Virus record (IMG/VR): IMGVR_UViG_3300042352_000441
Location: 1-36,622 of that record
Source of the DNA: a virus
DNA: 36,622 bases
Direction: 5' to 3' (one strand)
How positions within the stretch are numbered: the first letter of the stretch is position 1; every line of letters starts with the position of its first letter. Under the pieces are notes generated by a model. The model made no database searches and had not been told where the DNA came from. It was given only the letters and a program-made list of their open reading frames with translations. Below, one piece after another: positions 1 through 36,622 of the stretch. The translations under genes were made by a program, and so were the position numbers.

Positions 1-2232
1 TGTTCTTACTAGCAAATAATATCCATTTTTACCGTCAGAATCTAAACAGAATCCTATTCCCCCTACCTGCTCTGGTGTGTTAAGCTGACTTTCAAAAAAC
101 ATTCTAGTGCCAAATGAAAAATAAGGGCCAGAGGGTGCTATTGATTCAAATTTTTTAATTGCAATATCAAAACTTTTTTTATTTTGGTCTAGATTAGAAA
201 TAGCTAAAAACCCTTTTCTAATTCCTTTACTTGTACTTCCAGTTGGAATAAAGTAATTACCCGAACCTGGCTTATCTTTTGCTATATCTGGTGTTGCTAA
301 TGTGATTGAATATTTATTAAATTTATTTGTATCATTCTCTCCTGCTTTATTTATATAAGAATCTGGAGCAACTTCATGAACTGATTTAGATGTTGATAAT
401 GCACCTCTTGTTTTAATACTATATCTGTTAGTTGGTTGAAAATTCTTATAACCTGGTTTTGCCAATGCTGAGTATTTCCAAATATCGGATTGGCTTTTAA
501 TTAATACTTCTATTGGAGTAGTTCCGTTTACTGGAACATACTGATAATATACTCCATCATATTCAATAATTTCGCCGTTAATTAAAACATATCCGCTAAA
601 CTGATCAAGTATTCTATCTGTTCTATCAGAATTAACTACGCTAGGCTGAAGCGAAAAGTCTGTGCTAGAAAGATCAATTTTTTTTGTTAATGCTCCAGCT
701 CCAAGAAATGATGTATCTGATTTCCAAAGTGGGGATGATGACTCAGTATTAGATGCTGTAAATGCAGTAGAGTATCTAACCCTTACTTGGTTTGCAGAAA
801 AAAGTTCTTTAGTTGATAATGATTGTATGTTAGGGGCATAATCTAGCACAGAGTTAACATTTATATTTTCGCTTGTAAATGTCCACGATGGCTCTCTTGT
901 TTTATCATATATAAAATTTCTGCTGTAAAAGTTTAGTGTATTATATTCATCTACAAAAGCATTCATCTGTATGTCTCTACATAATTCTTGTAAAACATCC
1001 CACACTGTCTTATCTCCGTCAGACCACCAGTAAGACAGGGAAGGAATGGAGTCATCATCAACTTTACCATCTACCGTCTTAACGTTAATTTTATATGTAG
1101 AAAATCCAATTGAGTCTAATATTCTTTTTATAATTGAAGTTATTGGTGAGTCTTGTACTAGCAACTGTGGGCATAATGTATCTTGCAATATTTTTGCAGC
1201 ATCTGTAGCATCTATTGAAGCTTCTCCAAATTCTGATAATGACCATGTATTTACGTAGAATGATCCTTGAGGAACCTTTTGAGATGTTGCTCCATCTCCA
1301 ACATTTATATATGGCTTAATTAATGCATTTTTTAATAAATAAATTTTAGTACTATCAATTGCTGCATTCCTATCATACTCAACAATTGACCTGGAAGTTG
1401 TATGCGGCTTAGATATAAACATATTTAAATAGTTTGCTGTAATTATTCCAACTGGGACAATTGATGTATCATCTGATGTTGTTTCTTTATTGACCAAAAA
1501 TGACATAATGTCAGAATCAACATTTATAACCCACCTAGGACTAAACTCAATAACTCCAATAAATTTTCCAGTCTTTGAGTTTACAGCGGATAAAGATATT
1601 CTTTTTAGGTTTTGAGTAGTAGTGTAAGTTGCTGGCTCTGTTGTAGACCATGTGGATCCGTTGTAGTATATTACTGCTTCTCCATTTGAATTAAGTGTTG
1701 TACCAGTTACAGATATTGTTGTGTTGTCTGGCTTAACTCCAGTTATGGTCCACGAAGTTGGTTTGTCATGATTTGTTTCAAATCTTGCAATAATTTTGTT
1801 AACAGGTATTATCTTAGGTTCAGATGTAACAGTATCATCTACAAAATAGTTTACAGATATATTAATATTAGTATCTTTTGGTGCCAACCAATATTTATAC
1901 ACAATGTCTGGGCCAGGATAGTACAGCCTAGGCTTTGTTCCTAATGACACATCTCTAGGGTTTTCAAAAGAATCTTTAGGGGTATCTGTGCTATTAGTTG
2001 TATGCACTAAATATTTAATTCCTGGTGATAGTGGTCTGAATGGCTTATATATTGTATCTATTGGGAAAAGCTTTTTAAATGCCACGCTATAATTATTTGT
2101 CATTGCATCTGAAGTTGCAGATACATTTTCTACCATTGAGTTTAAGTTGTACTCAATTGTTGCTCCCGCCGAAGTCGAAATAGAATATCCTTTTTTTAAT
2201 AAATCTCTTGTAGCGGTTGATACAGGTATCAT
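1..2232 (-). CDS. Tail hub / minor tail protein, 3' end beyond the window
   Basis: The frame is open from an ATG at 2232 to the left edge, 744 codons with no stop, so the C-terminus is missing. The ATG overlaps the stop of the preceding gene as ATGA. The protein is rich in beta-type sequence. Around residues 395-435 it has a segment (WWSDGDKTVWDVLQELCR, then LNFYSRN) of the kind seen in siphophage tail-hub or Tal-like minor tail proteins. Near the cut end, a stretch around GGIGFCLDSDGKNGYY resembles a concanavalin/LamG-type strand pair, suggesting a carbohydrate-binding domain. Its place, two genes after the tape measure, is where siphophages encode the baseplate hub. Role assignment rests on position plus these weak motifs; no catalytic site was recognised. 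Confidence 0.75.
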   Translation of the reverse strand, partial: MIPVSTATRDLLKKGYSISTSAGATIEYNLNSMVENVSATSDAMTNNYSVAFKKLFPIDTIYKPFRPLSPGIKYLVHTTNSTDTPKDSFENPRDVSLGTKPRLYYPGPDIVYKYWLAPKDTNINISVNYFVDDTVTSEPKIIPVNKIIARFETNHDKPTSWTITGVKPDNTTISVTGTTLNSNGEAVIYYNGSTWSTTEPATYTTTQNLKRISLSAVNSKTGKFIGVIEFSPRWVINVDSDIMSFLVNKETTSDDTSIVPVGIITANYLNMFISKPHTTSRSIVEYDRNAAIDSTKIYLLKNALIKPYINVGDGATSQKVPQGSFYVNTWSLSEFGEASIDATDAAKILQDTLCPQLLVQDSPITSIIKRILDSIGFSTYKINVKTVDGKVDDDSIPSLSYWWSDGDKTVWDVLQELCRDIQMNAFVDEYNTLNFYSRNFIYDKTREPSWTFTSENINVNSVLDYAPNIQSLSTKELFSANQVRVRYSTAFTASNTESSSPLWKSDTSFLGAGALTKKIDLSSTDFSLQPSVVNSDRTDRILDQFSGYVLINGEIIEYDGVYYQYVPVNGTTPIEVLIKSQSDIWKYSALAKPGYKNFQPTNRYSIKTRGALSTSKSVHEVAPDSYINKAGENDTNKFNKYSITLATPDIAKDKPGSGNYFIPTGSTSKGIRKGFLAISNLDQNKKSFDIAIKKFESIAPSGPYFSFGTRMFFESQLNTPEQVGGIGFCLDSDGKNGYYLLVRT

Positions 2233-2819
2233 ACTTGCTCCAGTGATATGGTAACATTCCAGTAGGTCTGAAGTCCTCTTTTTACAATAGAAAAATCACA
2301 TGAAGTAAACATAACCGTATACGTATAGTCATCTGCTAAAAATCCATCGGCTTGTTCAACTAACTCTGGATTAAAAGCTGTTGGATTAAGTTTTATTCTA
2401 AAGGGGCCACGGCCAGCTGGGCTCTCATAAAAATTCTTTAAATCTTCAGCCCCCCAACCTCCGTCAACTGTTTCATTTCGAAAAGATGGAAGCATTTCCC
2501 AGGACATAGATATATTTAATTTATCTGCAACAAAATATCTTCTAAGGGTTCCGTTTGCCATTCTGGTAGACTGCTCAATTCTATTATTATTAAAAGACAA
2601 TGGACTTCTATTATGCTCTGAAACTCTTCTAAATCTTAATTGTGTTTTTGAGCTTAGGGCTAGCCCGTTGGTTGTTGCTACTGCAGATGTATATGTGTTT
2701 CCTGGAGCAACTGCAGTTCCGCCTTTATAATCAAAAGAGTTAGTAGCTGTATCAATTGCATATGGGTCTGTTGCCTCAATGTATAGAATTGATCCTTTGG
2801 GTAGTTTTTGAAAACTCAT
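2229..2819 (-). CDS. Distal tail protein-like minor tail protein
   Basis: This 196-aa protein follows the tape measure gene directly; its ATG overlaps the tape measure stop (TAATG), which implies translational coupling. Siphophages place the distal tail protein (Dit), which joins the tail tube to the hub, at exactly this position. The sequence is mainly beta-type, with a segment ISMSWEMLPS around residues 103-112 and a C-terminal strand-rich end (YTVMFTSCDFSIVKRG, then WNVTISLEQV). The C-terminal pattern fits a tube-like or Dit N-domain beta sandwich. I do not recognise a specific family, so the name comes from gene order. The gene is certain as a coding region: full length, good start, tight packing. 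Confidence 0.7.
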   Translation of the reverse strand: MSFQKLPKGSILYIEATDPYAIDTATNSFDYKGGTAVAPGNTYTSAVATTNGLALSSKTQLRFRRVSEHNRSPLSFNNNRIEQSTRMANGTLRRYFVADKLNISMSWEMLPSFRNETVDGGWGAEDLKNFYESPAGRGPFRIKLNPTAFNPELVEQADGFLADDYTYTVMFTSCDFSIVKRGLQTYWNVTISLEQV

Positions 2820-5800
2820 TATTTGCCCACCGTTCTATTTACTCCAGCTGCCATTTCTTTTATTCTCATCTCTCTATGTATTTCCATTGCAACGTCTTTT
2901 GCTGTTACTGTAGTTCCGTTTAGCTCTACATTAATATTATATACTGATCCTGATGCCACGGCGGAAGATGTAGCATTTGGATTAAATGGATTCATGTTGG
3001 CTGGAATTACCGCTTCATTCTTATGAATCATTGCTAACATGTCAGCTGGGACCACATTAATTCCCGCTTCAAATTTAGGTATTCCCACTAATCCACCCTT
3101 AGCCATTTTAGTCGCTATTGCGTACTCCAATAATTTTTTAAGCTGGAATGAATCATTTGGTGTAGTTTCATCCACACGATATCTATTTAATGCCGCGATA
3201 TAACCTTCTCCTTTTTTAGCAAGGTGGGAAGGAATATTTTCATCTGCTATTAGTGCTTCCCAAAATTTAGGACTTCTATAGTGTGTGGACCCTTCACGCA
3301 TAGATGACTTAAGCATTGAAGCTAATTTAAATCCATATATATCAGCATAAGGATTGCCCAAATCTAATCCTGCAGGCTTTATATTAGGTATTTGCGAATT
3401 TGCATTTTTTTCTAATAGGCCTCTCCAGTATGGTAGATGCTGTGGTGCATATGTTTCTAGATTGCTGGCTACCGAATCATAAAGCCATGCTGGTCTATTT
3501 CCACCACTTTTAGCTACGCCATAAGAATTCATCATTGATTCATTAAATACTATCTCTGCGGCTTTTCTATCTGTCTTTAATAGATACTTCAGCATGTCCT
3601 CAAAAGACCAATAAGCTCCCTGAAAGTCCGCCGCATGCGTTATTTCATGAGCTACAACGGCACCCCTAGTTTTATCTGGGAAATACACTGACTGTGTGTC
3701 ACTGCGATGATATCCAGCGGTGCCAGGAGTCATTTTCTGTCTAATAACTGAAGGACGAACATCAACTTTATAAAATGCGCTTAATTCAGTTAATATTTTC
3801 ATAATATCACTATTTTCTGTTATTAGGCTGCCCCAGTTTTCAGTTCCTACTACCCTTTGTCCTCCAACTATATCTGGTCCAGAGAAGCCATCTAGGTCTG
3901 GATCTTTAACTTTAGGTAATTGTGTAACTACATGATTTTTATTTCTAAGTTTTGCTGCGTCAAGTTGCGCCTGTGTCCAATCTCCTGGAAGCCAACTATC
4001 GTTTAAAGGTACAACTGGGTCTCCAATGCTGTGTGCAAATATATCACCAGCTGGAGTTCTGTATGAGCTGTGTGTAATTGGGGCAATTGTTTGAGCCTTG
4101 TTGTACATTGCTGTTGCAACATTCTTGCCTTGGTGTTTAGGGTATACCTGTAAGTTTTCAACAACCCCCGTCTCTTTATCCCATGTTAGGTATCCTGCAA
4201 CCTCATCTCCTAATTTAACTTCTATTCTATGCATAGATCCAGATGCATCATAGGCTAAAGAATATTCGGATGGCATGACTTTTTTGGGCTTTAAGACATC
4301 AGGCATCAGTGATGGCAATGTTGGTTTTGGTTTAGCAAGACCTACTGATGCTGCTGCTCTTGCTGCTGGAAATGCTGCAGCATTTACTGCTGTTTGTTGA
4401 GAAGTTCTGGCTACCATTCCAAATGGTACAACGGCTGCTAATATAGAAGCCACATCCATTCCTTTTGACCATCCGCTTGACATTCCTAGCCCTGATTCTC
4501 CCCATGGACTTGGGAATCTTTCACTTCCAAATAATCTGGATGCTGGACCTACAAGTGTTGTTTCTGCAGCGCTTGCTATGTCTCTTTCTCTTGCAGGAAG
4601 AGATGGAACAACACTGCCGATAGCTACGGCACCTAAAGATTTTATTGCATCAAGAATGCCAAACCCAGTCATTCCTACAGGGTTCATCATTCCGTCTGGC
4701 TTATAAGACATCTTTAATCCAAGTTTATCCCACCAAGAACCTTGTGAAGGAGCTGTATTGCCAGATGTTGAAGGAGCATTTCTTCCATGCCTATGACCGA
4801 CTGGCCCTCCTTTATGAAATCCCTTTGGAATCATGTTTGGAGTTATTGCAGCAATTGCTGCAGCAGAGTCGCCTATTTCTGCAAATGTTATTGGAACTCC
4901 ACCATTTTCTGTGAGGTACTGTTTTCTAAGTGTAAGTGTATCGTCAAAAGATGCACTGTCACCCATTCCAAATCCTGTCATAACAGATTTAAATCTAAAA
5001 TTATTGTTATATGGATGCCAGGTGAAGTTTTCAGAAGATGGATCTCTTTTATCAAATGCTGGGACATCTCCGTAAGATGCAGTCAGAGTTTGGCTTTTAA
5101 GAAGCGTGTCTATAACAGACTTTTTTATTTGAGGAATATATCCGTTGGAATACATTTCTTTAAATATACCGCCAGCCATTACATCGGCTCCAGATTCTAT
5201 ATTAAGGAATCCTGGAGTTGGCTTATTGGGATCTCCTACATCAGTTAATCCTCTTGATTTTTGTGAATTTTTTATGTATCCGTTTATTCTAAATTGTAGC
5301 GCATGAGCAAATTCATGGAATAATGTAGTTAAAATTTCCATTCTTCCATATGGATTTTTTTGTGCATCCTTTGAAATAGATTCTATGTAATCAACTGGAG
5401 ACATTCCTTTTGCTAAAAACGGAAAGGACGAGATTAGATTAAGATTTTTCATTGTGGATGGTTCATTTATTGGATTTGGTATAAACATTGGTTTTCCAGC
5501 CAAGCCTAAGCCCATAGTTATTGAAGAATCGTAATGTCTATATTGCCCCCCGTACTGTTGGGTATCAAGTAAAGCTTTATCTGGATCTTTAACTACCTTG
5601 GTGCCTTTGACAACAGGCATTGTATCTAATGAAGTTACAATTTTTTCTCCTGGCTTAAAGCTAAAAATGTCCTTGTACTTTGCAGCATAGTAGGTGTTTA
5701 ATAAATTGGTCCAATCTCTTAAATACTTAATCTGCGCTTGTGTAGTTTTACCTAGCTTTGATATTGGTGTAGAGGGAAGTGGGGTATAGTCGACTGCAGG

Positions 5801-8800
5801 CCTTGGCTCATTAAGTACTAAACCACCATCTGCATATTTTCCAGCATTCAGTGCATCAAATGTTTGAGTTCCATATTTCGCAACAGAAGCTGCTTTTATT
5901 ACATACTCTCCATTTGAAAGCATTGCTGGAATAGAATCAGATGTTCCAGTTCCTGGACCAGATACAACTCCTCCAGGGGATCCCTCACTATAAGTTTTAA
6001 CTCTGCCATTACCATTTGGCAAGAAATGCCACCATCGGCCTACAATAGCTTTGTCTTTGTAGACCAAACCATTTGCTAAGTATTTATATCCATCAACACT
6101 CTTGTACTCTCCTTTACCACCATTTAACTCAAAAAATTCTCTCTGTACAGCAGACATGCTTCCAAAAGATTTGCTCTTTAATCCATCTATAGGTACTGAA
6201 AAATTAGTTCCGCCGCCAGGTGAAGAAGATGGCATACTTTCATATTGCTCTTTTGTTATCTGGTTACCCTTAGAGTCAAAGTACTTTGTTGGATTTCCAC
6301 CTTTACCAGGCACAACCTTGCCTCCAACTGTTGTTGGGTCAGCTGTTGCTGAACTGCTTTTTCCTAGAGCTTTTAGCAAATCTAGTCTGAGTTGATTTAA
6401 AGTAGTTCCTCCAGTTATATCTAGTGCAAGGGAGGTTACTGCCTTCATATCTTTAGCAAATTGCTCTGTTAGCCCTGAGTTTATTGTAGTGGTAGTTGGA
6501 ATTATTGGTTTGCCGTTTGCATCAACTCCTGTTGGCATTCCGCCTGTAGGTTTTGTTGTAGTTACTGGAATTGCTTTTCCATCTTTGTCAAATAGCCCTA
6601 GCTTAAAGAATGCGTTACGTATTTCTTTTGAAAGAGCAGAGCTTCCAGTTCCAGCATTTTGAACTTCTTTAGCAAATGCAAGTAAAGACTCTCTAACTGC
6701 TTTTTCTTCTTTCTTTCTTTCTGCATCTGGAAGTACCTGAGCCTGAATTCCTCTTTCAACTATTTCGTTATATTTTTCTTGGAACTCTGTAAGCTTTGCA
6801 GCTATTTCTGATGCAGAAGCGGCTTTGTCTTGATTTGTTGCAATAGTATTAGATCGTTTATCTGAGGCATCCTGTATGTCAGTCGCCTTCTTTTCTAGTG
6901 GTGCCTTAGCTTTTGCTGCAGCATCTTCAATTGCTTTAGTGGCAAGTTCTGTTTGCCTGTTCATTGTAAGCTGATCTATCTCTAGCTGAGCACGATTTGC
7001 TGTAGCCATGTCTCCACGAGATACCGCATCAGCATATTCTATCTGTAGCTTTTGCAAAGATAGCGCATAGTTAGATGCTTCTTGTGTTGCTCTTAGCGCT
7101 TCCAGCTTTTTATTTTTTTCATCATCAATAAGTTTAATCTTTTTGGAAATTAGCTTTAACTCTTCTTGTGCACTTCTTTGTGCAGCATTAGCTGCTCTTT
7201 GAGATGCTGCAGATACAGATCCGATGGTCTTCTTTAATCTTTCTAGTGCCGATCCAACTGAAGAGAATGTAGTTGCATTATCAGCTGAATTAGTTAATTT
7301 TTGAATTCCTGTTCCAATTGCTTGGGAAAATCCAGCTAATTTAATTGCTAAGGTTGAATCAATCTTACTTAAGTCTATATTAACTCCAGATGTAAACAAC
7401 TTCCACTTTGCCAATATGCCTTTAATGCTATCTGATTTATTTGCAATTAGCTCTAACAGTGGCTGTGAGTCAATTAAATTTGAATAAACACTTTGTCCTA
7501 TTGCCTCATTAATTTTTGGATTATTACTTTCTGCATCACTCATAACCATTTGATATGCAGTGTACTCGTCTATTACATTTCCTAAAGCATCTTTTGTTCC
7601 AATCAAAGAATTTGTAGCTGAGCTAAATACATTTATTAATCCTTCAAAGCCTACGCCAACTTCTTTGCCCCAGTCAGCGGTTCCGTCGCCATTATTTAAT
7701 GTATTGATTAAGCTCTTAACAGAATATTCTGCTGCTGAAGCCTTATCAGTAATTGATCCAAATGCACTGTTGCCTATAATATTAAATACTTGACCTGATT
7801 TTTCACTGTTAAGCATCGCTCCGTATATTTTTCTATTTGCGTCCGCTATGCTCATTCCACCTGCAATATATTGTGCTTTTTGATTTGCTACGAGTCTCTT
7901 AGTTTCAGCAGCACTTGTAGACCTATTAATAGATTCAATTAAATCTGTTAGGCCCTTACCCTCTTCTTTTGCCTTCTTCATGTCTTCTATAGACTGTGGA
8001 AGTCCAGGCATTCCTATTGAATTATACTGTGAGGCCTTGCCTGCAATTGCTACAGCCTTTTGCTTATCAAGATAGCCTTGCATTGTTTCTTGAAGGTTAA
8101 AGTATTTAACTCCAGCCTGCTCTGCCGCCTTTTCGGTCATAGAAAGACCCATTCTGGCATCTTGCCATGCGTCGTTATTGGCCTTAAATATTGAGAATGC
8201 GGTTGCAGCTGCTGTTATAACTAATCCGATTGGGCCAAAGGCTTTGGCAAAGTGTAGCAATTTTGGAAGTATTTTTATAAAGAATGTTCCAGCTTTAGCT
8301 GCCGCTGCCATTCCTTTTGCAAGACCTACTGATGCAGTTCCTGCGCTCTTAAGTCCAGCACCCATTTTTGCATATGGTAAGAATGGAAGTATGCTGCTTG
8401 CAGCCATAACACCCATTCCTGCTGATGCTCCAGACATTTCATAACCAAGTACGTTAACCTTTTCTTTCTGCATCAAGGCCATACCGCCCATTGATCCAGC
8501 CATTCCGATTCCCATTTGGCTGCCCATGCCCATACCTCTTGGAGGCAAAGCAACTCCTGCTGCCTTTGCTTGAGCCTTAGTCATATGCTGACCATCAATC
8601 ATATACTCTGTTTTTCTAAATCCGAGGCTTCCTACTTTTCTTTTCTGTATTCCATCTTGACCAGTGCTTCTCCAGTCTCCGACCATTCCAGGCCCGAAGT
8701 ATGATCTTTGATAAGGATCGAATCCTCCATTAGGATAATGTCTTGCTGTAACTAAAGCCTGCTCTCTTAATATTTCAGCTTGTCTTCTTTGCACAAAACC

Positions 8801-11800
8801 TTTAGCCATATCAGCTGATGATGTTGCAAAATTTCTAGCTGTTGCTACTGCAGTCTTTGAAACATTTATGATTGACATTGTAGACTGCTTATAGGCAATT
8901 CCCATTTTACTAGCTGCGTTGAGTAGCTCTAGGTTGAATCTTATTGAACCCTTTTGTATAGAAGAAGATACAGACGAAAATGCTTGTGTTATTGCTGCTG
9001 TATTTCCAATCCCTGGAATGTTCATTGGCATAGTTGGCATATTCATATAAGGGAATTGTGCCAGCCTCATTGTGCTAATAGTTCTAGCTGCAGAAGGAGT
9101 AAGTTGTCCAGTGTAAGCGTTTCCACGTACTCCAGTTCCTCCAACATAAGGGACACGGGTAACCTGTACTTGTGGATTACCAGTAGCTGTGTAAGAAGAG
9201 CCAGATCTTGTTGGCTGATAAGATGCTGCTCTTTCTGCTCTTAATCTTTCTTGCTCAGCTCTTTTTGCTGGATTTCCTGATCTTCTTGATCCATCTTTTT
9301 TAGCACCGTAGGCATATCTACCTCTTCTAATTAAGCCTCCGCCGATTGGACCTCCAGCATTAAGGTATGTTGGATTAGCATGCAAAGAATGGTATTTACT
9401 CCAATCAACTTCGATTCCATCATCCAACCTTTTAAGCATTGCAATATAAGGGCCACGAATTTCTTTAGGCAATCCGTTTATAATCTTTACTAATTCTGGA
9501 CGAGCTTGCACTAATGCATCCTTCATTAGTCGACCATATCTTCTTGGGCTCATCTTAGCAACTATTGGAGCTGTATCACGTGCAAAGTCTTTTCTTGCTC
9601 CGCCTCTAACAGCAAGCAAGTTAATCATTGCTTGTTTTTCCATTGAGTTCATTTCTTCAGCTTTTGCGACTGCTGTATTTCCAGATGCTCTAGTAAATAC
9701 TCCAGATTGTCCAACATCTGGATTAAAGTTACCAAATACATTTGACCTAGACAAATCTTTATTATTCATAAGAAGAGAAGCGGCAAGCTGTCTAATTACT
9801 GTACCTTCATCCCATGGCACATTAGTTTTTACAAAGCGTGGGTCGTAGTCTGATTCTAGAGCAAGAAGTTTACTATTTTTTGTTGGGTCTAAAGGATTAG
9901 ATACTGTTCTAGCTCCCATTACTGGGGTATTTATCTTAAACCCCTTTCTAACAATGTCCGCCCCTATTGGCTCATGAATTGCAACTGCTTCATGTGAGAC
10001 GCCTTTAACAAAAACTAGTTTACCTTTAGCGTCTCTGTATACACCAGATACACCAGGTATCGGGTAGCTCATGCCAGAGCTGCCAGCAATTCTATGTCCG
10101 TACTGAGTTATTGGTGTATCGGCAAATGAGCCTAGTGCTTCTCTTGAGCTTAATTGCTTTGCTGTTGTTAAAATTTTAAGCATCTTCTCTGGTGCCAATA
10201 AAGGCATTGGGTTGCCATAAGAACTTCTACCCCTAGATATACTTCCGCCTGGGATCATTCCACCCTTATTTAATTTTGCAAGAACTGGAGTCATAATAGG
10301 AGGTCTTCCTCTAGGGATCATAACCCATTTTTTCCTAGACATTACTGCCTCTAGGAACATTTGCAAATCATTTCTTTGTTTTGAGGTTGCTCTAATTGCT
10401 CTTCCTGATTGAATTTCTGATTTGCTCTTAAATAAATTATTGTCTTCTAGCGCTGTTGCAATGTCGTCTACGCTTGTCATTCTGTGCATTCCGACAGACT
10501 TTAGCGCTATTTCAAAATTCTTTCTTGCATCTGGGCCTGTTAAACTTAGTACATCTGGAGAAATTCCTATCCCCTGAAGTCGTGACATTAAACTATTAAT
10601 TCCATGAGGAAGTACTGCTGCAACTCCCATATGACCTCTGGTTGCGTATCCTACCTGTCCGTGTCTAAGTACGTGGCCTCTAACATGAAGTCCTTCTAGC
10701 AAAGGCATTCCACCAGGGTTCTTTATTGTGGTTGGAGATATTCCATCAATTAAATCAAAAACATTTTTAAATCTTGGGCTCCTAAGCATTGCCGATCTAA
10801 CATCATTTAGCTTGTAGTTTAAAGCCTTGCTATTAGGAGTTCTTGTAGATGAAGAATCTGGATGTTTTAATGATGGATATCTTCTCTCTAGGCCCTTGAC
10901 CTGCTTAATTCTTTGTTCAATAAACTTTTCAATTGATCCACCAGATGCACTCTTTGCTAAATCAAAATTACTCGAAGCAATTTTTATAGCCTTGTCTACT
11001 GGTATACCTGCTGTATGTGCTAGCTCTGCAGCATCAAGCATAATCATTCTTACTCTGATGTCGTCTTCATATCTTGGGTTATTAATAAATCTTAAATATT
11101 CTTTTAACTGCTTCTTGTAATAAGCTTTATCTTCTACATTTGGAGTTCTTGCAGTTTTCTTTCCATAGCCAGTAACTCCATCCATGATCTGCCCGCCAAA
11201 ATTATAACCATTGTTTGCTGCATCTACTGCTGCATATAGCTCAGGCATTCTTTGAATTTGAGGTCCGAATACTACTTCCCGTGGAGTAAGAGCTGCAGTA
11301 ATATTTCCACCGTTATTTAAATAAGTACTTGGTGCCATAGCTACTAATGCAGCATTAGCTGGATCCATTGCGGCTTGCTGATTTAATACATACCCGCCAA
11401 CTGGAACACTGCCAAGTCTGTCATCATAATTAATTGAAGATGGTCCAGAAACCATAGTCTTGCCTGGGCCAAAAGACTCGATGCCTCCACCATCATTAAA
11501 TCTAGGCATTCTAGTAGTTTGAATACTGTAAGGAGCTCCAAATGTTCTTATGCCTCGAAGTCTTCCAAACTCTTCCATTACAGAAGCATTTGCTTTTTTC
11601 TTATATAAATCTCTTAGCGTAAACTGTCCATTTGCATCAACGACTGGCTGGCCCATCATTGGAGCTCTTGTTAAATCAATTGTTCTTCCTCGTGATGCAG
11701 CGTATGCAGTTACTGCAGCACCCATGTCTGCTTCTATTTGTGCGTTTAGTGCAAGTATTCTTGCCTTTGCTTGCTCAACTGTTATTTCTGAATTTCTTAA

Positions 11801-14194
11801 TTGTTGAACTATTGCTGCTGCTTGTGTTGCTGCGCTGTCGGCAAATCTTTGAGTTATTGGAAGAATATCATCGAATGTATCCAGAAGTTCTCTGCTTACT
11901 GTTCCACCCATAGCAATTGTTTTCTTTAATGATGCTACTTCTTGCTCTGTCTGCATTCCAAGTGTTGCCATTAATGCATGGAATTTTGCTGCCTCTCCTG
12001 GAACAATTCCAGTTGATATTCCCTTAACACTTGTTAGACCCTCAACGTTTGGAAGTCTATCATGCATGTACATTTGAGGAGTTCTTGCTATTCCTCTGTT
12101 TACTGGAACTGCTCCTGGGACCCCTCCAAATATTGTTGCAGGATTATTTGGGTCTCTAGGATTAATGTGTGACATTGCCCTTGTATTAGGATCTCCCACA
12201 TAAGGATCAGAAGCATCTACAATTCTTCTTCCAGCAGTAACTATTGTGGATCCACCAACTGTGCTTACTCCTGGATTTACTGGAACTGCACCCTTCATTG
12301 ATGCAGCTTGAAGGTTTTGATAATCTAAAACAAGTTTTTGTAATGCATTGTGAAGAACCTGAGCCGCAGCTGCATCTGAATAAAATGCATTCTCGACCAT
12401 CTCTGCTGCTTTTTGTGCGGCAATAATTTCTGGAGTAAGCATTTTCCATCCGCTTGCTTTCATGAAAAATGCTCTAAGCTGTACAATTCCTTTTGTTATA
12501 TATCCAAAGAAGTTAGCAAGCACACCCGTTAACATAATAAGTGGTCCAACTAATGCAGTAAATCCTGCCATAAATGTTACTGCTTTTTTAATTGGTGCTG
12601 GTAAATTACTAAAGAAGTCTAGTATCTTTGATGCGGCATTTATAAGCTTTGTTGCAACTGGAAGAAAGTCTTCTCCAATATCTGCAAGAGATGCTTTTAG
12701 CGATTCCATTGCTCTTCTGTATTTTCCAGAAGCTGACTCTGTTATCATTCCTAATTCTCGCTCAGCAATTCCTGCTAAATCTGAAGTGCTTGCTTTCATT
12801 AATTCCATAACCTGTAAAGTCTGGCTTCCCTCTTTACCTAGGTTATTTAAAAGTGCGCTCATTCTTGCAAACTGGAACTTTCCAAACATCTGCTCCATTG
12901 CTCTAGCCTTACTTAAAGGATCCAGTTTATCTAGAGCAAATTGCAAATCCATTAATAACCCAGTTGTGTCTCCAGTATTTTTTGCAACCATTCCCATTAC
13001 ATCTATACCAAAATCTGACATCATTCCGATTGTTTGTTTTGTTGGATTAATTAAAGAAGCTAAACCTGACTTTAATGCGTTTGCGCCTTCTGAAGCATTA
13101 ATTCCACCCTCTCTCATTGCAGTCATATAAAGGGCTAAGTCTTCAATGCTGCCGCCAAGCTGCTGTACAACTGGACCAGCTTTTGGAATTGCTTCTACTA
13201 AATCATTAAGTGTTGTAGATGTTTGGTTTTCAACTGCGTTAAGAAAGTTAATTGATGCCGTAAGCTCTTCTGTATTTTGCTTAAATGCTGTTTGAATTGA
13301 AAGAGTTGCTTTCATAGCATCTTGTCTATCTACTTCACCAAGTATTGCTAGTCTTGTTGTTTCTTCTATAGAACCTAAAAGATCGTTACCCATTTTTCCA
13401 GTTGCAGCAATATCAGCACCTAAAGCAATTGTGTCTTTAAAAGAAGCTCCCATAGTTTGAGATAAAGACTTTGCTGTCTGAACAACTTCTTCTCTAATTG
13501 CTTTTAAATCTGCTGCTGAAGTTGAAGCTAATCCACCATAAACCTTTGTTAGTCTTACAAGCTCTTGATCTGCTTCTCTAAAAGCTTTTCCTGCTGCAGC
13601 ACCGAACATTGTAAGAGGGACAGTTAATCCTACTGTAAGCTGTCTACCAGCCCACTGAGTATTTTTACCCCAGTTAATTAAAGATCCAGCTCCTTCTGAC
13701 AATGCACGATTCATAATCTGCATTTCCATTCTAGCTAGCTGTGCACTATTCTTTACAGCATCAAGACCTCTTGGAATCATTACGTTATACTGCATTAGCC
13801 CCTGGGCATTTCTTCCCAACGGCTGTAGTACTGAATTTTGAAGCATTACTTGCTCTTTAGCAAGTTCCCTAATCATACCCTTTTGGGTAGTGGCATGTTC
13901 TCTAAATGTTGAGAAGTAGTTCTTAAGCTTTAATCTTCCAGCATCTAAGTTTTTACCAAACTTGTCTACATCTGAATTAAGGTTTACAAAGTGACTAGAG
14001 AACTGCCCGCTACCTGTTAATGTATCTCTAAATAAGTTGTTTGCTAACTTTGTTGAAGAAGCTATTGCTCTGTTTGAAGAAAGAAGCTCTCTTTGTAATT
14101 GTTGGAGACTGGAACTAGCCCTGTGTACTTCAGACACAAGGCTAGACAAGTCGGCTTTGGCGACTATACTCGTTACAATTTGTTCGTCAGCCAC
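2819..14194 (-). CDS. Giant tail tape measure protein with embedded enzyme-like domains
   Basis: At 3791 aa this is the largest gene. It sets tail length and is threaded through the tube. It starts at a GTG with AGGAG six bases upstream and overlaps the stop of the chaperone extension. Residues about 175-570 match the conserved tape-measure core and end in a hydrophobic segment near 535-565. A second hydrophobic region lies near 1920-2000 and a long coiled coil at about 2330-2485. Glycine-pair junctions near residues 902, 961, 1312, 1615, 2790, 3130 and 3700 separate globular blocks. Those blocks include a possible kinase-like region (about 1350-1600), HEFAH at 2960-2964, a GNAT-like region (about 3305-3395) and HEITH at 3516-3520. 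Such domains could act on the cell wall or host after ejection. The tape measure identity is secure; the embedded functions are inferred from motifs. Confidence 0.95.
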   Translation of the reverse strand: MADEQIVTSIVAKADLSSLVSEVHRASSSLQQLQRELLSSNRAIASSTKLANNLFRDTLTGSGQFSSHFVNLNSDVDKFGKNLDAGRLKLKNYFSTFREHATTQKGMIRELAKEQVMLQNSVLQPLGRNAQGLMQYNVMIPRGLDAVKNSAQLARMEMQIMNRALSEGAGSLINWGKNTQWAGRQLTVGLTVPLTMFGAAAGKAFREADQELVRLTKVYGGLASTSAADLKAIREEVVQTAKSLSQTMGASFKDTIALGADIAATGKMGNDLLGSIEETTRLAILGEVDRQDAMKATLSIQTAFKQNTEELTASINFLNAVENQTSTTLNDLVEAIPKAGPVVQQLGGSIEDLALYMTAMREGGINASEGANALKSGLASLINPTKQTIGMMSDFGIDVMGMVAKNTGDTTGLLMDLQFALDKLDPLSKARAMEQMFGKFQFARMSALLNNLGKEGSQTLQVMELMKASTSDLAGIAERELGMITESASGKYRRAMESLKASLADIGEDFLPVATKLINAASKILDFFSNLPAPIKKAVTFMAGFTALVGPLIMLTGVLANFFGYITKGIVQLRAFFMKASGWKMLTPEIIAAQKAAEMVENAFYSDAAAAQVLHNALQKLVLDYQNLQAASMKGAVPVNPGVSTVGGSTIVTAGRRIVDASDPYVGDPNTRAMSHINPRDPNNPATIFGGVPGAVPVNRGIARTPQMYMHDRLPNVEGLTSVKGISTGIVPGEAAKFHALMATLGMQTEQEVASLKKTIAMGGTVSRELLDTFDDILPITQRFADSAATQAAAIVQQLRNSEITVEQAKARILALNAQIEADMGAAVTAYAASRGRTIDLTRAPMMGQPVVDANGQFTLRDLYKKKANASVMEEFGRLRGIRTFGAPYSIQTTRMPRFNDGGGIESFGPGKTMVSGPSSINYDDRLGSVPVGGYVLNQQAAMDPANAALVAMAPSTYLNNGGNITAALTPREVVFGPQIQRMPELYAAVDAANNGYNFGGQIMDGVTGYGKKTARTPNVEDKAYYKKQLKEYLRFINNPRYEDDIRVRMIMLDAAELAHTAGIPVDKAIKIASSNFDLAKSASGGSIEKFIEQRIKQVKGLERRYPSLKHPDSSSTRTPNSKALNYKLNDVRSAMLRSPRFKNVFDLIDGISPTTIKNPGGMPLLEGLHVRGHVLRHGQVGYATRGHMGVAAVLPHGINSLMSRLQGIGISPDVLSLTGPDARKNFEIALKSVGMHRMTSVDDIATALEDNNLFKSKSEIQSGRAIRATSKQRNDLQMFLEAVMSRKKWVMIPRGRPPIMTPVLAKLNKGGMIPGGSISRGRSSYGNPMPLLAPEKMLKILTTAKQLSSREALGSFADTPITQYGHRIAGSSGMSYPIPGVSGVYRDAKGKLVFVKGVSHEAVAIHEPIGADIVRKGFKINTPVMGARTVSNPLDPTKNSKLLALESDYDPRFVKTNVPWDEGTVIRQLAASLLMNNKDLSRSNVFGNFNPDVGQSGVFTRASGNTAVAKAEEMNSMEKQAMINLLAVRGGARKDFARDTAPIVAKMSPRRYGRLMKDALVQARPELVKIINGLPKEIRGPYIAMLKRLDDGIEVDWSKYHSLHANPTYLNAGGPIGGGLIRRGRYAYGAKKDGSRRSGNPAKRAEQERLRAERAASYQPTRSGSSYTATGNPQVQVTRVPYVGGTGVRGNAYTGQLTPSAARTISTMRLAQFPYMNMPTMPMNIPGIGNTAAITQAFSSVSSSIQKGSIRFNLELLNAASKMGIAYKQSTMSIINVSKTAVATARNFATSSADMAKGFVQRRQAEILREQALVTARHYPNGGFDPYQRSYFGPGMVGDWRSTGQDGIQKRKVGSLGFRKTEYMIDGQHMTKAQAKAAGVALPPRGMGMGSQMGIGMAGSMGGMALMQKEKVNVLGYEMSGASAGMGVMAASSILPFLPYAKMGAGLKSAGTASVGLAKGMAAAAKAGTFFIKILPKLLHFAKAFGPIGLVITAAATAFSIFKANNDAWQDARMGLSMTEKAAEQAGVKYFNLQETMQGYLDKQKAVAIAGKASQYNSIGMPGLPQSIEDMKKAKEEGKGLTDLIESINRSTSAAETKRLVANQKAQYIAGGMSIADANRKIYGAMLNSEKSGQVFNIIGNSAFGSITDKASAAEYSVKSLINTLNNGDGTADWGKEVGVGFEGLINVFSSATNSLIGTKDALGNVIDEYTAYQMVMSDAESNNPKINEAIGQSVYSNLIDSQPLLELIANKSDSIKGILAKWKLFTSGVNIDLSKIDSTLAIKLAGFSQAIGTGIQKLTNSADNATTFSSVGSALERLKKTIGSVSAASQRAANAAQRSAQEELKLISKKIKLIDDEKNKKLEALRATQEASNYALSLQKLQIEYADAVSRGDMATANRAQLEIDQLTMNRQTELATKAIEDAAAKAKAPLEKKATDIQDASDKRSNTIATNQDKAASASEIAAKLTEFQEKYNEIVERGIQAQVLPDAERKKEEKAVRESLLAFAKEVQNAGTGSSALSKEIRNAFFKLGLFDKDGKAIPVTTTKPTGGMPTGVDANGKPIIPTTTTINSGLTEQFAKDMKAVTSLALDITGGTTLNQLRLDLLKALGKSSSATADPTTVGGKVVPGKGGNPTKYFDSKGNQITKEQYESMPSSSPGGGTNFSVPIDGLKSKSFGSMSAVQREFFELNGGKGEYKSVDGYKYLANGLVYKDKAIVGRWWHFLPNGNGRVKTYSEGSPGGVVSGPGTGTSDSIPAMLSNGEYVIKAASVAKYGTQTFDALNAGKYADGGLVLNEPRPAVDYTPLPSTPISKLGKTTQAQIKYLRDWTNLLNTYYAAKYKDIFSFKPGEKIVTSLDTMPVVKGTKVVKDPDKALLDTQQYGGQYRHYDSSITMGLGLAGKPMFIPNPINEPSTMKNLNLISSFPFLAKGMSPVDYIESISKDAQKNPYGRMEILTTLFHEFAHALQFRINGYIKNSQKSRGLTDVGDPNKPTPGFLNIESGADVMAGGIFKEMYSNGYIPQIKKSVIDTLLKSQTLTASYGDVPAFDKRDPSSENFTWHPYNNNFRFKSVMTGFGMGDSASFDDTLTLRKQYLTENGGVPITFAEIGDSAAAIAAITPNMIPKGFHKGGPVGHRHGRNAPSTSGNTAPSQGSWWDKLGLKMSYKPDGMMNPVGMTGFGILDAIKSLGAVAIGSVVPSLPARERDIASAAETTLVGPASRLFGSERFPSPWGESGLGMSSGWSKGMDVASILAAVVPFGMVARTSQQTAVNAAAFPAARAAASVGLAKPKPTLPSLMPDVLKPKKVMPSEYSLAYDASGSMHRIEVKLGDEVAGYLTWDKETGVVENLQVYPKHQGKNVATAMYNKAQTIAPITHSSYRTPAGDIFAHSIGDPVVPLNDSWLPGDWTQAQLDAAKLRNKNHVVTQLPKVKDPDLDGFSGPDIVGGQRVVGTENWGSLITENSDIMKILTELSAFYKVDVRPSVIRQKMTPGTAGYHRSDTQSVYFPDKTRGAVVAHEITHAADFQGAYWSFEDMLKYLLKTDRKAAEIVFNESMMNSYGVAKSGGNRPAWLYDSVASNLETYAPQHLPYWRGLLEKNANSQIPNIKPAGLDLGNPYADIYGFKLASMLKSSMREGSTHYRSPKFWEALIADENIPSHLAKKGEGYIAALNRYRVDETTPNDSFQLKKLLEYAIATKMAKGGLVGIPKFEAGINVVPADMLAMIHKNEAVIPANMNPFNPNATSSAVASGSVYNINVELNGTTVTAKDVAMEIHREMRIKEMAAGVNRTVGK
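3335..3937 (-). other. HExxH metallopeptidase-like region of the tape measure (C-terminal)
   Basis: Residues about 3420-3620 of the tape measure contain VVAHEITHAADF, with HEITH at 3516-3520. This is the HExxH zinc-binding signature of gluzincin/metzincin-type peptidases. The preceding strand (TQSVYFPD) and following helix fit an active-site helix. A third zinc ligand is not certain; acidic residues downstream such as FNESMMNSYG are candidates. The motif is seen directly; peptidase activity and its target are inferred. Confidence 0.5.
4012..4282 (-). other. GNAT acetyltransferase-like region of the tape measure
   Basis: Residues about 3305-3395 of the tape measure show the order expected of a small GNAT fold: strands (IEVKLGDEVAGYLTWD), then VENLQVYPKHQGKNVATAMY, which resembles the acetyl-CoA binding motif Q/RxxGxG/A. 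The second glycine is Asn here (QGKNVA), so binding may be altered. The region sits between the two HExxH motifs. A GNAT fold inside a tape measure is unusual, and activity is not shown by the sequence. Confidence 0.5.
4805..5827 (-). other. HExxH metallopeptidase-like region of the tape measure (first)
   Basis: Between the Gly-Gly junctions near residues 2790 and 3130, the tape measure contains TTLFHEFAHALQ, with HEFAH at 2960-2964. About 35 residues later comes NIESGADVMAGG, whose Glu could be a third zinc ligand. The spacing and surrounding helices look like a zinc-peptidase domain. A tail-delivered peptidase could help cross the envelope or process the tape measure itself. The motif is seen; the function is inferred. 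Confidence 0.5.
9395..10147 (-). other. Possible HipA/PI3K-type kinase-like region of the tape measure
   Basis: Residues about 1350-1600 show a pattern reminiscent of the kinase-like folds found in some phage head and toxin proteins. GVYRDAKGKLVFVKG would supply a nucleotide-binding lysine, HEPIGADIVRKG a following helix with Glu, and LLMNNKDLSRSNVFGN could stand for a catalytic-loop (N-x-D-x-x-x-x-N) motif. The assignment is by eye on short motifs and may be wrong. The block is bounded by Gly-Gly junctions. Confidence 0.3.
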
Positions 14195-14861
14195 TAATCA
14201 CTCCTAGAGTATCCTAACCCTGCTCCGATTCCAAATCCAGCTTGTGCTGCAAAGGGTCCTTGTAAACTAACAACATCATCTGCTGATGTATGTATTCCAA
14301 GGGCTCTTCTTTGGATGTCTTCAAAGGTAGAACCTTTTTCTTTTTCTTCTACAGCATCATCTAATTGTATTCCTTTTAGTGATGCTGCAAATCTTCTCTG
14401 GTTATGCTCTTTTTCATTTATCGCTGTTATTGTTTGAACTAACTCTGGCATCGATAAATTTTCTTCTAGTTCTTCGTAATTCTTCCAGTGTCCTAGAAGA
14501 AAAACTTGACCCTCTAAAGCGGCTAAATCTAGTTCTGACCAGCCAGTACCGCTGCCGCTATTAGGTTTGGGTCGTCCATCTTAATTCCTCCGCAAACTTC
14601 AAGAATGCGATTGATTGTTGGAACGTCTAATGCTTCTTCAAGCTTGTCTATATCCTTAACAAGATCTGGTAGTTGAACTTCTAATGCTACTCCGCATGCT
14701 TCAACTAAAATTCCAAGTGTTGCAGTCTCGTCTTCTGCATCTTGCACTTTCTTAATTACTTCCATAAACTTGCGTAGTTGCTTGATTGATAATGGCTTGA
14801 GCTTTACTTTAGCCCCGCTTTGTAGTTCAATCTCTTCTACGTCATATACTGTTGTTGCCAT
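14194..14861 (-). CDS. Tail assembly chaperone fusion (gpGT-like) made by -1 frameshift
   Basis: Ribosomes that slip back one base at CCCAAAC (14571-14565) leave the first chaperone frame and continue in the frame ending at 14194, giving a 222-aa product. The second frame is open from the slip site through WSELDLAALEG and into MPELVQTITAI, so the ATG at 14451 need not be a real start; I saw no clear ribosome binding site for it. The extension supplies the T domain, which in lambda-type phages binds the tape measure while the G domain recruits major tail protein. The extension ends overlapping the tape measure GTG. Gene order (major tail, G, GT, tape measure), a canonical heptamer in the correct register and an open -1 frame make this a strong call. 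Confidence 0.9.
14529..14861 (-). CDS. Tail assembly chaperone (gpG-like), unshifted product
   Basis: This 110-aa acidic, helical protein starts at an ATG preceded by AAGGAGG at five bases, one of the best ribosome sites in the window, and has its own promoter. It begins MATTVYDVEEIELQSGAKVK, then KPLSIKQLRKFMEVIKKV, a layout common in siphophage tail chaperones that act before the tape measure. It lies between the major tail protein and the tape measure. It ends with a TAG soon after the slippery heptamer, so it is the abundant form and the longer frameshift product the minor one. Family identification is by gene order, size and the frameshift rather than by strong residues. Confidence 0.88.
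   Translation of the reverse strand: MATTVYDVEEIELQSGAKVKLKPLSIKQLRKFMEVIKKVQDAEDETATLGILVEACGVALEVQLPDLVKDIDKLEEALDVPTINRILEVCGGIKMDDPNLIAAAVLAGQN
14565..14571 (-). promoter_or_regulatory. -1 ribosomal frameshift slippery heptamer CCCAAAC
   Basis: On the minus strand the bases read C CCA AAC in the chaperone frame, an exact X_XXY_YYZ heptamer with the first C in the third codon position. After slippage, tRNAs re-pair with CCC and AAA. The zero-frame stop lies nine codons downstream of the heptamer, and the -1 frame stays open to 14194. No downstream pseudoknot was worked out. Confidence 0.88.
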
Positions 14862-14889
14862 TTTATCCTCCTTAAGGATCGTCTAAATT

Positions 14890-14918
14890 ATTATAGCATA
14901 ACCATTATACGGATACAA
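14890..14918 (-). promoter_or_regulatory. Promoter of the tail operon (TTGTAT - 17 - TATAAT, extended -10)
   Basis: The -10 TATAAT is at 14895-14890 and carries an upstream TGC, making TGCTATAAT, an extended -10. The -35 TTGTAT is at 14918-14913, spaced 17 bases. It lies between the terminator of the major tail gene and the chaperone ribosome binding site, so it would restart transcription for the chaperones and tape measure. Confidence 0.75.
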
Positions 14919-14921
14919 CAC

Positions 14922-14949
14922 CAAAGCCCCCAATTTCTTGGGGGCTTTG
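14922..14949 (-). terminator. Hairpin terminator after the major tail gene
   Basis: A perfect 12-bp stem (CAAAGCCCCCAA paired with TTGGGGGCTTTG) closes a GAAA tetraloop when read on the minus strand. It stands about 20 bases past the major tail stop. The uridine run after the stem is short (CTTT within the stem, then GGTG), so it may attenuate rather than end all transcription, and it could also protect the 3' end of the mRNA. Confidence 0.75.
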
Positions 14950-14968
14950 ATATTAATTATATTAATAA

Positions 14969-15712
14969 TTAAAGTGTTATAACACGGTCAATAATCTTAC
15001 CGTATTCTGAACCAACAGCATTTACGTCTGGTAGCAGACGGAATGTTACTGGGAATGTTGTTGCTGCTGTACGAGCCAAAGAGAACTGTGACTGCTCAAC
15101 AGAAAGAACACGACGTGCATAATATACACGCTCAGTTTCTGATGCCTCTGAAGTTGGAGCCTGTCCAACTGCAATTAGCTGACGCTCTGTTGGAGCTGCA
15201 CCAAGTGCACCTGCTTCCAAACCTAGTGTGTCAACTGCTGTTGCACCTGTTCCTGCTGATGTAAGTGTTGATGACTTCTGTCCGAATACTGCAAGAATGT
15301 TCTCTAGAGTACCTTCTGACATTTCTGTTGAAATTTGAACCTGCATTGCAGACTTAAACAACTTAGCTGTATCTAGCAACTGGTCAACAGTTACTGAGTC
15401 AAATGTTGGCTGGTAGCTGATCTGAAGACCGTTATTTGTAAATCCTACGTTTCTGTAAGCTCCACCCTTTGCTTCTGCTGGTGCTGTTGTTTGTGTTGCT
15501 GCTTTTTCAGTCAAAACACTGTTTAGTGTTGTTGTGTAAGACTTTCCTGATTCAAAAGCTGGTACATACTGATTCTTGTTTGCAACAAATGCGTTTAGTA
15601 CGCCTGCTTCCATGCTTGAATCATAACCAGCTGATGTTGAATCTTCTACTGATAAAAATAGCGGTGATGCGCCTACGAGAATATTGCGGGCGTCTCCTTG
15701 TGATTGTGCCAT
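14969..15712 (-). CDS. Major tail (tube) protein
   Basis: This 247-aa protein is placed just before the tail chaperones, where siphophages encode the tube subunit. It has its own promoter, a strong AGGAGG and a terminator, as expected for one of the most abundant virion proteins. An ATG seven codons upstream (15733) also lies in frame, but AGGAGG at 15725-15720 is seven bases from the ATG at 15712, so I chose MAQSQGDARN as the start. The sequence is rich in beta strands and small residues, with VGASPLFLSVEDSTSAGYDS near the start and a strand-rich C-terminus (QSQFSLARTAATTFPVTFRL). Compared with its neighbours it has many Ala, Thr and Gly codons, typical of a highly expressed structural gene. 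Confidence 0.85.
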   Translation of the reverse strand: MAQSQGDARNILVGASPLFLSVEDSTSAGYDSSMEAGVLNAFVANKNQYVPAFESGKSYTTTLNSVLTEKAATQTTAPAEAKGGAYRNVGFTNNGLQISYQPTFDSVTVDQLLDTAKLFKSAMQVQISTEMSEGTLENILAVFGQKSSTLTSAGTGATAVDTLGLEAGALGAAPTERQLIAVGQAPTSEASETERVYYARRVLSVEQSQFSLARTAATTFPVTFRLLPDVNAVGSEYGKIIDRVITL

Positions 15713-15726
15713 TGTATTTCCTCCTG

Positions 15727-15740
15727 ATTTCATATGAAAT
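15727..15740. repeat. 14-bp perfect palindrome ATTTCATATGAAAT in the major tail leader
   Basis: The palindrome lies between the promoter and the AGGAGG of the major tail gene. It might be a weak leader hairpin or a protein-binding site; an AT-rich 14-mer can also arise by chance. Confidence 0.4.
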
Positions 15741-15783
15741 TAATATATATATATTGGCTGGCTAGGCCCTTTCCTCTGTTCTA

Positions 15784-15812
15784 ATTTTACTCTACTATTT
15801 TATAAAAGGCAA
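15784..15812 (-). promoter_or_regulatory. Promoter of the major tail gene (TTGCCT - 17 - TAAAAT)
   Basis: The -35 TTGCCT is at 15812-15807 and the -10 TAAAAT at 15789-15784, 17 bases apart. The same -35 hexamer and spacing are used by the promoter before the protease gene, which supports both calls. It starts just before the end of the upstream gene and leaves a leader of roughly 65 bases. Confidence 0.65.
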
Positions 15813-15813
15813 G

Positions 15814-16323
15814 TTAGGCAAATCTGCCTTGGCCATTGGTTATTCTGGAGTATTTTGCTTCCAATATTACATCTGCTGCAAAGAATCCCTGTATTTCTTC
15901 TGATGGAGCTGTAGAAGATATATCGGCTATATGAATACTATGGAACTTAAATTTATCTGATAGGCCAGCCCACCTGTTCATATCTCTAGCCGACTCGTCC
16001 ATTCTTCTAAACTCATCAGTCAGGAAGTTTCTTATCTCGACAATATCTAAAAGATCTGGTGAATATATAGTTAACAGTATCTGCTCGCAACATATCATCC
16101 AGTTATTCTCATATGACATCCCGACCTTGTCATAAACTATATGTTTTTTCCCACTTAAAAATTGATTCATTTCTGGCTGCTGTTGAACTGGAACTATTGG
16201 GATAAGAGACTCTCTAAGATTATCCGAATAGTAATCTTCTTGATCAAATATATTAAGAGCAGTTAGCCTACCCCACAAAAACTTTCTTATTTCAAACATT
16301 GCATCTAGTTTATAATTAGCCAT
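15814..16323 (-). CDS. Tail terminator-like neck protein
   Basis: The protein is 169 aa from the ATG at 16323 (MANYKLDAMFEIRKFLW). That start is preceded by GAGG at seven bases and overlaps the end of the upstream gene by eight bases; a longer frame from 16359 exists but lacks a comparable site. It is the last gene before the major tail protein, the usual position of the tail terminator (gpU/gp17-like), which caps the finished tube and joins it to the head. The mixed alpha/beta pattern, an N-terminal helix followed by strands such as IVYDKVGMSYENNWMICCEQILLTIYS, fits that fold. No decisive motif is visible, so position carries the assignment. Confidence 0.6.
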   Translation of the reverse strand: MANYKLDAMFEIRKFLWGRLTALNIFDQEDYYSDNLRESLIPIVPVQQQPEMNQFLSGKKHIVYDKVGMSYENNWMICCEQILLTIYSPDLLDIVEIRNFLTDEFRRMDESARDMNRWAGLSDKFKFHSIHIADISSTAPSEEIQGFFAADVILEAKYSRITNGQGRFA

Positions 16324-17107
16324 TTGCCAACCTCGCAAAAGATGATGATATTGCAACATCTGCCTCGTTTGCTAGCTGGTTGGCAGAAAAACTATATTTA
16401 ACTGTTTTAATTTGAACTGGCACTCCAAGTGCTCTGGATAAAGATGAATTAAAAAGTCTTTGGAATCCAGATTTTTTAATAGACATACTGACAAGTTGAC
16501 CAGTAAAAAAATACTTATATGCAGAAAAGAAAGAGTTTTTAGTTCCAGCCCCGCCTGGCTTTCTTACAGTAACAGGTTGCCCCTTTGGCATGAATACAGT
16601 ATATCCACTTACATCAAATACTAGTCTTTCAGAAAATCGTGGCGCAATGACTACAGGCTTTCCCTCTTCCATAACTTCTGCTTTTTTAATAAATACATGT
16701 TTATTATTAGAATTCTCAGATGGAACAAACGACTGAGAGTCTATTAATTCATAATTAACTTTTAAAGATAGTCCATCTGCTGGCAACTTATTTAATTTAA
16801 ATAATCGAGCTTCGTCATCTCCAATCCTTCCCCATTCATATACATGGTGAAAAGATTTGGGGCCCGATCTGGCTTTTGCATCAATGTAATCTCCAAAATC
16901 AACCTGAAGCTGATCAAATATAATATTCCTAAATGCTGATTGAAACTGCGGGTTTGACGCAAGCTTTGCCATTACATTTGTTTTATAAAAAAGAGCTGCA
17001 GATATTTGTGCGACTGTACTGTCTTTTATTGCACCACTTACTGGCTTCTTAGACATTAAATTAACTAAGCCGCTTGCTGCTCTAATTGCTAAAATTTCAG
17101 ATGCCAA
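16316..17107 (-). CDS. Neck / head-tail joining protein (HK97 gp10-like position)
   Basis: This 263-aa protein starts at a TTG (17107) inside the end of the preceding gene, with GGAG about ten bases upstream. No better in-frame ATG stands near, and homologous phage neck genes often overlap like this. It has an N-terminal helical part, a central basic and aromatic segment (KSFHHVYEWGRIGDDEARLF) and a beta-rich part around residues 150-200 (RFSERLVFDVSGYTVFMPKG). Its place between the head-closure candidate and the tail terminator candidate suggests a neck or minor tail role like HK97 gp10. The family is not firmly recognised. Confidence 0.6.
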   Translation of the reverse strand: MASEILAIRAASGLVNLMSKKPVSGAIKDSTVAQISAALFYKTNVMAKLASNPQFQSAFRNIIFDQLQVDFGDYIDAKARSGPKSFHHVYEWGRIGDDEARLFKLNKLPADGLSLKVNYELIDSQSFVPSENSNNKHVFIKKAEVMEEGKPVVIAPRFSERLVFDVSGYTVFMPKGQPVTVRKPGGAGTKNSFFSAYKYFFTGQLVSMSIKKSGFQRLFNSSLSRALGVPVQIKTVKYSFSANQLANEADVAISSSFARLANG

Positions 17108-17522
17108 TTTGCTGGTTCTCCGCTCTTTGTAATGATGAGTTGTACCCTAGTACATTTCCAAAAGGATCTGATATGGGTGTTGTTCCTACAACGTCAAACA
17201 CTGTTGGGGTGTCACTTGGATAGTTAAGCTCATACCATATTGGTTTACCACTGGCGTCCCTAATGTTTTTTATCTTATCTCTTGGCGTTAGCCTTTCTGA
17301 TGTTCTAGCTTCTATGTATTGGTTATTAGAATACTTATTTGAAAAGCTTTGATTGTCATTACTTCTATTTCGGCTTTCTGTAATTATTCCTCTGGCATAG
17401 CAGTCTATTGTTTTTATGTAAGAAAACTCTCTTACGATTGCACCAGTGTCTGGATCCTGTTGTTCACTTTGAGCATATATGTCCATCTTCATAGACATCA
17501 ATCCATCAACTACGTCTAGCAT
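17097..17522 (-). CDS. Head closure-like protein
   Basis: The gene encodes 141 aa from an ATG that overlaps the upstream stop as TAATG. Small beta-barrel head-closure proteins (SPP1 gp16-like) of about 100-140 aa occupy this place in siphophages, sealing the connector channel. The sequence fits: an N-terminal strand pair (MKMDIYAQSEQQDPDTGAIV), a middle part with charged loops, and YIEARTSERLTPRDKIKNI followed by WYELNYPSDTPTVFDVVGTTP, which resembles the barrel strands of that family. The name is inferred from this pattern and order. Confidence 0.6.
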   Translation of the reverse strand: MLDVVDGLMSMKMDIYAQSEQQDPDTGAIVREFSYIKTIDCYARGIITESRNRSNDNQSFSNKYSNNQYIEARTSERLTPRDKIKNIRDASGKPIWYELNYPSDTPTVFDVVGTTPISDPFGNVLGYNSSLQRAENQQIGI

Positions 17523-18505
17523 TACACCACTACCATTTGTGTGACCACATAGTCTAGAAGAAGCTTATCTGCGTATGCAGATCCTGTTCCAGTAAATGCG
17601 TCTGAACCGTATTGGAAATTCCAGTCTGTTGTAGAAATTTTATTTATATATCTATCTTTCCATGCCCTATCTTTAGCAAAATAGGTACGCATTATTTCAA
17701 TGGTTGCCTGCTCTACTTCATCTGGAACATATTCCCATCCAAATCTTGCATAGATATCATAATGCTTATTCCTTCTAAAAATATTTGGGCTTGAGTCATG
17801 TATAGACGGAGGAACCATTCCATTTGCAATATAAACATCGTTATCTACAAAATTAACCACATTTACTCTAATTCCAAAACCACTTGTAGTAGGCTCAATA
17901 TCGTATCCAACATAAGATACGTCGTTTAACTTATCTACTAGCATCTGGTCATTTTGCTCTAAAGTAAAAAGTGTATGAATTTTCCTAGGCAATGGCAGCG
18001 TGTCTGAATCATTTCCCATTACTGTAAATGTATCGTCAAACAAAAAGAACTTTTGCCCAGTGTAAAACTCTACCATTTTTCTGGCATATTTTTCTGCCAT
18101 CCTTATTTCATGATATGTTTTATAATTTGGATCATTTGCATCAGAACCAAATCCTAAATCTTCTATTGCTTCTTGTATAGAAACGTATGGTGTAACTACA
18201 TCTAGGTAAGTTACGTGCTGATGCATGACTGATTTATAAGCATAGTTCCATACTAAACGGAATTTTCTATCTCTTGATGTATAACCCAATGGCAAATAAA
18301 AACTGTAAACCCCAGTATCTACCTCGGAAGGTAGAGCAGTTTGCAATGTTAAAGATTGTGTTGGATCAATTCGTGGAGACACAAGAGGATCTTTAGTTAT
18401 ATCAAATACGTTTACCGTGACTGCGCCGTCTGGCTCAATTGCTTCTCCATTTACATATAACTTATTTGATACTGCTGTATTACTATACTTATATATCTCT
18501 GCCAT
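17522..18505 (-). CDS. Head-tail connector protein with extra N-terminal beta domain
   Basis: The protein has 327 aa. The C-terminal two thirds (from about residue 105) begins with a helix-rich segment (SIQEAIEDLGFGSDAND, then RMAEKYARKMVEFYTGQ) and ends with another helix (DEVEQATIEIMRTYFAKDRAW), the arrangement seen in gp6/gp15-type connector subunits that stack on the portal. The first hundred residues are a separate beta-sandwich-like domain (GEAIEPDGAVTVNVFDITKD, FYLPLGYTSRDRKFRLVW), possibly Ig-like and exposed on the neck. Ordinary connectors are much shorter, so the extra domain explains the length. The start is the ATG at 18505, nine bases after the upstream stop, with only a weak ribosome site. 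Confidence 0.65.
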   Translation of the reverse strand: MAEIYKYSNTAVSNKLYVNGEAIEPDGAVTVNVFDITKDPLVSPRIDPTQSLTLQTALPSEVDTGVYSFYLPLGYTSRDRKFRLVWNYAYKSVMHQHVTYLDVVTPYVSIQEAIEDLGFGSDANDPNYKTYHEIRMAEKYARKMVEFYTGQKFFLFDDTFTVMGNDSDTLPLPRKIHTLFTLEQNDQMLVDKLNDVSYVGYDIEPTTSGFGIRVNVVNFVDNDVYIANGMVPPSIHDSSPNIFRRNKHYDIYARFGWEYVPDEVEQATIEIMRTYFAKDRAWKDRYINKISTTDWNFQYGSDAFTGTGSAYADKLLLDYVVTQMVVV

Positions 18506-18514
18506 TTGTTAGGC

Positions 18515-18913
18515 TTAGTTATAGTACTCCTGTACTTCTCTAGGCGTAGCTAATCTAAACCCTTCCTCCTTATCAAAAATTTCTTGAGCCACATCTGGTT
18601 TCATTGCTACAAAAGGATGATCTCTTGTAAATGTAAATCCTAGGGCATCATATCTAGCATTTGGTCGATCCATCTTTACTAGAATCATATCTTCATCAAG
18701 CTTCTGATTTGGATCTAGTCTAGGAAGAATTTCATCTGCGTCTTCTTTTGAATTCTCTATGTTTTTTAGTGTTCCTTGGTAGACTGCCCAGGTAACCCCT
18801 TCTTCTGTTAGAGCTGCAATTACATCAGCTTTATTTTTTAGTCCATCGACGTCAACTGCAAAGTTTGCTGCTAGCGTCTTTAGATCTTTGACCTTAAGTG
18901 TGTCAAATGACAT
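18515..18913 (-). CDS. Small head protein with SAP/HeH-like N-terminus
   Basis: This 132-aa protein opens the neck operon: it has a promoter, AAAGGAG at five bases from its ATG and an upstream terminator. Residues 1-45 (KVKDLKTLAANFAVDVDGLK, then KADVIAALTEEGV) form the helix-extended-helix pattern of SAP/HeH or Rho-N-like modules, which often bind DNA or protein. The rest contains MILVKMDRPNARYDALGFTF, a beta-rich stretch. Similar proteins occur directly after the capsid gene in actinophages and may be capsid-associated or connector helpers. The module is visible; the role is inferred. Confidence 0.6.
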   Translation of the reverse strand: MSFDTLKVKDLKTLAANFAVDVDGLKNKADVIAALTEEGVTWAVYQGTLKNIENSKEDADEILPRLDPNQKLDEDMILVKMDRPNARYDALGFTFTRDHPFVAMKPDVAQEIFDKEEGFRLATPREVQEYYN

Positions 18914-18938
18914 ATTTACTCCTTTGGTAAGTATATAA

Positions 18939-18967
18939 ATTATAGCACTATAAAATTAAAATGAAAA
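18939..18967 (-). promoter_or_regulatory. Promoter of the neck operon (TTTTCA - 17 - TATAAT, extended -10)
   Basis: TGCTATAAT lies with its -10 at 18944-18939; the -35-like TTTTCA at 18967-18962 is 17 bases away and coincides with the T-tract of the capsid terminator. It leaves a leader of roughly 20 bases containing AAAGGAG, so this transcript has a normal ribosome site. Confidence 0.72.
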
Positions 18968-18989
18968 GCCCCCAAAATTAATTGGGGGC
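18968..18989 (-). terminator. Rho-independent terminator after the major capsid gene
   Basis: On the minus strand a GC-rich stem (GCCCCCAA with TTGGGGGC) closes a six-base loop and is followed by TTTTCATTTTAATTTT. It lies about 25 bases beyond the capsid stop. The core GCCCCCAA is shared with the terminator after the major tail gene. Confidence 0.82.
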
Positions 18990-19014
18990 CTTTCGGTAGT
19001 TAATTCTTATTTAA

Positions 19015-20064
19015 TTAAGAAGCAACCTTAACGTCTTTAACTACAACCCATGCATCTGCCTGCTCAATTTGGGTTCCAACGCGAGTATACATTGTATATT
19101 CGATTGAGTCCTTCTTTGGCCAGAAGAAGCGGTAAACAGTTACATCGCGCTTGATACCAATAACAACGTTATTTGGGAATGTCAAGTGGACGTCTCCGTG
19201 CTCTCCTGTTGGTGTTGCATATGAGCCAGTCTGAGTTTCTTTAAGTAGCGGAACTTCAACAATTGGAATACCAAATGCGAATGGTGCTACGAAACCTGCT
19301 GGACCACCTAGACCACCCTGGTCACCACGGATAATGCTTGAAGCAATATCTTGTGGGTTAACATTCTGGATGTTCTGTGATGTTGAGTATAAGTAGTCTT
19401 GAATTAAGTTTGAGCCAGCAAGGAAGCGTAGGTCTGGACGACGCTGCTTGTACTTACGTGGCATTGCCTTAAGTGCCTTGTTGAAGATATCACGGGAAAT
19501 TGCTGCGCCCGCTCCTGCTACTACATGGCCATTTGCCTTTGCAATCTTAACAACACCGTCGAATGACTTATAAAGTGCATCTCCAGTTAGAGCTGTGTTA
19601 CCGTTAAGGACTACGTCCTCAAGGTCGTTACCAGCCTGTGTTGCCATAAGTCTTGCAATGTGATCTTCGAGATCAGCACCTTCAATATTGTCTTCTAGAG
19701 ACTCAGTTGAAAGCTCCCAATCTAGGCGAAGCTTCTTTGTTGTGAGAGAAATCTTTGAGAACTGTACGGCAGCATTTGTGCCTGTGTTCTCTGCTTCAGC
19801 TGCAAGCTTCATAAGCTTCTCACCGACGCCGATACGATCAATCTCTGTAGTGTCAGCTCTCATTCGAACTGTACGTGCTACTTTACCGATTACTGTTGCA
19901 TCGAACATGTAATCAAGGAATCTTGCGGATTGCTCAGGATTGAGCAAGCCTCCCTTACCCTCGGAACCTACGTGAATTCCGTCGGTAGGGTTTGCAGAAC
20001 CTGTCATGCTACCTGTTAAAGTAGAATTTGCTTCTGCTGCTTTAGCTAATAGTTCATTACTCAT
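19015..20064 (-). CDS. Major capsid protein, HK97 fold
   Basis: The protein has 349 aa and follows the protease-scaffold gene by 18 bases, with GGTGA upstream of the ATG as a ribosome site. The sequence fits an HK97-type capsid subunit without its own long delta domain: an N-terminal segment (GGLLNPEQSARFLDYMFDAT) leading to the E-loop region (IGVGEKLMKLAAEAENTG), a spine-helix region (LEDHIARLMATQAGNDLEDV), the P-domain phrase VLNGNTALTGDALYKSFDGV, and C-terminal strands (VVIGIKRDVTVYRFFWPKKD, then YTMYTRVGTQIEQADAWVVV). That end is typical of capsid proteins. A strong terminator follows, so abundant mRNA is expected. Codon use is cleaner than that of surrounding genes, in line with high expression. 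Confidence 0.92.
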   Translation of the reverse strand: MSNELLAKAAEANSTLTGSMTGSANPTDGIHVGSEGKGGLLNPEQSARFLDYMFDATVIGKVARTVRMRADTTEIDRIGVGEKLMKLAAEAENTGTNAAVQFSKISLTTKKLRLDWELSTESLEDNIEGADLEDHIARLMATQAGNDLEDVVLNGNTALTGDALYKSFDGVVKIAKANGHVVAGAGAAISRDIFNKALKAMPRKYKQRRPDLRFLAGSNLIQDYLYSTSQNIQNVNPQDIASSIIRGDQGGLGGPAGFVAPFAFGIPIVEVPLLKETQTGSYATPTGEHGDVHLTFPNNVVIGIKRDVTVYRFFWPKKDSIEYTMYTRVGTQIEQADAWVVVKDVKVAS

Positions 20065-20082
20065 TAGTTTTTCACCATACCC

Positions 20083-20613
20083 TTATTTTGTTAATTCGCT
20101 AACGGAACCGAGGAAAGTGCCGTTCCATTTTGATTTTTTGATTGTTACCCCTGCTGACCCGCCAAGGTCAGAGGACTTCTTGATTGCAGTGTCTGATTCT
20201 ACTGCGTCTACTCTCTTTTCAACTGTATCCATTATTGATTTAATTGAATCTACAGCTGATGAAAGTTCTGTGTGCTTTTCTGCTAATTCTGAAATTCTCA
20301 AATCGACATTCTTGCTAAAAGCTTCGACTGTCTCCTTGATTGTTGAAACCTGAGCAGCGTTTGCCTCAGAGGCCTTTTCCAAAGTCTCTGAGAAGAAACC
20401 CTTAAGGTCGCCTAGCATTTTAACAAAATCAGGGGATTCCTGAGTTGTTAGTTCTGCTGATTTTTCCAGAACTTCGGCAGAAGTTTCTTCAGCTACAATT
20501 TCAGCAGAATCTTGTTCTACTGGTGCAACTTCTTCAATAATTTCTGCAGGTGCTTCTGTAGCTACTGCTTCTTCTACTACTGGAGTTGCTTCTGTTGTGT
20601 TAAGCTTTTCCAC
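20083..20613 (-). CDS. Nested scaffold protein from an internal GTG start
   Basis: An in-frame GTG at 20613 (residue 263 of the protease gene) is preceded by AAGGAGG at 20627-20621, seven bases upstream. It lies where the protease domain ends and the acidic, Glu/Ala-rich, coiled-coil scaffold part begins. Initiation there would give a 176-aa free scaffold, as with Nu3 inside the lambda C gene. The product would contain the low-complexity acidic stretch, a helical coiled coil (SETLEKASEANAAQVSTIKE) and the basic C-terminus (TIKKSKWNGTFLGSV) likely to bind capsid protein. The site is seen; its use is inferred. Confidence 0.6.
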   Translation of the reverse strand: MEKLNTTEATPVVEEAVATEAPAEIIEEVAPVEQDSAEIVAEETSAEVLEKSAELTTQESPDFVKMLGDLKGFFSETLEKASEANAAQVSTIKETVEAFSKNVDLRISELAEKHTELSSAVDSIKSIMDTVEKRVDAVESDTAIKKSSDLGGSAGVTIKKSKWNGTFLGSVSELTK

Positions 20614-21399
20614 TTCATTTCCTCCTTCTGCAATTGCCATATTTATATTTGTGTTGTCAGGCAATGTTTGCAATCTTGATCTACGTGAATCAAGAATCTT
20701 TTCTATTTCTTTTCCTTTGTTTACATCGTTTGATTCTACCCATCCGATGAGCTCTGTCTTTTTACCAGTCACTGGTGATAGGTATTCTGATTCTGTTGAC
20801 ATAAATACAGAATCACTGTCTACGCAATAAAAAATATTTTCCATCTTTACATCTGCTGCGATGCCTTTAAAAATCATTTGTCCATTTACTTTTTCAATAG
20901 ATAAAATGTTACATAGTTCGTTTGCTGGTGAATCAACGATTGATAGCTCGACTAATGCATAATCTTTAATAAATCTTACCGATGCACCTGTTGATTTGTT
21001 TACTTCGTTATCTGATTCAAGAATCTTTCCGCCAATTGAAAATCCTGTTAGGGTTCCGTCTAAAACCTTTTCCCAAGTGTCCTGAGCTCCCTTAGATATA
21101 TATGCGTCTACGTAAACTCCGTTATAAAACTCTTTTGTTGTTGGATCATAAAAAGTTTCTGGTCTAAATGATGCTACTTTACCTACTGCAAGTGGCTGAT
21201 GCATTTCTCTTAGATTACCTCTAAAGTTTTCAAATGCTTTCATGCTTGCTTCTTGCGTAACGACATCACCAGTCTGATCCAGGTTGTCTAATGTTGCGAA
21301 TCCTGAGACTGTTCTTTTTTCTCTATTGACCTTTGTAAATGGAACAGCTAGGTTGATAGCGTTTCCATTGGAAGACCAATGTGACTTTTCGATAATCAT
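20083..21399 (-). CDS. Prohead protease fused to scaffold
   Basis: The protein has 438 aa. The N-terminal part (about 20-165) matches phage prohead proteases of the U35/S78 type: VSGFATLDNLDQTGDVVT, REMHQPLAVGKVA with the likely catalytic His67, TLTGFSIGGKI with the likely nucleophile Ser121, and DYALVELSIVDSPAN closing the domain. Residues about 185-250 form a short extra domain. From about 263 the chain turns acidic and helical, as expected for a scaffold, and ends in a basic capsid-binding tail. Such fusions guide capsid assembly and then cleave the scaffold. The start is the ATG at 21399, only nine bases after a -10 box, so the mRNA is probably leaderless. The capsid gene follows. Confidence 0.9.
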   Translation of the reverse strand: MIIEKSHWSSNGNAINLAVPFTKVNREKRTVSGFATLDNLDQTGDVVTQEASMKAFENFRGNLREMHQPLAVGKVASFRPETFYDPTTKEFYNGVYVDAYISKGAQDTWEKVLDGTLTGFSIGGKILESDNEVNKSTGASVRFIKDYALVELSIVDSPANELCNILSIEKVNGQMIFKGIAADVKMENIFYCVDSDSVFMSTESEYLSPVTGKKTELIGWVESNDVNKGKEIEKILDSRRSRLQTLPDNTNINMAIAEGGNEVEKLNTTEATPVVEEAVATEAPAEIIEEVAPVEQDSAEIVAEETSAEVLEKSAELTTQESPDFVKMLGDLKGFFSETLEKASEANAAQVSTIKETVEAFSKNVDLRISELAEKHTELSSAVDSIKSIMDTVEKRVDAVESDTAIKKSSDLGGSAGVTIKKSKWNGTFLGSVSELTK

Positions 21400-21408
21400 A
21401 TGTTATAT

Positions 21409-21437
21409 ATTATAGAGATTGTTCTATAAAAAGGCAA
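21409..21437 (-). promoter_or_regulatory. Promoter of the protease-capsid operon (TTGCCT - 17 - TATAAT), leaderless
   Basis: The -35 TTGCCT is at 21437-21432 and the -10 TATAAT at 21414-21409, spaced 17 bases. Only nine bases separate the -10 from the protease ATG, so transcription would begin at or within a few bases of the start codon; no ribosome binding site is present. Confidence 0.75.
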
Positions 21438-21455
21438 ATAACTAGTTGAGCAGGA

Positions 21456-23036
21456 CTAGTCGACTTGTCTTCCATCTCCCTTTGAATTTCTTCCCTCTCC
21501 CGATTTGTCTGGGGAGTTGGCTGACCTTTCTTGGTCACGAGTTCTACTTTGGTTAGCCTGAGCTTTTATTTCGGCTGCTTGGGCTGCAAGGTCTACTGGG
21601 ACATCTCCGCCTTCTCTTGGTACCATGCCCATTCTAACTCTAATTTCATTTGGAGTTATTACCTGGAATCTAAGATATCTTTCGTCAATCTTTGATTGGG
21701 TATCTGCATCCGTTAAACTTAATTCATTAAATTTAAGCTCTAGGGCATCTGTCATTTCTTGAACTATTTTATTTAATTTCTTTTCTAAATTCTCTTGGGC
21801 TGGTCTGCAGACCTGCTCTTTAAATGTTTTATCTGCATCACGAGCAGCAGCCAGATTTATTCCAGCTGGTGTTCCAATTTTATTAATAGGAACTCTATGA
21901 GCCATTAGTATTTCATCTCTATTTGACTGACGATAAATATTAAATGAGGACTCTTGAGATCCTGCCTCAATAGGCTCCATTTTAAATTCAGTCTTTGAGT
22001 CTGGGGAGTCTGGAGGAAGAGGAATATATAAAGATCTGTGATTTTTACCTCTTAGCCCTACCTGGAAAAACTCAAGCAATTTTCTTTCAGACTCTGGTGA
22101 AAGCTTAGCTCCTTTTACTGTGATAATATAACGAGGAACCGCCTTATTTTCAAAGTAGTCTAGGTTATACTTTCCAGCGAACTCATTTCCAGCCATTGCA
22201 TTTTGGGCAGCAATAATATCTGGAATTCCATAATAATTATTTTTTGGAGTGTATTTTTTTAAGTGAATAATTTCATTAGGTCTATCTTCTTGACCTGCAA
22301 TTGGATTAGGAGTTTTTGTATCTCCAAAGTTTCTAAAAAATACAGCCTTGCCATACAACAACTGTATAAAACCGTCTCTGAAGCGTCTTACACGCATTGT
22401 CTTTGAAGGGATATGTCCGATATACCCTATCTTGCCAGTTGTCGTTCTACCGACCTCCAGGTACCCGTTGCCAGTAGCTTCTACGTCTGTGTAGAACTTA
22501 ATAAGGGTTTCTTTAAATGTTTCATCCTCATTGCAGTCTTCAAGCCACTGATGGAGGTCTTGCTTAATTCTATTTAGCTTTTTACGTGCTCTCTCAAGCT
22601 GTTTTTCATCTTCTATTTCTTCAAGAGTGTCTGTTGTTTTTTTAGATTCAATAAAATCAAATCCTAGTCCAACTATGTTTGCAACCTTTGCATTTATTGC
22701 CGCATAGTTATATGGCGAAATTTCATAAATTGTTGAAAGATAATCTAGGTTATACTCTGGCTGAATTAAATCAAATGTGGCATATCCGCTAACTGCCTGT
22801 TGATGCTGAAGCTGCTGGCTAACAGATCCATCTTTTCCAACAAAAGCTTTTTGAATATCTCTAGAGACCTTTCTTCTAAATGATGCGCCTAAACCAGATA
22901 GCTTTAAAACCTCTTCAGCATCTATATCAAATAGGTCATCATTTTTTTGAGTTGTTGGATTATTAAACTTCATCCAATCCGCAACATTAGATATCTCTAC
23001 ACTATCTGCAACTGAGTCTTCTTCGTATTCTCTCAT
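21456..23036 (-). CDS. Portal protein, PBSX-like family
   Basis: The portal is a dodecameric ring at one capsid vertex through which DNA passes. The 526-aa sequence carries the hallmarks of the PBSX-type portal family: YEISPYNYAAINAKVANIVG in the N-terminal part, FYTDVEATGNGYLEVGR, the central YGIPDIIAAQNAMAGNEFAG, then YNLDYFENKAVPRYIITVKG, and the downstream AHRVPINKIGTPAG. The C-terminus is charged and probably flexible, rich in Arg, Ser and Lys. It is coupled to the preceding small gene by an ATGA overlap and is followed, after about 60 bases with a promoter, by the protease. The terminase genes that normally precede a portal are not next to it here. Confidence 0.95.
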   Translation of the reverse strand: MREYEEDSVADSVEISNVADWMKFNNPTTQKNDDLFDIDAEEVLKLSGLGASFRRKVSRDIQKAFVGKDGSVSQQLQHQQAVSGYATFDLIQPEYNLDYLSTIYEISPYNYAAINAKVANIVGLGFDFIESKKTTDTLEEIEDEKQLERARKKLNRIKQDLHQWLEDCNEDETFKETLIKFYTDVEATGNGYLEVGRTTTGKIGYIGHIPSKTMRVRRFRDGFIQLLYGKAVFFRNFGDTKTPNPIAGQEDRPNEIIHLKKYTPKNNYYGIPDIIAAQNAMAGNEFAGKYNLDYFENKAVPRYIITVKGAKLSPESERKLLEFFQVGLRGKNHRSLYIPLPPDSPDSKTEFKMEPIEAGSQESSFNIYRQSNRDEILMAHRVPINKIGTPAGINLAAARDADKTFKEQVCRPAQENLEKKLNKIVQEMTDALELKFNELSLTDADTQSKIDERYLRFQVITPNEIRVRMGMVPREGGDVPVDLAAQAAEIKAQANQSRTRDQERSANSPDKSGEGRNSKGDGRQVD

Positions 23037-23377
23037 TTTTTAGGACCCTTAAGCTTAGCCATTTCTTCCTTGTGAACTCCTATGTCCAAAGGATCTGGGG
23101 TTAATCCCCACCTTAATCTTTGTTTTTGATATTCAAACTCTTCTTCATCAATTTGTCGGCTTCCCTCAATAAATTTAGGTTGACCTTCTTCTATACCGTA
23201 ATGAGATACGGCTTTTGCCAACAACTCAATTCTTTCTTTATTGCCAAACATAGATTGTATTGAAAGAAAATTATTATCTTCGTCGCCGATCCATCTGCCG
23301 TCTGGCATTTCCCATACGTATACACCTAATCTGGTCTCACCAGATTTCATTTGGGCGTTAATTCTTTTTATGTCCAT
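23033..23377 (-). CDS. Small conserved-looking protein encoded before the portal
   Basis: This 114-aa protein is coupled to the portal by ATGA and shares its promoter. The N-terminal half (RLGVYVWEMPDGRWIGDEDN) looks like a small beta unit; the C-terminal half is acidic and helical, ending EEFEYQKQRLRWGLTPDPLD, then a Lys-rich tail. Short proteins with a similar 'E..xQ..R...G..PDP.D' ending stand upstream of portals in some actinophages, from memory, but their role is not known to me. The start codon is eight bases after a -10 box, so the message is probably leaderless. Confidence 0.7.
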   Translation of the reverse strand: MDIKRINAQMKSGETRLGVYVWEMPDGRWIGDEDNNFLSIQSMFGNKERIELLAKAVSHYGIEEGQPKFIEGSRQIDEEEFEYQKQRLRWGLTPDPLDIGVHKEEMAKLKGPKK

Positions 23378-23385
23378 AGTTAATT

Positions 23386-23394
23386 ATTTTACCA
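23386..23394 (-). promoter_or_regulatory. Extended -10 promoter for the portal operon (TGGTAAAAT), leaderless
   Basis: TAAAAT at 23391-23386 is preceded by TGG, and only eight bases lie between it and the ATG at 23377. A -35-like TGGACT lies 18 bases upstream of the -10. No ribosome binding site is present before the start codon. Confidence 0.6.
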
Positions 23395-23417
23395 TCTTTG
23401 TCTCTACAAGTCCAGCT

Positions 23418-23440
23418 TTTTGTCATGCAAAGTGACAAAA
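23418..23440. repeat. Inverted repeat TTTTGTCA-N7-TGACAAAA
   Basis: Two perfect 8-bp arms flank a 7-base spacer, immediately after the stop codon of the LamG gene and about 25 bases upstream of the portal-operon -10. It has no T-tract typical of a terminator on the minus strand. It could be an operator for a dimeric regulator or a weak 3'-end hairpin. Confidence 0.55.
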
Positions 23441-25204
23441 TTATAATATTTGGAAGATTACTCTGTCTCTAGAGTAGGTTGATACAGACTCTTCTGTCAG
23501 GGACAGTGACGAATCTTCTCCGATAGAGGCTGGCTTCCCAATATATAATTGATAGTGATCAAGGTGATTAATTGATGGGCTTAAATAGGTAGCAATATTT
23601 TGGTAAATATTATCATCTAGAACGCCAGACCTTACGCCCTCAATCTGCTTACCATTAATCCAAAGCTGGCCAGAAACGGGGTTTGTAGTTACAATAAGAA
23701 TATAGTTTGGCTCATCTATATATAAATATGAAGATATATCTGTAGCAGAAGTTGCTACTTGTCCATTTATATAAAGTCCGCTAATATTAGATTTCGATAT
23801 TGTTCCATTTGTAGACCAAGAGAGGGATGTCTCTGTGTTGCCTGTTTTATTAAAAACCAAGTGACCGCTAGATAAAGATTTTGGAGTAAGGATCATCTCT
23901 ATAGACCTTGCCTCATCTAGCAGGTCTATAAAAAATGCTGATGATTTTGTTTTAACTCCATTATTGTATTCTCTGCTTCTTACAGTATGGCTTTTAGATC
24001 CTATGTCTATGTCCCAAACTGATCCTGAGCTTGGCTGTGATGTTGAAATTATATTGCCGCTATTATGAGAAAATAATCTTTTTTCCAAGTAAAAAGAAAT
24101 ATTTAATGAGTAAAGCTCTGGCTTATACAAAGAAGAATTTGTTGATGAAAATTGTATTTTAAAATATAGAATTTTTGTTGAAGAAAAGTTAGAGCCTTGA
24201 GTAAATCCTGGGATAGAAGATCCATTTATGCATTGAGTCCACGGACCAGTTTCTGAAACTTCTGAAACATAAACATCAACTCCAGTTGATGCAATCCAAT
24301 CAATCTTTGAAGATATGTACTCTTTTGTTATATTTAAAACTAAATCTTCTACAAACTCTCCTGATGTTGATCCTGGAGACAAGTAAATACTATTATTAGT
24401 ATCATCATAAGAAAGATTTACATTGTCATATATTAAAGAACTCCAACTTTCTTGTTGTGGGTAAGAGTATATTGTATCTACCCTGTTGTATTTTTCTGAT
24501 GCTACAAAAAGCTGACCCAGCTCTGGAACAGAAACCTGCTCATCATTAGTTAAAAGAAAATCTTTATAGTGTGATAATATTGCTTCTGGAGACAAGCCAT
24601 ATCTATATACTGCGGGACTGTCAATTAAAAAATATTCTCCAGAATTTGCTGGTCCGCAAGACAGCAACACACTAGAGTTTGTAAATTTAATTCTAATATC
24701 TTTTGTTGCAACTCTTACTCCGTTTACGTACAGACTCATTGATGTAACTGAATAAACTGCAACAACATGAATTGCTCTATTTGAATTTGGTACAGAGTAA
24801 TCAATTCTTTCATTTTCTAACTTAAATACAATATTGCCTTTATCCCAGTACAAGCCTATGCCGCTAGAATCTGCAAATATAGGAGTTAAAGATGTAATTG
24901 TTTTTGGATGTATCCATACCTCTATTGTAAAGTCATTATCGTAAGTATCTTCTGTTGCAAATCCGCCAGTTCCATTTGTACCAGAAAAGTCTTTTGATAG
25001 GTTGAACTGAACATAATTAGAGTTATCTATTTTATTTGAGTGGTCTCCTCCAGAAACTATGGGCATTCCAGACTTAACAATTTGTCCAACATATGTTCCA
25101 TTGTTTCCACATCCAGATGAGTCGTACGCTACTGATCCAGAAGGCTCGTCCATTTTCCAAAGGCCTATGGGTGAATTTTTTAATACTGACAAATAATAAG
25201 ACAT
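23441..25204 (-). CDS. LamG/concanavalin-like adhesin or decoration protein
   Basis: The 587-aa protein has a LamG-type jelly roll at about residues 1-215: PIGLWKMDEPSGSVAYDSSG and NNGTYVG at the start, FTIEVWIHPKTI in the middle and VVAVYSVTSMSLYVNGVRVA near the end are the typical phrases of concanavalin A-like lectin/glucanase folds. A second, weaker copy covers about 425-575 (ARSIEMILTPKSL, ILIVTTNPVSGQLWINGKQI). The middle is beta-rich. It has no signal peptide, so it is more likely a virion component than a secreted protein, and could bind surface glycans. It lies between the oxygenase block and the portal operon. Its ATG is six bases after a TGCTATAAT promoter, without ribosome site. 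Confidence 0.8.
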   Translation of the reverse strand: MSYYLSVLKNSPIGLWKMDEPSGSVAYDSSGCGNNGTYVGQIVKSGMPIVSGGDHSNKIDNSNYVQFNLSKDFSGTNGTGGFATEDTYDNDFTIEVWIHPKTITSLTPIFADSSGIGLYWDKGNIVFKLENERIDYSVPNSNRAIHVVAVYSVTSMSLYVNGVRVATKDIRIKFTNSSVLLSCGPANSGEYFLIDSPAVYRYGLSPEAILSHYKDFLLTNDEQVSVPELGQLFVASEKYNRVDTIYSYPQQESWSSLIYDNVNLSYDDTNNSIYLSPGSTSGEFVEDLVLNITKEYISSKIDWIASTGVDVYVSEVSETGPWTQCINGSSIPGFTQGSNFSSTKILYFKIQFSSTNSSLYKPELYSLNISFYLEKRLFSHNSGNIISTSQPSSGSVWDIDIGSKSHTVRSREYNNGVKTKSSAFFIDLLDEARSIEMILTPKSLSSGHLVFNKTGNTETSLSWSTNGTISKSNISGLYINGQVATSATDISSYLYIDEPNYILIVTTNPVSGQLWINGKQIEGVRSGVLDDNIYQNIATYLSPSINHLDHYQLYIGKPASIGEDSSLSLTEESVSTYSRDRVIFQIL

Positions 25205-25210
25205 ATTTAT

Positions 25211-25219
25211 ATTATAGCA
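25211..25219 (-). promoter_or_regulatory. Extended -10 promoter TGCTATAAT for the LamG gene, leaderless
   Basis: TATAAT at 25216-25211 with upstream TGC overlaps the end of the preceding gene. Six bases separate it from the ATG at 25204, so transcription should start at the A of ATG. No -35 of quality is seen, which extended -10 promoters can tolerate. There is no ribosome binding site. Confidence 0.72.
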
Positions 25220-25817
25220 GATTAGTCTTGCTAGTCTTTTCTTCCTTTAAAGTAAACTTACACTTAATGTAATACAGTGGCTCTACCTTGTTCATGCCTT
25301 GAGAATGATCTACCATGTCTCTAATCATTAGTGCCGTTCCTGGCTCTGGATTAATATAGATACCTTTAGATCTATCAACGCAAAATGGAGAAGAGGACAG
25401 TTCCGTGTTTATCAATAAGTAAACAGATACAGAGTTTTCATCATATGTATTTTCAAATAGCTGCTCTCTACTAAACTCCAGCATTGGCAGTGATTTAAAA
25501 AGTGTTATTTCTTCTAGGTCGCCTGTTTCTCTCATTATATAATTAGAGTAGTGCTCTTTACAAAAAGATAAACCTGATTTAAAGCTGTTATATATATACA
25601 AGCATTTCTGCAACATTCTTTCAGACATCATGCTTGTATTTTTGTTAAAAGTTTTGTATACAGTAAATTCATTAAATGTGGTCCATGGAGATATGTATCC
25701 GTGAGTTGATTCGTCTAAATCGCACTCCTCAATAAATCTAAGTAGGGTGTCTGATTCGGTTAGATTGTTTTGAAAATAGAGACAATCGCTATCTAGTATC
25801 GCTGGCAAATGCATCAT
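25212..25817 (-). CDS. Degenerate 2-oxoglutarate oxygenase-like protein
   Basis: The 201-aa protein is the last gene of the oxygenase block and shares its overall outline: an N-terminal helical part, then strands SVSVYLLINTELSSSPF, an INPEPGTALMIRD turn like the KPxAGD..xFP of its neighbours, a distal His (H171) and a final strand YYIKCKF. However, the segment that should carry HxD (LPMLEFSREQLFENTY) has no such motif, so iron binding as in the other five is not expected. It may be a pseudoenzyme, a partner subunit, or a diverged member with another function. GGAG nine bases before the ATG supports the start. The fold relation is inferred by eye. Confidence 0.6.
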   Translation of the reverse strand: MMHLPAILDSDCLYFQNNLTESDTLLRFIEECDLDESTHGYISPWTTFNEFTVYKTFNKNTSMMSERMLQKCLYIYNSFKSGLSFCKEHYSNYIMRETGDLEEITLFKSLPMLEFSREQLFENTYDENSVSVYLLINTELSSSPFCVDRSKGIYINPEPGTALMIRDMVDHSQGMNKVEPLYYIKCKFTLKEEKTSKTNLL

Positions 25818-25819
25818 AA

Positions 25820-26437
25820 TTAATTACTCCAATTTGTTTCTAGGTCGTACCAAAAAAATGGAACCATGTACTTGCTCCCAGAAGTTACTGGCAAAGGGTG
25901 ATGGAAGTATGGCCTGTATGCAGGAAACATAATTAAACTTCCAGCCTCTGGCTTAATCTTTACATCTTGCTCTGGGAAATAAATTTCTCCACCCTCATAA
26001 TCATCGTTAAGGTAAAGAACTCCAGAAACTACTGGGTGGGCTTTGTCTGTTGGATCTTCTGCATCAACATGTTTCCCCATATCTGCAAGAGAGTTATATT
26101 TTCTTATACTAAAATAATCTGGAAGCTTGAGCTGTCTAGACCCTGTATTGTATGCATAGTTTACAAAACATAAATCAGATATTGATTTAATTTTATAAAC
26201 CAGCATGGATGTCTCTAGGTCAAGATCATTTTTATATTGCATATTAGAAAACATTCCATCTTTTGAAACACCATACTCTGTATCTTGATCACTAGCTTTC
26301 CAGGTTTTCCATTTTGAAAGCTGCGAAGTATTGGTGTTAGCAGATTCTAAATACTCAATCTTATCTACAAACTGCTTTGGATTGCTAAGCAAATTTTTAT
26401 AATAAAATATTTGATTATCTAATTTTTCTATAAGCAT
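25820..26437 (-). CDS. Prolyl 4-hydroxylase-like Fe(II)/2OG dioxygenase (1)
   Basis: This 205-aa enzyme belongs to the double-stranded beta-helix family that uses Fe(II), O2 and 2-oxoglutarate to hydroxylate side chains. Iron ligands are H123 and D125 (GKHVDAED) and H179 (YFHH). K189, ten residues after H179, should bind 2-oxoglutarate, as in prolyl 4-hydroxylases. The phrase VLYLNDDYEGGEIYFPEQ and then KPEAGSLIMFPAY are typical of this family. Two start codons are possible; ATG 26437 has GAGGG at six bases, whereas ATG 26443 has no space for one, so I chose 26437. It overlaps the preceding gene by 23 bases. No signal peptide is visible, so it acts in the host cytoplasm. Confidence 0.88.
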   Translation of the reverse strand: MLIEKLDNQIFYYKNLLSNPKQFVDKIEYLESANTNTSQLSKWKTWKASDQDTEYGVSKDGMFSNMQYKNDLDLETSMLVYKIKSISDLCFVNYAYNTGSRQLKLPDYFSIRKYNSLADMGKHVDAEDPTDKAHPVVSGVLYLNDDYEGGEIYFPEQDVKIKPEAGSLIMFPAYRPYFHHPLPVTSGSKYMVPFFWYDLETNWSN

Positions 26438-27269
26438 TTTCATCCCTCATAAAAAATGGAGTAGACTTGTCTAGCTTAGGATCTTCTTCTCCATACTTAA
26501 CTAGGTACTTATGCCATATTCCAGACTGAATTTCTTCTTTCATTCTTTCGGAATCCATTTTATCCCACTCGTCGCCGTACTTTTCTTTATTAGCATGCCA
26601 TTCTGGGCTTCCGTCAAAATCATAAGACCAGAAGCATCTTATGAAATATTTTTCTCCATTATCAACTCTATCTACTCCATGGAAGTAATGTGATCCTCCA
26701 GTTACTGGGTCACCTGATGGAAAAACAACTATGTCTCCAGCCTCTGGCTTGTAGTCAATAACATCCCCAGTATCATCTTTAAGGAAAGATAGTCCTCCAC
26801 CGTCGTAGTCGTCATTAATATATACGGTACATGTAATTGCAAATTTTTTTCCTGGGGACTCGCTATCGAATCCTCTGTAATCTGTATGATAATGCATAGC
26901 CATTTCATTTTGCTTTGATGTTTCCCAATACTTGCAAATTGAAATTCCATTGTTTACCCAATTTGGTAAAGAAATATCATTTGTTTTAACATAATCTTCT
27001 GTACATGCATAATAAGCATTTGTAACATCTGTAAGAAAATCTTTTTGCAATAAGGTATACTCATTCTGGATATCTGTCGTATACTCATCGTTTTGTCTAT
27101 TCATAGAAAGGTTCATCATCTTGCCAAATCCATACCAGTCTTGCCACTCTGTAAATAATCCTTCGGGCAACTTTTCCTCAGACTGTTTTAAAAGATCAGT
27201 ATATTCTTTCCACCTAGGAAGCATATTTTTATAAACAATAACTTTTGGATATATCTCTAGCTTGTTCAT
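26415..27269 (-). CDS. Prolyl 4-hydroxylase-like Fe(II)/2OG dioxygenase (2)
   Basis: The 284-aa protein has a full active site: H128 and D130 (HYHTDYRG), H197 (YFHGVD) and K207 (NGEKYF), the His-to-Lys spacing of ten residues being that of prolyl 4-hydroxylases. CTVYINDDYDGGGLSFLKDD and YKPEAGDIVVFPSGDP are family landmarks. It is the longest of the five. The N-terminus (about 1-110) is a helical domain with many aromatic residues that might choose the substrate, and a 70-residue charged C-terminal extension (NKEKYGDEWDKMDSERMKEE) is not found in the shorter neighbours. The ATG overlaps the upstream stop as ATGA. Its substrate is unknown. Confidence 0.9.
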   Translation of the reverse strand: MNKLEIYPKVIVYKNMLPRWKEYTDLLKQSEEKLPEGLFTEWQDWYGFGKMMNLSMNRQNDEYTTDIQNEYTLLQKDFLTDVTNAYYACTEDYVKTNDISLPNWVNNGISICKYWETSKQNEMAMHYHTDYRGFDSESPGKKFAITCTVYINDDYDGGGLSFLKDDTGDVIDYKPEAGDIVVFPSGDPVTGGSHYFHGVDRVDNGEKYFIRCFWSYDFDGSPEWHANKEKYGDEWDKMDSERMKEEIQSGIWHKYLVKYGEEDPKLDKSTPFFMRDENAYRKIR

Positions 27270-27988
27270 TTCTCACCATACTTTCCAATGTAGTCTTGCG
27301 TTATGCCCATCTCTTTTTCTTTTTTCCAGGACTCATATGTCCGATCCTGCTCTTCTCTAGTTTTCTTAAGGCGCTCAGCTCTTTCTTTTAATCTTTCTTC
27401 GCTATAAACAGAATCTGCAGTGTCCCAAAATGATCCTATTGTGTATCGTGTTCCACCGTGGACTTTTGTAACTTCGTGCTCATTTGTGTGTCCTCCAGCA
27501 AAAATTGCTATCTTTCCTATAGATGGCTTAATGTTAATATCATAATTTTTAAAGTTTAAGTACCCACCTTCAAAATCATTATTTAGATATATAAACGCAG
27601 CATACTTGCTACTTTCAAATTCAGTAGGATTCCCATCTTCATCTGAATTGTCAGAATGAAATGATGCATATGCTCCATCTGTCCATTTTTGAGCATGATA
27701 GCTTACCTCAGATAATTCTTTTAACAAAACGTTTTCTGCTAGGTCTTTTATTCTTTTTTTTAATACTTCATTAAAATAATTAGAAGGCAATCCAAATAGT
27801 TCTAGGTTTGGATCGTAAGGCCAAAATCCCATGGCAAATGAATCATAAAAGGATATTTGATTCCATTCTAAAATCTTATTGTCTACCAACCATTCAAGAT
27901 AAGAAATTATAGACTTGCATTCTGATTCTGATAAAAAGTTATCAGCAGTAAAACATTCTTCCTTATGCATTGTTATCCAGCTACTCAT
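27266..27988 (-). CDS. Prolyl 4-hydroxylase-like Fe(II)/2OG dioxygenase (3)
   Basis: From the ATG at 27988 the protein has 240 aa. Iron ligands are H111 and D113 (FHSDNSDEDG) and H171 (NEHEVTKVHGG); R181, ten residues on, would bind 2-oxoglutarate. AAFIYLNNDFEGGYLNFKNY and IKPSIGKIAIFAGG replace the usual landmarks with modest changes. The start at 27988 has AAAGGA eight bases upstream and overlaps the previous gene by eight bases; a longer frame from 28030 would overlap by 50 bases and lacks a better ribosome site. The C-terminus is a highly charged helix (LKERAERLKKTREEQDRTYE) that may mediate contacts. Confidence 0.88.
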   Translation of the reverse strand: MSSWITMHKEECFTADNFLSESECKSIISYLEWLVDNKILEWNQISFYDSFAMGFWPYDPNLELFGLPSNYFNEVLKKRIKDLAENVLLKELSEVSYHAQKWTDGAYASFHSDNSDEDGNPTEFESSKYAAFIYLNNDFEGGYLNFKNYDINIKPSIGKIAIFAGGHTNEHEVTKVHGGTRYTIGSFWDTADSVYSEERLKERAERLKKTREEQDRTYESWKKEKEMGITQDYIGKYGEK

Positions 27989-28694
27989 TTTTAAAATCCT
28001 TTGGCCCGCTAAATTTTTCTGGCAAGACACTTATTGTCCAGAAATAAGGTGAAGTATATCTACACCCGCTTACTATTGGTCTAACTCCATGAATATAGTT
28101 TAAGTCTCCAGGAAAGAAGTATCCAGCTCGTGCTTTGGGCTTAAACTCTATTCCCTGTTTTGGAAAATATAGCTCTCCGCCTTCATAGTCATCGTTAATA
28201 TAAAAAACTGTTCCTATGTCATACCATGGAAAAGAGTTCGGTGTTCCTGCATCTGGGCCTTCATGAAGCTCTTTATCTGCGTGAGGCTCTTGTCTTGCTC
28301 CAACTGGCCATCTAACTAATGCTGGTCCTGTCGCAAAGCACTCAACCTCAAAGAAATTTTCAATTACTGGCTTGAATCTACGTACAATATTATTTAATAT
28401 CTCGATAATATCATGTGCACCATTTTTTAATAGCTGCTCCCCAGTAACAACTCTGTTGGCCCATGGCCTGTCGTCATAAATAACTGTTCCATTCTCATTA
28501 AACTCTGTTGGAATGTCATCAAATGAACTATTATTTTTAGAAAATGAAAGTAGAATAGACTGCTCTTCTTCTGTAATAAAATTTTCTACTTCTACTATAT
28601 TTTTATCTGAGTCTCCAAAAAATCCAGAGGGTGTTATAGATTTAGCATTAAAGTTAGAAACATTTTTAGAAGTGTCCCATTTGTTCATATCCAT
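27981..28694 (-). CDS. Prolyl 4-hydroxylase-like Fe(II)/2OG dioxygenase (4)
   Basis: The 237-aa protein contains H138 and D140 (QEPHADKE), H202 (YIHGVR) and R212 (GCRYTS), the complete Fe(II) and 2-oxoglutarate set with Arg rather than Lys. Family landmarks are GTVFYINDDYEGGELYFPKQ and FKPKARAGYFFPGD. The N-terminal domain includes VEVENFITEEEQSILLSFSK, the usual opening of 2OG oxygenases ('..v.nfls..ec..l..'). The ATG overlaps the stop of the upstream gene (TAATG), so translation is coupled. It is separated from oxygenase (5) by two genes of another family. Confidence 0.9.
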   Translation of the reverse strand: MDMNKWDTSKNVSNFNAKSITPSGFFGDSDKNIVEVENFITEEEQSILLSFSKNNSSFDDIPTEFNENGTVIYDDRPWANRVVTGEQLLKNGAHDIIEILNNIVRRFKPVIENFFEVECFATGPALVRWPVGARQEPHADKELHEGPDAGTPNSFPWYDIGTVFYINDDYEGGELYFPKQGIEFKPKARAGYFFPGDLNYIHGVRPIVSGCRYTSPYFWTISVLPEKFSGPKDFKNE

Positions 28695-29398
28695 TATTCA
28701 TACCTCTTTCTTGACCATACTTTTTTCTTGTAGGCCCCACCTTCGGGGACTCTAAATTTATTTGCCTGATAATGATGCCTCTCTATTATTTGTTCCTGAG
28801 TATACATCTTTTGATCTGATTCCCAATCTTCTCTTTTAAACGGAATAATCTGAGCATAAGGAGTTCCTTTAGGAATCATTCCCTCAAACCCGCTTTTTAA
28901 AAAGAATGGCATAAGTCCTGGGGTATCCATCTTGTCGTTATCAATTATACCAGAGAGGGTTATAAATGGTAGGTCGTGTCTATTTAGTGGATGAATATAT
29001 AAAGCACTATACCCAGGCTCTAGCCCTGGCATCCAATTTGGATACCAATGGAAATGCTTATCTGTTCCAAGTGGTTTTGGAAATCCTGGCATATCTGGCC
29101 TAATTCCACAAAAATCTTCGTATCCGCCTGGAGACATTGGAACGGTGTATTCGTTACCTGCTTCGTCTTTTGTAATAGACATATAGATATCACATGGAGT
29201 TTTTAAAACATACCCTGTAACAAAGGCATCTATTAAAGCTGGACAAGCTTTAAATGAAAGGGAGTCTTTATTTTCTGGGAACCAATATCTGCTTGATTCT
29301 ACAAACCAACTAGGTATATTCTTTTTTGTAGTTTCTGGTGCAAATTCTAAGCTCATAGAGTTGTATACTCTATTGGAATGAAATGTAATTTTAGGCAT
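28694..29398 (-). CDS. Uncharacterised protein, paralogue of the next gene upstream (possibly DUF6065-like)
   Basis: This 234-aa protein, from the ATG at 29398, has no HxD site. It is rich in Pro and aromatic residues (HFHWYPNWMPGLEPGYSALY, then HPLNRHDLPFITLSGIID) and ends with a motif, MIPKGTPYAQIIPFKREDW, echoed in its upstream neighbour as IPANTPIANIVPISLGEL. From memory this ending and size recall DUF6065 proteins of phages and bacteria, which are uncharacterised; that is a guess. The start at 29398 is chosen because AAGG lies nine bases upstream and the overlap with the previous gene is only eight bases; a TTG two codons earlier is weaker. The beta-rich pattern could be cupin-like. Confidence 0.72.
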   Translation of the reverse strand: MPKITFHSNRVYNSMSLEFAPETTKKNIPSWFVESSRYWFPENKDSLSFKACPALIDAFVTGYVLKTPCDIYMSITKDEAGNEYTVPMSPGGYEDFCGIRPDMPGFPKPLGTDKHFHWYPNWMPGLEPGYSALYIHPLNRHDLPFITLSGIIDNDKMDTPGLMPFFLKSGFEGMIPKGTPYAQIIPFKREDWESDQKMYTQEQIIERHHYQANKFRVPEGGAYKKKVWSRKRYE

Positions 29399-30089
29399 TA
29401 TCAATAACCTTAAGCCTTATAGACTTGACTTCGTGCTCACCCAACTTATTACCACACGGGTCAACTGAGTCTCTATAAAAATTAGTCCAGCTGCCCGACT
29501 CAGTTATTTCTTTTATTTTTTTCATTGAGGCTTGCGGGTCACAGTTAGTATGCGGTATTTCATTTTGATCTACAAATTTAATTTCAGAGTTTTGCAATTC
29601 CCCCAATGATATAGGGACTATATTTGCAATTGGTGTATTTGCTGGAATTGTTATTTTTACCATTGGTTCTGTTATCTTCCAGGCTATTGGGAAATCTCCA
29701 TGAAAAAATGAAGTGCTTATTAAAGTTGTAAAACATTGAACCCCTCTAATAAATAGATTAGGGGTTGGAATACATAAAAGACTTAAATTGCTATCTGTCT
29801 TAAATCCTATACCTGAATTAAAACTAATTGTTCCATTAGCCCTTCCAGTGGACACATATTTTTCCCCCGAAAGAACTTTTACGTGATGGGGAGAAGAGTC
29901 TGAAATTCCATCCCAGACAAATGATATTTCTTCTGGAAAAGATATGCTCCATCCCAAAGAATTAGTCACAGTAACAGGAAAGCAGTTATATGCATGTCTA
30001 TCGTAAGTCTCATCCATCCAGTCTCTTTTTACTGGGGATTGAGATATGTTAGACAGGCCTGTTGTTTTAAATGCTTTTATAGAATACAT
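29391..30089 (-). CDS. Uncharacterised protein, paralogue of the next gene downstream (possibly DUF6065-like)
   Basis: The protein has 232 aa and begins at an ATG overlapping the stop of oxygenase (5) as TAATG. It contains HAYNCFPVTVTNSLGWSISF and FVWDGISDS, an opening I associate from memory with DUF6065, and shares with the downstream gene the motif IPANTPIANIVPISLGEL and the beta-rich run before it. It has no catalytic signature I can name. Being locked by overlaps between two oxygenase genes, it probably works in the same process, for example as a substrate carrier or another modifying enzyme, but this is inference from position alone. Confidence 0.72.
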   Translation of the reverse strand: MYSIKAFKTTGLSNISQSPVKRDWMDETYDRHAYNCFPVTVTNSLGWSISFPEEISFVWDGISDSSPHHVKVLSGEKYVSTGRANGTISFNSGIGFKTDSNLSLLCIPTPNLFIRGVQCFTTLISTSFFHGDFPIAWKITEPMVKITIPANTPIANIVPISLGELQNSEIKFVDQNEIPHTNCDPQASMKKIKEITESGSWTNFYRDSVDPCGNKLGEHEVKSIRLKVIDNA

Positions 30090-30787
30090 TAGAGCAAGCT
30101 CTTTGAATACTGTGCCTCTAAGTTTCTGTATTCTGGAGTATGAGCGGTTTCTAAATAGTCAAGCATTGTTACTATAGAATACTTTACTCCCGAAGTAACT
30201 GGCATTGCGGCGTGTGAATAAACATAAGAAGAAGGAAATAGATAAAGATCTCCAGCTTTAGGCTTAATCTTTAAGTTAAGTTTATCAAAAAATAACTCTC
30301 CGCCTTCGTAATCATCGTTTAAATACCCTACTAAAGACAGTACGCATGTATAAGAGTATCCATGATCTGAATGGACTTGAAAATGCTGTCCAGCTCCGTA
30401 TCTAATAAAGTTAAATGATTCCCAGTATTTTAGAGGGGCAAGGCTAAACATATTTCTATAGTCATCAACTGCTGGAAGCTGTGCATAGTATGCATCTTCC
30501 CAAATTCTAATTAGATCTTTATCGGTTTCATCTTGTTTTTCTTGGCTAACGTTATCCATATGTGCGGACAAAGATTTATCTTCATTGTACTTAAGTTTGA
30601 AATCTACACAGTCTCTGTAACTAAGGTTTTTTGCTCCGTAGCCCGTGTATCCTGGCTTCCAGCTGTATCTTGTATTAGACTCTGAGCCTAGGGTGTTTTC
30701 TAGTCTTTCAATATACTGTTTATCTTTGGTAAAAACATCTCTATATACGACTATTCCTGTAGCTAGGTATTCTGCATTTTCTAACAT
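30089..30787 (-). CDS. Prolyl 4-hydroxylase-like Fe(II)/2OG dioxygenase (5)
   Basis: This 232-aa enzyme is the first oxygenase in transcription order. It has H139 and D141 (FQVHSDHGYS), H192 (YSHAAMPVTSG) and K202 (VKYSIV), ten residues after the distal His, matching the prolyl 4-hydroxylase alpha-subunit catalytic domain. LVGYLNDDYEGGELFFDKLN and IKPKAGDLYLFPSSYVYSH are strong family landmarks. The N-terminus is helical with a Tyr/Trp-rich part (YSWKPGYTGYGAKNLSYRD). A promoter-like TGATACAAT lies about 26 bases upstream. Of the five it is nearest to the PPG-repeat gene, three genes away. Confidence 0.9.
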   Translation of the reverse strand: MLENAEYLATGIVVYRDVFTKDKQYIERLENTLGSESNTRYSWKPGYTGYGAKNLSYRDCVDFKLKYNEDKSLSAHMDNVSQEKQDETDKDLIRIWEDAYYAQLPAVDDYRNMFSLAPLKYWESFNFIRYGAGQHFQVHSDHGYSYTCVLSLVGYLNDDYEGGELFFDKLNLKIKPKAGDLYLFPSSYVYSHAAMPVTSGVKYSIVTMLDYLETAHTPEYRNLEAQYSKSLL

Positions 30788-30813
30788 GTTTTCTCTTTTC
30801 TGTGGTTATATAT

Positions 30814-30822
30814 ATTGTATCA
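30814..30822 (-). promoter_or_regulatory. Extended -10 promoter candidate TGATACAAT for the oxygenase block
   Basis: TACAAT at 30819-30814 with TGA upstream leaves a leader of about 20-26 bases before oxygenase (5). The same 12 bases AAATGATACAAT occur before the 695-aa fibre gene at about 35395-35406. No convincing -35 was seen. Confidence 0.45.
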
Positions 30823-30828
30823 TTTATT

Positions 30829-31407
30829 TTAATTTATTGGAACCCATACACCTGGCTCATTATGCTTTAAAGAGTATAGTGGAACAACGTAAAACTCTAT
30901 TACATCATTCCAGCTGTCGGTTTTAATATTTATTACATCTGTTGGCTTATTTATATACATGTCATTTTTATTAAATATTTCCTTGGTATATATACCATTA
31001 TTCATAAAAGACAAGCTGTACTCAGTACCCGCTGGGAAATACATTCCGTGCAAATATGGTATATTTATTCCTGGGAAGTCATACCAATTTGGATTAGTAC
31101 CTGGACCGTACTGTGAGATCTTGGCGTATATCATGTATTTTTGTTTATTTTTATCTATTTCATAAACACGACAAGCTTCTTTTATAAGATCAGAAATTTC
31201 TAAATATAGGCTGTATATATTGTCATTATACACAGAAAAAAGGTTTTTGCTTTTTATTATAACTTCATGATCTAACTCTAAATCGCCGTCTTTAGTGTAA
31301 TAAATTTCATCTTTTTTATACGACATCTCTTCTAATAAATCAATATCAAAACCTATATTAGAATGACTTTTAATAAAATTAGTTTTGCTGTATGTCTGGT
31401 TCAACAT
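30829..31407 (-). CDS. Uncharacterised beta-rich protein in the modification module
   Basis: The 192-aa protein is not recognised. Its N-terminal half is charged and helical (SLYLEISDLIKEACRVYEID); the second half, from WYDFPGINIPYLHGMYFP on, is beta-rich and rich in Tyr, Pro and Gly, and could form a cupin or jelly-roll fold. No HxD...H iron site is visible. Its ATG lies within the acetyltransferase gene, overlapping its end by 29 bases; there is no strong ribosome site, so expression may depend on coupling. It sits between the acetyltransferase and the first hydroxylase, suggesting a linked role. Confidence 0.65.
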   Translation of the reverse strand: MLNQTYSKTNFIKSHSNIGFDIDLLEEMSYKKDEIYYTKDGDLELDHEVIIKSKNLFSVYNDNIYSLYLEISDLIKEACRVYEIDKNKQKYMIYAKISQYGPGTNPNWYDFPGINIPYLHGMYFPAGTEYSLSFMNNGIYTKEIFNKNDMYINKPTDVINIKTDSWNDVIEFYVVPLYSLKHNEPGVWVPIN

Positions 31408-31927
31408 AAACCATTCTCTTATCTATGTAATTAACTGGATACGAAAAATTTCTGTATTGAAATATATCGTTTAAGTCTATATCTATCTTTTTTTCTTCAA
31501 ATCCTAGGCTATATATCTTGTTGTAAAGCTGATCTCCAGCTACCGTCCCACCTTTAAGTCCATAAATTGCTGACCAAATTTCATAACCTAATTTTCTTGC
31601 AAGCATATCGTTTGTTATTACACTATAAGTTGCAACTCCTTTTCCTCTATAAAAAGGGTCTACATACATTCTACTTATTTGATTATTCATATTCCAAGCG
31701 CTTTGTGCTATTGGAAATTCGTTAAATATCTTATTGGAAACTACAACTGTTCCTGGCTTATATCTGTCTGTATTGTAAGCAGAGCATATAACTCTTATGT
31801 GGTAATCTTTATCATGAATAAATGCAAAATGTCCCCATATGCCTTCATTATATAAGGCTTCTGGAAAAGACTGGTAGGAGATAGATTTCTCTATCTCCTC
31901 TCCAGCGTCACCTACTTTGAATTTCAT
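31379..31927 (-). CDS. GNAT-family N-acetyltransferase
   Basis: The 182-aa protein shows the GNAT fold core: a strand ending SRMYVDPFYRGKGVA (R94-A99), the pyrophosphate-binding motif R/Q-x-x-G-x-G/A, followed by the helix SVITNDMLARKLGYEI and, near the end, the strand and helix QLYNKIYSLGFEEKKID. Earlier strands (GHFAFIHDKDYHIRVICSAY) lie in the expected place. GNATs move an acetyl group from acetyl-CoA to an amine on a protein, small molecule or sugar; the target here is unknown. It starts ten bases after the PPG-repeat gene and has no clear ribosome site. In this context it may modify fibre or host proteins. Confidence 0.82.
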   Translation of the reverse strand: MKFKVGDAGEEIEKSISYQSFPEALYNEGIWGHFAFIHDKDYHIRVICSAYNTDRYKPGTVVVSNKIFNEFPIAQSAWNMNNQISRMYVDPFYRGKGVATYSVITNDMLARKLGYEIWSAIYGLKGGTVAGDQLYNKIYSLGFEEKKIDIDLNDIFQYRNFSYPVNYIDKRMVYVEPDIQQN

Positions 31928-31937
31928 CTAATGCATT

Positions 31938-33251
31938 TTATAGGGGGCCAGGACCATCTGGATCATTAGATCCAAATAGGGTGGTGCTATGTGCATGCAT
32001 ATCAAATGTAACTCCGTTTTCTGTAAAGTAGAAGTCCCATGGCTCTACGTTTATAGAATAAGACTGAATTGTAATGTCTTCATTTAACTCTAACGATTCA
32101 ATCGCAACAAAGTCTTTTGATTGGAAGTTGTAAATTAAATCAGTATTTAGTAAATCTTTTACGTTTAGCGATCTAATTTCGTTATCACGCTTTGCAAGTA
32201 TAAAGTGATTTAGTGTATATATATCACCATTTACTGCTGCTGCACCTAAGTTCTCGTGCAACATTTTTCCGACAACAGTTACTTCTGTTTCTTCTGCGCC
32301 GTCAATTTGCTCTTGAGTAATAACATAGTCTGAATAAGATCCGTATGAACCATCATCAAGTAGCCAGTAGTCGTCTGGAATTCCTGGAATTCTTAACCCT
32401 ATTACTGCATCTCCTACTTCAATTTGACCAGCTGAAACCATTCCTGTAGGAGTTCTCAAAAGAGTGTTCACTCCGACAGACTTAATAAAGCTAGGTGGTG
32501 AGAAGAACCCTGGTGGGGCGAAGAACCCTGGTGGGGCGAAGAACCCTGGTGGGGCAAAGAACCCTGGTGGGGCAAAGAACCCTGGAGGACCAAAGAAACC
32601 TGGAGGTGCAAAGAATCCTGGAGGACCGAAGAAGCTTGGTGGTCCGAAGAAGCTTGGGGCCTGTGTTGTAACCTGGTTAGAAGCTCCAGAATACCCTCCT
32701 GCACCGTTGGCATTTTCAGCCCGTATCTGATACGTCTGAGCAGTACTTGCCTCTTGCGTAATAGATATTGGAGAAGATGCTGAAGTTCCAGTTTTACCGT
32801 CGGAGCTTGTCCAGCGATATAAAGTTATTGCTGATCCACCGTCGGATGGAGCTGTAAATGAAATACTGTCTGCATTTACACCAGCAGTTGCTGACGGGGC
32901 AGACATGGTAGCTGGAACTGTTGTAGCTGTTGCAGTTGCAGTATTTGAATCTGTTGAAGTTCCGTAAGAATCAGCTGCTCGTACTGTATAAGAATTAGAG
33001 CTAGCTGAAGATAGCCCAGTATGTGAGTATGTTGTTGTGGGATGAGAAACAGTTGCAATTTCTGTTCCACTTCTAAATACCTTATAAGATGTTGGGGTAT
33101 TTGCTCCTTCAGAAGCAGTCCATGAGAGATCTATTCTTCCATCATTAAATGCTCTGCCAGAAGGCACGTTTGTGGCTGTTAAGTTGGTCGGAGCAAGCGG
33201 GCCAGTAAAGTTATCCTGGGCTGATGCTCTTCTACCTATATTTTTTGACAT
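31938..33251 (-). CDS. Fibronectin III - PPG-repeat - Hint domain virion protein
   Basis: The 437-aa protein has three parts. Residues about 15-197 hold two fibronectin type III-like domains (APTNLTATNV, RIDLSWTASEGANTPTSYKV; AGVNADSISFTAPSDGGSAI), common on phage tails. Residues 200-253 are nine tandem hexapeptides of the form [G/S]FF[G/A/S]PP, with seven Pro-Pro-Gly steps. Residues 258-422 are a Hint domain: SVGVNTLLRTPTG and QIEVGDAV (block A, with Ser258 at the place of the usual Cys1), YTLNHFILA (block B, T346-x-N348-H349) and YSINVEPWDFYFTENGVTF (final block). The usual terminal His-Asn pair is missing, so C-terminal cleavage is unlikely. AGGGG precedes the ATG. It lies between a fibre gene and the hydroxylase block. 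Confidence 0.85.
   Translation of the reverse strand: MSKNIGRRASAQDNFTGPLAPTNLTATNVPSGRAFNDGRIDLSWTASEGANTPTSYKVFRSGTEIATVSHPTTTYSHTGLSSASSNSYTVRAADSYGTSTDSNTATATATTVPATMSAPSATAGVNADSISFTAPSDGGSAITLYRWTSSDGKTGTSASSPISITQEASTAQTYQIRAENANGAGGYSGASNQVTTQAPSFFGPPSFFGPPGFFAPPGFFGPPGFFAPPGFFAPPGFFAPPGFFAPPGFFSPPSFIKSVGVNTLLRTPTGMVSAGQIEVGDAVIGLRIPGIPDDYWLLDDGSYGSYSDYVITQEQIDGAEETEVTVVGKMLHENLGAAAVNGDIYTLNHFILAKRDNEIRSLNVKDLLNTDLIYNFQSKDFVAIESLELNEDITIQSYSINVEPWDFYFTENGVTFDMHAHSTTLFGSNDPDGPGPL
32493..32654 (-). repeat. Nine 18-bp tandem repeats encoding xFFxPP
   Basis: The repeat units encode SFFGPP twice, then GFFAPP, GFFGPP, GFFAPP four times and GFFSPP. Several units are identical or differ by one base, which points to recent expansion. 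In every unit positions 1 and 4 are Gly, Ala or Ser, so the protein has a small residue at each third position, as collagen does, with FF and PP alternating between them. Confidence 0.95.
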
Positions 33252-33271
33252 ATTTTATCCCCTATTTCCTA

Positions 33272-35359
33272 TTATCTTAAATCTCCAGCTAACAACCATG
33301 TTGTAGCTGCAATTTTTGTTGCTGTAACTGATGAATTTGTTGTTCTAAGAATCCGACCTGGTGTGGCTAGAACTGTAATTCCGCTTTCAATAAAGTTTGC
33401 ACCTGTTCCAGCTGACTGATAGAAGCTTATAGAAGAACCGATTGCATATTTAGCATTTCCTGTAGCTTCAAATGTTATTCCTACTGCTCCTGATAGAGGA
33501 ATTAAGGAGTCTCTTACTGCAGCGTCAGTGCCAAGTGCATCAAGTGTTGTATTTGATGAAATTGCTGATGCTATTGTAGTTAGAGATGGAACTCCAGCCT
33601 TTGTCTGTGTCTTGTCTGTAAATGCTACTCCTGCTGCTGCAACTGTTACTGTTCCAGTAAATGTTGGTGAAGCAATTGGTGCTTTTGCTGCTAAATTAGT
33701 TGTAACTGTTGATGCAAAGTTTGCGTCATCACCTAGTGCTGCTGCTAGTTCATCAAGTGTATTGAGTGCTGCTGGAGCACCTGCTAGAAGTGCGTTAACC
33801 TGTGATGTTGCATCTGCAATAGCTTCTGATTTAGCTGTAGCAATTGCTGTTGCCTGTGCTGTAGAGACTGGCTTTGAGGCATCTGCTGTATTATCAACAT
33901 TTCCAAGGCCTACGTGTGCTTTTGTAACACCAGCAACTGTTCCAGTAAATGTTGGTGAATCAATTGGTGCGTATGTTGATGCTGCTGTTGCAGATGCTAG
34001 CTTAGCATCAAGTGCTGCTCCAAGGCCGTCAATCTTTGACTGAGCAATTGCTGCCGCTGAATTTACATCTGCATCAACAATTGTTCCGTTTGCAATTTTA
34101 CCTGTTGTAACTGCTGAATCTGCAATCTTTCCTTCTGTTACAGCAAGTGATCCAATTTTGTCAGCTGTTACAGCAAGTGATGCAATTTTGTCAGATGTTA
34201 CTGCATCATTGTTAATTTTAGCAGTAGTAATATTTGAATCTGCAATCTTTGCAGTTGTAACTGCATCATCTGCAATCTTTGCAGTTGTTACTGCAAGACC
34301 ACTAATTTCATTTGTTCCTACAGAATCATCTGAAAGGTGTATTTGTAGGATTGCGTTATCTGCAATTTTATCAGAAGTTACAGCATCATCTGCAATCTTT
34401 ATTGTTGTTACGGATGTATCACCAAGTTTGGAAGTTGTAACTGCAGAATCTGCAATCTTTGCAGTTGTAACTGCAAGATCTGTAATCTTTCCTTCAGTTA
34501 CTGAAAGATCTAATGGGTTTCTTGCATCTTGTAGTCTATAGTCTCCTGTGTAAACAAGGCTAGCTGTATCTGAAATGCCGTGAATGTTGGTTGTAGTATC
34601 TTTGTGTGTTCCTACAGCATTAGCAGTTCTTTGATCTACATAAAATTTATTTGTAGCATCATAATCTGTTGTTGCTGTACCAAGTGCTGTAATCTTGTTT
34701 GTATCCATATTAAGGACACCTGACATTGTATCGCCAGACTTTGCTACCTTACCTGAAATTGCTGTTGTTAATGTACCTGAAAGGTCAGCATTGTCTGCTA
34801 AAGATGTTGCAATTTCTGCTAGTGTATTTAATGCTGCTGGAGCCGCTCCAACTACTACCTCAATTGCATCCTGAACAAACGCTGTTGTTGCAACCTGAGT
34901 TGTATCTGTTCCTACTGAAGCTGTTGGTGCTGTTGGTGTTCCAGTCAAAGCTGGTGATGATAAAGTTTTTGCTGTTAGTGTCTGATTAGCATCTAATGTT
35001 ACAAGATTTGCTGTATTTGCAATTCCATGTACTGAAGTAGTAGCGTTATTATGATTTGTAACTGCTGTAGATACTTCTGCATCTAATGCTGCTGCTCCAG
35101 GAAGCTGAGCAAGTGGGATTAAGCCAGAACCGTCTAGTGAGGCTACTCCGTTTGCAACTCCTTTTGTACTCAAAGCAATGTAGTCATCTACTGTGCCTGA
35201 AAGGGCGTATTCAAGGCTATTCCACGCTGTGGTGCCATCGCCAAATTTAAATGTGTTAGTATCTGTTTCAATACCAATTTCTCCAGCTGCTAGAACTGGG
35301 TTAGCATCGAACCAATCGTCTGCGATACCTCTTCTTAATTGTAATCTTACTGTTGCCAT
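33272..35359 (-). CDS. Tail fibre protein with KIxDxAVT repeats
   Basis: The protein has 695 aa. The first 55 residues (VRLQLRRGIADDWFDANPVL, then FKFGDGTTAWNSLEYALSG) match the N-terminal beta unit of tropism determinant and fibre proteins (Mtd N-terminal-like), likely the virion attachment part. Two similar segments, APAALNTLAEIATSLADNAD near 172 and APAALNTLDELAAALGDDAN near 527, flank a shaft. Residues about 283-427 hold some fourteen 10-residue repeats of the type AVTTAKIADD. GLGNVDNTADASKPVS near 482 is a well-known fibre phrase. The C-terminus (GRILRTTNSSVTATKIAATT, then WLLAGDL) is a common tip. It probably trimerises and binds the host surface. AAGGGG precedes the ATG. Confidence 0.9.
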   Translation of the reverse strand: MATVRLQLRRGIADDWFDANPVLAAGEIGIETDTNTFKFGDGTTAWNSLEYALSGTVDDYIALSTKGVANGVASLDGSGLIPLAQLPGAAALDAEVSTAVTNHNNATTSVHGIANTANLVTLDANQTLTAKTLSSPALTGTPTAPTASVGTDTTQVATTAFVQDAIEVVVGAAPAALNTLAEIATSLADNADLSGTLTTAISGKVAKSGDTMSGVLNMDTNKITALGTATTDYDATNKFYVDQRTANAVGTHKDTTTNIHGISDTASLVYTGDYRLQDARNPLDLSVTEGKITDLAVTTAKIADSAVTTSKLGDTSVTTIKIADDAVTSDKIADNAILQIHLSDDSVGTNEISGLAVTTAKIADDAVTTAKIADSNITTAKINNDAVTSDKIASLAVTADKIGSLAVTEGKIADSAVTTGKIANGTIVDADVNSAAAIAQSKIDGLGAALDAKLASATAASTYAPIDSPTFTGTVAGVTKAHVGLGNVDNTADASKPVSTAQATAIATAKSEAIADATSQVNALLAGAPAALNTLDELAAALGDDANFASTVTTNLAAKAPIASPTFTGTVTVAAAGVAFTDKTQTKAGVPSLTTIASAISSNTTLDALGTDAAVRDSLIPLSGAVGITFEATGNAKYAIGSSISFYQSAGTGANFIESGITVLATPGRILRTTNSSVTATKIAATTWLLAGDLR
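34080..34508 (-). repeat. Tandem 10-residue KIxDxAVTx repeats of the fibre shaft
   Basis: About fourteen consecutive units of 30 bases encode variants of AVTTAKIADD; several neighbours are near identical in DNA (tctgcaatctttgcagttgt occurs repeatedly). Such repeats build trimeric fibre shafts and change copy number by recombination. Confidence 0.85.
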
Positions 35360-35394
35360 TTTAATACCCCTTATATTTTTTGATTTATACTGCT

Positions 35395-35403
35395 ATTGTA
35401 TCA
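35395..35403 (-). promoter_or_regulatory. Extended -10 promoter candidate TGATACAAT for the fibre gene
   Basis: TACAAT at 35400-35395 with TGA upstream lies between the short structural gene and the 695-aa fibre gene. It shares AAATGATACAAT with the site before oxygenase (5). No clear -35 is seen, and a second AT-rich box (GTATAAAT) lies just downstream. Confidence 0.4.
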
Positions 35404-35412
35404 TTTATTGCT

Positions 35413-35778
35413 TTAAACTATAACCCCAGAATCAAATACCATAGAAACATCAGAATCTGTTGAAGACGGGGTTCCGCCATCTACAAACTTGCTAGTAGAT
35501 GAAGGTGTTACTCCGTTTGCCTGGACTGTATATATTGGTTGACCGTTATAATCAATAGATAAGCCAATATCCATGAAACTAATCTGTGAAGATGTGTCTG
35601 GAATATCTGATGCCAAGGCCACTGGTACCCAGGTACCATTTAGCTGGATCTGTAGTTTATTTGTTACTGTGTCAAATCTAAGAGGTGTCTCGCCCAAAAC
35701 GACATTAGACCCAAATGTCGCAGTACCTGCTACATTGAGTCCATTTTTTACTCTAAAGTTTTTATCTGTTGTTGCCAT
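35413..35778 (-). CDS. Short fibre-associated structural protein
   Basis: The 121-aa protein begins MATTDKNFRVKNGLNVAGTA, followed by FGSNVVLGETPLRFDTVTNK and LQIQLNGTWVPVALASDI. This opening, a short beta repeat ('KNGLNV.G.a.f.snv.lg'), is often found at the N-terminus of phage and cyanophage fibre proteins. The rest is polar and Ser/Thr-rich with no catalytic signature. It lies between two fibre genes and may be a fibre base, a connector or a short fibre of its own. AGGGG lies about 14 bases before the ATG, a longer gap than usual; no better in-frame start is present. Confidence 0.75.
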   Translation of the reverse strand: MATTDKNFRVKNGLNVAGTATFGSNVVLGETPLRFDTVTNKLQIQLNGTWVPVALASDIPDTSSQISFMDIGLSIDYNGQPIYTVQANGVTPSSTSKFVDGGTPSSTDSDVSMVFDSGVIV

Positions 35779-35843
35779 TTAAGTTCACATATCCCCTAAT
35801 TGTTTTGGTGGGGTTTTGAAAGGACCCCTTACCTTTTATTTAA

Positions 35844-36620
35844 TTATTTAATTAGTGTTCCAGATACTTTAACTGTTGAGTTATTTACTGGAGTAACCCG
35901 TATTCTTACGTTTGAACCTGAAACATCTGCTGTAATTGTTCCTCTTGATCCATTAGTTCCAACAATTGCATATTCTGTAATTGCTACGTTATCTGATGAA
36001 TCTAGTGTTACTAGAATTTCTGATATTTCATTGTGAGTCTCATTATCAATTTTAACAAGGAACTTACCTGAACGGTAATCAGCTTTTGCCCACTCATAAG
36101 CTGTTCCAGCGACTGTTGCTGTTCCAGAAGATGAGGCTGCAATTTGCTTAGCCTGGTCGTTAACGTTTAATGCTGTAAAAGATGTTGTACCATTTTGCTG
36201 TGCAGTATTAGCTGCCGCTGCTGTGGCCTCTGCGGCTGCTTGAGCAGCATTGGCCTTAGTGGTAGCATCTGCTGCTGCTGTAGCTTCTGCAGCTGCTTGA
36301 GCAGCATTGGCCTTGGTGGTAGCATCTGTAGAAGCTGATGATATTGCCTCTGATTTAGCTGTTGCTACATTTGCTGTAGTAGCCAATAGAGATGTGTCAG
36401 CAATTCCATGAACGTTAGTAGTGTCAGAGCTGTGTGTTGAGAGAGCAGATGCTGCGGTGGCCTCTGCGGCTGCTTGAGCAGCATTGGCCTTAGTGGTAGC
36501 ATCTGAAGCGGCATTTGAAGCTGCTGTTGAAATTGCTGAAGTTACATCAGCTGAATTAGCCTTTGTTCCGAGAGCAGTTGTAATAGTTGTTGTGTAATTA
36601 GCATCGTCATTAATTGCTGC
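35844..36620 (-). CDS. Tail fibre protein, 5' end beyond the window
   Basis: The reading frame is open from the right edge to a stop at 35844, giving 258 visible residues; an apparent start at 36386 is a TTG inside this open frame, not the true start. The edge begins INDDANYTTTITTALGTKAN, the same type of segment as in the 695-aa fibre. It is followed by Ala-rich helical repeats (ATTKANAAQAAAEATAA three times) and a phrase TTNVHGIADTS shared with the other fibre. The last hundred residues (AYEWAKADYRSGKFLVKIDN, ISEILVTLDSSDNVAITEYA, TADVSGSNVRIRVTPVNNST) form a beta domain frequent at the end of marine phage structural proteins. It is probably a fibre paralogue. Confidence 0.85.
   Translation of the reverse strand, partial: AAINDDANYTTTITTALGTKANSADVTSAISTAASNAASDATTKANAAQAAAEATAASALSTHSSDTTNVHGIADTSLLATTANVATAKSEAISSASTDATTKANAAQAAAEATAAADATTKANAAQAAAEATAAAANTAQQNGTTSFTALNVNDQAKQIAASSSGTATVAGTAYEWAKADYRSGKFLVKIDNETHNEISEILVTLDSSDNVAITEYAIVGTNGSRGTITADVSGSNVRIRVTPVNNSTVKVSGTLIK
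36223..36505 (-). repeat. Three copies of a 49-bp repeat in the truncated fibre gene
   Basis: Copies lie at 36223-36271, 36280-36328 and 36457-36505. The first and third are identical over all 49 bases; the middle one differs at a few positions. They encode DATTKANAAQAAAEAT, a probable coiled-coil or Ala-rich shaft segment, and could allow length change by recombination. Confidence 0.85.
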
Positions 36621-36622
36621 TG

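Follow-up and report, generated by a model that had tools for sequence, protein, structure and literature searches.

Phage genes that encode arrays of a short Phe/Pro repeat are genetically linked to genes for prolyl-hydroxylase-like oxygenases, and nearly 200 virus DNA records carry the Phe/Pro segments and such genes together. Comparative sequence analysis makes it probable, in our view, that the array with the unit xFFsPP is the stalk of a virion-surface fibre protein, and that its residues are hydroxylated by the five 2OG-Fe(II) oxygenases encoded beside it. Neither these five oxygenases of the P4H superfamily nor their linkage to the array featured in the preliminary description of this DNA.

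The array protein and its genomic setting

The window, i.e. the whole 36,622-nucleotide stretch that we analysed (a 36.6 kb virus record), belongs to an actinophage-type virus, since its portal is 59% identical to the portals of Streptomyces phages such as Karimac (Stanwilliamsviridae) and the order of its genes (protein upstream of the portal, portal, protease, capsid) matches that of Karimac. The host is presumably a freshwater actinobacterium. The tape measure protein encoded at 2819-14194 is unusually long at 3791 aa. Two tail-fibre-like genes lie upstream of the array gene; downstream on the same strand come two small genes, a P4H-superfamily oxygenase, a DUF6065 gene, a phrog_7084 gene and four further oxygenases:

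35844-36620: tail-fibre-like gene in the upstream neighbourhood of the array gene
33272-35359, minus strand: Mtd_N-containing tail fibre protein, encoded immediately upstream of the array gene
31938-33251, minus strand: array protein P0001, 437 aa (ORF; Pfam fn3; AF2)
32493-32654, minus strand: array of nine 18-bp units (G/S)FF(G/A/S)PP, residues 200-253 of P0001
31941-32492, minus strand: C-terminal Hint (Hedgehog/intein fold) domain (AF2; Foldseek; VIA-align; alignment)
30089-30787, minus strand: 2OG-Fe(II) oxygenase, P4H superfamily (PF13640, 2.1e-16; HSD...H...K), query of the reverse linkage test
29391-30089, minus strand: DUF6065 protein (PF19541, 5e-29), conserved module member
28694-29404, minus strand: phrog_7084 protein, function not assigned, conserved module member
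27981-28694, minus strand: 2OG-Fe(II) oxygenase paralogue (HAD...H...R; PF13640, 1.2e-4, below the cut-off)
27266-28030, minus strand: 2OG-Fe(II) oxygenase paralogue (HSD...H...R; weakly matched by the model of YhhC, a peptide-modifying oxygenase)
26415-27269, minus strand: 2OG-Fe(II) oxygenase paralogue (HTD...H...K)
25820-26443, minus strand: 2OG-Fe(II) oxygenase paralogue (HVD...H...K)

In agreement with the preliminary description, the array consists of nine 18-bp units (162 bp) exactly at 32493-32654, as judged by the minus-strand ORF and by Tandem Repeats Finder, which reports an 18-bp unit in 8.8 copies at 32494-32651 with 87% matches and no indels. The units follow one another as SFFGPP SFFGPP GFFAPP GFFGPP GFFAPP GFFAPP GFFAPP GFFAPP GFFSPP. 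A plus-strand ORF at 32464-32730 with GGAKNP repeats was set aside as an antisense reading of the array. The identical protein, with all 437 residues and nine units, is encoded by the IMG/VR contigs L001 and L002, which stem from two metagenomes other than that of the window, so assembly error in a single data set does not explain the array. The recent expansion of the units that had been proposed gains support from the differing copy number among near relatives, which have 9, 10, 11 or 12 units (in another pair, L030 has 12 and L031 13); relatives overall have 3-35. Tandem repeats are also found in the neighbouring tail-fibre genes, with a 57-bp unit at 36212-36328 and a 30-bp unit at 34135-34490.

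P0001 has a basic N-terminus, two FN3-like beta-sandwiches (about residues 21-196), the array (200-253) and the Hint domain (about 258-416). The earlier placement of the array between fibronectin-like domains and a Hint domain was thus correct, as shown by an AF2 model of the whole protein and a fold search with the Hint part. The Pfam fn3 match of the window copy (E 7e-4) falls under the cut-off, but its close homologues pass it and AF2 predicts two confident beta-sandwiches, which together place these domains in the fibronectin type III family. The C-terminal domain is likewise predicted with confidence, whereas the array, modelled as a single unmodified chain, is not (pLDDT 35-38).

Modelled alone, the Hint domain reaches a pLDDT of 87.6 and matches BIL domains, inteins and the Hedgehog autoprocessing domain at Z 16-17.6 in Foldseek and VIA-align comparisons (BIL 2lwy, E 1.3e-7; 6y75, Z 17.6; 1at0, Z 16.1). 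In the alignment, the nucleophile position 1 is Ser in the window clade and Cys in other relatives. The block B motif TxxH is present in the window (TLNH) and kept in its clade, and the block-B His is replaced by D, E or Q in many Cys-type relatives. The window protein shares fold and position-1 Cys/Ser with BIL/Hint domains but differs from them in having neither a C-terminal extein nor a terminal His-Asn, its Hint being the tip of a fibre-like protein. Since the C-terminal His-Asn of splicing inteins, which some relatives have in the alignment, is absent, we do not file the window protein as an intein. A catalytic Hint is possible but would not be general, given the relatives in which the block-B His is gone.

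The repeat family and its relation to collagen

All family counts given here were obtained within IMG/VR, whose records are fragments. A homology scan of viral records returned 79 loci, and 882 units from 60 distinct proteins were compared. The prolines at positions 5 and 6 are invariant (PP in 882/882 units) although the proteins are down to about 30% identical, Phe occupies positions 2 and 3 in more than 99% of the units, and codons vary between units and genomes while PP stays the same. A homology-free two-unit DNA pattern was found in at least 120 viral stretches; together with the 882 units in 60 proteins, this places the repeat far beyond chance. Among the array genes found by homology and by pattern, the first Phe of the unit is encoded by TTC in 93% of cases and the second by TTT in 66%, so synonymous choice is position-specific.

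The preliminary description saw a collagen-like small residue at every third position, which is true of the window copy but does not extend to the family. Position 4 is Ser, Gly or Ala in 96% of units (Gly 30%), whereas position 1 is Gly in 43%, Arg in 12%, Leu in 9%, Thr in 6% and other residues in the remainder, with R, L, T, V, Q, F, N and D together accounting for about 38%. Even in the window, Gly fills 10 of the 18 third positions, at odds with the Gly rule of collagen. Sister arrays repeat units of 3 or 4 residues (FFP or FFPP), and the collagen period is therefore not a family property. The Pfam Collagen model (PF01391) did not match P0001 up to E 0.5; among the homologues, L020 gave the only weak match, below the cut-off (8.6e-4). 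The array would accordingly not be classed with the collagen family on its residues, and the earlier argument that a normal collagen triple helix is disfavoured is borne out by the Gly count, the bulky position 1 of relatives and the FFP and FFPP units.

The array is embedded in several architectures. Proteins with the order FN3-FN3-array end in Hint, in a short Cys-rich tail or in a short aromatic/basic tail; there are also short array proteins whose N-terminal part resembles PASTA, and proteins of 700-1050 aa with the array and a Hint or short tail at their end. In L174 the array directly precedes Peptidase_S74 (7e-10), a fibre chaperone, so that this protein resembles S74-chaperone phage tail fibres where the window protein has Hint instead. 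Overall, about half of the array proteins have a Cys-rich, S74 or short tail where the others have Hint, and such exchange suggests that the C-terminal caps serve as tips or as ends that set the register of the chains. Many FFP/FFPP array proteins (L433, L425, L085, L142) end in short Cys-rich tails, which could form inter-chain disulphide knots as at the ends of collagen. Often a single genome encodes a pair of array proteins that differ from each other but have similar C-terminal cassettes (L228; L184; L185/L230; L015/L163), which suggests co-assembly or gene conversion. A protein of another oxygenase-bearing phage (L153:5973-7139) combines PASTA, FN3, five PPDFTPA-type units and Hint, with no FF pairs in its array.

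Searches of isolate phages with the FN3 and Hint parts returned none with the array, and only phage NCTB matched, by its Hint. Its tail-region gene SBV38305 (L402:6960-8480) has a homologous Hint C-terminal to a repeat stalk, as in the window; unlike the window array, the NCTB stalk is true collagen (Pfam Collagen, 6e-15), and its PF13640 genes lie at least 24 kb from the collagen-Hint gene, not clustered as in the window. A further 'intein domain' protein adjoins that gene.

Linkage of the arrays to oxygenases

The HxD...H iron triad and the K/R for 2-oxoglutarate are intact in all five window oxygenases, four of which exceed the PF13640 cut-off (the exception being 27981-28694). The nearest solved sequence relative of the 30089-30787 enzyme is the B. 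anthracis P4H (PDB, 6e-8). At the end of the cluster, 25212-25817 possibly encodes a degenerate, rarely conserved 2OG oxygenase relative without HxD.

PF13640 genes are present in 49 of 50 array records selected by homology and in 49 of 50 selected by the DNA pattern (45/50 above the curated cut-off), as compared with 3 of 50 random records drawn with an arbitrary 14-mer (Fisher 2e-23, a value inflated by kinship). Array records usually have 3-12 oxygenase copies. The two without PF13640, G005 and G100, are contigs of 12-13 kb with the array gene near a contig end and little downstream DNA. In the reverse direction, a same-strand Phe/Pro array gene lies upstream of the oxygenase, at a median of 1.7 kb, in 71 of the 80 loci listed for the 30089-30787 enzyme; the array matches of L411 and L454 were spurious and do not count towards the 71. 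Among the matches listed, all 57 loci with at least 3 kb upstream have an array, and the nine without one have less than 2.2 kb upstream each.

The linkage also holds within one clade. Of 27 portal relatives lacking xFFsPP, 14 have oxygenases and 13 do not. Another array (FFPP, FFP, HFPP, YFPP or PPDFTPA) is carried by 13 of the 14 oxygenase-bearing relatives, the fourteenth having a single oxygenase near a contig end, and by 0 of the 13 oxygenase-free ones (Fisher 7e-7, again inflated by kinship). A homologue of the window portal is found in 28 of 50 array records, and large PASTA-type records (G065, G070 and G072; 70-106 kb) have none, yet carry array, oxygenases and DUF6065; by this gene content, the linkage holds across different phage backbones. 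On the oxygenase tree, the array types separate by about one change (obtained without L417, a mis-extracted sequence with a very long branch); many co-occurrences therefore reflect common descent, and the tree gives no count of independent co-evolution events.

Relatives of the 27981-28694 oxygenase are best hits in 146 of 170 array loci of at least 9 kb. DUF6065 is present in 45 of 50 array records and 151 of 170 array loci, and by its distribution belongs to the array-oxygenase module; together with the phrog_7084 protein it is a near-constant partner of the array (130-151 of 170 loci). The literature searched, which was thin on subscription journals, held no mention of DUF6065. The linkage of DUF6065 is almost as tight as that of the oxygenases, which could therefore be part of a common module directed at another target.

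A candidate hydroxylated stalk

Hydroxyproline stabilises polyproline II and adds polarity. By analogy with the established chemistry of P4H-family enzymes, the array would be the substrate of the neighbouring oxygenases, and we infer the proline target, the oligomeric state, the virion location and the role of the Hint domain. Gene order and domain type point to a fibre protein on the virion surface, probably tail-associated. An extended, proline-enforced rod would join the two N-terminal FN3 domains to an interchangeable C-terminal tip or capping domain: in the window this is Hint, whereas relatives have Cys-rich knots, short aromatic/basic tails or the S74 chaperone. The five oxygenases would hydroxylate array residues, the invariant proline pair of every unit being the most likely target, and would thereby stiffen a polyproline-II-like conformation and allow a highly hydrophobic Phe/Pro sequence to stay soluble and to assemble. 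The rod would comprise several chains, probably three if collagen and S74-capped fibres are a guide, with the Phe pairs packed between them; copy number would set stalk length, allowing quick change through unit expansion.

Part of this was foreseen. In the preliminary description the expansion, the FN3-Hint position and the class of a hydrophobic stalk or trimerisation element were well chosen, and the small-residue rule was too broad for the family. By analogy, that class remains the best one, because NCTB has collagen at the same place before a related Hint and S74 follows an array in L174; the tail-fibre neighbourhood of the array gene likewise argues for a stalk. Some observations run counter to the hydroxylated stalk: PF13640 and NCBIfam matches do not fix the substrate and related enzymes modify other residues, the single-chain array lacks a confident AF2 fold, and units of 3, 4 and 6 residues do not fit easily into a simple PPII trimer whose Phe residues keep to fixed faces.

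An ordinary flexible linker, of low complexity, expanded by slippage and without a structural role, would explain the low pLDDT of the array and the differing copy number of near relatives. We regard this as quite improbable: invariant PP and nearly invariant FF in distant proteins with differing codons, a Phe-rich sequence opposite to that of the usual soluble linker, and the 57/57 linkage to oxygenases among the matches listed all weigh against the disordered linker that the preliminary description had named as a refuting outcome. Still less credible is a true collagen-like triple helix with Gly, Ala or Ser at the close-packed position; the three-residue period of the xFFsPP subset, the adjoining P4H-superfamily genes, the weak L020 match and the real collagen of NCTB point that way, and yet the window has too few Gly, relatives place R, L, Q, F or T at position 1, and FFPP and FFP arrays break the period.

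It is unlikely, though worth more weight than either of these, that array and oxygenases merely co-travel because related freshwater phages keep both in an island for host recognition, and that the oxygenases modify something else, be it a glycan, a tail fibre, a host protein or Phe in place of Pro. The island does contain DUF6065, the phrog_7084 family and tail-fibre genes, the array type segregates with the oxygenase lineage in about one event, and related oxygenases occur in cyanophages and others, known there from oxygenase matches alone. Against mere co-travel, xFFsPP, FFP, FFPP, HFPP and PPDFTPA arrays have proline and oxygenases in common rather than sequence, both partners are present or absent together in one portal clade, and the module also sits on backbones lacking a homologue of the window portal. 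Somewhat doubtful, and compatible with a stalk, is autoprocessing by Hint, which would cleave after the array and join the array's C-terminus to a nucleophile (water, a lipid or another chain), leaving the array as mature end or anchor. The fold matches, Hedgehog included, the Cys or Ser at position 1 throughout and the TxxH of the window clade favour it; the loss of the block-B His in many Cys-type relatives does not, and as Hint is missing from about half of the array proteins, autoprocessing cannot be general.

For the hydroxylated stalk, the nearest general precedent is a virus that encodes both a collagen-like protein and its hydroxylase, as giant viruses do; these and the exosporium of B. 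anthracis have collagen-like fibres with their own prolyl or lysyl hydroxylases. The window resembles them in having a Pro-rich repeat protein (at the particle surface in those systems) and a 2OG-Fe(II) enzyme of hydroxylase type in one genome, but differs in that it has no Gly-X-Y, Phe pairs dominate, several oxygenases adjoin the array gene and the viruses are tailed phages. The collagen-like proteins of E. coli prophages are phage-encoded repeats too, but with Gly-X-Y, another repeat and another context (PMC3368898). Plant extensins, hydroxyproline-rich glycoproteins of the cell wall, share Ser followed by prolines, which there become hydroxyproline, but lack Phe pairs, a likeness without demonstrated homology (PMC4769139). 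By these analogies, the array may work like a hydroxylated collagen or extensin rod. A paper on Nanopelagicales phages mentions two collagen-like proteins and no hydroxylase. In the literature searched, thin as it was on subscription journals, we found neither the array repeat nor its pairing with oxygenases described, nor any phage said to encode the prolyl hydroxylation of its tail proteins.

More tentatively, at somewhat short of even confidence, we propose that Phe/Pro arrays hydroxylated by dedicated, co-inherited oxygenases (with DUF6065) constitute an undescribed viral structural material, one that forms rigid fibres distinct from both collagen and coiled coil and is widespread in freshwater phages. 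Prolyl-hydroxylase-like 2OG oxygenases are common in aquatic phages, where annotation usually places them among auxiliary metabolic genes without an assigned role, and the linkage offers them a concrete candidate substrate, the phage's own fibre. If this is true, DUF6065 would acquire a functional context, virion assembly would depend on O2, iron and 2-oxoglutarate, and the freely expanding 18-bp units would encode a new repeat protein of material interest. Tailed phages would then have a hydroxyproline-based fibre chemistry, and viruses may harden their own fibres as animals do collagen.
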